This document shows, piece by piece, positions 1-64,000 of a stretch of 64,000 nucleotides of DNA (its first letter is position 1; each line of letters begins with the position of its first letter). Both the position numbers and the translations under genes were made by a program. The DNA is from Pseudomonas viridiflava (lineage in GTDB: Bacteria; Pseudomonadota; Gammaproteobacteria; Pseudomonadales; Pseudomonadaceae): NCBI RefSeq assembly GCF_900573885.1, contig NZ_UPSE01000453.1, positions 124,001 through 188,000 on the forward strand. The letters run 5' to 3'. Under the pieces are notes generated by a model, which was not told where the DNA came from, did not search any database, and saw only the letters and a list, made by a program, of their open reading frames with translations.

Positions 1-3125
<3,125 letters not shown>

Positions 3126-3136
3126 GGCTATTCCTC

Positions 3137-4150
3137 TTAAACCGCAACCAGGCGCACGCTCGCGCCCTCACCGACGCCCAAGGCCTCAGCAACATCAGCA
3201 CTCAGGTTCACCGGCTTGCCCGGCACCCAGTCCAGCTCGACCACTACCGCGCGGAAATCCTGCAGCTGGCCGTTGGCGACCAGATACAGCCGACCTTTGC
3301 CAGGCTCGCCCACACGCGCCGGCACCACACGACTCTGCGCAATGGAGCGAATGCCCGAGGTGCGCGCGTGCAGCGTGGGGCCGCCATCAAAGATGTCGAT
3401 GTAGTGGTCGGTTTCAAAGCCTTCGCGCATCAGGATGTCGAAAGTGATCTGCGCACGCGGATGCACCTGTCCCATGGCTTCCTGGGCTTCGTCGGGCAGC
3501 AGCGGCACGTAAATCGGGTAATGCGGCATCAGCTCGGCCAGAAAGGTCCGACTCTTCAGCCCGCACAGACGCTCGGCTTCGGCGTAGTTGAGGTCGAAGA
3601 AGTTGCGGCCTACGGCGTCCCAGAATGGAGAATCGCCCTGCTCGTCGCTGTGGCCGACAATCTCTACCACCACCGCATCGGCAAAGCGCTCCGGGTGGCT
3701 GGCCACAAACAGCAGGCGGCCACGGGAGTTCAGCTCGGCCCACGGCGAATCCACCAGCGGCTGTTCGACGTAAAAGCTGGTGAGCAGGCTGTTGCCGGTC
3801 AGGTCGTGGCACAGCGACAACACATGAATCTTGTTGTGGATCGACAAGGAGCGCGAGGCGTGAACGAAGGTTTCGTTGCGGAAGCTGTAGAACGGCTCGG
3901 AATAGCCTGCCGAGGCGACGACGCCGGAACAGCCGACCAGGCGGCCGGTTTCCGTATCTTCGAGCACGAAGAAATAGCTTTCTTCGCCGTTGAAACTGAC
4001 CTCGGCTGCGAACGAGGCTTCCGACGCGGCGATTTTATCGCCCAGCCGACCCGCATCGTCCGGCAGCGAAGTAACACCAACCGGGCTGTCCGCAGCCAGA
4101 CGTTGCACGTCAGCCAAGTCAGCCATTTGCGCAGGGCGCATCACCAGCAT
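3137..4150 (-). CDS. aruF: Arginine/ornithine N-succinyltransferase, subunit alpha (AruF type)
   Basis: First enzyme of the pathway, paired with AruG as a heteromer in P. aeruginosa. The 337-residue AstA-family protein begins MLVMRPAQMADLADVQRLA. It shares with AruG the segments LCHDLTGNSLLTSF, GHSDEQGDSPFWDAVGRNFF and HYIDIFDGGPTLHARTSG. The start at 4150 is preceded on the minus strand by a purine-rich AGGAGT ribosome site (AAGGAGTAACACC before ATG). A 121 nt gap with a REP-like hairpin separates it from the upstream aruC, so the relative amounts of AruC and the succinyltransferase may be set there. Confidence 0.93.
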   Translation of the reverse strand: MLVMRPAQMADLADVQRLAADSPVGVTSLPDDAGRLGDKIAASEASFAAEVSFNGEESYFFVLEDTETGRLVGCSGVVASAGYSEPFYSFRNETFVHASRSLSIHNKIHVLSLCHDLTGNSLLTSFYVEQPLVDSPWAELNSRGRLLFVASHPERFADAVVVEIVGHSDEQGDSPFWDAVGRNFFDLNYAEAERLCGLKSRTFLAELMPHYPIYVPLLPDEAQEAMGQVHPRAQITFDILMREGFETDHYIDIFDGGPTLHARTSGIRSIAQSRVVPARVGEPGKGRLYLVANGQLQDFRAVVVELDWVPGKPVNLSADVAEALGVGEGASVRLVAV

Positions 4151-4210
4151 GGTGTTACTCCTTAAATTCTCTTTGGTATTTGAAAAGCGGGAACGCTGCA
4201 GACCACTGCC

Positions 4211-4242
4211 GCTGCAGGAGCGGCCGGTCCGGCGCTCCTACA
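4211..4242. repeat. REP-like hairpin between aruC and aruF
   Basis: An inverted repeat with AGGAGCG (4217-4223) and CGCTCCT (4233-4239) arms around a GC-rich palindromic centre, flanked by TGCAGG/CCTACA. It resembles the short REP sequences scattered through Pseudomonas genomes (TGTAGGAGCGG type). It sits in the aruC-aruF gap and could stabilise the 3' end of the aruC message; that role is inference. Confidence 0.7.
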
Positions 4243-4271
4243 AAAAGCAGATCAGCGTCCGCGTACAGCCG

Positions 4272-5591
<1,320 letters not shown>

Positions 5592-5621
5592 TTATAGCGC
5601 CAACCCCGGATTTTTCGCGGC

Positions 5622-5637
5622 TTTCATAAAGGCGACA
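5622..5637 (-). promoter_or_regulatory. Second candidate ArgR half-site before aruC
   Basis: The minus strand reads TGTCGC (5637-5632), N8, AA (5623-5622), a second exact match to the ArgR half-site. It lies in the same orientation as the site at 5571-5587 and 51 bp upstream of it. A same-strand array is what AraC-family activators usually bind. Confidence 0.65.
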
Positions 5638-5710
5638 GAAAGGGTCGCGAAGGCGCAGTCTAAACGCGCTTCCGCCTGCACGGAAATTTCGTGAGGCTAC
5701 GCCTTACACC

Positions 5711-5797
5711 GTCATTCCCGCGAAGGCGGGAATCCAGAATGCTCGGGGAAACACCGCTCGCCTGAAAATTCTGGATCCCCGCCTGCGCGGGGATGAC
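5711..5797. repeat. Inverted pair of interspersed GTCATTCCCGC repeats
   Basis: Two 30-base arms (5711-5740 and 5768-5797) are nearly complementary and would fold into a long hairpin. Each arm is itself a small palindrome (CCCGC...GCGGG). The same unit recurs at 23391-23486 (as a pair) and as single degraded copies near 10510 and 29196. The pair lies just behind the argR stop and may act as its 3' end. The rest of the 5493-5811 gap holds only the ArgR sites. Confidence 0.8.
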
Positions 5798-5811
5798 GTA
5801 AGCGGGGCAAA

Positions 5812-6792
5812 TCAGCCGCGTTCGGAAGGAATCGAGCTCAGTTCAAACGGGCTGCTGCTGCGCCGTTGGTTGCGGTCTTCACGGGGGGTTGCGCCGAAGA
5901 AGTTGCGGTAGGCGCTGGAGAAGTGCGGGCCGGAGGAGAAGCCGCACGAGAGTCCAATCTGGATGATCGATTTGCTGGTTTGCATCAGCAGTTGGCGCGC
6001 TTTGTTCAGACGCAGTTCCAGGTAGTACTGGCTGGGTACGCGGTTGAGGTATTGCTTGAAGATGCGTTCCAGCTGACGGCGTGACACGCAGACGTGCTGG
6101 GCAATTTCGTCGGTGGTCAGCGGCTCTTCGATGTTGGCTTCCATCAACAACACGGCCTGGGTCAGCTTGGGATGGCTGGAGCCGAGGCGGTTTTGCAGGG
6201 GAATGCGTTGGCGCTCGCCGCCTTCGCGAATGCGCTCGACCACCAGCTCTTCCGACACCGCGCCCGCCAGCTCGGCGCCGTGGTCGCGGGCCAGCACGGC
6301 CAGCAGCAGGTCGAGCACGGCCAGGCCGCCACAGGCGGTGAGGCGGTCGCGGTCCCAGTCGAACAGATGGCTGGTGGCAATCACTTTGGGGAAGCGCTCG
6401 GTGAAGTCGTCTTGCCAGCGCCAGTGCACGGCGGCGCGGTAGCCGTCGAGCAAACCAAGCTGGGCCAGCGGGTACACGCCTGCGGACAACCCGCCAATCA
6501 CGCAACCGGCGCGCACCAGTTGTTTCAGCGCGCTGGACAGCGCCGGCGCCAACTGGCCCGGAGGCTCATCCGCCAACAGAAAGAGTTTTTGACAGCCTTC
6601 GAGCTTACCGGCCCACGGCTCACCGGGCAGACGCCAGGCGCCCTCGGTGGCCGGCTCGGCCTGAAGAAATACCAGTTCGTAGGCCACTTCGGGATGCACC
6701 CGCTGGGCGACACGCAGGGCTTCTTCAGCCAGAGCCAGGGTCATGGCCTTGGTGTTGGGCCAGAGGAGAAAACCGATTCGGTGGGCAGTCAT
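5812..6792 (-). CDS. argR: ArgR, AraC-family arginine regulator
   Basis: Regulator of arginine transport and catabolism in pseudomonads; it is unrelated to the E. coli ArgR repressor. The 326-residue protein has an N-terminal DJ-1/PfpI-like amidotransferase-type domain (about residues 1-195, starting MTAHRIGFLLWP) and a C-terminal AraC HTH domain (about 215-315). The HTH includes VCVSRRQLERIFKQYL and the second-helix signature near GLSCGFSSGPHFSSAYRNFF. The start was set at 6792, where similarity to known ArgR begins; nine extra upstream codons exist but no good ribosome site does. It is the last gene of the aot operon, as in P. aeruginosa, and probably autoregulated through the site before aotJ. 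Confidence 0.94.
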   Translation of the reverse strand: MTAHRIGFLLWPNTKAMTLALAEEALRVAQRVHPEVAYELVFLQAEPATEGAWRLPGEPWAGKLEGCQKLFLLADEPPGQLAPALSSALKQLVRAGCVIGGLSAGVYPLAQLGLLDGYRAAVHWRWQDDFTERFPKVIATSHLFDWDRDRLTACGGLAVLDLLLAVLARDHGAELAGAVSEELVVERIREGGERQRIPLQNRLGSSHPKLTQAVLLMEANIEEPLTTDEIAQHVCVSRRQLERIFKQYLNRVPSQYYLELRLNKARQLLMQTSKSIIQIGLSCGFSSGPHFSSAYRNFFGATPREDRNQRRSSSPFELSSIPSERG

Positions 6793-6880
6793 GGCTGGCA
6801 GTCTAGGCTCTGTTGCCATGCATTCACATGGCCGGTTGTGCTGCTACGAAGCAGTCTTAGGTTAATAGCCGCGCTGAAGC

Positions 6881-7645
<765 letters not shown>

Positions 7646-7705
7646 GGTTCAGGTTCTCGGCAGGCAAAGGTTCAGCCGTGGCTGGCGTTGCTAATTCGGA
7701 AATTC

Positions 7706-8404
7706 TCAGGCCTTGCGCGGCGCCAGGTAAGCCAGCCAGCGGCGCTCGGCCAGCTTGAACAGGCGCACCAGCACGAAGGTCAGGCACAGGTAAATGGCAC
7801 CGGCAGTGATATAGGCCTCGAAGGCCAGATAGAACTGCGAGTTGATGGTTTTTGCCGCGCCGGTGATATCCACCAGCGTGACGATCGACGCCAGGCTGGT
7901 GGTGTGCAGCATCATGATCACTTCGTTGCTGTACTGCGGCAGCGCCCGGCGCAGGGCCGAGGGCAGCAGAATGCGGCGGTACAGCTTGGCGCGCGACATG
8001 CCCATGGCCTTGGCCGCCTCGATTTCGCCATGGGGAATCGACTTCAAACTGCCGGCGAGAATTTCCGCGCTGTAGGCGCTGGTGTTGATGGCAAAGGCCA
8101 GGCAGGCGCAGAACGTGGCATTGGACAGATACGGCCAAAACACGCTTTCACGTACGCCGGCGAACTGTGCCAGGCCGTAGTAGATCAGGAACAGCTGCAC
8201 CAGCATCGGCGTGCCGCGAATCACATAGGTGTACAGCCAGGCCGTGGCGTTTACCAAAGGCTGCCGGGACACCCGCATCAACCCCAGGGGCACGGCGGCC
8301 GCCAGGCCAACCGTCAGGGATATCAGCAGCAGCTTGAGGGTGATCAGGATGCCACCCAGGTACAGGTGGATGTTTTCCCAGATAGGCGCGAAATCGAAAA
8401 TCAT
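7706..8404 (-). CDS. aotM: Arginine/ornithine ABC transporter permease
   Basis: Inner-membrane permease of the His/Glu/Gln/Arg transporter family (232 residues, about five hydrophobic segments). The cytoplasmic EAA loop that contacts AotP is visible as EAAKAMGMSRAKLYRRILLP. The start overlaps the aotQ stop (ATGA at 8404-8401), so the two permeases are translated together as a pair. The length equals that of P. aeruginosa AotM. Confidence 0.93.
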   Translation of the reverse strand: MIFDFAPIWENIHLYLGGILITLKLLLISLTVGLAAAVPLGLMRVSRQPLVNATAWLYTYVIRGTPMLVQLFLIYYGLAQFAGVRESVFWPYLSNATFCACLAFAINTSAYSAEILAGSLKSIPHGEIEAAKAMGMSRAKLYRRILLPSALRRALPQYSNEVIMMLHTTSLASIVTLVDITGAAKTINSQFYLAFEAYITAGAIYLCLTFVLVRLFKLAERRWLAYLAPRKA

Positions 8405-9090
8405 AATTCAGCCACCTTCATGCCCACCGAATAGCGTTTCTCCAACGCCCGCAACAGCAGCAGCGACACACTGGTGATCACCAGGTACAACGCCGCCACC
8501 ACCAGGTAGAAGGTGAACGGCTGATGCGTCGCGTCGGCGGCGTTCTTGGCTTTGAACATCATGTCTTGCAGGCTCACGGTCGACACCAGCGCGGTGGCCT
8601 TTACCAGCACCAGCCAATTATTGGTGAAGCCGGGAATAGCGAAGCGGATCATCTGCGGCACCAGCACGCGGAAGAACACCTGCATGCCGCTCATGCCGTA
8701 GGCGGCGCCCGCCTCGCTCTGCCCCTTGGGAATAGCCATAAAGGCACCCCGGAAGGTTTCCGACAGGTACGCACCAAAGATAAAGCCCATGGTGAACACG
8801 CCGGTCGCGAACGGGTCGAGGTCAATGTAATCCTCGAAACCCAGCAGCGGCGCCACGCGGTTCACCACGTCCTGGCCGCCGTAGAAAATCAGCAGGATCA
8901 GCACCAGATCAGGGATACCGCGAATGACCGTGGCGTAGGTTTCGCCCAGTAATGCCAGCCACTTGATCGGCGATAAACGAAACGCAGCGCCGATCAGGCC
9001 AAGCACAATCGCCAGCGCCATCGACGTCAGCGCCAGGGAAATGGTCAGCCATGCGCCATCAAGAATGGTCGAGCCGTAGCCGTTGAGCAT
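8401..9090 (-). CDS. aotQ: Arginine/ornithine ABC transporter permease
   Basis: Second permease subunit, 229 residues, with hydrophobic segments starting at ISLALTSMALAIVLGLIG and an EAA loop seen as SEAGAAYGMSGMQVFFRVLVP. It forms the heterodimeric channel with AotM. It is separated from the upstream aotJ by 181 nt holding a REP-like inverted repeat, a common arrangement that leaves the binding protein expressed more strongly than the membrane parts. Confidence 0.93.
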   Translation of the reverse strand: MLNGYGSTILDGAWLTISLALTSMALAIVLGLIGAAFRLSPIKWLALLGETYATVIRGIPDLVLILLIFYGGQDVVNRVAPLLGFEDYIDLDPFATGVFTMGFIFGAYLSETFRGAFMAIPKGQSEAGAAYGMSGMQVFFRVLVPQMIRFAIPGFTNNWLVLVKATALVSTVSLQDMMFKAKNAADATHQPFTFYLVVAALYLVITSVSLLLLRALEKRYSVGMKVAEL

Positions 9091-9117
9091 GATGAAAAGC
9101 CCGTGAGAATAAAGGTC

Positions 9118-9203
9118 GCTGTGGGAGGGGCCGGTCCGGCACTTCGGTTAGCCGCACGCTCTTCAAGCGCTAACAGCATCGCGGCCAAAGCCGCTCCACA
9201 GGG
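9118..9203. repeat. REP-like pair between aotJ and aotQ
   Basis: Two divergent REP-like units: GCTGTGGGAGGGGCCGGTCC from 9118 and GCGGCCAAAGCCGCTCCACA from 9181. They are inverted relative to each other and could fold into a larger hairpin in the aot transcript, protecting the aotJ message. The rest of the 9091-9271 gap shows no gene. Confidence 0.65.
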
Positions 9204-9271
9204 ATCTGTGGCGCAAATAAAAAGTGGCACATCCCGTGAATCGAGCCTGTGCCACTGTCAGCGTGCTGGAG

Positions 9272-10051
9272 TTACTTGCCGTAGACGTCGAAGGCGAAGT
9301 ACTTGTCTTGCACTTGTTTGTATTTGCCGTTGGCGCGAATGGCCAGGATGGCCGCGCTGATCTTGTCGGCCAGGGCTTTGTCGCCCTTGCGCACAGCAAT
9401 GCCCTGGCCTTCGCCGAAGTATTTCTCTTCGGTGAAGTCCGGACCGGCGAAGGCGAAACCTTTGCCCGAATCGGTTTTCAGGAAGCCGTCGTCGATATTC
9501 ACCGAGTCTGCCAGGGTGGCGTCGAGGCGGCCCGAAGACAGGTCGAGGAACACTTCGTTCTGCGAGCTGTAGCGCACGATTTCGGCACCAGCAGGAGCGA
9601 AGACTTCGGTGGCGTAACGGTCGTAAACCGAGGAACGCTGCACGCCGATTTTCTTGCCTTTCAGGTCGGCGAGCGGGTCGTTGAGGGTGGTACCGGCCTT
9701 CATCGCCAGCTTGGCTGGGGTGGAGTAGTACTTGCCGGTGAAATCGACCGACTTCTTGCGATCGTCAGTGATGGACATGGACGACAGAATGGCGTCGAAC
9801 TTGCGAACTTTCAGCGCCGGGATCAGGCCGTCGAATTCCTGCTCGATCCACTTGCACTGCACTTTCATCTCTTCGCACAGGGCCATGCCGATGTCGTAGT
9901 CGAAGCCGGTGATCTTGTCGTCAGGAGTCTTGAACGCGAAGGGCGGGTAAGCCGCTTCAATACCGATACGCAGGGGCTTGGCATCATCGGCCATGGCCAG
10001 GGGCGACAGCAGGGACACCGCCAGGGCGCCGAGAAGGGCGAGCTTCTTCAT
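9272..10051 (-). CDS. aotJ: Periplasmic arginine/ornithine-binding protein
   Basis: Periplasmic substrate-binding subunit of the Aot importer, 259 residues, with a Sec signal peptide of about 22 residues ([21 protein letters not shown]). The mature part has the SBP family 3 fold with [28 protein letters not shown] (containing one Cys), WDGLIPAL-like [20 protein letters not shown] and [11 protein letters not shown]. The start was set at 10051 because an AAGGAG site lies 7-8 nt before it and the signal peptide begins there; the open frame runs on to 10210 without a ribosome site. First gene of the aot operon. Confidence 0.95.
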
Positions 10052-10218
10052 CGTGGACTCCTTAATAGGTCGTGCGCCGGGTAACAGGCCGACCGTGAAA
10101 TTATAGGAAGAGTCGCCATCTTTGCCGGGTGATAACCCGAAGGGACGAAGCTCATCAGCCGACGCGCGAGTAGCGGCGTCTGGGTGGCGGCATTCTAACG
10201 ACAGCCCCAAAGCCGATA

Positions 10219-10234
10219 TTTCTTCAATGCGACA
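10219..10234 (-). promoter_or_regulatory. Candidate ArgR half-site before aotJ
   Basis: The minus strand reads TGTCGC (10234-10229), N8, AA (10220-10219), matching the ArgR consensus. It lies about 168 nt before the aotJ start. A weaker TGTCGT lies 31 bp downstream (10203-10198) but lacks the AA. The aot operon is a known ArgR target in P. aeruginosa. Confidence 0.65.
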
Positions 10235-10554
10235 AGTAATTACAAAACGGCTTTGGCGGGCGCTCGGCCTATTGACAGCAGCTGCAAAAAGCGGCAGTGG
10301 CGAAGATGCGGATAAACGGGAAACTACAGCAGGATTTGGGCCAGGTTTTTATGAACCCTTGCGGGTGTTGGGTTTTGCACGGCGAGTTGTTTTTTCCGTA
10401 GGCATAAATCGCCCGCAAAGTGGGCGGACTGTTTCCGATTGCCCCGTTGTGGGTCGGGGGTGATACCGGGTGGGTGAAAAGCGGATAAAAATCTTTGTAG
10501 AAACAACCGTCGCCTGCGCGGGAATGACGGTGTTGGGTGCGAGAGCGGCGCAAA
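10235..10554. other. Non-coding gap between the aot promoter and the acs terminator
   Basis: No convincing gene. It contains a small hairpin (CGCCCgcaaagtGGGCG near 10408-10425) and one degraded copy of the GTCATTCCCGC-type interspersed repeat near 10510-10530. The open frames here lack ribosome sites and have unusual composition. Confidence 0.6.
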
Positions 10555-10586
10555 ACAAAACGCCCGCAACTAAGCGGGCGTTTTGT
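10555..10586 (-). terminator. Intrinsic terminator of acs (bidirectional shape)
   Basis: Perfect 13-bp stem, ACAAAACGCCCGC (10555-10567) and GCGGGCGTTTTGT (10574-10586), with loop AACTAA. It lies 13 nt after the acs stop. The A/T runs at the stem ends allow it to work on either strand. Confidence 0.9.
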
Positions 10587-10599
10587 CACAGCGAAACCC

Positions 10600-12555
<1,956 letters not shown>

Positions 12556-12670
12556 CGGGGATACCTCGGGCAATCGTTGTTTTTGTATGGCGCCTTTTGT
12601 AGCCCTCTCCTCCCCGCTGGGCCATTCGACCATGGTCTTACCGGGCACTTGAGTCACAGGCGAGAACCAG

Positions 12671-12783
12671 CCCCCTCACCCTAACCCTCTCCCCTCCGGG
12701 GCGAGGGGACTGAACGAGGCGGCATGGCAAATTGCGGTAAGGCTCCCCTCTCCCGCTTGCGGGAGAGGGGCTGGGGGTGAGGG
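12671..12783. repeat. Interspersed CTCACCC...GGGTGAG inverted repeat (copy 1)
   Basis: A 113-bp element bounded by CCCTCACCCTAACCCTCTCCC and GGGAGAGGGGCTGGGGGTGAGGG, with internal palindromes. Related copies lie at 17003-17117 and 20794-20896. It sits between acs and the 3' end of phhR and can form a large hairpin. Confidence 0.85.
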
Positions 12784-12789
12784 CCGACG

Positions 12790-14343
12790 TTACTCCCTAC
12801 CCAGCCCATACTGCCGCAGCTTGTTGGCAATGGTGGTATGCGAAACCCCCAGCCGCTTGCCCAGTTGCCGGCTACTTGGATGCTCGTGATACAGCCGTTC
12901 CAGCACCGCCTGTTCGAAGCGCCCGAGAATCGCGTCCAGCCCGCCTTCCAGGGAAAAGTCCCCCAACGGCTGCGGCGCGCCGTAGTCCGGCAGGCGGATG
13001 TGTTCGGCCTTCACCACGGCGCCGTCGCACAACGACACCGCCTGAAACAGCACGTTTTCCAGTTGCCGCACGTTGCCCGGCCAGTGGTAGTGGTTCAGCC
13101 GCTCGAACGCCGGCGCCGCAAGAGTGGGCAACGGGCAGCCGATTTGCCGGCTGGCCTGGTCGAGGAAGTGTTCAACCAACGGCATCAGCCCATCGAGGCA
13201 TTCGCGCAGGGGCGGAATGTGCAGACTCAGCACGTTCAGACGGTGGTACAGGTCCTGGCGGAATTCGCCTTTGGCGCACAGCTCGGACAGGTCCACCTGA
13301 GTGGCGCAGATCACGCGTACGTCGAGGTACACCTCTTCGTCACTGCCGACCCGGCGGAAGCAGCCGTCCTGCAGAAAGCGCAGCAGTTTGGCTTGCAGGC
13401 GCGGGCTCATTTCGCCGACGCCGTCGAGAAATAGCGTGCCGCCTGCTGTCAGTTCCAGCAGGCCAAGCTTGCCTTCCGGGCGCGCCCCTTCGAACGCGCC
13501 GGGGCCGTAGCCGAACAGCTCGGTTTCGGCCATGGACTCGGGCAAGCCCGCGCAGTTGAGCGCCATGAATGGTGACTGGCCGCGCGGGCTGGCGAGGTGG
13601 CAGGCGCGGGCCAGCAGTTCCTTGCCGGTGCCGGTTTCACCCTCGATGAGCAAAGGGGCATCCAGCGGCGCCATGCGCCGGGCTTCGCGCACCACGGCGG
13701 CAAGCACCCGCGAGCTTTGGAAAATGCTGTCGAAGCCGCGCAGTTCCTGCTTGCGCACGTGGTAGATGCGCTCGCCTACGCGGTCGGCGCGGTGCAGGGT
13801 GAGCACGGCGCCCGCCATGGCGTCGCTTTCTTCATGCTCGGTTTGCAGCGGCGCGATGTCGGCGAGGAACACGTCGCCCTTGATCTTCACCCGCAGGCCG
13901 TTGATGCGCGATTTGTTGGCGCGCACCAGCTCGGGCAAGTCGAAGTCTTCGGCGTAGCGCGACAGCGGCATGCCCGGCACTTCATCGACACGCACGCCCA
14001 GCAACTGCGCCGCCGCCCGGTTCGCCGCAACGATGGAACCGGCCATGTCGATGGACAGCACCGGAAACTCCAGCGCGCCGAGCAATGCGTTCAATTCCAG
14101 ATGCCGCCGCTCGCTAGGCATCAGCCCCACGCGCTTGACGCCGAACACACCGCCAATCGCCTCGAACTTGGGCCGCAGCGACTGAAATTGCAGATTGATC
14201 AGGTTGGGGCAATGCAGGTAGATGGCGTTGCCCTGCTCACCGCCGACCTCGCCGCGCGCGACGTTGATGCCGTACTCGACGAGTAGATTGAGGATGTCGC
14301 GAAGGATGCCAATCCGGTTCTGGCAATGGACTTTGATACGCAT
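12790..14343 (-). CDS. phhR: PhhR, TyrR-family regulator of aromatic amino-acid catabolism
   Basis: Transcriptional regulator that responds to phenylalanine/tyrosine and controls phh genes and homogentisate catabolism in pseudomonads. The 517-residue protein has an N-terminal ACT domain (about 1-70, MRIKVHCQNRIGILRDIL), a PAS domain (about 80-140), an AAA+ domain (about 210-430) with Walker A GETGTGKE, Walker B GGTLFLDGVGEM and WPGNVRQLEN, and a C-terminal TyrR-type HTH (SSRQLGKRLGVSHTTIANKL). The sigma54-contact loop GAFTGA reads GAFEGA, as expected for TyrR-type regulators that do not depend on sigma54. It is divergent from phhA. Confidence 0.95.
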   Translation of the reverse strand: MRIKVHCQNRIGILRDILNLLVEYGINVARGEVGGEQGNAIYLHCPNLINLQFQSLRPKFEAIGGVFGVKRVGLMPSERRHLELNALLGALEFPVLSIDMAGSIVAANRAAAQLLGVRVDEVPGMPLSRYAEDFDLPELVRANKSRINGLRVKIKGDVFLADIAPLQTEHEESDAMAGAVLTLHRADRVGERIYHVRKQELRGFDSIFQSSRVLAAVVREARRMAPLDAPLLIEGETGTGKELLARACHLASPRGQSPFMALNCAGLPESMAETELFGYGPGAFEGARPEGKLGLLELTAGGTLFLDGVGEMSPRLQAKLLRFLQDGCFRRVGSDEEVYLDVRVICATQVDLSELCAKGEFRQDLYHRLNVLSLHIPPLRECLDGLMPLVEHFLDQASRQIGCPLPTLAAPAFERLNHYHWPGNVRQLENVLFQAVSLCDGAVVKAEHIRLPDYGAPQPLGDFSLEGGLDAILGRFEQAVLERLYHEHPSSRQLGKRLGVSHTTIANKLRQYGLGRE

Positions 14344-14423
14344 GGCGGGCTCATTGTTGTTGTTTTGATAGGCGCTGCAATCACCGTCGCCATCAGGAGA
14401 ATCTGACGACGCGGCGGAATTTT

Positions 14424-14441
14424 CGTAAAGGATAGTTTACG
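14424..14441. promoter_or_regulatory. Strong TyrR/PhhR box in the phhR-phhA gap
   Basis: CGTAAA-N6-TTTACG, differing from the TyrR box consensus TGTAAA-N6-TTTACA only at the outermost bases and perfectly palindromic. It lies 179 nt upstream of phhA and 81 nt upstream of phhR, so it could serve both divergent promoters. Confidence 0.8.
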
Positions 14442-14485
14442 GATTACCGCGCCAGCAATACGACGCCTCGCTGCTTTCGCTCGCT

Positions 14486-14503
14486 TGTCATCATTTCTTT
14501 ACG
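14486..14503. promoter_or_regulatory. Weaker TyrR/PhhR box upstream of phhA
   Basis: TGTCAT-N6-TTTACG, a degenerate second TyrR-type box 62 bp downstream of the strong one and 117 nt before phhA. A strong plus weak pair about six helical turns apart is a usual TyrR-family layout. Confidence 0.6.
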
Positions 14504-14619
14504 GTTTTTGAACGCCGTCATCACACCGTATTGCCCAAGTCCAGCTGAAATCAGGCGCGCCGCAGGTTATCTCTAGGCCCACAAGCGGTCGTCAATAACA
14601 ACAACGAAGAGAGGCAGCG

Positions 14620-15405
14620 ATGAAGCAGTCGCACTACGTGGCACGCGAGCCGGACAGCAACGGGTTTATCGATTACCCCGATGCCGAGCACGAAGTCTGG
14701 AACACCTTGATTACGCGGCAGCTGAAACTGGTCGAAGGCCGCGCCTGCCAGGAGTACCTCGACGGCATCGAGCAGCTGGCCCTGCCCCATGAGCGCATTC
14801 CGCAGTTGGGCGAGATCAACCGCGTACTCGGCGCGACCACGGGCTGGCAAGTGGCGCGGGTGCCAGCGCTGATTCCCTTCCAGACCTTCTTCGAATTACT
14901 CGCCAGCAAGCAATTCCCGGTCGCGACGTTTATCCGCACCCCTGAAGAACTCGACTACCTGCAAGAGCCGGACATTTTCCACGAGGTATTCGGCCATTGC
15001 CCGCTGCTGACCAACCCCTGGTTCGCCGAATTCACCCACACCTACGGCACGCTCGGCCTCAAGGCCAGCAAAGAGCAGCGCGTGTTTCTTGCCCGTCTGT
15101 ACTGGATGACCATCGAGTTCGGCCTGGTCGACACGCCACACGGCCGCAGAATTTATGGCGGCGGCATTCTTTCCTCGCCGAAGGAAACCCTCTATAGCCT
15201 ATCCGATGTACCGGAGCATCAAGCCTTTGATCCGCTGGACGCGATGCGCACGCCGTACCGGATCGACATTCTGCAACCTTTGTATTTCGTGCTGCCCGAC
15301 CTCAAGCGCCTGTTCGACCTCGCCCATGAAGACCTCATGACCATGGTCGCGCAAGCTGCCCAACTGGGCTTGCACCCCGCTAAATTTCCGCCGAAAGCGG
15401 CCTGA
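14620..15405 (+). CDS. phhA: Phenylalanine 4-hydroxylase
   Basis: Fe(II)- and tetrahydropterin-dependent monooxygenase that turns phenylalanine into tyrosine. The 261-residue bacterial single-domain form carries the iron ligands His121 and His126 in IFHEVFGHCPLL and Glu166 in YWMTIEFGLV. The ATG is preceded by GAAGAGAGGCAGCG. It heads the phhA-phhB-phhC operon (23 nt gap to phhB, then overlap), with PhhR boxes in the divergent region. Confidence 0.97.
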   Translation: MKQSHYVAREPDSNGFIDYPDAEHEVWNTLITRQLKLVEGRACQEYLDGIEQLALPHERIPQLGEINRVLGATTGWQVARVPALIPFQTFFELLASKQFPVATFIRTPEELDYLQEPDIFHEVFGHCPLLTNPWFAEFTHTYGTLGLKASKEQRVFLARLYWMTIEFGLVDTPHGRRIYGGGILSSPKETLYSLSDVPEHQAFDPLDAMRTPYRIDILQPLYFVLPDLKRLFDLAHEDLMTMVAQAAQLGLHPAKFPPKAA

Positions 15406-15428
15406 TTTTTTTCTGACTGGAGCCCCCG

Positions 15429-15785
15429 ATGACTGCCCTGAACCAAGCCCACTGCGAAGCCTGCAAAGCCGATGCACCAAAAGTGTCGGATGACGAACTG
15501 GCCGTGCTGATCAAGGAAATACCGGACTGGAACATCGAAGTGCGCGACGGCGTGCTGCAACTGGAAAAACGCTACGACTTCAAAAACTTCAAACACGCCC
15601 TGGCTTTCACCAACGCGGTTGGGGAAATCGCCGAAGCCGAAGGCCATCACCCTGGCCTGCTCACTGAATGGGGCAAAGTCACCGTCACCTGGTGGAGCCA
15701 CTCCATCAAAGGCCTGCACCGCAACGACTTCATCATGGCGGCGCGTACCGATCAGGTGGCCAAGACGGCGGAAGGCGTGAAGTGA
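15429..15785 (+). CDS. phhB: Pterin-4a-carbinolamine dehydratase
   Basis: Regenerates the pterin cofactor by dehydrating 4a-hydroxytetrahydropterin made by PhhA. The 118-residue PCD/DCoH protein has the signature region [16 protein letters not shown] followed by [25 protein letters not shown] ribosome site precedes the ATG. Its stop TGA overlaps the GTG start of phhC. Confidence 0.96.
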
Positions 15786-16978
15786 GCCATTTCGCCACCG
15801 TACAACGTGTGCCCGGCGACCCGATTCTTGGGCTGATCGACGCGTACCGCAGCGACAGCAACCCGCACAAAATCGACCTTGGCGTGGGCGTGTACAAAGA
15901 CTCCCACGGCAACACGCCGATTCTGCCCTCGGTGAAAATTGCCGAGCGCCACCTGGTTGATAGCGAAACCACCAAGAGCTACATCGGCGGCCATGGCGAC
16001 CCGCTGTTCACTCAGCACATGGCGCGCCTGGTGCTCGGTGCCGACTCGCCGTTGCTTGCCGGCAACCGTGCCGGTGCCACGCAAACCCCGGGCGGCACCG
16101 GCGCGTTGCGTCTGGCCGGCGACTTTATTCGCCACTGTCTGCCCGGGCGCAGCATCTGGCTAAGCGATCCGACGTGGCCGATTCACGAAACGCTGTTCGC
16201 CGCGGCTGGGTTGGAGGTGAAGCACTACCCCTATGTCGATGCCGGTAATCGCCTGGCCTTCGACGCCATGCTCGCCGCCCTGCAGCAAATTCCACACGGC
16301 GATTTGGTGCTGCTGCACGCCTGCTGCCACAACCCCAGCGGCTTCGATCTGGATCAGGCGCAATGGCGTCAGGTGCTGGAGGTAGTGCGTGCGCGCGAAC
16401 TGCTGCCCCTGATCGACTTCGCCTACCAGGGTTTCGCCGAAGGCCTGGAAGCGGACGCCTGGGCCGTGCGCCTGTTCGCGGCGGAATTGCCGGAAATGCT
16501 GATCACCAGTTCGTGCTCGAAAAACTTCGGCCTGTACCGCGAACGCACTGGCGCGCTGGTGGTGGTGAGCGCCACCCCGGATTCACTCACCGACGTGCGC
16601 AGCCAGTTGGCGGCCATGGCGCGCAGCTTGTGGTCCACCCCGCCCGCCCATGGCGCGGCGGTGGTGGCGCAGATTCTGGCGGATGAGGGTTTGCGCCTGA
16701 CCTGGCAGGCGGAAGTCGAGGCCATGCGCGTGCGCATTGCCGAGCTGCGTCAGGGTTTGCTGGCGGCCTTGCAGCCGTATGGGCTGACCGAACGTTTCGC
16801 CCATATCGGCAGACAGCGCGGGATGTTTTCGTACACCGGGTTGAGTGCCGAGCAGGTAAGAAGACTGCGCGATGAGCACAGCGTGTACATGGTGAGCTCG
16901 GGGCGGGCGAATGTGGCGGGGATGGATGAGCAGCGCCTGGATTATCTGGCGGCGGCGATTGCCAAGGTGAGTGGTTGA
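15782..16978 (+). CDS. phhC: Aromatic amino-acid aminotransferase
   Basis: Class I PLP aminotransferase that converts tyrosine to 4-hydroxyphenylpyruvate, linking PhhA to HppD. 398 residues from a GTG start at 15782 that overlaps the phhB stop (GTGA); the frame continues upstream inside phhB but no other start fits. Family features: [24 protein letters not shown], the aspartate and tyrosine of IDFAYQGF and the PLP lysine Lys247 in [15 protein letters not shown]. It is followed by a convergent inverted repeat element that probably ends the transcript. Confidence 0.94.
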
Positions 16979-17002
16979 GCGCACCGGCTGCGACGATTAA
17001 AA

Positions 17003-17117
17003 GCCCCTCACCCTAACCCTCTCCCATAAATGGGAGAGGGGACTGAAATGAGCAAGCACGACCACCGCAGTTTGGCTCCCCTCTCCCGCTCGCGGGAGAG
17101 GGGGCTGGGGGTGAGGG
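17003..17117. repeat. Interspersed CTCACCC...GGGTGAG inverted repeat (copy 2)
   Basis: A 115-bp element with outer arms CCCTCACCCTAACCCTCTCCC and GAGGGGGCTGGGGGTGAGGG and two inner palindromes (CTCCCATAAATGGGAG and CTCCCGCTCGCGGGAG). It lies between the convergent phhC and arfB, so it may terminate both. Confidence 0.87.
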
Positions 17118-17132
17118 CAAGGCTCACGTCGG

Positions 17133-17546
17133 TTAAAACTCCACCTTCCCCCTCCCCGCCTTGATCGCCCCCCGCTGACTCTTGCCCTCCAACCGCCGCT
17201 TCTTCGAGCCCAACGTCGGCTTGGTCGGCCGGCGTTTTTTCTCGACTTTGCTGGCGGCCAGAATCAGCTCTTTCAGGCGTTCAAGCGCATCGGCGCGGTT
17301 CTGTTCCTGGGTTCGGTATTGCTGCGCTTTGATCACCACCACGCCATCGCTGGTGATGCGACTGTCGCGCCATTGCAGCAGCCGCTCTTTGTAGAACGGC
17401 GGCAGCGACGAGGCGTTGATGTCGAAGCGCAGGTGCATGGCGCTGGAGACCTTATTCACGTTCTGCCCACCGGCGCCCTGGGCGCGAATGGCGCTCAGCT
17501 CAATCTCGGCGTCGGGTAGGTGCACGTTGTTGGAAATCTCCAGCAT
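17133..17546 (-). CDS. arfB: Alternative ribosome-rescue factor ArfB (YaeJ)
   Basis: Codon-independent peptidyl-tRNA hydrolase that frees ribosomes stalled on truncated mRNA. 137 residues with the catalytic GGQ in [13 protein letters not shown] (Gln about 28) and the basic C-terminal tail [20 protein letters not shown] that enters the empty mRNA channel. The release-factor-type domain without a codon-reading domain and the basic tail separate it from RF1/RF2. It lies 31 nt after the permease gene and could be co-transcribed with it. Confidence 0.95.
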
Positions 17547-17577
17547 TGGTCGTTCGCTCTTTTGCTTTTTGCAGGGG

Positions 17578-18987
17578 TCAGTCTGTGGCGACTTGCAGCG
17601 CGGCAGTGCGTGCCCGCGACAGCTTCATTCGATAGCACGCCCACATGATGACCAGCCACACCGGAATCGCGTACACCGACACCTGAATGCCCGGAATCAG
17701 CAGCATCACGCCGAGAATGAACAGCACGAACGCCAGGCACAGGTAATTGCCGTAGGGGAACAGCAAGGCGCGGAAGGCGGTGCGTACGCCGGTTTGTTCC
17801 ATGCGTTGGCGGAATTTCAGGTGCGAGTAGCTGATCATCGCCCAGTTGATCACCAGCGCAGCCACCACCAGCGACATCAGCAGTTCCAAGGCGTTTTGCG
17901 GCACCACATAGTTCACTACCACGGCCAGCACGGTGACCAGCGCCGAGAGCAGCAAGGCGTTTACCGGAACGCCGCGTTTATCGACTTTGGCGAATACTTT
18001 GGGCGCGTCGCCCTGCTCTGCCAGGCCCAGCAGCATGCGGCCGTTGCAGTAGGTGCCGCTGTTGTAGACCGACACTGCCGCCGTCAGCACCACGAAGTTG
18101 AGCAAATGCGCGGCGGTGTTGCTGCCCAGCAGGGAGAACACCTGCACGAACGGGCTGCCGCTGTAGGGGTCGCCGGCGCTGTTGATGTGTTCGAGCAACA
18201 GGTTCCAGGGCGTCAGGGACAACAACACGACCAGCGCGCCGACGTAGAAAATCAGGATGCGGTAGATCACCTGATTGATCGCCTTGGGAATCACGGTCTT
18301 CGGCTGGTCGGCCTCGGCTGCGGTGAAGCCGAGCATTTCCAGGCCGCCAAAGGAAAACATGATAAAGGCCATGGCCATGACCAGCCCGCTGATGCCGTTG
18401 GGAAAGAATCCGCCGTGGGCCCACAGGTTGCTGACCGTCGCCTGCTCGCCGCCAGCGCCGCTGACCAACAGGTAACAGCCCAGAGCGATCATGCCGACAA
18501 TGGCGACCACCTTGATCATGGCGAACCAGAATTCCGCCTCGCCAAAGAGTTTTACGTTGGCCAGATTGATGGCGTTCACCAGCACAAAAAACGCGGCCGC
18601 CGACACCCAGGTTGGAATTTCCGGCCACCAGTAGTGAATGTATTTACCGACCGCGGTGAGCTCGGACATGCCCACCAGAATGTACAGAACCCAGCAGTTC
18701 CAGCCAGACAGAAAGCCGGCGAAACCGCCCCAGTATTTGTGTGCGAAGTGACTGAACGAACCGGCTACCGGCTCTTCAACGATCATTTCGCCGAGCTGGC
18801 GCATGATCAGAAAGGCGATAAAACCGCAGAGCGCGTAGCCCAGAATCATCGACGGCCCGGCGCTTTTCAGCACCCCGGCCGAGCCCAGGAACAGACCGGT
18901 GCCGATGGCGCCACCGAGGGCGATCAATTGGATGTGGCGATTTTTCAGGCCGCGTTTGAGCTGGCCGGAGGAAGGACTGTCATGCAT
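17578..18987 (-). CDS. Aromatic amino-acid permease (AroP/PheP type, APC superfamily)
   Basis: Inner-membrane proton-coupled amino-acid transporter, 469 residues with about 12 hydrophobic segments. The first segment carries the amino-acid permease signature [19 protein letters not shown], followed by [21 protein letters not shown] and an [16 protein letters not shown] segment. The latter two are typical of AroP/PheP/ProY relatives. The neighbourhood (phh genes on one side, homogentisate genes on the other) favours phenylalanine/tyrosine as substrate; proline or another amino acid is possible from sequence alone. Confidence 0.87.
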
Positions 18988-19104
18988 GTAACGTCACCTA
19001 CTTGTTTTTATCTGTGACGGGATCGGACCCGCCGCGCTTGTGGCACAGCGGAATTCAGCAAGGCGGACGCGCGGCCTTGGTGTGGTCGGCGCGCCCCTTT
19101 ACAC

Positions 19105-19755
19105 CTACAACAGCGGGGGAGCGTCGGGCTGGACTTCCGGTGCGGCGTTTATAAACGCCTCAAGGGAATTGCAGCGCTCGACCACAGCGAGAATGCGTGG
19201 GTACGCATGGAGGTCACAGTTAAAACGGCGGGCATTGTACACCTGCGGCACCAGGCAAACCTCCAGCAAACCCGGCCGCTCGCCCATCGACAGTTCGCTC
19301 GGCATTCGCTGCAGGTTCTGTTCAATCGCCGACAAGCCGCTCTCAACCCAGTGCCGGTACCACGCGTCCTTCGCTGCGGCCTCCACGCCCAGTGTGCCGC
19401 TCAGGTATTGCAACACCCGCAGATTGTTCAACGGGTGAATATCGCAGGCGATGTATAGCGCCACGCTGCGAATTTGCGCACGCAGGCTTGGGTCGCGAGG
19501 CAGCAACGCCGGTTGCGGATAGCACTCTTCGAGGTATTCAAGAATGGCCATGGACTGCGCGACGCGCGTGTCGCCATCCACCAGCAGCGGCAACAACCCT
19601 TGCGGGTTCAGCGCCTTGTAGTCGGCGCTGTGCTGCTGGCCGCCGTCCTTCACCAGATGCACCGGCACCGACCGGTACGCCAGGCCTTTGAGGTTCAGCG
19701 CGATGCGTACCCGGTACGCCGCACTGGAGCGCCAGTAGTCATAAAGCGTCAGCAT
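19105..19755 (-). CDS. maiA: Maleylacetoacetate isomerase
   Basis: Glutathione-dependent cis-trans isomerase (zeta-class GST) converting maleylacetoacetate to fumarylacetoacetate. The 216-residue protein has the signature SSAAYRVRIALNLKGL near residue 10 with the catalytic Ser pair, then NPQGLLPLLVDGD and AILEYLEECYPQPALLP. It lies 3 nt after fahA, the last gene of hppD-hmgA-fahA-maiA. Confidence 0.94.
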   Translation of the reverse strand: MLTLYDYWRSSAAYRVRIALNLKGLAYRSVPVHLVKDGGQQHSADYKALNPQGLLPLLVDGDTRVAQSMAILEYLEECYPQPALLPRDPSLRAQIRSVALYIACDIHPLNNLRVLQYLSGTLGVEAAAKDAWYRHWVESGLSAIEQNLQRMPSELSMGERPGLLEVCLVPQVYNARRFNCDLHAYPRILAVVERCNSLEAFINAAPEVQPDAPPLL

Positions 19756-19758
19756 GGC

Positions 19759-20742
19759 TCAGCCCCGGTACTCGGTGACCACCTGATCGATGGCGCCGAA
19801 AATGCTCTGCCCCGCCGCGTCGAACATCTCGATGCGCACCCGGTCACCAAAGCGCAGGAACGGGGTTTTCGCCTCGCCGTGCTCGACGATTTCAAGCATG
19901 CGTTTCTCTGCCAGGCAACTGGAGCCGGCGCTGCGGTCGTAATTCGACACGGTGCCCGACCCGACAATGCTGCCCGCGCCCAGCGCACGGGTTTTCGCCG
20001 CGTGAGCCAGCAGCGTCGGGAAGTTGAAGGTCATGTCGGTGCCGGCGTCGGGCTGGCCGAACAGCTCGCCGTTGATATGCGAAGTGAGCGGGCGATGCAC
20101 CTTGCCGTCGCGCCAGCTTTCGCCAAGCTCGTCCGGGGTAATGGCCACTGGGGAAAAGCTCGACGACGGTTTGCTTTGGTAAAAGCCGAAGCCCTTGGCC
20201 AGTTCGCCGGGAATCAGGTTACGCAGCGACACATCGTTGACCAGCATCAGCAACTGGATATGCCCGCTCGCCTGCGCCGCCGACACGCCCATGGGCACGT
20301 CGTCGGTGACCACGGCAATTTCTGCCTCCAGGTCGATGCCCCAGGCTTCGTCCGCCATCAGAATCGGGCTGTGGGGCGCGATAAAGGTGTCGGCGCCGCC
20401 TTGGTACATCAGCGGGTCGTGCCAGAAGCTTTCCGGCATTTCGGCGCCACGGGCTTTGCGCACCAGCTCCACGTGATTGACGTAGGCGCTGCCGTCGGCC
20501 CAATGATAAGCACGGGGCAACGGGCTGGCGCAGGCGCTTTGGTCGAAGGCAAAGGCCTCGCCTTCCAGGCCGTCGTTCAGGCGCTGGTAGACCGCTTCCA
20601 GTTTCGGGCGAGTGGTGGTCCAGTTGTCGAGGGCGGCTTGCAGGGTGGCTGCAATGCCGGGGACTTTGACGGCGCGGATCAGGTCGCGGGAAACGACGAC
20701 GAGTTGGCCGTCACGGCCGGTGTTCAGGGATGCGAGTTTCAT
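19759..20742 (-). CDS. fahA: Fumarylacetoacetate hydrolase family protein (short form)
   Basis: Last step of tyrosine breakdown: fumarylacetoacetate to fumarate and acetoacetate. 327 residues. The FAH fold is shown by metal ligands in WGIDLEAEIAVV and by LMLVNDVSLRNLIPGE, GSGTVSNYDR and FLRFGDRVRIEMFD. It is about 100 residues shorter than the well-known Pseudomonas FahA (about 430) and resembles the short form found in other gammaproteobacteria. The start was set at the ATG 20742 (MKLASLNTGRDG); the longer frame translates a repeat element. Its position between maiA and hmgA supports the function. Confidence 0.9.
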   Translation of the reverse strand: MKLASLNTGRDGQLVVVSRDLIRAVKVPGIAATLQAALDNWTTTRPKLEAVYQRLNDGLEGEAFAFDQSACASPLPRAYHWADGSAYVNHVELVRKARGAEMPESFWHDPLMYQGGADTFIAPHSPILMADEAWGIDLEAEIAVVTDDVPMGVSAAQASGHIQLLMLVNDVSLRNLIPGELAKGFGFYQSKPSSSFSPVAITPDELGESWRDGKVHRPLTSHINGELFGQPDAGTDMTFNFPTLLAHAAKTRALGAGSIVGSGTVSNYDRSAGSSCLAEKRMLEIVEHGEAKTPFLRFGDRVRIEMFDAAGQSIFGAIDQVVTEYRG

Positions 20743-20793
20743 AGAATTCTGATCTTCGAGTGTGTTGAGGTTGTGTGGGGGCGTGGGACCGCT

Positions 20794-20896
20794 GCCCTCT
20801 CCCCTAGCCCCTCTCCCGCGCGCGGGCGAGGGGAACTGAACGCGGTCGGCTGGTCTCCCCTCGCCCGCCTGCGGGAGAGGGGCCGGGGGAGAGGGC
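20794..20896. repeat. Interspersed inverted repeat inside the homogentisate operon (copy 3)
   Basis: A variant of the CTCACCC family: GCCCTCTCCCCTAGCCCCTC at one end, GGGAGAGGGGCCGGGGGAGA at the other and CTCCCGCGCGCGGGCGAG inside. It lies in the 170 nt hmgA-fahA gap, so the operon transcript would carry a large hairpin there. Confidence 0.8.
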
Positions 20897-20912
20897 CGGG
20901 GGCAAAACCGGT

Positions 20913-22049
20913 CTAACCCTTCCCCGGCGCCCGCCACGAATCCACATACGCGGCCACATCCACCGCCGCTGCGGCTTCGCCGATCTCCAGGCCGCGCCGG
21001 GTGTCGATCATTACCGCCACTTCCTCGACAAAGGTCGCCGGGCTTTCCTGGCTCTTTTTCAGGGCTTTAGGGTGTGGGCCGTGGGGGAAGCCGCAGGGGT
21101 GCAGCGTGACCATGCCGGCCTCGATGTTGTCGCGGCTGAAGAAGTTGCCACGGTGGTAGAACAGCACTTCGTCGTAGTCGTCGTTGTTGTGATAGAACGG
21201 CACTTTCAGCGCCCCCGGGTCGCTTTCGACAGGGCGCGGGGTGAAGGTGCAGACCACAAACCCATTGGCCACAAACGTGGTGTGCGCCGAGGGCGGCAGG
21301 TGGTAGCGGTGGCTCATCACCGGGCGGATATCACGCCAGTTGAGGCGCACCACCGTGTTGTCGCCGTGCCAGCCGACCACGTCCAGCGGGTTGTACGGGT
21401 AGGTGACGGTGCTGATCTGGTTGCGCCGCTTGATGCGGATTTGCCAGGTGTTTTCGTCTTGCTGGGCTTTGAACGCGTCATCCAGATGCGGGTGATCGAG
21501 CACGGCAGGGTCGAAGATGGCGTGCGGGCCCAGCAGACCTTTGTCAGGTAGCTGGTAGGCGCCATCGGTGTTTTCGATCAGCAGCATAAACGTCGGCTCG
21601 CTGGCTTCGATGCGCCAGGCGGTGCCGCGTGGCACCACCAGGTAATCGCCGTCGCGGTACTGCAAGTGGCCGAAGTCACAGTAGAAATGGCCGCTGCCCT
21701 CGTGCACGAACAGCAGTTCATCGCCATCGCTGTTGCGCACCAGATGGCGCATGGCGCCGTTGCATTTCCACACCCGAATGCGCACGTCGCTGTTATGCAG
21801 CGCCAGCGGCGCGGCGAGCGGGCAATCGCTTTCGCTTGGCACCCGGTTCAGGTCGAATGCATGCGGGCGCAGCGGGCCTTGCCAGTCCACCCAGCCAGTT
21901 GGCGGGTGCTTGTGGTGCAGGTGCGCGGCAGGCCCGAAAAAGCCTTCGCGGCCCATCTCGCGTTCATAGGTGCCTTCGGGAAAGTCGCAGTGCGCTTGCC
22001 GTGAACACTCGCCTTCGCGCAGGGGAAACTGAATCCAGTTGCGGCTCAT
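20913..22049 (-). CDS. hmgA: Homogentisate 1,2-dioxygenase (short form)
   Basis: Iron-dependent ring cleavage of homogentisate to maleylacetoacetate. 378 residues, cupin fold, with VHEGSGHFYCDFG and YLVVPRGTAWRIE in the N-terminal half. The metal-site region has LFYHRGNFFSRDN and HPCGFPHGPHP in the C-terminal half. The classical Pseudomonas enzyme has about 430 residues; this one belongs to the shorter group. The order hppD-hmgA-fahA-maiA makes the role clear. Confidence 0.93.
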   Translation of the reverse strand: MSRNWIQFPLREGECSRQAHCDFPEGTYEREMGREGFFGPAAHLHHKHPPTGWVDWQGPLRPHAFDLNRVPSESDCPLAAPLALHNSDVRIRVWKCNGAMRHLVRNSDGDELLFVHEGSGHFYCDFGHLQYRDGDYLVVPRGTAWRIEASEPTFMLLIENTDGAYQLPDKGLLGPHAIFDPAVLDHPHLDDAFKAQQDENTWQIRIKRRNQISTVTYPYNPLDVVGWHGDNTVVRLNWRDIRPVMSHRYHLPPSAHTTFVANGFVVCTFTPRPVESDPGALKVPFYHNNDDYDEVLFYHRGNFFSRDNIEAGMVTLHPCGFPHGPHPKALKKSQESPATFVEEVAVMIDTRRGLEIGEAAAAVDVAAYVDSWRAPGKG

Positions 22050-22065
22050 GGTGCTGCTCCTGTGC

Positions 22066-23163
22066 TTAGTCCGCTGCGATCACGCCACGGCGAACCTGGT
22101 CTTCCTCAATGGACTCGAACAGCGCCTTGAAATTGCCTTCGCCAAAGCCTTGATTGCCTTTGCGCTGGATGATTTCAAAGAAGATCGGACCGATCACCGT
22201 GTTGGTGAAAATCTGCAGCAGGATGCCGTCATCGCCCGGCGCGCCGTCGATCAGCAGGTTCAGCTCTTGCAGCACGGCAGTCGGTTCGCCGTGCCCGGCC
22301 ACGCGGGTGTCGACCTTGGCGTAATAGGTGTCCGGCGTGGTCATGAAGTCCACACCATTGGCACGCAGCTGGCGCACGGTGGCGTAGATGTCGTCGCTGG
22401 CCAGGGCGATGTGTTGGATGCCTTCGCCGTGGTACTCGCGAATGAATTCTTCGATCTGCGATTTATCGTCGGCCGACTCGTTGATCGGGATGCGGATCTT
22501 GCCGCACGGCGCGGTCATGGCGCGCGACAGCAGACCGGTGAGTTTGCCTTCGATGTCGAAGTAGCGAATTTCGCGGAAGTTGGCGATGCGCTCGTAAAAG
22601 CCGGACCACACATCCATTTGCCCACGGTTGACGTTGTGGGTCAGGTGATCGATTTCCCGCAGCCCCACCGCGTTGTCGTTCGGGGTGCGGCCTTCGATGT
22701 ATTCGAAGTCGACGTCGTAAATGCTTTTGTCGCCGTAACGGTCAACCAGATACAGCAGCGAGCCGCCGATGCCTTCAACGCAGGGAATATTCAGCTCGCC
22801 GAAGTTGGCATGGCTGCCCACCAGTTTGGCGCCTTGCGACTGCACATACGCGGCGGCTTGCGCGGCGTTTTGTACCCGGAAGGCCATGGCGCAGGCGCTG
22901 GGGCCGTGCTTGAGGCCGAACTCGCGCACATGGCCGGTGGGGCTGCCGTTGAGCACGAAGTTGATGTCGTTCTGCTGGAACAGAAACACTTCCTTGGAAC
23001 GGTGCTTGGCGGTTTCGGTAAAGCCCATGGCCGTGAACAGCTCACGCAACTGCTGAATGCCTTCGGGGGTTGGCGCGGTGTATTCGACGAACTCGAAGCC
23101 GTCGGTGCCAATGGGGTTGTGGGTCTGGATTGGATCGGGTTTGAGAGCGTGCACGGCGTTCAT
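22066..23163 (-). CDS. hppD: 4-hydroxyphenylpyruvate dioxygenase
   Basis: Fe(II) dioxygenase converting 4-hydroxyphenylpyruvate to homogentisate. 365 residues, two VOC-type domains. Iron ligands are recognisable as the His in EIDHLTHNVNRG, the His in GIQHIALASDDIY and the Glu in IFFEIIQRKG; the C-terminal GFGEGNFKALFESIE is characteristic. An AGGAGG-like site (CAGGAGGCGCA on the minus strand) precedes the ATG. First gene of the homogentisate operon; 16 nt separate it from hmgA. Confidence 0.96.
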   Translation of the reverse strand: MNAVHALKPDPIQTHNPIGTDGFEFVEYTAPTPEGIQQLRELFTAMGFTETAKHRSKEVFLFQQNDINFVLNGSPTGHVREFGLKHGPSACAMAFRVQNAAQAAAYVQSQGAKLVGSHANFGELNIPCVEGIGGSLLYLVDRYGDKSIYDVDFEYIEGRTPNDNAVGLREIDHLTHNVNRGQMDVWSGFYERIANFREIRYFDIEGKLTGLLSRAMTAPCGKIRIPINESADDKSQIEEFIREYHGEGIQHIALASDDIYATVRQLRANGVDFMTTPDTYYAKVDTRVAGHGEPTAVLQELNLLIDGAPGDDGILLQIFTNTVIGPIFFEIIQRKGNQGFGEGNFKALFESIEEDQVRRGVIAAD

Positions 23164-23643
23164 TGCGCCTCCTGAATTGTTGTTATGGCGTGGGCCGGGG
23201 GTGGCCGGTGGGGTTCATAACAGCGCTTGCGGGGGGCGGGAACAAGATGGGTGGGGTTGGGGGTTTGGTGGGGTTTCGGGGTGGGGTGGCAAGGATTTGT
23301 TACGGGGGGAATTGGCCGGGTTTGGTGAGGCGGTGCTTTGCTCCGCTTTGGGGGCTTTCGTTTGGCCGGGTGGTTTCGCTCCCCTCACTAGCCTGGATTC
23401 CCGCCTGCGCGGGAATGACGGGTGATAGAGCTTAAATACAGTCTTAACCAAACCTCCGTCATCCCCGCGCAGGCGGGGATCCAGGCTTGCATGGCGAACC
23501 TAAACATCCGCCCCGCCTTGGCCTTCAACCGCGGAGTACTTGACCGCTTTTACCCCGCCTAAAGCGTAAAGAAAACCTGCCACCCCGGCCTGCTTTCGTT
23601 ACGTTCACCCTCGCATACCCCGTGCGTTGTCAGGCCGCGAAGG
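23164..23643. other. Non-coding region upstream of hppD
   Basis: 480 nt without a convincing gene. The first 230 nt are strongly G-biased on the plus strand (many GGGG runs). The middle holds the paired GTCATTCCCGC repeats and the rest is unremarkable. No clear TyrR-type box was found here, so control of hppD by PhhR is not visible. Confidence 0.6.
23391..23486. repeat. Inverted pair of GTCATTCCCGC-type repeats
   Basis: Arms 23391-23420 and 23457-23486 (GCCTGGATTCCCGCC... against ...GGCGGGGATCCAGGC) are complementary over about 30 bp with few mismatches. Same family as the pair at 5711-5797. Confidence 0.85.
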
Positions 23644-24966
23644 TCAAAAGCCCGCGATCTCCCGCAGCCGGTACCACGACATGCCAAGCGCCAACAGCGG
23701 CGTGCGCAGCAGTTTGCCGCCTGGGAATTTCATGTGCGGCACTTGGGCGAAAAGGTCGAAGCCGGTGCTGTTCTGACGACAGATGGCTTCAGCCAACAGC
23801 CGACCGGCCAGGTGCGTGGTGTTTACGCCATGCCCCGAGTAGGCCTGGGCGAAGTAAACGTTGGTTTCGCCACGCAGACGGCCGATTTGCGGCAAGCGGT
23901 TGGCGCCGATGCCGATGGTGCCGCCCCAGGCGAAGTCGATGCGGGTGTCGGCCAATTGCGGGAACACGCGGAGCATTTTCGGCCGCATATACGCAGCGAT
24001 ATCCTGAGGGTCGCGACCCGAGTAATGGCAAGCGCCGCCAAACAACAGACGGCGGTCGGCAGACAGGCGGAAATAGTCGAGCCCCACGCGCTGGTCGCAC
24101 AAGGCGCGGTTGCCCGGAATCAACTGCTCGGCCTGCGCTTCACTCAACGGCTCGGTGCCGATGATGTAGCTGCCAGCGGGCAAGACTTTGCCGCTCAGTT
24201 CCGGCACCAGCCCGGCCAAGTGAGCATTGCCGGCGAGCACCAGGGAATTGGCGCGCACTACGCCCGAGGCCGTGTGCACTTTTACTTTGGCGCCGTATTC
24301 GATGCGCTGCGCGGCGCTGTTTTCGAAAATGCGCACGCCCAGTTTGTGCGCCACCGCGGCTTCGCCAAGGGCCAGATTGAGCGGATGCAAATGGCCTGAG
24401 CCGCTGTCGATCATGCCGCCGACAAACACCTTGGAACCGACCACGCTGTCCATGTGGTCGGGCTCGACCAAGGTCAGCTCGTGGCTGTAGCCCATGCGCT
24501 CAAGCGCCTGCTTGTCTTCGATAAAACCCTGGTAGTGCTGTGGTGTGTTGGCGAGGTCGCAGTAACCCCAGCGCAGGTCGCACTCGATGCCGTATTTGGC
24601 GACCCGCTGGCGAACGATTTCCACGGCTTCCAGCCCCAGGCGTTCAAGGGTGGCAACGCCATCGGTGCCGATCTGGCTGGCGAATTTCGACAGGTCGTGG
24701 CCAACGCCACGAATCAGCTGGCCACCGTTGCGACCACTGGCGGCCCAGGCGATTTGCCTGGCTTCGAGCAGCACCACCGACAGGCCGCGCTCGGCCAGTT
24801 CAATGGCCGTGTTCAAGCCGCTGAAACCACCGCCAACAATGCACACATCGCAGTCCAGCGCGCCGTTGAGCACGGGGAAATCGATCTGTTTATTGCGCGT
24901 GGCGTGGTAGTAGGAAGCGGTGTGGGCCGTGGGCGCGGCGCCAGGATTAGGGGAGTTCAGCGTCAT
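23644..24966 (-). CDS. FAD-dependent oxidoreductase, gamma-glutamylpolyamine oxidase type
   Basis: DAO-family flavoenzyme of 440 residues. The N-terminal dinucleotide-binding motif CIVGGGFSGLNTAIELAERG is followed by the FAD contact LLEARQIAWAASGRNGGQ and, toward the end, TIGIGANRLPQIG and YFAQAYSGHGVNTTH. These match the PuuB/PauB family, which oxidises gamma-glutamylputrescine and similar conjugates to the aldehyde, releasing H2O2 and ammonia. The start was set at the ATG 24966 (MTLNSPNPGAAP); the frame continues through a repeat. The neighbouring gamma-glutamylpolyamine synthetase and polyamine-binding protein support the role; the exact amine is not determinable. Confidence 0.85.
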   Translation of the reverse strand: MTLNSPNPGAAPTAHTASYYHATRNKQIDFPVLNGALDCDVCIVGGGFSGLNTAIELAERGLSVVLLEARQIAWAASGRNGGQLIRGVGHDLSKFASQIGTDGVATLERLGLEAVEIVRQRVAKYGIECDLRWGYCDLANTPQHYQGFIEDKQALERMGYSHELTLVEPDHMDSVVGSKVFVGGMIDSGSGHLHPLNLALGEAAVAHKLGVRIFENSAAQRIEYGAKVKVHTASGVVRANSLVLAGNAHLAGLVPELSGKVLPAGSYIIGTEPLSEAQAEQLIPGNRALCDQRVGLDYFRLSADRRLLFGGACHYSGRDPQDIAAYMRPKMLRVFPQLADTRIDFAWGGTIGIGANRLPQIGRLRGETNVYFAQAYSGHGVNTTHLAGRLLAEAICRQNSTGFDLFAQVPHMKFPGGKLLRTPLLALGMSWYRLREIAGF

Positions 24967-24996
24967 ACAAAGACCCGGTATTGGTGTTTCCAGGAA

Positions 24997-25062
24997 TCGA
25001 GGCTGAAGCCTCTCCCACAGAAGGCGAGAAACCCTCTGTAGGACAGGCTTTAGCCTCGATGC
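24997..25062. repeat. REP-like inverted repeat between oxidase and binding protein genes
   Basis: Arms ATCGAGGCTGAAGCCTCTCC (from 24997) and GGCTTTAGCCTCGAT (ending about 25060) are complementary, with CCCACAG and CTGTAGG inside. A hairpin in the short gap between two co-directional genes. Confidence 0.7.
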
Positions 25063-25093
25063 TTTTAGTGCGCAGATGCAGCGGCGAGCGCTA

Positions 25094-27584
<2,491 letters not shown>

Positions 27585-27690
27585 AAACCCTCAGGGGAGT
27601 TGTGCTTGAAGGCGCCGATTCTGCGCGGGGCGCTCGCGGGGCATCTATCCAGTTTGCGCAACGGTGGTTGCCACTTTTTGGCGCATGTGA

Positions 27691-27736
27691 CGTTTAGTCG
27701 CTAAACGGCACACCTAAGCTCCGCGAACGGCTAAAC
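27691..27736. promoter_or_regulatory. Candidate operator between the synthetase gene and the AraC regulator
   Basis: A perfect palindrome CGTTTAG-TCG-CTAAACG (27691-27707) is followed by another CTAAAC at 27731-27736. The two CTAAAC half-sites are exactly 30 bp apart, about three helical turns, in the same orientation, as AraC-family proteins prefer. The site lies in the 212 nt divergent gap, 107 nt from the synthetase start and 60 nt from the regulator start. Confidence 0.6.
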
Positions 27737-27796
27737 AAACGCGGCGGCAAGCACGGCCATAATCGGGCGCATAACAATCTGAAGACGTGACCAGCG

Positions 27797-28681
27797 ATGG
27801 CAATCAAGGTCTTGCAAACTCTCGATGTCGACCAGCAGAGGACGGCCATCGACGGCTGGCAACAGCACTACGCGCAGATGTCGGCGGGGCGTTTTCACGG
27901 CAGCATCGTGCATGCCCAGTGCAACGGCGTGGAAGCCTATGAAGAGCGCATGAACACCCGCGTCGAGCAGCATTTCCATGCACCCGACAACGCCCTGGTG
28001 TTCAGCTTCGACATGGCCGACGGCGCCTTGTACCTGCTCAACAGCGAAACCCAGAACACCTGGATCACCCCCGAAAACTACCGCGAAGTGGCGGTGGTGA
28101 TAGACCTCGACCTGATGGGCCAGGCGCCCTCCCCCAACAGCCTCGACGGCCTGCTGCTGACGCCGCTGAAATCGCAGCAGAGTCAGGTGTTCAGTTCATG
28201 GCTGAGTTATGTGCTGAACAAACTGTCGGCCACCCCCGGCGCCAGTCTGGATGCCAGTTTGTCGAAACAACTGGTGGACGACTGTTTATTTGTACTCGAC
28301 TGCTCGTCGCGCTCGCTGGACCAATCCCGGCAACGGCGCCTGGCAGAAGACCGGCGCATCGTCGGCAAGGTATTCGAGCTGGCGAGTGCTTACCCGGAAG
28401 ACAACTTCAACGTGCTGGAACTGGCGACCGCAGCGGGCGTGACCGTGCGCCAACTGCAGCACTCGTTCACCCAATTCACCGGCATCACCCCAAGCGCCTG
28501 GCTGCGCCTGCGCCGGCTGAACGCCGCCCACCGCGATCTGGCCCGGTCGGCGCCCGAGGAAACCACCGTGGCCGAGGTGGCCATGCGGTGGTCGTTCTGG
28601 CACCTGGGCCGGTTCTCGGAAGCGTATCGCGGCCTGTTCAACGAAATGCCCCGGTGCACATTGCAACGGCGGTGGAGTTGA
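27797..28681 (+). CDS. AraC-family transcriptional regulator
   Basis: 294 residues. The N-terminal half (about 1-180) is a ligand-sensing domain without a recognised name. The C-terminal half has the two AraC helix-turn-helix units, the first in FNVLELATAAGVTVRQLQHSF and the second around TVAEVAMRWSFWHLGRFSEAYRGLF, the latter close to the family signature. It is divergent from the gamma-glutamylpolyamine synthetase, so it most likely controls that set, perhaps in response to an amine. The ligand is not known from the sequence. Confidence 0.85.
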   Translation: MAIKVLQTLDVDQQRTAIDGWQQHYAQMSAGRFHGSIVHAQCNGVEAYEERMNTRVEQHFHAPDNALVFSFDMADGALYLLNSETQNTWITPENYREVAVVIDLDLMGQAPSPNSLDGLLLTPLKSQQSQVFSSWLSYVLNKLSATPGASLDASLSKQLVDDCLFVLDCSSRSLDQSRQRRLAEDRRIVGKVFELASAYPEDNFNVLELATAAGVTVRQLQHSFTQFTGITPSAWLRLRRLNAAHRDLARSAPEETTVAEVAMRWSFWHLGRFSEAYRGLFNEMPRCTLQRRWS

Positions 28682-29013
28682 GCCCCCAGCGCTCACCTTG
28701 TAGGAGCCAGCTTGCTGGCGAATGGATTGCTGCGCCGATGAATGCCTCGATGTTGTTGATCCGCTTTTGCTCTGGCATTTGCTCTGGCTTTTGATATGGC
28801 TTTTGATTTACCCGCCCCGTTCATCGCAGGCCGAGTGGAGTCGACGTGGAGGGGGTTGAGCGGCCGGGAGCCGCGAAAGGAGCATCGGGCCATGGATGGC
28901 CCGTTGTGACGGCCCCCGGAGTGGCGATGGAATGAGGGGAGTCGGAGCGCAGCGGAGACCCAAGGTAGGGGCAAGCCTTTTGCCCCGCTTTTCGGCGATT
29001 GGAAAAGCGGGTC
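28682..29013 (+). other. Non-coding stretch with REP half and dispersed genomic repeat
   Basis: It begins with a REP-like hairpin (TTGTAGGAGCCAGCTTGCTGGCGAATGG, from 28699). From about 28826 to 29013 it resembles a repeat known from many pseudomonad genomes (GGAGCCGCGAAAGGAGCATCGGGCCATGGATGGCCC region, with a short TTTTGCCCCGCTTTTC segment). Open frames on the minus strand here are translations of that repeat, not genes. Confidence 0.6.
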
Positions 29014-29280
29014 GCGCGTAAGGCGCGAAACAAAACGTTCAGCCAATGCGGTAATGAATACCCACCACCGCGTAACGTTGGGCTTCGCTGGACGCTCAAC
29101 CCAACCTACAAAAGCCTCGCGCGTAAGGCGCGAAACAAAACGTTCAGCACACGCGGTAATGAATACGTCCTTAGATCTACCGCACACGACTTGAGATTCC
29201 AGATCCCCGCGTGCGCGAGGATGACGGAGGGTTTGGTTGAAATGCGCGTAAGGCGCGAAACAAGACGTTCGCCACACGCA
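29014..29280 (+). repeat. Three spaced copies of a GCGCGTAAGGCGCGAAACAAAACG repeat
   Basis: Copies start at 29014, 29119 and 29244. The first two match over 48 bp apart from a short variable patch (29014-29061 and 29119-29166). The third (29244-29280) is shorter and has G for A in CAAGACG. Between copies 1 and 2 lies a piece of the TTGGGCTTCGCTG...CAACCCAACCTAC repeat (29076-29109). Between copies 2 and 3 lies a GTCATCC-type unit (29196-29227). The area is a landing zone of several repeat families. Confidence 0.85.
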
Positions 29281-29330
29281 ACAAAGCAGAACGACGCGAT
29301 ATCAGACGCGCTACAAAAACCCAATAAACA

Positions 29331-29354
29331 AAAAACCCGCCGAAGCGGGTTTTT
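29331..29354. terminator. Intrinsic terminator (bidirectional shape)
   Basis: AAAAACCCGC (29331-29340), loop CGAA, GCGGGTTTTT (29345-29354): a perfect 10-bp stem with A and T runs on either side. The nearest plus-strand gene ends 650 nt before it and no minus-strand gene lies close, so its transcript is unknown. Confidence 0.88.
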
Positions 29355-29414
29355 CTCAGACCATCCCAACATCCTGTCAGCAGCCATCATGGCAATGGTC
29401 GATCGTCCCTGATC

Positions 29415-29860
29415 CTGAAGCACTCCCTGCGCTTCAGTGACGGTTCTAGATTACGAAAAGTCCTACAGACGTAAAAGGCGATATCGGAGCCGCTTCTTGT
29501 AAGCCTTTCGCTATAGCTGAACGCGCTGCCACCAGCACGCCTGCAAACCGAGCGCTCGCTCGGGCTAAAAGCGTGCGTCACTTCTAATCCCCCAAATGCC
29601 TCGCAGCAGCTTTAGAACGGCCCCTGCGCTGTTGCCCACGCAACAGCAGAACAACAAGGTGCCCAGCAGCCTCGGCATAACACGACATAACCGTCATTGC
29701 AGGCGACTGATATGCCATCAACTGCCTCACCAGCCGTCGTAAACCGTCCGTCTTGTCATCGTTTAGTAGCAGCGGGGTCTTTTACTGCACAGCAAGGGTG
29801 CAGTAATGCAGACGGCGCCTGAGTCGGCTGGTCTTTTATTTGTGACTTCGCCGTCACAAA
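29415..29860. other. Hairpin-dense non-coding region upstream of the EPS locus
   Basis: No gene was recognised between 29355 and 30324. Five perfect inverted repeats occur within 450 nt: CTGAAGC/GCTTCAG (29415-29437), CCGAGCG/CGCTCGG (29548-29563), GCTGTTG/CAACAGC (29628-29647), ACTGCAC/GTGCAGT (29784-29804) and TTTGTGAC/GTCACAAA (29839-29860). Their spacing and loop sizes differ, so they are not one repeat family. They could be parts of a structured RNA or regulator sites. Confidence 0.6.
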
Positions 29861-30096
29861 CGGACCGTTGATCGGACGACCGGCTGCACTATCCACGGAA
29901 CAAATGCCGGGAAATCAATCCAACCAAAGTCGAGTCTAACGCTGACGCGGCACCGGTCCGGTAGGAAGTTGCTGCAGCCGACAAAGGCGAATTCCTTGAT
30001 GTGTAAGGGACTTAATACAGTGGTAGGCGGTGGAGATAGCAGGTTGCCATCGCCGCTGCAGTGGGCTTATGCTCCGCACCCGCTGCGCTGAGGCAA

Positions 30097-30123
30097 ATTT
30101 TTTTTGAACTTTTCGAAAAAAAT
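30097..30123. promoter_or_regulatory. AT-rich dyad in the EPS promoter region
   Basis: ATTTTTTTTGAA-CTT-TTCGAAAAAAAT, a 12-bp inverted repeat with one mismatch, in an otherwise GC-rich genome. It lies about 200 nt before the RfaH-like gene. Such A/T tracts are typical of UP elements or of MvaT/H-NS-like silencer binding; which one applies here is inference. Confidence 0.45.
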
Positions 30124-30324
30124 AAACCTAACGAAATCAGCTAGAAATCCCTGCTGCTAAAGGGCGCCATGAAACCGACACATAGGTTCGGTAAGCTTGG
30201 CTCTGTGTAATGGCATATTTCGTGCTTCGTAGGAATTAAGGCCTGGTTCGAGTGCGTGACAACTGTCAAGCACAACTCCAGTTTCATCAGCCAGCTTGAT
30301 TTCGCGAAGTGGAGTGAATGGTCT

Positions 30325-30828
30325 ATGGAAAGACTTGGCACCACCCAGCCGGCCTGGTACCTCTTGCAATGCAAGGCGCGCCAGGACAGCCGCGCTGAAG
30401 AGAATCTGCTCCGGCAGAACTATGTGACCTTTCGGCCCCAGTTGGTGACGCAGCGCGTAGTGCGCGGCAAGCGCCTGGATGTGCTGGAGTCACTGTTCCC
30501 CGGATACCTGTTTATCCAGTTGAGCCACGAGGACAACTGGTCTGCGCTGCGCTCCACGCGCGGAGTCAGCCGCATCGTCAACTTCAACCACCGCCCCGCC
30601 ACGGTGACCGATCAGGTCATCGAGCATTTGCGTGTGCGCTGTTCGGGTGAGGTGCCCAGCCAGCTGTTCCAGCCGGGCGACAAGTTGCAAATCATCCAGG
30701 GGCCATTAAGCACGCTCGAAGGAGTCTTCGTGGCGATGGATGGCACCGAACGCGTGATGATCCTGTTGCAGTTGTTGAGTCGCGAACAGCCTGTTCGCGT
30801 GCCTTTGAGTCATATCAAGAGCGCGTAA
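30325..30828 (+). CDS. rfaH: RfaH-type NusG paralogue (transcription antiterminator)
   Basis: Specialised elongation factor expected to bind RNA polymerase at ops sites, reduce pausing and Rho termination and recruit ribosomes. 167 residues. The NGN domain begins PAWYLLQCKARQDSRAEENL, followed by RPQLVTQRVVRGKRLDVLESLFPGYLFIQ and the RGVSRIVNF segment close to E. coli RfaH ATRGVSHFVRF. A KOW-type C-terminal domain starts FQPGDKLQIIQGPLSTLEGVF. The start was set at the ATG 30325 with GGAG 10 nt before it; a GTG start at 30256 would add 23 residues not seen in RfaH. It opens the EPS locus. Housekeeping NusG would lie beside rpl genes, which are absent here. Confidence 0.88.
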   Translation: MERLGTTQPAWYLLQCKARQDSRAEENLLRQNYVTFRPQLVTQRVVRGKRLDVLESLFPGYLFIQLSHEDNWSALRSTRGVSRIVNFNHRPATVTDQVIEHLRVRCSGEVPSQLFQPGDKLQIIQGPLSTLEGVFVAMDGTERVMILLQLLSREQPVRVPLSHIKSA

Positions 30829-30957
30829 ACAGGCCGGTATTAACCGAACCTGATGCTCTGGCGTAGCCGGTCGTTGTTGGACCGGCGCTCGCGGTGCCGG
30901 AGCTGTTTTCACCACATTTGCTCGCCGCGTTATCAAGGACCATACGTGCAACCTTGG

Positions 30958-30969
30958 GGCGGTAGCGTG
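30958..30969 (+). promoter_or_regulatory. ops element (RfaH recruitment site)
   Basis: The sequence GGCGGTAGCGTG is identical to the 12-base core of the enterobacterial ops element (operon polarity suppressor), including the invariant GGCGGTAG. It lies on the transcribed plus strand, 130 nt after the stop of the RfaH-like gene and 62 nt before the next start, inside the leader of the EPS genes, where an ops site should be. Confidence 0.88.
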
Positions 30970-31030
30970 GGAAAACGACCACATTTTGAACCGTTGGCCA
31001 AACTGGCCAGCCAGAACCAAGGACACCGCC

Positions 31031-31231
31031 ATGCGCGCCATTTATGCCTCTGCCTTGTTTTTCCTGGCCCTGACCGCCGGCGCTGTAAACGCTGCCGACG
31101 TTTCGCCTGCAACCGCACCGCTGGTCGCCGCAGATGAAGGCCAATCCGCCACGGGCGACAGCGCAACAGGCGCGCCATCGGGCGGTAACGCAGGCACCGG
31201 CAGCACTGCCGATACAGCCAGCCCGAGCTGA
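31031..31231 (+). CDS. Small secreted Ser/Thr/Gly-rich protein
   Basis: 66 residues. A signal peptide of about 21 residues (MRAIYASALFFLALTAGAVNA) is followed by a low-complexity tail rich in Ala, Ser, Thr, Gly and Asp and without Cys. The ATG is preceded by CAAGGACACCGCC, giving an AAGGA site 8-9 nt before it. It is the first gene after the ops site and 148 nt before the beta-barrel gene. No known family was recognised. The signal peptide and ribosome site make a real gene likely; its role in EPS export or assembly is only suggested by position. Confidence 0.7.
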   Translation: MRAIYASALFFLALTAGAVNAADVSPATAPLVAADEGQSATGDSATGAPSGGNAGTGSTADTASPS

Positions 31232-31379
31232 AGAAGATTGATGTAGGACGCGGAGTAAAGAGCTGAGCGAATTGTTAATGAAACCAATTGCAAATGCCGC
31301 GCACTAAGCGAAGCGGCACAGCTCATCCGCTACCCCTGACGCGCGCCCTGCCGCAGGCATGAACAAGCAAGGACTTCGC

Positions 31380-32540
31380 ATGAAATCGATCCGTCGGCTA
31401 GCCATAACGCTTGCAGCCCCGACCGTAATTCCCGCCTCGGCATGGGCACTGGAACCGCAGAGTGTCGACGTGTTCGGCCTGCAGTTCACCCCGACCCTGA
31501 CGGTGAAAGAAAGCTACGACGACAACTTCCGCGAGCTTGAGCACGAGGAAGAGTCTTCGTGGATCACCACCATCAAACCTGCTTTCGAATTGTTGGCAGA
31601 AGACCGTAACAGCGCCTACCGCCTGACTTACGAAGCCGACAGCGACATCTATCACGATGCCTCGGACGCCACCAACACCGACCACAAGGTGCTGCTGGAA
31701 AGCATCATGGAGTTCACCTCCAGCCATCGTCTGAAGCTGGAAGCCGGTTACGACAAAATCGAAGAAACCGGGGATACCGCGGTCGCCGACGAGAACGACA
31801 AGTACCACTCCACGCACGTGGGCGGCTTGTACACCTTCGGTTCGAAGACGGCCGATAACCGCCTGGACTTCGGCGCCAACTACGAAGAGTTGCGTTACGA
31901 CAACACCGGCAATATCAACGCCGACGAAGAGCGCGACACCACGGCATTCAACACCGTGTGGTACCACCGCCTCGGTGGCTCGACCAACTCGCTGGTTGAG
32001 TATCGCCACTACGACTACGACTACGTGCAGAAAAACAGCCCGCGCAACAGCACCAACGACGCAGTACTGGTCGGCGGCATCTGGGAAGCCACGGCGAAAA
32101 CCACCGGCAAGATGCGTGTGGGTTACGAGAAGAAGAATTTCGATGACAGCAGCCGCGACGACCTGACCAGCCCGATGTGGGAAGTCGGCGTCGACTGGAG
32201 CCCGCGAACGTACTCCACGTTCAGCCTGAGCACCCGCCGCGCCTTTGACGAAGGTGACGACGGCTCCGATGCCATCAAGAACACCAGCACCTCGCTGGCC
32301 TGGGCACACGGCTGGACCGAGCGCATTACCTCCACCGTGCAATACGAGTTCGGCACCAAGGATTACGAAGGCCAGGAGCGTTCCGACGACCTGCAAGTGA
32401 TCGGCTTCAACCTCAATTACAAAATGCGCCGCTGGCTCGATATCGGCGTTGGCTACAGCCACCGCGACAACGATTCCGACGCTGCGGAGCAAAGCTTCAA
32501 ACGCAACGTGTACATGGTCAGCCTCACCGGCAGCCTTTGA
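31380..32540 (+). CDS. Outer-membrane beta-barrel protein of an EPS locus (BBP2-like)
   Basis: 386 residues with a signal peptide (MKSIRRLAITLAAPTVIPASAWA). The rest alternates polar and aromatic residues in many short strands (GLYTFGS, RLDFGANYEELRYD, NSLVEYRHYDYDY, KMRVGYEKKNF, WLDIGVGYSHRD) and ends with a strand closing on a hydrophobic residue (VYMVSLTGSL). This fits the putative beta-barrel porin families found beside polysaccharide export genes. The start was set at 31380 with AAGGA 6-7 nt before it; an in-frame ATG at 31359 lacks a ribosome site. It probably forms the outer-membrane exit or anchor for the polymer, next to the short OPX protein. Confidence 0.82.
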   Translation: MKSIRRLAITLAAPTVIPASAWALEPQSVDVFGLQFTPTLTVKESYDDNFRELEHEEESSWITTIKPAFELLAEDRNSAYRLTYEADSDIYHDASDATNTDHKVLLESIMEFTSSHRLKLEAGYDKIEETGDTAVADENDKYHSTHVGGLYTFGSKTADNRLDFGANYEELRYDNTGNINADEERDTTAFNTVWYHRLGGSTNSLVEYRHYDYDYVQKNSPRNSTNDAVLVGGIWEATAKTTGKMRVGYEKKNFDDSSRDDLTSPMWEVGVDWSPRTYSTFSLSTRRAFDEGDDGSDAIKNTSTSLAWAHGWTERITSTVQYEFGTKDYEGQERSDDLQVIGFNLNYKMRRWLDIGVGYSHRDNDSDAAEQSFKRNVYMVSLTGSL

Positions 32541-32563
32541 GCCATATCATCTTGAGCCTCTCT

Positions 32564-33097
32564 ATGATTCGCAGACTTTTTCTCTCGCTGATTACCCTGG
32601 TTTTCTGCCAACTGGCCGTAGCCGAAACGAGTGGCGGGCAATACCAGCTCGCCTCGGGTGACGTTGTGCGCATTCAGGTGTACGGGGAACCGGACCTGAG
32701 TTTCGAAGAGATTCGTCTGAATGACGCGGGCACGTTCACCTACCCGTTCGTGGGTCAGATCGATGCACGCGGCAAGACGCCCAATCAGATCGAAGACCTG
32801 ATCGCCAACAAGCTTCAAGAAGGTTATTTGAAAGACCCTCGGGTCACCGTGGCAGTGGTTACTTACCGTGAGTTCTACATCAGCGGCGAAGTGCAAAAGC
32901 CAGGCGGTTATCCGTATCAGCCGGGCCTCACCCTGCAACGCGCCATCGCCCTTGCGGGCGGTCTGACGGAGCGTGCTTCGACCAAGCGCGTGACCATCGT
33001 GCGTGGCACCGGTGAAACCCGTCAGGGCGAAAAAGCCACCCTCGAAACCGCCATTCTTCCTGGCGACACCATCACCATCGAGCAAGGTTTTTTCTGA
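32564..33097 (+). CDS. Short polysaccharide export (OPX/Wza-family) protein
   Basis: 177 residues. A signal peptide (MIRRLFLSLITLVFCQLAVA) precedes the polysaccharide export domain (YQLASGDVVRIQVYGEPDLS, PFVGQIDARGKT) and one SLBB domain (FYISGEVQKPGGYPYQPG, LALAGG-like IALAGGLTERAS). It has no good lipobox and lacks the C-terminal helix and extra domains of full Wza (about 380 residues), so it cannot form the outer-membrane pore alone. It overlaps the kinase gene by one base (TGATG). Confidence 0.9.
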   Translation: MIRRLFLSLITLVFCQLAVAETSGGQYQLASGDVVRIQVYGEPDLSFEEIRLNDAGTFTYPFVGQIDARGKTPNQIEDLIANKLQEGYLKDPRVTVAVVTYREFYISGEVQKPGGYPYQPGLTLQRAIALAGGLTERASTKRVTIVRGTGETRQGEKATLETAILPGDTITIEQGFF

Positions 33098-35337
33098 TGA
33101 ATGATCTTCAGCGCATCACCCCAGAGCGCGTCTTGCCGTTTCGTAATCACCATAACGAAGACGAAGATGTCATCGACTTGAAAAAGCTCGGTGAAACCCT
33201 GTGGCAGGGCAAGTGGAACATTCTTGCCCTGGTCGTCATCGTCACCATGCTGGCTGTGGTCGCGGTGCTTAACCTGACGCCGCAATACCGCGCCAACTCG
33301 ATTTTGCTGATCGAAGACAAACACCCGCCGGTGTTGTCGTTCCAGCAGATTCTCGACACCACCGACAGCGGCAGCGAATACCTGCAAACCCAGCTGGCGC
33401 TGCTGCAATCCCGAGCCCTGGCCGAGCGCGTGGTTCGCAAGTTGAACCTGACGGACGAACCCCTGTTCGACCCGCGTCAGCACGCTGAGTCAGCCTTCGC
33501 GCCGCGCGCCATTCTGGCCAAGCTCGGTGTCGGCGAACTGATTCCCGGCCTGCTGCCGGAAGAAGACCCGAACGCCGGCCCGACCGAAGAGCAAGTGTTC
33601 GATATCGTCACCCAGCGTCTGCGCGATGAAATTGAACCGGCCCTGCTCGGCAAGAGCAAACTGATGGGCATCGGCGTTGAACTGCCTAACCCGGAACTGG
33701 CGGCAAAAATCGCCAACGCCGTGGCCGACGGTTTTATCGACAGCCAACTGGATGCCAGCCTGGAAACCTCGCTGGCCACCACCAACTGGATGAACTCCCG
33801 CCTGGAAGAGCTGCGCAGCAAACTGAAAACCGCTGAAGACACCTTGCAGGGCTACCGTGAACAGGAAGGCCTGGTAGATGTGGACGGCGTTGCCACCATC
33901 AGCGCCAACGAGCTGTCGATGACCGGCAACCGCATGATCGATGCCCGCCGCGCTCGCGCCGAAGCTGAAAGCCAGTACCGTCAGGTGCAGAAACTGAGCA
34001 CCACGGGCGACCTCGAACGTCTGGCCAGCGTGCCCGCCGTGCTTGGCCACCCGCTGATTCAGCAGTTCAAGGCAGACGTTGCCCGCGCCCAGGCCAAGGT
34101 TGAAGAAATGTCGCGCCGTTATGGTGACAAGCACCCGGCCATGGTCGGCGCCCGTTCGGAATTGTCTGCCGCCACCGCCAGCCTGCAAGCGCAGGTGCAA
34201 TTGGTGGTTGCCGGTATCGAGCGCAACTATCAACTGGCCCAGGCCAACGAAAACTCGCTGCGTTCCTCGTTCAATAACAACAAGGCGCAGATTCAGGACA
34301 TCTCCCGCAAGGAGTTCAAGCTGCGTGAGCTGCAACGTGAAGTGGACACCAACCGATCGCTGTACGAGACGTTCCTTCAGCGCCTGAAAGAAACCGCTGC
34401 CACCTCGGACATGAACTCGGCAAACGCCCGTATCGTTGACCGCGCCATTGTGCCGACCAAGGCCAGCAAGCCACGCAAGTCGCTGATCGTTTCGATTGCA
34501 GCGGTGCTGGCTGCGGTGCTGGGCATTGGTCTGACCTTGCTGTTTGAAGCCATGAACAACAGCTTCAAGAGCACCGAAGACGTCGAAAGCAAACTCAACG
34601 TGCCGGTTCTGGGTGTGGTGCCATTGGTGCCGAAGAAGAACCGTCATCAGGTCGCGCACCTGTTCGAGCAGAACGAGAACAAGGCCTTCAGCGAGTCGAT
34701 ACGAACGCTGCGTACCAGCCTGGTACTCACCGACCTCGACAGCCCGCGCAAGATCGTTCTCGTCACCTCCTCCGTACCAGGCGAAGGCAAGAGTTCGATC
34801 GCCAGCAACCTCGCCTTCTCGGTGGCGCACATTGAAAAAGTGCTGCTGATCGACGCCGACTTGCGCCGCCCGACCATGGCTCGCAACTTCGACTTCCCGG
34901 TGGGCACACCGGGCCTGGCCAACCTGATTGCCGGTACCGCCAAGCTCGATGAATGCATTCGCACCGTGGGCAACGTCGACATGATGCCAGCCGGCATGGT
35001 GCCGCCGAACCCGCAGGAACTGCTGTCGTCGGCACGCCTGACCAACATTCTGGAACTGCTGAAAACCCGTTACCAGCGCATCATCATCGACTCGCCACCG
35101 ACCATGGCGGTGAGTGACTCGAAGCTGTTGGCAACTACCTGCGACGCGCTGATCTATGTGGTTCGCGCCGAGCACACCTCGATTCCGATGGTGCAGAAAG
35201 GCATGGGCCAGCTGTTGCAAAACAACGCGCCGGTCACCGGTGTGGTGTTGAACCAGGTAGACCTGAGCAAGACCTCGAAATACGGTTACAGCTATGCCAG
35301 CTACTACGAAAACTACGGCGAAACGCCGAAAGCCTAG
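33097..35337 (+). CDS. wzc: Wzc-type polysaccharide co-polymerase / tyrosine autokinase
   Basis: Inner-membrane protein of 746 residues that sets chain length and couples polymerisation to export by cycles of tyrosine phosphorylation. It has an N-terminal Wzz domain with a first membrane segment (about 45-65, NILALVVIVTMLAVVAVL), a long periplasmic coiled-coil part, a GNVR-like region and a second membrane segment (about 465-485). A cytoplasmic BY-kinase domain follows, with Walker A SVPGEGKSS (about 560), Walker A' LLIDADLRRP (about 583) and Walker B IIIDSPP (about 661). The tail is tyrosine-rich (SKYGYSYASYYENYG), the usual autophosphorylation cluster. Confidence 0.95.
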   Translation: MNDLQRITPERVLPFRNHHNEDEDVIDLKKLGETLWQGKWNILALVVIVTMLAVVAVLNLTPQYRANSILLIEDKHPPVLSFQQILDTTDSGSEYLQTQLALLQSRALAERVVRKLNLTDEPLFDPRQHAESAFAPRAILAKLGVGELIPGLLPEEDPNAGPTEEQVFDIVTQRLRDEIEPALLGKSKLMGIGVELPNPELAAKIANAVADGFIDSQLDASLETSLATTNWMNSRLEELRSKLKTAEDTLQGYREQEGLVDVDGVATISANELSMTGNRMIDARRARAEAESQYRQVQKLSTTGDLERLASVPAVLGHPLIQQFKADVARAQAKVEEMSRRYGDKHPAMVGARSELSAATASLQAQVQLVVAGIERNYQLAQANENSLRSSFNNNKAQIQDISRKEFKLRELQREVDTNRSLYETFLQRLKETAATSDMNSANARIVDRAIVPTKASKPRKSLIVSIAAVLAAVLGIGLTLLFEAMNNSFKSTEDVESKLNVPVLGVVPLVPKKNRHQVAHLFEQNENKAFSESIRTLRTSLVLTDLDSPRKIVLVTSSVPGEGKSSIASNLAFSVAHIEKVLLIDADLRRPTMARNFDFPVGTPGLANLIAGTAKLDECIRTVGNVDMMPAGMVPPNPQELLSSARLTNILELLKTRYQRIIIDSPPTMAVSDSKLLATTCDALIYVVRAEHTSIPMVQKGMGQLLQNNAPVTGVVLNQVDLSKTSKYGYSYASYYENYGETPKA

Positions 35338-35366
35338 CGCTGCCTCGCCGCGCTCCTGTGGCTGTT

Positions 35367-35391
35367 CGAGTGGTCTACTTTTGGCCACTCG
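35367..35391 (+). other. Hairpin after the kinase gene
   Basis: CGAGTGG (35367-35373) and CCACTCG (35385-35391) form a 7-bp stem with an 11-nt loop. No T run follows, so it is a possible attenuator or processing site rather than a clear terminator. It lies in the 185 nt gap before the phosphatase gene. Confidence 0.5.
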
Positions 35392-35522
35392 TCATTAATC
35401 CGAACCGGCGCCAGACGCCGGTCATGGATTACCGTTCCAAACCTTTAAATCCGCCGTTCTCTGCCTGGTGGTGCCCGTTGTAAATGGGGTCACGACCTGC
35501 GTGAGCTACGCCCGGAGGCAAC

Positions 35523-36269
35523 ATGATTGACCTGCACTCACATTTATTACCTGGAATCGATGACGGTGCCGAAACCATGGCTCAGGCGCTGGAGATGGCC
35601 GCGCACGCGGTCGCCTGCGGCACCACGCATATGGTCTGCACGCCGCACCTGCACCCTGGCCGTTATCACAACACCAAGGCGAGCATTCGCGTGGCCGTGG
35701 CGCAGTTTGCCCAGGCGCTGGCCAAGGCGGGCATCGCACTGCAAGTGAGTGCAGCCGCTGAAGCACGCTTCGATTCGGACCTATTGCCCCTGGCCATGGC
35801 CGGTCAACTGCCCTTCCTGGGTGAATGGAACGGTCGCAAGGTGCTGTTGCTGGAATTCCCCCACAGCGAGATTCCACGCCAGGCTGAAAAGCTCACCGGC
35901 TGGATGCTGAAGAACAACATTCAACCGCTGATTGCCCACCCCGAACGCAACAAGGAATTAATGGGCACTGGTAATCACAAACGTATCGAACCCTTTCTGG
36001 CTCAAGGCTGTCTGTTGCAGGTCACCGCTGGGGCAGTTGCCGGTTACTTCGGAAATCCGGCTCAGGAACTGGCCGAACGTTTCCTTCTGGAAGGCCAGGT
36101 CACCGTACTCGCCAGCGATGCGCACAACATGAAACACCGTCCGCCAGACCTGCGTCCCGGCCTTGAACACGCCGCTGAATTGATCGGCGAGTCAGCCGCA
36201 CGCCTGTTGGTAGAAGACAACCCGTGGCGTATTGCCCGAAGCCATTTTGCCGCCGCGAGTGCCGCATGA
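35523..36269 (+). CDS. PHP-type protein-tyrosine phosphatase (CpsB/YwqE family)
   Basis: 248 residues. It is a metal-dependent phosphatase of the polymerase-histidinol phosphatase fold, with metal ligands visible in MIDLHSHLLPGIDDGAE (HxH), TPHLHPG, IAHPERN and ASDAHNMKHRPPDLRPG. In this family it dephosphorylates the tyrosine-rich tail of the BY-kinase, resetting the cycle. Many proteobacterial EPS loci use a low-molecular-weight phosphatase (Wzb) instead; here the PHP type takes that place. AGGCAAC lies before the ATG. The stop overlaps the next gene (ATGA). Confidence 0.91.
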   Translation: MIDLHSHLLPGIDDGAETMAQALEMAAHAVACGTTHMVCTPHLHPGRYHNTKASIRVAVAQFAQALAKAGIALQVSAAAEARFDSDLLPLAMAGQLPFLGEWNGRKVLLLEFPHSEIPRQAEKLTGWMLKNNIQPLIAHPERNKELMGTGNHKRIEPFLAQGCLLQVTAGAVAGYFGNPAQELAERFLLEGQVTVLASDAHNMKHRPPDLRPGLEHAAELIGESAARLLVEDNPWRIARSHFAAASAA

Positions 36270-37033
36270 CCGATACACCGCTACCCCAACAGCCGCCGCG
36301 CACCGAACGCCGTGCCAGCCGCCAGCCGCCCAAGCCACAGTCGCCGCTGTATCGCGCGCTGACCGGCGTGGGCCTGGTGGCATCGCTCGCAGCGCTGGTG
36401 CCGGCAACCCAGATGGCCGTGGCCGGGCTGGCCAGCTACCGCACCGAAACCACCCTGCAACGCTGGCAAGCCAGCGCGCAGGTGCCAGCTGAAGCCAAGT
36501 GGCAGCAAGCCCTGCGCGCCGCTCAACTGGCCAATGCCTGGTACCCGGTGGCAAGCGGCACGTACCTCGAACAACTGGGCCAGGTGTACAGCTGGCGCGC
36601 CTTCGATCAACCCGTTGGCGCCGACAGCGCTCGCGACTCCCGCCTGTTGGCGGCTGCAGCCTATCGCCAGTCGGCGCAGGCGCGGCCGACCTGGCCGACC
36701 ACCTGGGTGCACCTGGCCCAGAGCAAATACGCCCTGAGCGAAATCGACAACGAATTCGCCCAGGCACTCAAGCAAGCAAACGAGTGGGGCCCGTCTCGGC
36801 CCGATGTCCAGTTGGAACTTGCAAGCACCGGCCTACGCGCGTGGCCTGTGCTGAATCACCAACAACGCGTCGACGCTGTCACTTCTGCACGCCAAGCCAT
36901 GGATAGCACGAAACAAGCTGCGAACTCCCTGTTCGCCATCGCCCAGGCCAACGGCCTGGAACAGACGCTCTGCACGAGCGTCGGCGAGAGCGACGGGGCC
37001 CGAAACTACTGCACGCGTGGAGGTAACCGATAA
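36266..37033 (+). CDS. Membrane-anchored protein of the EPS locus, unknown function
   Basis: 255 residues. The N-terminus is cytoplasmic, basic and proline-rich, then one membrane segment (about 32-55, ALTGVGLVASLAALVPATQM) leads into a mostly helical periplasmic part. That part has repeated alanine-rich helices (WQQALRAAQLANAWYPVAS, AAAYRQSAQARPTWPTTWVH), reminiscent of TPR-like scaffolds. A resemblance to VpsP-like proteins of other EPS loci is possible but not certain. The start overlaps the phosphatase stop and the stop abuts the next ATG, so it is firmly in the operon. It may help assemble the synthesis complex. Confidence 0.6.
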   Translation: MTDTPLPQQPPRTERRASRQPPKPQSPLYRALTGVGLVASLAALVPATQMAVAGLASYRTETTLQRWQASAQVPAEAKWQQALRAAQLANAWYPVASGTYLEQLGQVYSWRAFDQPVGADSARDSRLLAAAAYRQSAQARPTWPTTWVHLAQSKYALSEIDNEFAQALKQANEWGPSRPDVQLELASTGLRAWPVLNHQQRVDAVTSARQAMDSTKQAANSLFAIAQANGLEQTLCTSVGESDGARNYCTRGGNR

Positions 37034-38428
37034 ATGACTTCCCAACACAGCAACCTCATGGCTAACCGCCGTGGCCTCACCTTCTGGGGCCAATGGGCTA
37101 CTGCCATGTTTCTTGCCAACCTGGTACTCACCGCTCTGGTGGTGATGAAATTCGGCTCTATACCGAGCGAATACCGGGTTCTCGGCATTCTCACCATTCT
37201 CGGCTCGGTGCCCTGCTATGCCGCTTTGCAGGTCTACCACAAGCGCCATCGCCTGCTGTCGGGCATGGGCCGTTTGCTGGCTGGCTGGTGCCTGCTGCTG
37301 GGCGCGTTGATGACAATCGCGTTTGCCACCCAGACCACCGGCGTGTACTCGCGTGAAGTGGTATTCAGCTGGGCGATTCTTGGCTTCACTGTCCAGGTGC
37401 TCAGCTACATCCCACTGCGCATGATCACCCGCCTGCACTCGCGCAAGCTGCGCAAGGATCGCCGTTCGGTCATCGTCGGCACCGGCACGCTGGCCAAAGA
37501 CCTCGCGGAAAAACTCAGCCACCCGAGCCGCGTGCCCTTGATCGGCATGATCTCGACCGAAAAAACCAAGGCTGATGACAACTGCGTATTGCCGATTCTG
37601 GGCAGCCTCAACGAGCTGCGTGATGTGATCGAGCGCGAGAACATTCGCCGCGTTTACATCGCCGTGCCGCTGGGCGAAGTGCAGCACATTGAAAACATCT
37701 ACATCGACCTGCTCGACATGAGCGTGGACGTGGTGTGGATTCCAGACTTCGGCTCGATGCTGTTGCTCAACCAGTCGATCTCCGAAATCGAACACATGCC
37801 GGCCATCTACCTCAACGAAAGCCCGATCAGCTCGCACCCGGCAGCCCTGTTTGCCAAGGAAGCCATGGAGCGCACCCTGGCCGCCATCGCCCTGCTGCTG
37901 CTGAGCCCGGTCATGATCGCCATCGCCATTGCAGTACGTCGCTCCTCGCCGGGTCCGATCCTGTTCAAACAGGAACGCCACGGCTGGAACGGTGAAGTGA
38001 TCAAGGTCTGGAAATTCCGCTCGATGCGGGTTCATGCACCGGAGACCGTGGTTAAACAGGCCACCCGTGGCGACGACCGCATTACCCCGGTTGGCGCCTT
38101 TATCCGCCGCACCTCGCTGGACGAACTGCCACAGCTGTTCAACGTGGTGTTTGGTGAAATGGCACTGGTTGGCCCGCGTCCACACGCGGTGACCCACAAC
38201 ATCTACTACACCGACAAGATTCGCGCGTACATGGCCCGTCACCGCATCAAACCGGGCATCACCGGTCTGGCGCAGATCACCGGTCACCGTGGCGAAACCG
38301 AGACCATCGACAAGATGCAGCAGCGCGTTAACCAGGACCTCAACTACATCAACCAATGGTCGCTGTGGCTGGACGTGAAAATCCTGATCAAGACCCCGTT
38401 CACCCTGTTGTCGAAAAACATTTACTAA
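37034..38428 (+). CDS. Undecaprenyl-phosphate sugar phosphotransferase (WcaJ/WbaP family)
   Basis: Starts each repeat unit by moving a hexose-1-phosphate, probably glucose or galactose, from UDP-sugar to undecaprenyl phosphate. 464 residues. There are four to five N-terminal membrane segments, a CoA-binding-like middle domain (SVIVGTGTLAKDLAEKL) and a C-terminal sugar transferase domain from about 275: a membrane hairpin (LAAIALLLLSPVMIAIAIAV), then SSPGPILFKQERHGWNG, KFRSMRVH, RRTSLDELPQLFNVV and the DxxGRxxR-like end RHRIKPGITGLAQITGHRGET. Followed by a strong terminator. Confidence 0.93.
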   Translation: MTSQHSNLMANRRGLTFWGQWATAMFLANLVLTALVVMKFGSIPSEYRVLGILTILGSVPCYAALQVYHKRHRLLSGMGRLLAGWCLLLGALMTIAFATQTTGVYSREVVFSWAILGFTVQVLSYIPLRMITRLHSRKLRKDRRSVIVGTGTLAKDLAEKLSHPSRVPLIGMISTEKTKADDNCVLPILGSLNELRDVIERENIRRVYIAVPLGEVQHIENIYIDLLDMSVDVVWIPDFGSMLLLNQSISEIEHMPAIYLNESPISSHPAALFAKEAMERTLAAIALLLLSPVMIAIAIAVRRSSPGPILFKQERHGWNGEVIKVWKFRSMRVHAPETVVKQATRGDDRITPVGAFIRRTSLDELPQLFNVVFGEMALVGPRPHAVTHNIYYTDKIRAYMARHRIKPGITGLAQITGHRGETETIDKMQQRVNQDLNYINQWSLWLDVKILIKTPFTLLSKNIY

Positions 38429-38435
38429 GCCAATC

Positions 38436-38463
38436 AGCCCCGTGCTCGCCACGGGGCTTTTTT
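38436..38463 (+). terminator. Intrinsic terminator inside the EPS locus
   Basis: AGCCCCGT (38436-38443), loop GCTCGCC, ACGGGGCT (38451-38458) and a run of six T (38458-38463): a textbook Rho-independent terminator on the plus strand. It lies 8 nt after the initiating transferase and 61 nt before the Wzy-like gene, both on the same strand, so downstream genes need antitermination, read-through or another promoter. Confidence 0.92.
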
Positions 38464-38524
38464 GGGCCGCTGCACTTTTTATTCGTCACCCTTTCACTCC
38501 ACTGTCAGAGCACCGATCCGAACC

Positions 38525-39988
38525 ATGGAAGCCATTCCAATCGCCTTATTCTGGGGTTTCGTACTCCTCAGCCTGTTCGGCAAGCCCCATGCTCTGCTGT
38601 ACCTTTTTTTCGGCTCGTTCTCGTTCGGCGCTTTTGCCGTAATTCCATCAACGCTTACCGGCGGCCTGACGCTGACGCCAACGCCTATCGTGGTGTTGCT
38701 GATCGTCGCGCGCACGTTGTGCAGCCGCCCCGGTATCGAGTTTTTCGTCAGCGCCGCGCTGACACCGAAACGCCTGTTGCTGCTTTTCCTGTACTGGATC
38801 GTGGCCCTGTTCGTCACCGTGTTCATGCCGCGTCTGTTCATGAACGAGGTCACCATCATTCCAGTGCGACTGGAGCTGTCGACCTTTGGTGAACCGCTGC
38901 GCCCTTCCACGCAGAACTTTTCACAGATGGCCTACCTGACCATCTCGGTGTTCGCCGTATTTGCGTTTACCCGTTTGATGCGCGAAGCCACCATTCGCCA
39001 GCACGCGCTCAAGGCCATCTGCCTGGGCGGCGCGCTGGCCCTGTTCACCGGCCTGGTCGACTTCGCCAGCCAGTTCGTACCGCTCGAAGCGGTGTTGGCG
39101 CCGTTCCGCACGGCCACCTACGCGCTGATGACCGAAGTGGAAATTCTCGGTGGCAAGCGCGTGGTGGGCCTGATGCCCGAAGCCTCGGCATATGGCTTCC
39201 TGTGCATTACCTTCCTGGGTCTGATCTATTTCTTCCGCCACGGTATTCGTGACCGCTGGCTGCGTGAGACCGGCGCGCCGATGTTGATCATCGGCCTGAT
39301 CGGCATGATCTGGTTGTCCACGTCCTCGGCGGCGTACGTCGGTCTGGTGGTGTTCTTCCTCGCCGCTGCGCTGGAATGGACGGTGCGCAAAAGCTCGCGC
39401 AATCCCGGCAAAGGCCTGGGCGTGGAATTCTGGACGGTGTGGAGCGCCATCATTCTGGTGGGCCTGGTGGTGCTGTTCGCCCCTGCCCTGCTCGACCCGA
39501 TCGTGGAAAAGGTCAACGAGATGGTCGTGAACAAATCCAAGACCAGCTCGTATGAAGAACGCAGCATGTGGACCGCCGTCGGCTGGCAATCGCTCTGGGA
39601 TACCTGGGGCATCGGCGTGGGTATCGGCGCCACCCGCACCTCGAACTTCGCTGCGGCGGTATTCAGCAACAGCGGCCTGATTGGCGGTTTCCTGTACTTC
39701 GCCTTTGTGTGGCAGTCGATGCGCCGCAAGGTGCCGGCCGGCCCGGATGCGGCCAACAGCCAGTCGATTCTCAACGGTGTGCGTTATGCCTACATCCCGA
39801 CTTTTATCGTGAGTCTGCTGATCGGTACCACCCCGGACTTCAACAACTACAACGCGTTCTTGTATGCCACAGCCCTGGCGGTGGCACTCGGTGCCCGTAA
39901 ACAGTCCATGCCCACTCCGGCGTTTGGACAAGGACCCTGGCGCCCAATGACCGGCGCGCCTCAGGCGGGTGAGCTACCACGATGGTGA
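38525..39988 (+). CDS. Predicted EPS polymerase (Wzy / O-antigen-ligase-like)
   Basis: 487 residues, integral membrane with about 10-12 hydrophobic segments, for example LLLLFLYWIVALFVTVFMP and APMLIIGLIGMIWLSTSSAA. A large loop between late segments (about 325-370) is typical of Wzy and WaaL proteins. The segment WLSTSSAAYVGLVVFFLAA matches the S-R/S-A region of O-antigen-ligase-like families. Position next to Wzx supports a polymerase. The start was set at the ATG 38525, after the terminator; the longer frame runs back into it. It overlaps the flippase gene by 7 nt. Confidence 0.8.
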   Translation: MEAIPIALFWGFVLLSLFGKPHALLYLFFGSFSFGAFAVIPSTLTGGLTLTPTPIVVLLIVARTLCSRPGIEFFVSAALTPKRLLLLFLYWIVALFVTVFMPRLFMNEVTIIPVRLELSTFGEPLRPSTQNFSQMAYLTISVFAVFAFTRLMREATIRQHALKAICLGGALALFTGLVDFASQFVPLEAVLAPFRTATYALMTEVEILGGKRVVGLMPEASAYGFLCITFLGLIYFFRHGIRDRWLRETGAPMLIIGLIGMIWLSTSSAAYVGLVVFFLAAALEWTVRKSSRNPGKGLGVEFWTVWSAIILVGLVVLFAPALLDPIVEKVNEMVVNKSKTSSYEERSMWTAVGWQSLWDTWGIGVGIGATRTSNFAAAVFSNSGLIGGFLYFAFVWQSMRRKVPAGPDAANSQSILNGVRYAYIPTFIVSLLIGTTPDFNNYNAFLYATALAVALGARKQSMPTPAFGQGPWRPMTGAPQAGELPRW

Positions 39989-41247
39989 AATCCAAGGACG
40001 CGAGCGCTAACAAGTCCCGCGCTGACTTTTTCTTTGTCTATCTGGCTTACACCCTGCGTTACCTGTACTTGCTGTTGCTGATTCCGTTCTACGGCCGCGT
40101 GCTGGGCGTTGAAGGCTATGGCGTGGTGCTGGCAGCCATGTCGCTGATGACCATTGCCTGGCGCTTTGTCGAATGGGGTTTTGCCACCATCGGCATGCGC
40201 GAAATGGCCACGGCCACGCCCGACCGCTTTGGCGTGTTGATGGGCCATCACCTCAGCGCCCGCTTGCTGCTCACGGTCGCTGCGATTCTGGGCGGCGCCG
40301 CCGCGATCATGCTTTCGCCGGTACTGGCAGCACATCCGATTGCGGGTGCAGCGGCCGTCACCCTGGGCATCGTTTCGGCGTTCAACCTGGGTTGGTATTT
40401 CGTCGGCAGCCATCGCCCCCGGGCGGCGGTGAAGCTGGAAGTGCTGGGTTTTGCGGTGAGTCTGGTACTGATTTTTGCCTTGGTGCGCGACGAAGACGAC
40501 AGCGGTCTGGTGCTGCTCTCGCTGCTCTGCTCCGGGGTTGTGGCCTCGGGCTTCGCGTACTGGCAAGTGCGCAAGGAAATGACCGGCGCCACCCTGGACA
40601 TCAAGCAAGGCGTGCAACTGATTCGCCAGTCGAGCACCGTGTTCTTGTACACGGGCACCTCGGCGCTGCTGGTGGCTTCGTCCACTTACTTGCTGAGTAT
40701 TTTGTCCACCTCTGCCGAGGTCGGCTCGTTCGGCGCGGCGGAGCGATTGATTGCAGTGGGTTTGAGCGTGATGGGTCCGGCCGGGCAGATCTTCGTACCC
40801 AAGATCACGGCCTTGTTCGTCAAGGACGTCGACGGCGCCCACGCCCTGATCCGCAAAGCGTTTCTGCTGATTTTCGGCATCGGCGTTGCGGGCTTGTTGT
40901 GCAGCGTGGTGTTGGGTCCGTGGGTGGTGCCGATCATTTTCGGCCCGGGTTTTGAAAACAGCGTGCCGTTGCTGCAACTGATGGCGGTGCTCTTCCCCAT
41001 CAGTGGCTGCAACCTGGTACTCGCCAGCTATGTGCTGATCCCGCAGCACAAGGAAAGCGTGTTGGCAAAAGTGGTGCTGGCCGGTGCAGCGATCAGCCTG
41101 TTGATCGCCGTGCCGCTCGGTATGCATTTTGGGGGGATGGGCATGGCTGTGGCCCGTCTCGTGGGTGAGTCGATTGTGCTAATCAGCCTGACTTACTACT
41201 GCTGGAAAATGGGCATTCTGGCTCGTATCTTCAACGTTAAAAAATGA
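39982..41247 (+). CDS. Wzx-type lipid-linked oligosaccharide flippase
   Basis: 421 residues, 12-14 hydrophobic segments, MOP/PST superfamily. The N-terminal RADFFFVYLAYTLRYLYLLLLIPFYGRVLGVEGYG is a typical start for polysaccharide biosynthesis flippases, and later helices such as STVFLYTGTSALLVASSTYLLS fit. It would turn the undecaprenyl-linked repeat unit to the periplasmic face for polymerisation by the neighbouring Wzy-like protein. Its stop overlaps the next start (ATGA). Confidence 0.88.
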   Translation: MVKSKDASANKSRADFFFVYLAYTLRYLYLLLLIPFYGRVLGVEGYGVVLAAMSLMTIAWRFVEWGFATIGMREMATATPDRFGVLMGHHLSARLLLTVAAILGGAAAIMLSPVLAAHPIAGAAAVTLGIVSAFNLGWYFVGSHRPRAAVKLEVLGFAVSLVLIFALVRDEDDSGLVLLSLLCSGVVASGFAYWQVRKEMTGATLDIKQGVQLIRQSSTVFLYTGTSALLVASSTYLLSILSTSAEVGSFGAAERLIAVGLSVMGPAGQIFVPKITALFVKDVDGAHALIRKAFLLIFGIGVAGLLCSVVLGPWVVPIIFGPGFENSVPLLQLMAVLFPISGCNLVLASYVLIPQHKESVLAKVVLAGAAISLLIAVPLGMHFGGMGMAVARLVGESIVLISLTYYCWKMGILARIFNVKK

Positions 41248-42182
41248 TGGATTTTCCAATGAAGGCATTCGTCGTAATCGCCACGAAAGGGCGCGCCAAA
41301 GAGACTTACGTTCTGCTCGACTACCTCGAGCGTCAGACCGAAAAACCAGCGCATGTGGTGTTAGTGGGCAGTGAAGCTAAAGACGTTGAAGGATTGGAAG
41401 CACATCCCCTTGTTACCAGCGGCCAGGGCAGCATTCTGCTGTCGCGCGCAGGCCTGACCATTCAACGCAACGCCGGCCTCGATGCGCTTGTGCCGATGGT
41501 GGCAGAGCTGCCGGGAAGCGAATGGTTCGTCACCTTCTATGACGACGATTTCCGTCCGGCACCGAACTGGCTGGAAAGCGCCGGCAAAGCCATGCAGCTT
41601 GACCGGCAGATCATGGGCGTCACCGGCAACGTACTGGCCGACGGCGTGAACAGCGAATTCGGCGTATCCGAAGCCGATGCGGCGGCCTATATCAGCGGCC
41701 AGAAGCCGGCTGAAAATCACTGGTCGAGTTCCTCGAAACAGAAAGACCTGAGCGGCCTGTACGGTTGCAACATGGCCTACCTCGGCACCGTGGCCACCAC
41801 CCTGCGCTTCGATGAAAACCTGCCCATGTATGGCTGGCAGGAAGACTTCGACTATTCCAGCCGCACGCGCCAATACGGCCGCGTGGTGTTGGAGCCAAGC
41901 TGCCGCGGTGTGCACCTGGGCGTGAGCTCGGGCCGTACCAGTGGTGTGCGTTTTGGTTACTCGCAAATCGCCAACCCGATTTTCCTCGCTCGCAAGGGCA
42001 CCATGACCTGGCGTACAGCCGCCAAGCTCATGTCCAAGAACCTCCTCGCAAATATTGCGAAAACCCTGTTCATGGTTCGCATAAAAGACTTCCCGGGGCG
42101 TCTACGCGGGAACTTTCGAGCCTTCAGCGATCTGATCAGCGGCAAGCTCAATCCTCTGCACGTTCTGGACTTAAAGCAGTAA
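41244..42182 (+). CDS. Glycosyltransferase family 2
   Basis: 312 residues, GT-A fold. The nucleotide-sugar binding start is KAFVVIATKGRAKETYVLLDYL and the metal site is FVTFYDDDFRPAPNWLE (DDD). The GYGWQEDFDYSSRTRQYG-like region (MYGWQEDFDYSSRTRQYGRV) carries the probable catalytic acid. It probably adds one sugar of the repeat unit on the cytoplasmic face. The first start (ATG 41244) overlaps the flippase stop; in-frame ATGs at 41247 and 41259 are alternatives. Donor sugar not determinable. Confidence 0.87.
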   Translation: MMDFPMKAFVVIATKGRAKETYVLLDYLERQTEKPAHVVLVGSEAKDVEGLEAHPLVTSGQGSILLSRAGLTIQRNAGLDALVPMVAELPGSEWFVTFYDDDFRPAPNWLESAGKAMQLDRQIMGVTGNVLADGVNSEFGVSEADAAAYISGQKPAENHWSSSSKQKDLSGLYGCNMAYLGTVATTLRFDENLPMYGWQEDFDYSSRTRQYGRVVLEPSCRGVHLGVSSGRTSGVRFGYSQIANPIFLARKGTMTWRTAAKLMSKNLLANIAKTLFMVRIKDFPGRLRGNFRAFSDLISGKLNPLHVLDLKQ

Positions 42183-42219
42183 CCAGCGCGCGCGTATAAC
42201 TACAAAAAAATCACGCGTT

Positions 42220-42250
42220 AGCCCGTTGCGTTTTCACGCGCATCGGGGCT
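42220..42250 (+). other. Weak terminator-like hairpin in the 200-nt gap after the GT2 gene
   Basis: AGCCC (42220-42224) and GGGGCT (42245-42250) with an inner TTGCG/CGCGCA stem, followed by CTTTC. A second stem CCAGCCG/CGGCTGG (42333-42339, 42351-42357) lies just before the next ribosome site. The gap is the largest in the second half of the EPS locus and may hold a promoter or attenuator. Confidence 0.4.
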
Positions 42251-42382
42251 CTTTCGCGCTGCGTTTTGCCTGACGGTCTACGCAAGGCCTGCGCCACAAG
42301 CCCGGGTCTTATTTCAGTATCGGTAAGCAGTACCAGCCGCCATGTGATGTCGGCTGGTGTGTGGAAATACAAGGAGATTTAC

Positions 42383-43531
42383 ATGGCGACCGCAGCAGTG
42401 ACGTACCTGCCACAATCTGCGAGCAAAATAGGGATAGACGGGGATGCATTACGCAAGCCGCTATCCGGTGTCGGCCAATATGTGTTCAATCTCTGCAAAG
42501 AGCTCGATCGCCTGCTGCCCCACGCTTTGTTCTACGTGTACACCCGGCTCCCTGCCGACAAGGTGGCGGTGCCTTCGGACCGCTGGGTGGTGCGACAGGA
42601 AAGCCATCCGCTGGCGCGCAAACTGCCCTCGTTTCTGTGGCTGAAAACCCGCGGCGCGCAAATGGCCCGCCGCGACAACCTCGATGTGTTCTGGGCCGGG
42701 CGCACCATTCACCCGGGCAAGCATGTGGCGCGCCGTACGGTGGTAACCGTGCACGACCTCAACCACCGCCTGGTGCCCAAGACCATGGAGCTGGCGACGC
42801 GTCTGTCGCACATGCTCTGGTTCGACCGCGACGTGCGCAGCGCCGATGCGATTTTCACGAACTCCCAGGGCACCTCGGATCGTCTGTTGAAATGGGTGGG
42901 CCGAGCGGCTGACCTGGTGATTCATCCCGGCGTTCGGGCTGACTTCCACCCCATCAACGCGACCGACCGCGAACAAGCCCTGCCCGCCCTGCAAGCGCTG
43001 GGCATCGTTCCGCCTTACGTGCTGGCCGTTTCCACGCTGGAGCCGCGCAAGAACATCGGCATGCTGGTCGAGGCCTTCGTAACGCTCAAACAGCGCGGCG
43101 CACTGGCCGAACACAAGCTGGTACTGGTCGGCGCCAAGGGCTGGCAGAACAAAGAACTGGCGCAAAAGATCGAAGACCACAATGCACTGGGCATCGTGCT
43201 CCCGGGCTACGTGCCAGACGAGTTGATGCCCGCCGTGTTTGCCCTGGCCGATGTGTTGGTGATGCCGTCGCTGTACGAAGGGTTTGGCATGCCCGTTCTC
43301 GAAGCCCGCGCGGTCGGTACGCCGGTAATCGTCTCTGATATTCCCGAACTAAAAGAGGCGGCCGACGGTCAAGGCGAAGTGGTTAATCCAGTGCTCGGCG
43401 ACATCGAGAAAGCATTGCTGGAAATGCCGCACGTATCGGTGGAAGAACGGCAGAGCGCCAACGGTGAAATTTTCACGTGGGCCAACTCGGCGCAGCGGAT
43501 GAGTGACTTCCTTACGGAGAAGAAAAACTGA
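42383..43531 (+). CDS. Glycosyltransferase family 1/4
   Basis: 382 residues, GT-B fold. The N-terminal acceptor domain has IGIDGDALRKPLSGVGQYVFNLCKEL. The C-terminal donor domain has YVLAVSTLEPRKNIGMLVEAF, LVLVGAKGW and the E-x7-E signature in MPSLYEGFGMPVLEARAVGTPVI. The type often transfers mannose, but the donor is not certain. The start was set at the ATG 42383, 7 nt after AAGGAG; the open frame extends upstream to 42266 without a ribosome site. Confidence 0.9.
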   Translation: MATAAVTYLPQSASKIGIDGDALRKPLSGVGQYVFNLCKELDRLLPHALFYVYTRLPADKVAVPSDRWVVRQESHPLARKLPSFLWLKTRGAQMARRDNLDVFWAGRTIHPGKHVARRTVVTVHDLNHRLVPKTMELATRLSHMLWFDRDVRSADAIFTNSQGTSDRLLKWVGRAADLVIHPGVRADFHPINATDREQALPALQALGIVPPYVLAVSTLEPRKNIGMLVEAFVTLKQRGALAEHKLVLVGAKGWQNKELAQKIEDHNALGIVLPGYVPDELMPAVFALADVLVMPSLYEGFGMPVLEARAVGTPVIVSDIPELKEAADGQGEVVNPVLGDIEKALLEMPHVSVEERQSANGEIFTWANSAQRMSDFLTEKKN

Positions 43532-43596
43532 GCGACGCATACGCGTTAACCCTTTTTTATCAAGCCTCCAGTCACCTCCCCTTTTCAGAGCGATAA

Positions 43597-44622
43597 ATGT
43601 TTATGGTGATTATTTTTTCCGGTCATTTGATCAACCTCGGCGACGCGTTGATCGCGCTGCGTGAGGCCAGGCATTTCCAGAGCAAGGGCCACAAGGTTGT
43701 GGTCTGCCCCTGGGAAGAAGCCCATGGCGAGCTGCGCGCCGACTTTGAAAAACTGGGCATCGACATCGTGCCGATCCGTAGCCAGCCGTTCAAAGCCATG
43801 CTGCTGTGCATGAAGGCGCACATCATTTTTGGTGGCGGGCACATGGTGCGCGAGCAGGTGTCGACGTTCTGGCTCGGCTTCACCACCCTGGCATTTTTCT
43901 TCAGTCGCCTGCTTGGTCACCGCGTGGTGATCGCGGGCGTCGGGGTCAGCAAGGTGCAACACTCACTGCGCGCCAGGCTTTACCAAACCATGCTGCGTCT
44001 GGCCACGGTGGCTTACGTGCGCGACCCGGTGTCCGAGCAGGTGCTGCGTGATCTGGCGCCGGCCAGCAAGGCGAAAATTCACCTGGGTGGCGACATGGCC
44101 TTTATTGGCGGGCCAATTGAAAGCCTGCCCTGCACCGGCATCTGCATGGTGGCGCCGGCCGTGGACAAAAGTGAAAACCGCAGCGTCGACCACGATGAGA
44201 TCCTGCAGGTGCTCAACAACCTCAAGCATCAGGGCCTCAAGCGCGTCACACTGGTCTCCCACGATATTCGCGACGACTTCGACCTGCAGGCCTGCCGCGA
44301 AATCAAAGCGTTTCTTGACGGCAAAATCGATGTGCCGGTGGACATTCTGCCCATCAGCGACCTGAGCTCCGGCCTGCTGCCGGCATACCGCGAAGCCACC
44401 TGGGTGATTACCGCGCGGCTGCACGGCCTGATCCTCGCCTCGCTCAACGGCGCCACCGTTTACTACACCGAAGCCTCGAGCAAGAAGCTGCAGTATTTCG
44501 CCGAATTTTTTGGCTACACCTCGGCGCGTAAAGAGAACCCTTCGGCGACGTCCCGCGACGGCCTGGCGCAAATCACCAGCAGCCTGTCACACCGCGCCGA
44601 AAATTCAGTCGCAGCGCTATAA
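43597..44622 (+). CDS. Polysaccharide pyruvyl transferase family protein
   Basis: 341 residues. It belongs to the CsaB/WcaK-like family that adds ketal pyruvate to sugars from phosphoenolpyruvate: N-terminal FSGHLINLGDALIALREARHF, middle IIFGGGHMVREQVSTFW and GVGVSKVQHS, and C-terminal VITARLHGLILASLNGATVYY with the conserved RxHG. Pyruvylation would give the polymer a negative charge. The family also contains members of other function, so the reaction is probable rather than proven. Spaced 65 nt after the previous gene. Confidence 0.82.
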   Translation: MFMVIIFSGHLINLGDALIALREARHFQSKGHKVVVCPWEEAHGELRADFEKLGIDIVPIRSQPFKAMLLCMKAHIIFGGGHMVREQVSTFWLGFTTLAFFFSRLLGHRVVIAGVGVSKVQHSLRARLYQTMLRLATVAYVRDPVSEQVLRDLAPASKAKIHLGGDMAFIGGPIESLPCTGICMVAPAVDKSENRSVDHDEILQVLNNLKHQGLKRVTLVSHDIRDDFDLQACREIKAFLDGKIDVPVDILPISDLSSGLLPAYREATWVITARLHGLILASLNGATVYYTEASSKKLQYFAEFFGYTSARKENPSATSRDGLAQITSSLSHRAENSVAAL

Positions 44623-44681
44623 AAGACTGAACCAGTTATGGCCTTTTCGCTCTCACAGAACCTCGACCTTTCGCGCATTAA

Positions 44682-45743
44682 ATGGGGCGTTCCAGTTTGA
44701 TCTACGTAAATGCGCGATTCCTCACGCAAGCCATGACCGGCGTGCAACGGTATTCCCTCGAAGTCAGCTTGCAGTTGCGCGAGCAGATGCCGGAAATCCG
44801 CTTTGTTGCACCCCGCAATATTGTTCAACACGAAGCTGCGCAGGCGCTCGGCGTCGAGTTGGTGGGTAGCCGCACCGGGCACGCCTGGGAGCAGCTCGAC
44901 CTACCAAAGTTTCTGCGCAGCCAAGGCTCGCCGCTGCTGGTCAACCTGGCCAACACGGCGCCGCTGCTGTACAGCAACAAGCTCTCGACCCTGCACGACA
45001 TCGCCTTTGAGCGCTTCCCGGAAAACTTCTCTTGGAAGTTCCGCACGGCGTACCAGCTGGCCACACCGCGCACTATCAAAACCTCGAAAAAGGTGCTGAC
45101 GGTCAGCGAGTTTTCCAAGCAGGAAATCTGCAAGGTCTACAACGTCTCGCCCGACCACGTGGTGGTGGTTCCAAACGCGGTGTCGGGCGAATTCAGCCCG
45201 CAGCCGCACGAGGTGGCCGAGCCTTATCTGCTGGCCGTGTCGTCGCTGAACACGCAGAAGAATTTTCACGGTCTGGTCGATGCGTTCAGCGCGTTGAAAC
45301 AGAGCAGCCATAAGCTCTACATCGTCGGCTCGCTGAACAAGAATTTCGCCGATCCGGGCCTGGTGAAAAAGATCGAAACCGACAGCCGCATCAAGCTGCT
45401 TGGTCGCGTTACGGACGAAGAACTGGTGCGTTTGTACAGCGGTGCTACAGCCTTTGTGTATCCCTCGTTTTACGAGGGCTTCGGTCTGCCGCCGCTGGAA
45501 GCGCAAGCCTGTGACTGCCCGGTAATCGCCGCCAATGCGGCGAGCCTGCCGGAAGTCTGCGGCGACTCGGCGCTGTACTGCTCGCCCTACGACGTCAACG
45601 ACATCGCCAAACAAATGGACGTGCTTATTTCCAGTCCGGACCTGGCGCAGTCCCTTCGCGAGAAGGGCCGCGCCAATATCCAGCGCTATAGCTGGGCCGC
45701 ATCGGCCTCACGCCTTCTTCAGGTGATACGGGAGTTCCAATGA
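44682..45743 (+). CDS. Glycosyltransferase family 1/4
   Basis: 353 residues, GT-B fold, with an N-terminal start LIYVNARFLTQAMTGVQRYSLEVS. The C-terminal domain has YLLAVSSLNTQKNFHGLVDAF, LYIVGSLN and the E-x7-E motif in YPSFYEGFGLPPLEAQACDCPVI. It resembles the GT at 42383-43531 in layout. The ATG at 44682 has no clear ribosome site in front, so the start is less certain. Its stop overlaps the next gene (ATGA). Confidence 0.88.
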   Translation: MGRSSLIYVNARFLTQAMTGVQRYSLEVSLQLREQMPEIRFVAPRNIVQHEAAQALGVELVGSRTGHAWEQLDLPKFLRSQGSPLLVNLANTAPLLYSNKLSTLHDIAFERFPENFSWKFRTAYQLATPRTIKTSKKVLTVSEFSKQEICKVYNVSPDHVVVVPNAVSGEFSPQPHEVAEPYLLAVSSLNTQKNFHGLVDAFSALKQSSHKLYIVGSLNKNFADPGLVKKIETDSRIKLLGRVTDEELVRLYSGATAFVYPSFYEGFGLPPLEAQACDCPVIAANAASLPEVCGDSALYCSPYDVNDIAKQMDVLISSPDLAQSLREKGRANIQRYSWAASASRLLQVIREFQ

Positions 45744-46894
45744 AAGTCGCAATCATCCATTACTGGTGGCTCAGCAATCGTGGCGGCGAAGCCGTATGTT
45801 CGGCGCTCGTGGAGCTGTTCCCGCACGCAGACCTGTTTATTCATGTATGCAACGAAGACGTGGTGCGCAAAGCCTTGCCCAGCACCTTCACTGGCACCAT
45901 CAACACCACGTTCATCTCGCGCCTGCCGGGGGCGAAAAAGCATTATCAGAAGTACCTGCCGTTTATGCCGATGGCACTGGAGCAGCTCGATCTGTCGGAA
46001 TACGACCTGATTCTGAGCAGCGAATCCGGCCCGGCAAAAGGCGTGGTCACGCGCCCCGACGCCGTGCACATCTGCTACTGCCATTCGCCGATGCGCTATG
46101 TGTGGGACATGTACCACGAGTACCTCTCCGGCGCGGGCCGTCTGATTCGCACCTTGTTCCCTTTCGTGTCGCACTGGCTGCGGGTGTGGGATCGCTTGTC
46201 GGCAGACCGCGTTGACCAGTTCATCGCCAACTCCAACTTCGTGGCCCAGCGCATTCGCAAGTTCTACCGCCGCGATGCCGAGGTGATTTACCCACCGGTC
46301 AACACCACCGAATTCAGCCCGAACGAAACCCGTGGCGACTTCTACCTGTGCCTCGGTCAACTAGTCGCCTACAAGCGTGCCGACCTTGCGGTGGAAGCGT
46401 TCAACCAGCTCGGCTTGCCGCTGGTGGTGGTCGGTGAAGGCGAGCTGTTCGAGCGCCTGAAAACCATCGCCAAACCCAACATCAAACTGATGGGTCGCCA
46501 GCCGTTCCCGGAAATCAAAGACCTGCTGCAACGCTGCCGCGGTCTGGTGTTCCCTGGCATGGAAGACTTCGGCATTGTGCCGGTAGAGGCCATGGCAGCA
46601 GGCGCCCCGGTTATCGCCTACGGTAAAGGTGGCGCCCTGGAAACGGTTATCCACGGCAAGACCGGCATTCTGTTCCCGGAGCAGACCGTGGAATCTCTGA
46701 TTCAAGCGATTCAGCAGGTGGAAAGCGGCGCGGTCACCTTTGACCCGGCAACCCTGCACGAGCACGCGGCCACCTTCGACAAGAGTATTTTCAAGCAACG
46801 CATTCAAGCGTTCGTTGATGACGCGTTGCTGGGCTCCGGCCCCGCCGTACAACGCACCCTTACCGCCACTGCGCGTCCAGCCCTTACTGAATAA
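45740..46894 (+). CDS. Glycosyltransferase family 4 (mannosyltransferase-like)
   Basis: 384 residues, GT-B fold. N-terminal [23 protein letters not shown] with the glycine-rich loop, then [20 protein letters not shown], typical of a group near mannosyltransferases. C-terminal [33 protein letters not shown] and E-x7-E in [27 protein letters not shown]-mannose from the next gene, manC, is a likely donor. Start coupled to the upstream stop. Confidence 0.88.
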
Positions 46895-46914
46895 ACGCAA
46901 CAAGGAGGTCTACC

Positions 46915-48324
46915 ATGCTTCTACCTATCATCATGGCTGGCGGTTCCGGCTCACGTCTGTGGCCACTGTCGCGCCAACTGAACCCCAAACAATTCCTGCA
47001 ACTGGCCGATGCCCAGCTGTCGATGCTGCAGGCGACCATCTCGCGCCTCAAGGGCCTGGATATCGCCCTGCCGCGCCTGATCTGCAACGAGCAGCATCGC
47101 TTCCTCGCCGCCGAACAATTGCGCCAGCTGGACATGGAGAAATCCAACATCCTGCTCGAGCCGGTTGGCCGCAACACCGCGCCAGCCATCGCCCTCGCCG
47201 CCCTGCAAGCGGTGAGCGACGGTCAGGACCCGCTGCTGCTGGTGCTGGCTGCCGACCACCTGATCAAAGACGTCGACGCCTTCCACGCTGCCGTGCGCAC
47301 CGCCATGCCCCTGGCTGAAGCCGGCAAGCTGGTGACCTTCGGCATCGTGCCGGATCATCCGGAAACCGGTTACGGCTACATCGAAAAAGGCGCGTCCAAT
47401 GGCAACGGCGGTTATGCCGTCAGCCAGTTCGTGGAAAAACCGGACCTGGCCACCGCCACCGATTACCTCAAGAGCGGCGACTTCCTGTGGAACAGCGGCA
47501 TGTTCCTGTTCCGCGCCAGCCGCTACCTGCAAGAACTCGAACGCTTCCAGCCGGCCATTCTCGACGCCTGCAAAAAGTCCCTGGCCGGCGGCCAGCTGGA
47601 CCTGCACTTCACCCGTGTGGATGCCACCGAATTCGCCCTGTGCCCGGATGACTCCATCGACTACGCAGTCATGGAAAAAACCGCCGACGCCGTGGTTGTA
47701 CCGCTGGATGCAGGCTGGAGCGACATCGGCTCGTGGTCCGCGCTCTGGGATGTGAGCGAGAAAGACCAACACGGCAACGTGCTCAAGGGCGACGTTCTGC
47801 ACCACAACAGCACCAACACCTATGTGCACGCCAGCAGCCGCCTGGTGGCCCTGGTGGGCGTTGAAGACCTGGTGATCGTCGAAACCAAAGACGCAATCAT
47901 GGTGGCGCACAAGAACAACGTGCAGGACGTGAAGAAAATCGTTGAGCAGCTCAAGGAATGCGGCCGCAACGAACACGTCAACCACCGCGAGGTTTACCGC
48001 CCATGGGGTGTGTATGACTCCATCGATGACGGCCACCGTTATCAGGTCAAACGCATCACCGTGAAGCCGGGCGCCAAGCTGTCGGTGCAGATGCACCACC
48101 ACCGCGCCGAGCACTGGATTGTGGTGAGCGGCACCGCCAAGGTTACCAACGGCGACACCACCTTCCTGGTCACTGAAAACCAGTCGACCTACATTCCGAT
48201 CGGCCAGGTTCACGCCCTGGAGAACCCCGGTGTAATTCCCCTTGAACTGATCGAAGTACAGTCCGGTCCGTATCTGGGCGAAGACGACATCGTACGGTTC
48301 GAAGATAAATACGGTCGCGCCTGA
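46915..48324 (+). CDS. manC: Mannose-1-phosphate guanylyltransferase / mannose-6-phosphate isomerase
   Basis: Bifunctional enzyme, 469 residues, for GDP-mannose. The nucleotidyltransferase domain begins [27 protein letters not shown] and holds [18 protein letters not shown] and FVEKPD. The C-terminal type II phosphomannose isomerase cupin (about 350-469) begins [20 protein letters not shown] and contains the metal site [23 protein letters not shown] lies 6 nt before the ATG. Gives GDP-mannose, so the polymer probably contains mannose or a sugar made from it. No gmd/fcl pair lies here. Confidence 0.96.
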
Positions 48325-48347
48325 TCCCTTCAGGTTGCCCGTAGCCA

Positions 48348-48368
48348 CGCCGGTGCACTGCACCGGCG
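48348..48368. other. Palindrome after manC
   Basis: CGCCGGTGCA-C-TGCACCGGCG, a perfect 10-bp inverted repeat with a one-base centre and no following T run. As DNA it may bind a protein; as RNA it would form a strong hairpin in the 96 nt gap before the epimerase gene. Confidence 0.5.
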
Positions 48369-48420
48369 ATGCGCCTCCCGCACGATGCTTCCCGCATACA
48401 TGAATTGAAGGATGGAACAG

Positions 48421-49440
48421 ATGAACTGCGCCGTGATTTTTGGTGGCTCGGGTTTTATTGGCGTGTTCTTCGCCAAACAACTGCTTGCCAAAGGTGGTTA
48501 CGACAAGGTCTACCTGTTCGACAAAGAGCAGGTCACCCAGAAGCCCTTTCCCTACCGTGCTCGCCTGGTGCATGAGAGCCCGGAGATCGTCGAGATCAAC
48601 GGTGACGTGCGCCAGCCCATCAGCTGGAAACCGGAAGAAAACGTGGCGCTGATCGCCAACTTCGCCGCCGTGCACAGAGAGCCCGGCCACGAAGACTACG
48701 AGTACTACGAAACCAACTTGCTGGGCGCCGAACACGTCACTGCCTGGGCAGAACAGGTGGGCTGCAACGACCTGATTTTCACCAGCTCGATTTCCCCTTA
48801 CGGCCCCAGCGAAGACCAGAAAGACGAACGCACCCTGCCCGTTCCGGCTACCGCTTACGGCGGCTCGAAACTGGCCGCCGAGAAAATTCACCAGACCTGG
48901 CTGGCAGCCGACAAGGCCAACCGTCACCTGGTGATCGTGCGTCCGGGTGTGGTGTTTGGGCCGGGCGAAGGCGGCAACGTTTCGCGCCTGGTCAAAGCCG
49001 TGATCAAGCGTTACTTCTTTTACATGGGCAACCGCACCACGCGTAAAGCCGGCACCTATGTGAAAGAACTGTGCGCGGCCATGCTCTGGGTACTGGAGCG
49101 TCAGAAAGAACAAGGCGGGCATTTCTCGCTGTTCAACATGACCATGAACCCCGGCCCGTCGATTTCCGAATACGTGGAAACCGTGTGCAGCGTCGCCGCC
49201 ATCGAGCGCAAGGTGCCGGCGGTGCCTTACCCGCTGCTGCTGGGCGTGGCCTACAGCATTGACGCCATTGCCCGTCCGCTGGGCATCAAGCACCCCTTCA
49301 GCCCGGTGCGCATTCGCAAACTGGTGCGCTCGAACAATGTGTTGCCGCACTTCCTCGTGGAAAACGGCTACCCCTACCAATACAGCCTGGCGACGGCCTT
49401 CGCTGACTGGAAAACCAGCTGCCCGGATGAGTGGCGCTAA
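48421..49440 (+). CDS. NAD-dependent epimerase/dehydratase (extended SDR)
   Basis: 339 residues. The Rossmann motif FGGSGFIG is at residues 7-14 and the catalytic Tyr146 and Lys150 lie in TAYGGSKLAAEK. RPGVVFGPGEGGNVSRLV follows, as in sugar-nucleotide epimerases and 3-beta-HSD-like proteins. Substrate not determinable; candidates are a UDP-hexose or GDP-mannose derivative. The start was chosen at 48421 because AAGGA lies about 10 nt before it; an ATG at 48412 is too close to the ribosome site. Between manC and galE in the EPS operon. Confidence 0.85.
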   Translation: MNCAVIFGGSGFIGVFFAKQLLAKGGYDKVYLFDKEQVTQKPFPYRARLVHESPEIVEINGDVRQPISWKPEENVALIANFAAVHREPGHEDYEYYETNLLGAEHVTAWAEQVGCNDLIFTSSISPYGPSEDQKDERTLPVPATAYGGSKLAAEKIHQTWLAADKANRHLVIVRPGVVFGPGEGGNVSRLVKAVIKRYFFYMGNRTTRKAGTYVKELCAAMLWVLERQKEQGGHFSLFNMTMNPGPSISEYVETVCSVAAIERKVPAVPYPLLLGVAYSIDAIARPLGIKHPFSPVRIRKLVRSNNVLPHFLVENGYPYQYSLATAFADWKTSCPDEWR

Positions 49441-49458
49441 TTACAGGCGGGATGCCCC

Positions 49459-50481
49459 ATGAGCGAAACCATACTGGTCACCGGCGGCGCCGGTTATATC
49501 GGCTCGCACACCACGCTGGCACTGCTGGAAGCGGGCTATCAGGTAGTGGTGCTGGACAACCTGTGCAACAGCTCTCCCGAGTCGTTGCTGCGGGTGGAAA
49601 AAATCTGTGGCAAGCAGGCCGAGTTCATTCAGGGCGACATCCGTGACCGGGTGTTGCTCGATGAACTGTTCGCCTCGCGGTCCATCAGCGCGGTGCTGCA
49701 CTTCGCCGGCCTGAAAGCCGTCGGCGAAAGCGTGGCCAAGCCGTTGGACTACTACGAGAACAACGTCGCCGGCAGCGTCACGCTGTGTCAGGCCATGGCT
49801 GCCGCCGGCGTTTACCGGCTGGTGTTCAGTTCGTCGGCCACCGTGTACGGCGAACCGACGCAGATGCCGATTCGCGAAGACTTCCCCACCGGCACGCCGA
49901 CCAACCCGTACGGGCGCTCGAAGCTGATGGTCGAAGAGCTGCTGCAAGACCTGGCCCGTTCCGAGCCGCGCTGGAGCATCGCCCTGCTGCGCTACTTCAA
50001 CCCGGTTGGCGCCCACAGCAGCGGCCTGATTGGCGAAGACCCCAACGGCATTCCGAACAACCTGCTGCCTTACATCAGCCAGGTGGCCATCGGCAAACTC
50101 AAGCAATTGTCGGTATTCGGCAACGACTACCCCACCGTCGACGGCACCGGCGTGCGTGATTACATCCACGTCGAAGACCTCGCCGACGGCCACCTGAAGG
50201 CCTTGCAAACCATCGCTGGCGACAGCGGCGTAAAGGTGTGGAATCTAGGAACCGGCCAGGGTTACAGCGTGCTTGAAATGCTCAAGGCCTTTGAAGCGGC
50301 CAGCGGCCAGGCAGTGCCCTACCAGATCGTGCCGCGCCGCCCCGGCGACATCGCCGAATGCTGGGCCGACCCCGCCAAAGCGGCCACAGAGCTGGGCTGG
50401 AAAGCCGAGCGCGGCCTCGACCTGATGATGAGCGACACCTGGCGCTGGCAGTCAGCCAACCCGCAGGGCTACGCGAAGTAA
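49459..50481 (+). CDS. galE: UDP-glucose 4-epimerase
   Basis: 340 residues. Interconverts UDP-glucose and UDP-galactose with bound NAD. NAD-binding [10 protein letters not shown] at 9-18, [22 protein letters not shown], catalytic Tyr151 and Lys155 in [20 protein letters not shown] and [16 protein letters not shown] are all characteristic of GalE. It supplies UDP-galactose, so galactose is a likely component. Spacing 18 nt from the previous gene. Confidence 0.95.
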
Positions 50482-50504
50482 TACGCCACACCGCAAATGT
50501 AGTG

Positions 50505-50603
50505 CGTAGGTTGGGTTGAGCCGCAGGCGAAGCCCAACACGAACCTGCACGCGGAGCCATGCTGGCTCCCTGTTGGGCTTCGCTGCGCTCAACCCAACCT
50601 ACG
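50505..50603. repeat. Inverted repeat GTAGGTTGGGTTGAGC...GCTCAACCCAACCTAC
   Basis: Arms 50505-50539 and 50571-50603 are complementary over about 33 bp with few mismatches. A partial related copy lies at 29076-29109. It is a common dispersed element. Here it is inserted between galE and galU and would form a large hairpin in the transcript. Confidence 0.88.
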
Positions 50604-50628
50604 TTCTTTTATTGCGCAGGAGCTTCTT

Positions 50629-51462
50629 ATGATCCGTAAATGTCTCTTCCCCGCCGCCGGTTACGGCACCCGTTTTCTCCCGGCCACCAAGGCCATGCCC
50701 AAAGAAATGCTGCCCATCGTCAACAAGCCGCTGATTCAGTACGGCGTTGAGGAAGCCCGCGACGCCGGCCTGCAACACATGGCCATCGTGACCGGCCGTG
50801 GCAAGCGCGCGCTGGAAGACCACTTCGACATCAGCTACGAGCTGGAGCACCAGATTCGCGGCACGGACAAAGAGCACTTCCTGGCCGGCACCCGCGAGCT
50901 GATCGATGCCTGCACCTTTTCCTATACCCGTCAGGTGGCCATGAATGGCCTGGGCCACGCGATTCTCTGTGGTCAGCCGCTGATTGGCGACGAAGCGTTT
51001 GCCGTGGTGCTGGCCGATGACCTGTGCATCAACCTCGACGGCGACGGCGTGCTCACGCAGATGATCAAGCTATACAACCAGTTCCGCTGCTCGATTGTGG
51101 CGATTCAGGAAGTGCCGGCCGACCAGACTCACAAGTACGGCGTTATCGCCGGCGAGCTGATCCGCGATGACCTCTACCGCGTGCACAGCATGGTGGAAAA
51201 ACCCAAGCCTGAAGATGCGCCCTCGAACCTGGCAATCATCGGCCGCTACATTCTGACCCCGGACATCTTCGGCCTTATCGCCGACACCGAGCCGGGCAAG
51301 AACGGCGAAATCCAGATCACCGACGCCCTGCTCAAACAGGCCAAGGCGGGCTGCGTACTGGCATACAAGTTCAAAGGTCAGCGCTTCGACTGCGGCAGCG
51401 CAGAAGGCTATGTGGAAGCGACCAACTTCTGCTTTGAAGAGCTGTATCTCAAAGGCAAATAG
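50629..51462 (+). CDS. galU: UTP-glucose-1-phosphate uridylyltransferase
   Basis: 277 residues. Makes UDP-glucose from UTP and glucose-1-phosphate. N-terminal CLFPAAGYGTRFLPATKAMPKEMLPI, middle GLGHAILCGQPLIGDE and FAVVLADDLC, and C-terminal YKFKGQRFDCGSAEGYVEA are typical of bacterial GalU. AGGAG lies 6 nt before the ATG. Supplies the donor for the initiating transferase and, with GalE, UDP-galactose. Confidence 0.96.
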   Translation: MIRKCLFPAAGYGTRFLPATKAMPKEMLPIVNKPLIQYGVEEARDAGLQHMAIVTGRGKRALEDHFDISYELEHQIRGTDKEHFLAGTRELIDACTFSYTRQVAMNGLGHAILCGQPLIGDEAFAVVLADDLCINLDGDGVLTQMIKLYNQFRCSIVAIQEVPADQTHKYGVIAGELIRDDLYRVHSMVEKPKPEDAPSNLAIIGRYILTPDIFGLIADTEPGKNGEIQITDALLKQAKAGCVLAYKFKGQRFDCGSAEGYVEATNFCFEELYLKGK

Positions 51463-51472
51463 CACCACAGGA

Positions 51473-51489
51473 CCACGCCGCCGGCGTGG
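51473..51489 (+). other. GC-rich palindrome after galU
   Basis: CCACGCCG-C-CGGCGTGG. A realistic RNA hairpin uses the outer six pairs. No T run follows directly, so it is at best a weak terminator in the 99 nt gap. Confidence 0.45.
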
Positions 51490-51561
51490 CCCATAGCAGT
51501 TCGGGTGTCAGGTTTTAGGGACTCGTCCCTTGTAGTTAACCGTCCCAACGCAGGCAAGCGC

Positions 51562-53604
51562 ATGAGAAATTCCAATAATAAGTTCCGTAAGGACATAAAC
51601 GGCCTGCGCGCGTGGGCCGTTGTAGCGGTAGTTTTATTCCACTTCGGCGTCACCGGATTCTCCGGCGGCTTCGTCGGCGTGGACGTGTTTTTCGTGATCT
51701 CCGGCTTCCTGATGACGGGGATCATCCTGCGCGGCCTCGAGACCAGCTCGGCGGCCGCTGCGGGCGGCGTCAGCGGCGCCCGACGGTTCTCCATCATTGC
51801 TTTCTACCTGTCCCGTGCCCGGCGCATTCTTCCCGCGCTGCTGGTGCTGTGCCTGATGCTGATGGTGGTGGGCTGGTTCGTATTGCCGGCGGTGGAATAC
51901 AAACAGTTGGGCAAGCATGCCATCAGCGCGCTGGGCTTTTTGTCCAACGTGATGTTCTGGCGTGAAGACGGCTATTTCGACGCGGCCTCCCACGACAAGC
52001 TGTTGCTGCACACCTGGTCGCTGTCGGTGGAGTGGCAGTTCTACCTGATCCTGCCGGTTTTCATGGCCATCGTCTGGAAGCTGCGCCCCAGCCGTCGCGC
52101 TCAGGCCATCGCGTTGTCGGCCGTGCTGCTGCTGTCGCTGCTGCTGTGCATTGCCGCCACGCCAATCAAGACCACCGCCGCTTTCTACCTGCTGCCGACC
52201 CGCGCCTGGGAAATGCTTGCCGGCGGATTGGTATACCTGCTCGCCCAGCGCTTCACGCTGTCGGCGGGCCGGCAACGCGGTGTAGAGCTGGCCGGTTTTG
52301 CCGTGCTGATTGCCACCATTCTGGTGTTCGACAGCAACAGCCAATGGCCGGGCTGGCGCGCAACCATTCCAGTGTTCGCGACCATGCTCATTTTGTTTGC
52401 CGCGCGCCAGGACTCTGTCTGGACCGGCACCCGCGTCGCGCAGTGGCTGGGCGACAGCTCCTATTCCCTGTACCTGTGGCACTGGCCGCTGGTGGTGGGT
52501 CTGGTTTATCTGGAACTGCAGGATTCGCCGCTGGCGATTGTCGTTGGCTTGCTGCTGACGCTGGTGCTTGGCGGGTTGTCGTACCGGTTTATCGAGCGCC
52601 CGGCGCAATTCAGCCTGAACGTGATGCGCCAGCGCATCGGTGCGCTGGTGATCATTGCCGTCACGCTACTGGTGATGGTGCCCGGCGGCGTGATTCTGTT
52701 GCAGCACGGCATTCCCGGACGCCTGCCGGCAGATGTGGACGCCCTGTTTGCCGAGTCCGACAACAAGAACCCGCGCCTGGGCGAGTGCATGCAGAACGAG
52801 TTCAGCGCCGTGCCGGAGTGCACCTATGGCGGGCCGAAACTGGGCGTGATCGTCGTCGGCGACAGCCATGCCGGCGCCATCATCCGCGGCGTCGAACGCG
52901 CCCTGCCGAGCCCGGAAGAACACGTGCTCGACTGGACCATGAGCAACTGCCCGACCATCGCCAACATCAAGGCTGTCGGCCAGATCACCTACCGCTGCGG
53001 CAGCTTCCTGGCGAGAAAAAGCCAGGAGACGGATGCGGCGCTGGGGCATGTACCCATGCTGATCATCAACCGCACCTCCAACTACCTGCTCGGCCCGAAC
53101 GAGCCCGACCGCACCCGTGAAGTGGCGGTGCCGGAGCTGTACTTCGACAAACCCTTCGCCTCGCGCAGTGCCGAATACCTGCAGGCCATGCGCGAGGGCA
53201 TCATCGACACTGCCTGTGCGTTCGCCAGACAGCGGCCGGTGTATATGCTGCGGCCAATTCCCGAACTCAAGCGCGACGTGCCGAAAACCATGGGCCGCGC
53301 CGCCATGCGCGGCAAGCAGGAGCGCGTGTCGATTTCCATGGACGAATACCGCCAGCGCAACGCCTTTGCCTGGGAAACGCAGGACATGGCCGCCGCCCGC
53401 TGTGGTGTGACCATTCTCGATCCCCTGCCCTACCTGTGCGGCGACGGAAAGTGCTACGGCGACGCGGAGGGTCATCCGTTGTACTTCGACGACGACCACC
53501 TCAGCGAATACGGCACCGACCGCTTGCGTCCGCTGTTTCAACAAATGTTTCTCACCACTGACGCCACTGCCCACAGCACGCCTTCTGTAGAGACCTCACC
53601 ATGA
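51562..53604 (+). CDS. Membrane acyltransferase (OafA type) fused to SGNH domain
   Basis: 680 residues. The N-terminal acyltransferase-3 domain (about 1-400) has ten or so membrane segments: FRKDINGLRAWAVVAVVLFHFGV, GGFVGVDVFFVISGFLMTGII with the active-site RxxR-like region AFYLSRARRILPAL, and HTWSLSVEWQFYLILP. The periplasmic C-terminal SGNH domain has the nucleophile in VVGDSHAG (Ser about 434) and the Asp/His pair in FDDDHLSEYG (about 644). It probably acetylates or otherwise O-acylates the polymer outside the inner membrane. The start was set at ATG 51562 (MRNSNNKFRKDING). Overlaps the next gene (ATGA). Confidence 0.92.
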   Translation: MRNSNNKFRKDINGLRAWAVVAVVLFHFGVTGFSGGFVGVDVFFVISGFLMTGIILRGLETSSAAAAGGVSGARRFSIIAFYLSRARRILPALLVLCLMLMVVGWFVLPAVEYKQLGKHAISALGFLSNVMFWREDGYFDAASHDKLLLHTWSLSVEWQFYLILPVFMAIVWKLRPSRRAQAIALSAVLLLSLLLCIAATPIKTTAAFYLLPTRAWEMLAGGLVYLLAQRFTLSAGRQRGVELAGFAVLIATILVFDSNSQWPGWRATIPVFATMLILFAARQDSVWTGTRVAQWLGDSSYSLYLWHWPLVVGLVYLELQDSPLAIVVGLLLTLVLGGLSYRFIERPAQFSLNVMRQRIGALVIIAVTLLVMVPGGVILLQHGIPGRLPADVDALFAESDNKNPRLGECMQNEFSAVPECTYGGPKLGVIVVGDSHAGAIIRGVERALPSPEEHVLDWTMSNCPTIANIKAVGQITYRCGSFLARKSQETDAALGHVPMLIINRTSNYLLGPNEPDRTREVAVPELYFDKPFASRSAEYLQAMREGIIDTACAFARQRPVYMLRPIPELKRDVPKTMGRAAMRGKQERVSISMDEYRQRNAFAWETQDMAAARCGVTILDPLPYLCGDGKCYGDAEGHPLYFDDDHLSEYGTDRLRPLFQQMFLTTDATAHSTPSVETSP

Positions 53605-54839
53605 TTTACTCCAGCCCCCGGCGCTTCTATTCCCTGGACTTCATTCGCGGGTTGGCGGCGCTCGCCGTGGTGTTCTGGCACTGGCAGCACTTCTTCTTTC
53701 AAGGCAGCACCTTTGTGCCGTACGAAATGGAACAGCAGCCGTTCTACGCGGTGTTCTTCCTGTTCTACCAAACCGGCTGGCTGGCCGTGGACTTCTTCTT
53801 CTCGCTTTCGGGGTTCATCTTCTTCTGGCTGTATGCACGAGAGATCGCAGAGCGAAAGATCGGCGGCTGGGAGTTTTTCGTGCTGCGTTTTTCGCGGCTC
53901 TACCCGCTGCACATCGCCACGTTCGTGTTCGTATTGCTGGCCCAGCAATGGGTCATGGCACGCACCGGTGACTACTTCGTGGTGCCCTTCAACGATCTGT
54001 ACCACGCCGTGCTCAACCTGTTTATGGCGTCCAGCTGGGGCATGGAGAAAGGCCCGTCCTTCAACGGTCCGATCTGGTCGGTGTCGGTTGAAGTGCTGAT
54101 GTACCTGGTGTTTTTCATCGTCTGCCTGATGTTCCGCCAACGCCTGTGGGCACATGTGGCGATGCTGGCGCTGGGCGTGGTGGTGATGGTGGCGGAGCCC
54201 ATTGTCGGGCGCGGCATTTTCTCGTTTTTCCTGGGCGGCCTGACGTTCCGTCTTTACCGTCACGTGTGCGCCCAAGGCTGGCTGCCGCGCGTACTGCCCT
54301 GGGCGGTTGGCCTGAGTGCGGTGATGTGGCTGGTTACCGTGGTCGAGGTGTATCACCCATGGTTCTGGCCGCTGGTGCAGAACATTGCCCAAAGCGTACT
54401 GCCGGAAAAATTTGCCGGCCTGCTCGACAAAGCCATACACGGCGCCACGCGCGCCATCGTCGTGGCCGTGCTGTTCCCGCTGACCATTTTCACCCTGGCC
54501 TTGATGGAAACCAAACGCGGCTACCTCGGCCGGCGCCTGGCCATGGTCGGCAACCTCACCTACTCCTCGTACCTGTTGCACTTTCCGCTGCAACTGGTGT
54601 TCTTCAGCGTGCTCATGCAGAACGGCGTAAGCCCGACGTTCTTCTACGGCGAAGTGTCGATGCTGGTGTTCTTCGCCATGCTGATTCCGCTGTGCCTGCT
54701 CAGCTACCACTACTTCGAAACGCCCGCCCAACGCTTCCTGCGCAACGCCCTGCTGCGCTCTGCAGCGAAGACCGAGGCGAAAAAAGACAACAACACCCTC
54801 GCCGTCGCCCCCAGTGCGAACAGCGAACAACCGAGCTAG
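53601..54839 (+). CDS. Membrane acyltransferase (OafA/acyltransferase-3), stand-alone
   Basis: 412 residues, about ten membrane segments. Family landmarks: YSLDFIRGLAALAVVFWHWQHFF (catalytic-type His), TGWLAVDFFFSLSGFIFFWLY, FVLRFSRLYPLHIAT and GPIWSVSVEVLMYLVFF. No SGNH domain; the tail is short and hydrophilic. A second acylation of the repeat unit, or a different acyl group or position from the upstream enzyme, is likely. Translation coupled to the preceding gene. Confidence 0.9.
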   Translation: MIYSSPRRFYSLDFIRGLAALAVVFWHWQHFFFQGSTFVPYEMEQQPFYAVFFLFYQTGWLAVDFFFSLSGFIFFWLYAREIAERKIGGWEFFVLRFSRLYPLHIATFVFVLLAQQWVMARTGDYFVVPFNDLYHAVLNLFMASSWGMEKGPSFNGPIWSVSVEVLMYLVFFIVCLMFRQRLWAHVAMLALGVVVMVAEPIVGRGIFSFFLGGLTFRLYRHVCAQGWLPRVLPWAVGLSAVMWLVTVVEVYHPWFWPLVQNIAQSVLPEKFAGLLDKAIHGATRAIVVAVLFPLTIFTLALMETKRGYLGRRLAMVGNLTYSSYLLHFPLQLVFFSVLMQNGVSPTFFYGEVSMLVFFAMLIPLCLLSYHYFETPAQRFLRNALLRSAAKTEAKKDNNTLAVAPSANSEQPS

Positions 54840-54848
54840 GAACTTGTT

Positions 54849-55208
54849 ATGGGCCGTGTCATCAGCATGATCGTGTTCTTCGCCACCCTGGCGGTAATTC
54901 TCTACACCGGCTTGCGCAGCGACCCCGTGCCGCAAGCCTTCGAATACCAGGACCTGCTTCACCACCTCAGCGCCTTTGCCGTACTGGTCTGCAGCGCGCG
55001 CCTGGCATTCCCGGCGACGCACGCATTCTGGACGGTGCTGTATTGCCTGCTGTTCGCCCTGATGATCGAACTGACCCAAGGCCTGCTGCCGCTACGCGAC
55101 CCGTCGATTGCCGACATGGCTTCCAATGTAGTGGGCGTGCTGATCGGGCTGGCAATTGCGCTGCAACTGAAGCGGCAAATTGTGCAGCGTCAGGCAGCCC
55201 GAGGCTGA
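54849..55208 (+). CDS. VanZ-family membrane protein
   Basis: 119 residues with about four membrane segments. The VanZ-like pattern is seen in LLHHLSAFAVLVCSARLAFP, LMIELTQGLLPLRDPSIADMASNVVGVLIG (E...Q, D..xN). Such small proteins occur at the ends of EPS and exosortase-linked loci; their biochemical role is not settled. It is the last plus-strand gene of the EPS locus, 9 nt after the acyltransferase, and converges with the ligase-like gene 7 nt away. Confidence 0.83.
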   Translation: MGRVISMIVFFATLAVILYTGLRSDPVPQAFEYQDLLHHLSAFAVLVCSARLAFPATHAFWTVLYCLLFALMIELTQGLLPLRDPSIADMASNVVGVLIGLAIALQLKRQIVQRQAARG

Positions 55209-55215
55209 AACCGCT

Positions 55216-56568
55216 TTATCCACGATCCCGCGCCCGGCGCTCGCGGTAGTGGTTGTTGGCGATTACGCCAATGGCGCAGATCACGACGTAGGTGGCGGCG
55301 TTGGCGGGAATCTGCAGGTTGAAGTCGACCAGCGAATGAATCAGCAAGGCGACAATGCCCATGCTCGCGCCAAAGCCGACGCCGGCCCGGTAGGTGGATT
55401 CGGCCTGCCACATGGCCCGCTGCGCGTGGTACAGGCCCAGCAGCAAAAAGGCCAGTAACGGCAGGCTGCCCAGCAGGCCGTATTCGATGATGAATTGCAG
55501 GTAATCGTTATGCGCGTGGTCGAAATGCAGCGTGATTTCCGGCCCGGCGTATTTGCCAAACAACACCTCGAACGTGCCGGCGCCATGGCCGGTCAGCCAG
55601 TGTTCCTTGGCCAGCGGCAGGGCTTGTTCGTAGACCGTGCCGCGTAGCTCGTTGGCGGCCTGAATGGTTTTGCCATCCACCACCACGGCTTGCAGTTGCG
55701 TGGAGGCGATACGGTCCACGAGTTTGTTCAGGCCGAAGTATTGGCTGACGATCAGCACGTCAATCACCAGCAGACTCGCCAGAATCAGCCCGTTGCGCAG
55801 CCGATGGGTTTTGTCGGTCAGCAGGAAGGTCCCACCCACCAGCAGCAAGCTGGTGAAAAATGCTCCGTTGCCCATGCGCGAATGGCTCATCACCAGCGCA
55901 ATGGTCATCAGCACCAGCGCCAGGCGCAGGCGCCCTTTCGGGCCCAGCAGCATCTCCAGCACATTGACCCAGCGAAACGGGCGCTCATCACGCAGCGCCA
56001 GCAGCAGGCCAATGCCCGCCGCCAGGGTCAGCTCCAGGTACCCGGCAAAATGGTTGCGGTTGACGAACGTGCCGGTGGCGTCGCCCAGGTAATGGGTTTT
56101 TGCGCCAACGAGCAAATCTTCGACACCCGACAACGTCATTACCACGCCGAAAAACGCCTGGAACGTGCCACTCACTACCAACACGGCGAGCAGCAGGCTC
56201 AGGCGTTTGCGCGTGCGAAACAAATCCACCACCACCAGAAACAGCAAGCTGTAGGCGATGCCGAGCATCAGGTATTGAAAGGTGGCGGCTACGTCGACGG
56301 TCATGCCCGCAAGCCACTGCACCAGCACCCACACCTGGCTGAGCAATAACAAGCCGAGCATCGGCAGCGCCGGGCGAAGCGTGGGGCCCATGGCGCGATT
56401 GCGGCGCCAGGCGTTCAGTGCCCAGCCTGCACCCAACGTGCAACAGAGCATAACCAGCAGGCCCATGGACCAGTCGCGGTTGCTGCCGATGGGTAGCGGC
56501 AACCACAGCAGCAGCAACAAGACGTAGCTGATGAGCAGACGTTCCAGACGTTTAGAGGGAGCGGCCAT
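55216..56568 (-). CDS. O-antigen ligase / Wzy_C-family membrane protein
   Basis: 450 residues, about 12 hydrophobic segments. The family core is clear: LVLMTIALVMSHSRMGNGAFF, TGHGAGTFEVLFGKYAG and FDHAHNDYLQFIIEYGLLGSLP (conserved H-x-HNDYLQ). It either ligates a polymer to an acceptor or polymerises a second glycan. It is on the strand opposite to the EPS operon and has its own start, with AAGGA about 9 nt before the ATG 56568; the frame to 56676 has no such site. The locus thus encodes two proteins of the Wzy/WaaL type. Confidence 0.87.
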   Translation of the reverse strand: MAAPSKRLERLLISYVLLLLLWLPLPIGSNRDWSMGLLVMLCCTLGAGWALNAWRRNRAMGPTLRPALPMLGLLLLSQVWVLVQWLAGMTVDVAATFQYLMLGIAYSLLFLVVVDLFRTRKRLSLLLAVLVVSGTFQAFFGVVMTLSGVEDLLVGAKTHYLGDATGTFVNRNHFAGYLELTLAAGIGLLLALRDERPFRWVNVLEMLLGPKGRLRLALVLMTIALVMSHSRMGNGAFFTSLLLVGGTFLLTDKTHRLRNGLILASLLVIDVLIVSQYFGLNKLVDRIASTQLQAVVVDGKTIQAANELRGTVYEQALPLAKEHWLTGHGAGTFEVLFGKYAGPEITLHFDHAHNDYLQFIIEYGLLGSLPLLAFLLLGLYHAQRAMWQAESTYRAGVGFGASMGIVALLIHSLVDFNLQIPANAATYVVICAIGVIANNHYRERRARDRG

Positions 56569-56784
56569 GCCGGGCGTCCTTGCAAAAATGAGTGAGTCGA
56601 AAAGCGCTCGTGGACCGCGACGGCACCGCAAACAGGGCCAAATGCTATCACCTGGACCGAGCCCGGCGAAACGCAAAATCCCGCCCCAGAGCCTCGCGCT
56701 GACGAATGACGGCTGCGGTTAAAAACCCTGCCGGCCCGCTGTGGTCACAACACCCCAGCCCTCTTTTGCGAGCGACTCTGACAC

Positions 56785-57429
56785 GTGACGATTGCCGGCC
56801 TGATTTTCGACTGCGATGGCACCCTGGTAGACAGCGAGCGCCTCGCCGCGCACCTGCTGCATCAGTTGATTGCTGAACAACATTTCCACATGCCCGCCGA
56901 CCAGGTGCTCAAGCGCTTTCGCGGCATCCCCTTCGCCCAGTTCATCAGCGAGCTGGTGGCTTTACACCCCGCGCTCAACGGCCATCATCTGGAGCAGGAA
57001 TTCCGCCGCCGCAGCCTGCCGCTGCTGCGCGACCACGTCGAGGAAATGCCCGGCGCGGTGGCGTTTGTGCGTGGCACCACGCTGCCCGTTTGCGTGGCTT
57101 CGAACGGGCCGCGCGAGAAAATCGAAACCAACTTGGCCGCGGTGGGTTTGCTCGAGGTATTCGGCGCGCGGATTGTTAGCGCTTACGAAGTGAATGCGTG
57201 GAAGCCTTCGCCGCGCTTGATCGAACATGCGGCACGGCTGATTGGCGTGCCAGTGGAAAAGTGCCTGCTGGTAGATGACAGCGTGCCTGGTGTGCAGGCC
57301 GGCATCAGCGCCGGGGCGCAGGTGGCGGGGTATGGGGATACGGATTTCAGTGAGTTCGCCGGGGAGGCGAACTTTCATGTGGTGCGGGATTTTGCTGAGT
57401 TGGAGCGGTTGGTGAAGCGGTTGTCGTGA
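56785..57429 (+). CDS. HAD-superfamily phosphatase (subfamily IA)
   Basis: 214 residues. Motif I is FDCDGTLVDS (nucleophile Asp10), motif II VASNGPREKIE with Ser, motif III lysine in AYEVNAWKPSPRLIE and motif IV VDDSVPGVQAG. It has a helical cap between motifs I and II (residues about 18-80). It probably acts on a sugar phosphate or phosphoglycolate-like substrate, but the exact one cannot be told. GTG start at 56785; no stronger start upstream. Stands alone between the EPS locus and the acetoacetate genes. Confidence 0.85.
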   Translation: MTIAGLIFDCDGTLVDSERLAAHLLHQLIAEQHFHMPADQVLKRFRGIPFAQFISELVALHPALNGHHLEQEFRRRSLPLLRDHVEEMPGAVAFVRGTTLPVCVASNGPREKIETNLAAVGLLEVFGARIVSAYEVNAWKPSPRLIEHAARLIGVPVEKCLLVDDSVPGVQAGISAGAQVAGYGDTDFSEFAGEANFHVVRDFAELERLVKRLS

Positions 57430-57477
57430 CTGTGTGGGGGCGGTTGAGCGGCATTCCGATTAGCCGCCCCCACAAGG

Positions 57478-58659
<1,182 letters not shown>

Positions 58660-58670
58660 GGCAACACTCC

Positions 58671-59327
58671 TCAAAATTGCATTTCCGGCACATGGTCGGG
58701 AATCACCAACTCACCCGCCGTCTTTGCTTTGATTTCTTCAACGCTCACGCCCGGCGCGCGCTCTTTTAGAATGAAGGCGCCATTGTCGATTTCCAGGTAG
58801 GCCAGGTCAGTGAGCACGCGTTTGATGCAGCCCGCGCCGGTCAGGGGCAAGGTGCAGCGGGCCAGCAGTTTGGACTCGCCGTCTTTCGAGGCGTGGGTCA
58901 TGGTGACGATGATGTTCTCGGCCCCGGCGACCAGATCCATCGCCCCGCCCATGCCCTTCACTAGCTTGCCGGGCACCATCCACGAAGCGATGTTGCCTTG
59001 CACGTCCACCTCAAAGGCGCCAAGCACGGTCAGGTCGATATGGCCGCCGCGAATCATGGCGAACGATTCGGCGGAGGAGAAAATCGAGGCGCCGGTGCGG
59101 GCGGTGACGGTCTGTTTGCCGGCGTTGATCATGTCGGCGTCAATCTCTTCGGCCGTCGGAAACGCGCCCATGCCGAGCAGGCCGTTTTCCGATTGCAGCA
59201 TCACTTCCATACCTTGCGGCACGTAGTTGGCAACCAGCGTCGGAATGCCGATGCCGAGGTTGACGTAGTAGCCGTCCTGCAATTCGCGGGCGACACGCTG
59301 GGCCATTTGTTCGCGGGTAAGCGCCAT
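58671..59327 (-). CDS. scoB: Succinyl-CoA:3-ketoacid CoA-transferase subunit B
   Basis: 218 residues. Beta subunit of the CoA-transferase that activates acetoacetate with succinyl-CoA. The catalytic glutamate is in [12 protein letters not shown] (about residue 46), followed by [15 protein letters not shown] and [14 protein letters not shown]. The start was set at the ATG 59327 ([12 protein letters not shown]), the usual family start. 36 nt after scoA. Confidence 0.94.
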
Positions 59328-59363
59328 AGTTATTGTTCTCTGCAAAAAGGAAGTGGGGACGAT

Positions 59364-60062
59364 TCAGGAACGCACGGTGCGTTGTTCAATGCGCTTCTCA
59401 AAGCGCCCGCATATCAGGCGATCCACGTAAATACCGGGCGTGTGAATCTGCGTCGGGTCGAGTTCGCCGGGGGCGACAATTTCCTCCACTTCCACCACGG
59501 TAATCTTCCCGGCAGTGGCCGCGAGCGGGTTGAAGTTCTGCGCGGTGTGGCGATACACAACGTTGCCGAACCAGTCGGCTTTCCAGCCTTTGACGATGGC
59601 GAAATCACCGGTTATGGCGGTTTCCATCAGGTAGGCGCGGCCATTGAAGTCACGGGTTTCCTTGCCGTCGGCAATCGGCGTACCGACGCCTGTGGCGGTG
59701 AAGAACGCCGGAATGCCAGCCCCGCCTGCGCGCATTTTTTCCGCCAGGGTGCCTTGCGGGGTGAGTTCCACTTCCAGCTCGCCGCTGAGCAGTTGCTGCT
59801 CGAACAAGGCGTTTTCGCCTACGTACGAGGCGATCATCTTGCGGATCTGCCGGTCTTCCAGCAGCACGCCCAAGCCGAAGCCATCGACGCCGCAGTTGTT
59901 GGAAACAACAGTGAGGTCGCGCACGCCCTTGCGCTTGATCTCGGCAATCAGATTTTCAGGAATGCCGCACAGGCCAAAGCCGCCTGCGATAACGGTCATG
60001 CCGTCTTTAAGCCCCGCCAGGGCTTCCTCGTAAGAACCCACACGTTTATCGAAACCAGCCAT
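59364..60062 (-). CDS. scoA: Succinyl-CoA:3-ketoacid CoA-transferase subunit A
   Basis: 232 residues. Alpha subunit: [18 protein letters not shown], the glycine-rich [31 protein letters not shown] and [25 protein letters not shown] precedes the ATG at 60062; the much longer open frame to 60875 runs through the divergent regulator and is not coding. First gene of scoA-scoB-atoB. The substrate acetoacetate is a product of tyrosine breakdown by the fahA enzyme in this window. Confidence 0.94.
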
Positions 60063-60209
60063 GGGCGACGCCTCTCTTGTTGTTCGTGAAGGCCTCTGCC
60101 GGGCCGGAGCCAAGAGTGTTGAGCCGACGGATATATTTGTTAAGTTGATTTTTAAAATGGATTGATTGATAAAACAGCACAATCTCCCATCGCTTCTTAC
60201 GAGCAAACC
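60063..60209. promoter_or_regulatory. Divergent promoter region scoA / LysR gene
   Basis: 147 nt between divergent starts, AT-rich in its right half. TTAAGTTGATTTTTAA (from about 60138) is an interrupted dyad TTAA-N8-TTAA, compatible with a LysR-type site, and ATTGATTGAT lies just after it. Exact promoters were not assigned. Confidence 0.5.
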
Positions 60210-61139
60210 ATGACCGTCAAACAACTGCGCGCTTTCCTCGCGGTGGCGCAAAGCCTCAGCTTTGCCCAGGCGGGCGAGCGGCTTTATCTGTCGCAATCGG
60301 CGCTGAGCCTGACCATCAAAGGCTTGGAAGAAGGCTTGGGCGGAAGGCTGTTCAGCCGCACCACTCGCAACGTCAGCCTCACGCCTGAGGGCGAGGCTTT
60401 GTTGCCACTGGCGCGGCGCCTGCTGGCTGATTGGGAAAACGCCGAAGATCAGTTGCGTCAGCGTTTCACCTTGCAACAAGGCCGCGTCACGCTGGCGGCC
60501 ATGCCTTCGTTTGCGGGCAACCTGCTGCCGCCGCTGCTGGTGCAATTTCGCGCGCGGCATCCGAAGGTGAATGTCACGGTGAACGACGTGATTAACGAAC
60601 AAGTGATCGAGATGGTTCGTGATCGGCAGGTGGAACTGGGCATCGCCTTTGAGCCCGAAGCGGACGTCAGCTTGCGTTTCACGCCGTTGTATCTCGACCG
60701 CTTCGTCGCTGTGGTGGCCGCCGACTCTCCGCTGGCCGAGCACGACGAGGTGGATTGGGCGACCTTGCTCCAGTTCCCGTTCGTAACGCTGCAACGCCCT
60801 TCGACCGTGCGCTTCATGCTGGAAGACCACTTGCGCCAGCGCGGCCTGAAGCTGCCGGTGGCATTCGAGAGTCACCAGTTGGCTACGGTGGGTCGCATGG
60901 TTGCCAATGGCTTGGGAGTAAGCGCCGTTCCGGCGTTGTGTGTGGAGCAGATGCGTGAGCTGGGCGCTCGTTGCCTCACATTGCGTGAGCCGATTATCGA
61001 GCGAGCTATCGGGATTTTACGTAAGGACGATCACGAATTATCGGTGGCCGCGCAGGCGTTGTATGACACGTTGCTGGCGGCCAGGCCGAATGAAGAACCC
61101 ATCACAGAAGGGACAGCAGAAGCTGATCAAGGGCAATGA
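60210..61139 (+). CDS. LysR-family transcriptional regulator
   Basis: 309 residues. N-terminal winged HTH ([53 protein letters not shown]) and C-terminal periplasmic-binding-like effector domain from about 90 ([20 protein letters not shown]). Start set at ATG 60210; the frame extends to 60162. Divergent from scoA-scoB-atoB, so it most likely controls that operon; the effector is unknown. Its last 38 bases overlap a small minus-strand gene. Confidence 0.92.
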
Positions 61140-61272
61140 TCCAGTCATACACACGCGCAGGGAATTCGGGTTGGGTGGCGGCCAGCGCAATCAAGGTGAA
61201 AACAGCCAGGCCGATGCTTTTGGCGGCTTTATGAAAGGGAGAGGAAGGTGCTGCGTGGGAAGTGCTGTGCAT
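61102..61272 (-). CDS. Small predicted membrane protein
   Basis: 56 residues, too short for usual gene calling. One hydrophobic segment (about 19-32, SIGLAVFTLIALAA) is followed by [22 protein letters not shown], an amphipathic end. Start ATG at 61272, stop TGA at 61104-61102, overlapping the LysR gene tail by 38 nt. The codon choice looks like that of a real gene, and the remaining 61273-61458 gap holds nothing recognised. No function is proposed. Confidence 0.5.
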   Translation of the reverse strand: MHSTSHAAPSSPFHKAAKSIGLAVFTLIALAATQPEFPARVYDWIIALDQLLLSLL

Positions 61273-61458
61273 GAGAGAGATCTCGCCGAAAAAAATGTCG
61301 GACGAGGTTCACAGAGGGGCGCACATCGTTCTGTAGCAGGGGCACCCAATGGCCGTAGGACCATTCCGAGAACTACGCAATCATCGGTTCTGTATCGGAC
61401 AAATCCCCACTGCTAAGCTCAGGGCTCGCGTTGCCATAACAAAGGTTGATAACAACAA

Positions 61459-62973
61459 ATGCAAACGACCGAACGTAATGCCATTCCCAACGTAAAGCTG
61501 CTGATCGGCGGCGAGCTGATCGAGTCCACCAGCGCCGAATGGCGCGACATCGTCAATCCGGCCACTCAGCACGTGCTGGCCCGGGTGCCCTTCGCCACGC
61601 GTAGCGAAGTGGACGCTGCCATCCGCGCCGCTGCCGAGGCATTCAAAACCTGGCGCAAAACGCCAATCGGCGCCAGGGCTCGCGTATTTCTCAAATACCA
61701 GCAACTCATCCGCGAACACATGGCCGAGCTGGCCGCCATGCTCACCGCCGAACAAGGCAAAACCCTGGCCGATGCCGAGGGCGATGTGTTTCGCGGCCTT
61801 GAAGTGGTGGAACATGCCGCCGGTATCGGCAACCTGCAGTTAGGCGAGCTGGCCAACAATGTGGCGGGCGGCGTTGATACCTACACGCTGCTGCAACCGC
61901 TGGGTGTATGCGCCGGCATCACTCCATTTAACTTCCCGGCGATGATTCCGCTGTGGATGTTTCCCATGGCCATCGCCACCGGCAATACCTTCGTGCTCAA
62001 ACCGTCCGAGCAGGACCCGATGGTTACCATGCGCCTGGCCGAACTGGCGATGCAGGCCGGTGTGCCGCCGGGCGTGCTGAACGTGGTGCATGGCGGTGCC
62101 GATGTGGTGAACCGGCTGTGCGACCATCCCGACATCAAGGCCGTTTCGTTTGTCGGCTCCACGCAGGTGGGCACCCACGTGTACAACCGCGCCACGCAAA
62201 ACGGCAAACGCGCGCAATGCATGATGGGGGCGAAAAACCACGCCATCGTCATGCCCGACGCCAACCGCCAACAGACGCTGAACAATCTGGTAGGCGCGGC
62301 GTTTGGTGCCGCCGGGCAACGCTGCATGGCGTTGTCGACGGTTATTCTGGTGGGCGAAGCGCAGACCTGGCTGCCGGAGCTGGTAGAACGCAGCAAAACC
62401 CTGAAGCTCAACGCCGGTACTGAAGCCGGCGCGGACCTCGGCCCGGTGGTGTCCTGCACCGCGCTGGAGCGCATCCATGGGCTGATTGCCGCTGGCGTCG
62501 AAGAAGGCGCGACACTAGCGCTGGACGGCCGCAACCCCACGGTGCCCGGCTTTGAACACGGCAATTTCATCGGCCCGACGCTGTTCAGCGACGTCACCTC
62601 GACCATGCGCATTTACCGCGAAGAGATTTTTGGCCCGGTGCTGTGCGTGATGAACGCGGCCACGCTCGACGAGGCGATTGCCTTGATCAACGCCAACCCC
62701 AATGGCAACGGCACGGCAATCTTCACCCGCTCCGGCGCGGCGGCGCGGCATTTCCAGGAAGAGATCGACGTCGGCCAGGTGGGCATCAATGTGCCAATTC
62801 CGGTGCCCGTACCGATCTTCTCGTTCTCCGGCTCGCGCGCCTCCAAACTTGGCGACCTCGGCCCTTACGGCAAGCAAGTGGTGCAGTTCTATACCCAAAC
62901 CAAAACCGTGACCCAACGCTGGTTCGATGAAGAGGACGTGGGCGCGGTCAACACCACCATTACGCTGAAGTAA
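61459..62973 (+). CDS. mmsA: Methylmalonate-semialdehyde dehydrogenase (CoA-acylating)
   Basis: 504 residues. NAD- and CoA-dependent oxidation of (S)-methylmalonate semialdehyde to propionyl-CoA, late in valine catabolism. Aldehyde dehydrogenase fold: [17 protein letters not shown] near 155, [12 protein letters not shown], the MMSDH-type [13 protein letters not shown] and catalytic Cys289 in [12 protein letters not shown]. No AraC-type mmsR gene is next to it, unlike P. aeruginosa. 45 nt before mmsB. Confidence 0.95.
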
Positions 62974-63018
62974 CCATGGCGCGAAGCCAGTCCTACAAAT
63001 CCAATAAGAGGGACGTTT

Positions 63019-63909
63019 ATGAATATCGGTTTTATCGGCTTGGGCAATATGGGCGGTCCAATGGCCCTCAACTTGCTCAAGGCCGGCCATTCGCTTCAGG
63101 TATTCGATCTGATGCCCGCCTCCGTGCAACGCCTTACCGAGGCGGGCGCCCACACGCTGGGCTCACCCGCCGAGATCGCCCGCAGCAACGTCGAACTGAT
63201 CATCACCATGCTTCCCGCCGCGCGCCATGTGAAAGCGGTGTACCTGGGCGATGACGGTTTGCTTGCCCATGTCGGCAAAGGCGTGCGCTTGATCGACAGC
63301 TCCACCATCGACCCGATGACCGCCCGCGAAGTGGCTGCCGCTGCGGCCAGACAAGGCAACCCCATGCTTGATGCGCCCGTCTCCGGCGGCACCGGCGGCG
63401 CGGCAGCCGGCACGTTGACCTTTATGGTCGGTGGCAGCGCCAGCGATTTCGCCCAGGCGCAACCGGTGCTCGCGGCAATGGGCAAAAACATCGTGCACTG
63501 CGGCGACGCCGGTAACGGCCAGGTTGCCAAAGTGGCCAACAACATGCTGCTGGGCATTTCCATGATCGGCGTCGCCGAGGCGATGAACCTGGGCGTGGCG
63601 CTGGGCATGGACGCAAACGTGTTGGCCGGTGTGATCAACACCTCCAGCGGCCGCTGCTGGAGTTCGGACACCTACAACCCCTTCCCCGGCGTGCTGGAAA
63701 ACGCTCCGGCGGCGCGCGGGTACAGCGGCGGTTTTGGCACCGACCTGATGCTCAAGGATCTCGGCCTTGCTACCGAAGCGGCCAAGCAGGCGCAGCAGCC
63801 GGTGATGCTCGGTGCCCTGGCGCAACAGCTGTACCAGAGCTTCAGCGCCCAGGGCCACGGCGAATTGGATTTCTCCGCCATCATCAAGCTCTACAGCGTC
63901 AAAGGCTGA
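63019..63909 (+). CDS. mmsB: 3-hydroxyisobutyrate dehydrogenase
   Basis: 296 residues. Oxidises 3-hydroxyisobutyrate to methylmalonate semialdehyde, the substrate of MmsA. Beta-hydroxyacid dehydrogenase family: NAD motif IGFIGLGNMGGPMALNLLKAG at the N-terminus, substrate-binding DAPVSGGTGGAAAGTL and catalytic Lys171 in GNGQVAKVANNMLLG. A GAGGGACG site precedes the ATG. The 45 nt gap to mmsA includes a half REP-like sequence (GCGCGAAGCCAGTCCTACA, from about 62980). Confidence 0.95.
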   Translation: MNIGFIGLGNMGGPMALNLLKAGHSLQVFDLMPASVQRLTEAGAHTLGSPAEIARSNVELIITMLPAARHVKAVYLGDDGLLAHVGKGVRLIDSSTIDPMTAREVAAAAARQGNPMLDAPVSGGTGGAAAGTLTFMVGGSASDFAQAQPVLAAMGKNIVHCGDAGNGQVAKVANNMLLGISMIGVAEAMNLGVALGMDANVLAGVINTSSGRCWSSDTYNPFPGVLENAPAARGYSGGFGTDLMLKDLGLATEAAKQAQQPVMLGALAQQLYQSFSAQGHGELDFSAIIKLYSVKG

Positions 63910-63940
63910 GCGCCCTCCCCTACATGACAGAGAACAGTGC

Positions 63941-64000
63941 ATGCACGATCTGGAACTGAGTGACGAACAACGCATGATCCGCGACATGGCCCGCGACTTT
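63941..64000 (+). CDS. Acyl-CoA dehydrogenase, first 20 codons (cut by window edge)
   Basis: Only MHDLELSDEQRMIRDMARDF is visible, the common N-terminus of acyl-CoA dehydrogenases (helix A). It follows mmsB by 31 nt. In valine catabolism an isobutyryl-CoA dehydrogenase would fit here; the product is inferred from 20 residues plus context. Confidence 0.7.
   Translation, partial: MHDLELSDEQRMIRDMARDF

Follow-up and report, generated by a model that had tools for sequence, protein, structure and literature searches.

The rfaH gene has been treated as a stand-alone gene whose product acts in trans through the ops element (PMC7593976, PMC7819879). The DNA analysed here, a stretch of 64,000 nt from Pseudomonas viridiflava (the window, whose coordinates are used throughout unless otherwise stated), raised the question of what an rfaH-type gene may do when an exact ops element lies between it and the EPS genes that follow. 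The gene and its leader were arranged as follows:

30325-30828, plus strand: rfaH-type NusG paralogue of 167 aa (open reading frame, HMMs and Pfam NusG PF02357)
30928-30969, plus strand: leader element CGTT..CAAGG..CCTTG-GGGCGGTAGCGTG, the most conserved rfaH-EPS block in the window's clade
30934-30956, plus strand: stem-loop CAAGG(13 nt)CCTTG, with its base 12 nt before the U11 pause position of ops
30958-30969, plus strand (the non-template strand of the EPS operon): exact ops element GGCGGTAGCGTG

From the sequences, and by analogy with E. coli, we consider it probable that this locus encodes a cis-linked RfaH, which would be recruited by the neighbouring ops and would help RNA polymerase to finish an EPS operon of about 22 kb.

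The earlier note on this DNA had described a NusG paralogue close to RfaH at 30325-30828, and both HMM scores and PDB matches agreed with it. The protein scored above the cut-offs of the RfaH models NCBIfam TIGR01955 (164.7 bits, cut-off 144.5) and NF006534 (133.6, cut-off 124) and below those of the UpxY (NF033644, 79.8, cut-off 100) and LoaP (NF033641, 53.5, cut-off 125) models, and it matched E. coli RfaH chains in the PDB with E 2.4e-26 versus 4.5e-11 for the best NusG. An alternative GTG start at 30256 was likewise open; three close relatives aligned from residue 1, in agreement with the ATG at 30325 as the start of the gene. Eleven residues of E. coli RfaH have been named as ops contacts, with H20 among four direct side-chain contacts (PMC5995543). 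The alignment of these residues, which the earlier note had pointed to as a check, came out only partly in its favour: K10, R23 and R73, which make direct side-chain contacts with ops in E. coli RfaH, were kept in the window protein, as were Q24, T72, G74 and V75, but four of the 11 were changed (H20N, T68A, N70R and A71S). A number of other clades in Pseudomonas have H at position 20, where the window protein has N. The autoinhibition residues E48, I93 and F130 were aligned with E, I and F.

The best structural match of an AlphaFold2 model of the window protein was E. coli RfaH on the ops-paused polymerase; the model gave Z 14.9 and rmsd 1.6 over 100 N-domain residues with 8pen, and Z 13.8 with 8phk, but with an rmsd of 10 across both domains. 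The C-terminal domain was predicted as beta in a run with a 26-sequence alignment (pLDDT 85, pTM 0.59), with which a poor 5-sequence run disagreed, its C-domain being partly helical (pLDDT 54). As modelled with 26 sequences, the beta C-domain would fit a non-autoinhibited RfaH like those described in PMC13015549.

The exact ops that the earlier note had placed between rfaH and the EPS genes was confirmed: GGCGGTAGCGTG lay 129 nt past the rfaH stop and was the sole match in the window at 0 or 1 mismatch. Matches at up to two mismatches numbered 6, not above chance (mean 10.7), and the 8-mer GGCGGTAG occurred 3 times versus 1.65 expected by chance, which is not above chance either. In E. coli, G5 and T6 of ops alone are read specifically and C3 pairs with G8; changes at G4, G5, A7 or G8 abolish the effects of RfaH, and the TG at positions 11-12 gives a pause, ops being a consensus pause by itself (PMC5995543). 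Every one of these reported features (G5/T6, C3-G8, G4, A7 and TG at 11-12) was retained in the window site, which sits ahead of a long operon; we infer that it lies within a transcribed leader.

Since at least one exact ops 12-mer was present in 257 of 298 Pseudomonas genomes, a lone 12-mer was weak evidence and the flanks of all RfaH-like matches were taken. This survey comprised 116 RfaH-like matches (E < 1e-17, own genome apart) in 107 of the 298 genomes. The same strand was searched upstream up to 9 kb where read and downstream for 1.2 kb, and the opposite strand upstream up to 6 kb; upstream stretches were about 6 kb, longer for 34 loci (up to 9 kb used), and upstream distances were counted from the start of the protein match and not from the start codon. 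The exact ops GGCGGTAGCGTG was found in 67 of the 116 loci, a variant, GCGGTAGCTTTG, in 52, either of them in 105 and both in 14. As controls, two reversed motifs matched 0 and 1 loci, and shuffled motifs matched a mean of 0.19 loci, with a maximum of 19 once one shuffle that reproduced ops itself (67 loci) was excluded. The linkage of factor and site claimed in the earlier note was thus borne out well beyond the window, suggesting that the rfaH-ops pairing is a rule in Pseudomonas and no oddity. What did not survive was the view of this arrangement as exceptional outside the enterobacteria, because it was near-universal for Pseudomonas RfaH and extended to 11 of 29 further loci from Gammaproteobacteria.

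Eleven loci had neither the exact ops nor the variant. Five of them carried a one-mismatch ops within 1.2 kb downstream, always with the difference at positions 10-12, outside the RfaH-contact core as defined for E. coli (PMC5995543); two further loci carried GGCGGTAGCGTTG 6.4 kb upstream of rfaH and one carried GGGCGGTAGCATT 5.9 kb downstream of it, and in L067, L144 and L146 (3 of the 116) there was no ops-like site in the stretches scanned. Upstream sites with a single mismatch on the opposite strand occurred in 5 loci, 3 of them with a changed core, and are probably due to chance. Given that the one-mismatch sites differed only at positions 10-12 and that the variant keeps C3-C9, the conservation looks like selection for reading by RfaH.

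The association could also be followed in whole genomes with an extended pattern, CYTKGGGCGGTAGCGTG, which was present in 47 of the 298, namely in 46 of 108 with an RfaH-like gene (own genome included) and in 1 of 190 without one; the reversed pattern was found in 2 of 298. Out of 52 extended-pattern sites, 49 were within 9 kb of an rfaH. The three unlinked ones were those of L174 (G256), L169 (G208) and G139, the last in a genome without an RfaH-like match. Far from rfaH, the L174 site precedes a UDP-GlcNAc 2-epimerase gene and the L169 site a flippase-like gene; since both precede polysaccharide genes, they are likely trans targets and some trans action is likely. We also observed three extended ops sites on contig C12 of G222 and two on contig C27 of G187, spaced by 1.4-8.2 kb, an arrangement suggestive of several loading stations in a row within a single cluster.

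Beyond the survey, such a site was carried by 22 of 25 named loci, with Stutzerimonas, one Halopseudomonas, a gammaproteobacterial bin and Moraxellaceae bins among them; no fewer than six of the named loci sit on the contig of a survey genome, and two of the three misses (L243 and L253) have short flanks. In a class-wide gammaproteobacterial sample of 143 genomes, 31 had an RfaH above the cut-off. A same-strand GCGGTAGCGT was found in 11 of the 29 non-window loci, with at most 1.5 kb of flank read, 10 of these being the exact 12-mer, and reversed patterns were found in none. This indicates that linked ops are common in Gammaproteobacteria, with E. coli at one end of the range.

The window's ops owes its significance to being kept in relatives inside an element of about 43 nt. 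The loss of ops in close relatives that keep the gene, which the earlier note had named as evidence against its proposal, was absent: the three closest survey loci all keep ops, and so do the three named records nearest to the window, two of them from genomes of those loci. In the window's clade the spacer between rfaH and the EPS genes has otherwise diverged, and the leader element stands in it as a conserved island. About 30 nt 5' of ops were conserved both where the exact site lies downstream of rfaH and where it lies in a divergent unit (layouts D and U, see below), though they were unused in site selection. The stem was CAAGG/CCTTG in the window's clade, CAGGA/TCCTG in most others and CAGGG/CCCTG in one. 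When the best of three loop lengths was chosen for each of 47 leaders, all five pairs were formed in 44 and at least four in all 47. A shift of one arm by +1 gave pairing in 43 of the 47, as the helix continues, by +2 in 6, and other slides in 0. In the covariation analysis, carried out on 33 of 36 distinct 43-nt leaders (L084, L092 and L096 left out), 96.9% of the cells were paired and there were 7 double-change cells versus 1.3 in shuffles; the cells paired, the double-change cells and the covariation score were above the control (0 of 500 shuffles). The pairs with a double change (2 versus 1.1 for the shuffles, of which 146 of 500 gave as many) and the number of pair types in the stem were not above the control.

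In each of the four site classes tested, the 28 nt ending at the first ops base had a better fold than their shuffles (mean z -1.56, -0.99, -1.49 and -0.92), and a better one than at four other offsets. The stem has its base 12 nt before U11, and a hairpin at such a distance stabilises class I pauses. A stem-loop has been described among the JUMPstart elements (PMC2864571); the Rfam JUMPstart model RF01707 matched neither the window nor any of eight related loci at the gathering threshold, and within 29300-33100 it gave no match at E up to 10 either.

The position of the site relative to rfaH differed among clades. In layout D, to which the window belongs, rfaH is followed by the exact ops at a distance of 50-643 nt; of these 30 loci, 23 have a spacing of 50-134 nt. 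In layout B, that of a single clade, all 29 loci have the variant 175-358 nt upstream of rfaH; the variant emerged from a count of 10-mers made without regard to ops. In layout U ops lies in a divergent unit, 3.0-4.9 kb off in 16 loci and, as a single variant site besides, at 0.35 kb, and in layout C the sites are mostly 6.4-8.2 kb upstream of rfaH on the same strand, as seen in stretches with more than 6 kb of flank. Seventeen clade C loci had two exact sites, 14 of them the variant followed by the canonical site at a distance of 89-118 nt; these tandem sites lie in the upstream regions L264-L295. The layouts were stable on the RfaH tree, requiring 4 changes over the labelled rows, a count outside which the 'none' rows L067, L068 and L144 stand, or 7 with the 'none' rows, versus 62.9 for shuffled labels. 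The tree has SH-aLRT support only and omits the truncated L108, L145 and L146; the layouts of L085, L094, L103, L115 and L123, which have one-mismatch sites, were assigned by hand, and the very long branches of E. coli RfaH and NusG make the root unsure.

On this tree the window, L033, L034 and L035 formed a clade (clade A) that grouped with clade B (SH-aLRT 97; clade B itself 100). The order after rfaH of outer-membrane, export, kinase and WcaJ-like genes was kept in 3 of 3 window-clade and 28 of 29 clade B loci, so that the same kind of EPS locus has ops after rfaH in the window's clade and before it in clade B. Where the variant precedes rfaH, as in clade B, the gene should be part of its own target, with positive feedback as the expected result; in the window rfaH precedes the loading site and should not act on its own transcript.

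The variant GCGGTAGCTTTG keeps C3-C9 and has the TG moved one base on, and the core GCGGTAGC was common to both dialects and to all four layouts. A residue code for the dialects was sought and rejected: position 23 was Q in 21 of 29 clade B proteins and R in 8, and the canonical-ops proteins L090, L101 and L102, with N in the alignment, were likewise against a simple code. Seven genomes with two rfaH genes, one variant-linked and one canonical-linked (G220, G237, G233, G083, G208, G172 and G114), are candidates for holding orthogonal pairs. A trans regulon of the variant was also discarded, as a second TGCGGTAGCTTTG occurred in 4 of 29 clade B genomes, about the rate elsewhere (38 of 269); one of those 38, G204, has its site linked to an rfaH. 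Tentatively, and with doubts that outweigh our confidence, Pseudomonas may be seen as a radiation of private cis RfaH-ops pairs, each serving one polysaccharide operon, with two dialects, a site swap and tandem loading. If this were true, the swap at an orthologous EPS locus would make a self-amplifying switch out of an open-loop factor, or vice versa, and the clade C dialects about 100 nt apart would make a double loading station.

The putative target and the surroundings of the pair comprised the following features:

29330-29442, minus strand: gene for the small RNA rsmX, upstream of rfaH and divergent from it (Rfam RF02144, 115 bits)
30858-30870 and 30882-30900, upstream of ops: terminator-like hairpins in the rfaH-EPS spacer
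31031-31231, plus strand: short open reading frame of 66 aa directly behind ops, without a Pfam match
31359-32540, plus strand: outer-membrane beta-barrel protein, the first long gene past ops (Pfam BBP2_2 above cut-off, EpsL-like below cut-off)
32564-33097, plus strand: polysaccharide export protein, EpsE/Wza-like (best family 103.6 bits, below cut-off)
33097-35337, plus strand: chain-length determinant/tyrosine autokinase, Wzc-like (TIGR01007, 161.4, above the cut-off of 108.05)
35523-36269, plus strand: Cps4B-like protein (88.7 bits, below cut-off)
36266-37033, plus strand: VpsP-like polysaccharide biosynthesis protein (108.7 bits, below the cut-off of 125)
37034-38428, plus strand: undecaprenyl-phosphate glucose phosphotransferase, WcaJ-like (TIGR03023, 449.6, above the cut-off of 410.75)
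38436-38458, plus strand: strong terminator-like hairpin after wcaJ with 9 pairs, 7 of them G-C, followed by a T run (terminator scan of 33101-53100)
38522-53604, plus strand: remaining co-directional EPS block (open reading frames, functions mostly judged by eye)

The EPS block thus consists of about 22 kb of co-directional open reading frames running to 53604. Its last part appears, mostly by eye, to contain polymerase- and flippase-like membrane proteins, glycosyltransferases, sugar-nucleotide enzymes and acyltransferase-like proteins; the first two proteins of this last part gave no NCBIfam match in the scan, which reached 42182. The BBP2_2 gene was at the same place in clade A and clade B loci. 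The short product of 31031-31231 has a signal-like start and is close in L033, with a different sequence at this place in L034, L035 and L241. Promoter-like sites were at or below chance in the window scans and none was found with confidence. With ops only 50-134 nt past rfaH, a separate promoter would hardly fit between the two, and rfaH and the EPS genes are therefore likely to share a transcript where this spacing holds. The rsmX gene was also beside rfaH in L033 and L034, with no match in L035, L036, L041, L044, L051 and L064, and points to a possible Gac/Rsm link to the EPS locus. Before rsmX, three copies of a short repeat, cgcgtaaggcgcgaaacaa..., were seen by eye at 29010-29275.

The earlier note had expected polymerase to cross a terminator and hairpins downstream of ops. 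The hairpin at 38436-38458, inside the EPS block, agrees with this and is a candidate obstacle for RfaH-modified polymerase, whereas those at 30858-30870 and 30882-30900 precede ops, so that an RfaH loaded there cannot act on them. The wcaJ hairpin was present in L033 and absent from L034, L035 and 29 sister-clade loci; it is therefore no general feature of the module and, as L033 alone among the relatives read has it too, the need to cross it cannot explain why the clade has retained the module. Of 32 loci in clades A and B, 2 had a terminator-like site within 300 nt past wcaJ, namely L033 and L041, the one in L041 being different, and 3 of 32 control stretches inside wcaJ matched too. Totals of terminator-like sites were near the shuffled means in both scans, with 6 versus 4.8 up to 33100 and 28 versus 21 in 33101-53100.

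Taken in order, the steps by which a cis-linked RfaH would act here are these. RNA polymerase entering the EPS block would pause at ops U11 (30968), perhaps aided by the RNA stem-loop with its base 12 nt upstream. On the non-template strand the ops hairpin with its C3-G8 pair would be exposed, to be bound by the RfaH made from the neighbouring gene via K10, R23 and R73, with N replacing H20. By analogy with E. coli RfaH, the factor would stay on the polymerase, exclude NusG/Rho and couple ribosomes, and the distal EPS genes would be made, including those past the terminator-like hairpin after wcaJ.

Other explanations have to be weighed against this one. A chance match at 30958 could be argued from the genome itself, with 2 exact ops 12-mers versus 4 for the reversed pattern (the second ops being antisense within an AlgH-like, DUF179, gene), and from the many genomes that have at least one. 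However, ops and 30 nt of flank were kept in the clade's three further survey loci and also in three named records (two from genomes of those loci), and this conservation, together with the linkage in 105 of 116 loci, ruled out chance, whose probability we regard as practically nil. More can be said for a beta monomorphic RfaH that would load by proximity during its own synthesis, a route that has been proposed for RfaH encoded in cis, with ops as a pause that gives time and a sequence that is not read. The C-domain was modelled as beta, rfaH adjoins a same-direction operon, and 23 of the 30 exact downstream sites lie 50-134 nt past the rfaH stop, which would bring the paused polymerase beside the ribosome finishing RfaH. 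According to a preprint (PMC13015549), operon-adjacent RfaHs were 7 of 10 among monomorphic and 17 of 212 among metamorphic proteins, and the monomorphic ones behaved like an ops-independent mutant; cis-acting beta-RfaHs are recognised there by a same-direction operon of more than 5 kb starting within 1000 bp of rfaH, as is the case in the window, with genes at 31031 and 31359.

Against loading by proximity, the core GCGGTAGC is shared by both dialects and the four layouts in spite of being dispensable for pausing in E. coli (PMC5995543); other clades have a linked ops with rfaH 6-8 kb downstream or divergent, where nascent loading cannot work; and E48, I93 and F130 are conserved. We consider this explanation unlikely. 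That the ops-hairpin element works with NusG, or alone, as a translation-coupling leader pause while the linked RfaH acts elsewhere would be in keeping with ops being a consensus pause by itself (PMC5995543) and with the hairpin found before it in all four site classes tested, but it is hard to reconcile with an extended element present in 46 of 108 RfaH genomes versus 1 of 190 others, and with 49 of 52 such sites near an rfaH, and it appears very improbable. Recruitment of the linked RfaH by its ops therefore remains the explanation that we prefer.

Several consequences would follow. The association of ops sites with cis linkage bears on the proposal that RfaH evolved 'cis first, ops later', and in the side-swap of ops at the same EPS locus nature has set up an experiment on feedback. 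With the two dialects it could become possible to separate pausing from recognition of the core. The parts of the system were known; linkage as a rule and the dialects were absent from the PMC literature examined. Our search, which covered the PMC literature, found no report on ops beside rfaH in Pseudomonas, and nothing on the GCGGTAGCTTTG dialect, tandem sites or relocation.

Compared with known systems, the locus resembles E. coli RfaH and its ops/JUMPstart leaders in having an RfaH above the cut-offs, an exact ops, a hairpin before ops and a long polysaccharide operon. It differs from E. coli, where rfaH is described as stand-alone and acting in trans (PMC7593976), in the linkage of rfaH to its presumed target, in the four changed contact residues and in the absence of a match to the Rfam JUMPstart model. 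Clustering of RfaH near envelope genes has been described before (PMC7593976), and rfaH lies in or beside a polysaccharide locus, as here, in Pseudomonas stutzeri 273 (PMC5532660, whose main text has no mention of ops or JUMPstart) and in Azotobacter (PMC4465626). Control of surface polysaccharide by RfaH and ops outside the enterobacteria has its parallel in the capsule and brp loci of Vibrio vulnificus, in which, as reviewed, an rfaH knockout lowers distal capsule genes; the rfaH-ops linkage present in the window is undescribed in those accounts (PMC7247339, PMC7819879). The ActX protein of IncX plasmids is also an RfaH homologue at the head of a presumed target, the vir operon, and the main text of that paper does not use the word 'ops' and calls the mechanism unknown (PMC13250579), whereas the window has an ops. 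The monomorphic beta-RfaHs next to operons resemble the window protein in their linkage to a polysaccharide operon and differ in the ops independence reported for them (PMC13015549), ops being conserved here. Finally, the window's factor shares its location at a presumed target locus with UpxY in Bacteroides, LoaP in Bacillus and TaA in Myxococcus, specialised NusG paralogues whose genes lie within the operons that they control. The recruitment of such linked paralogues has been called unknown (PMC7593976), in contrast to the window, which has a known recruitment site, and a conserved ops beside linked RfaHs may answer the recruitment question for a large group.
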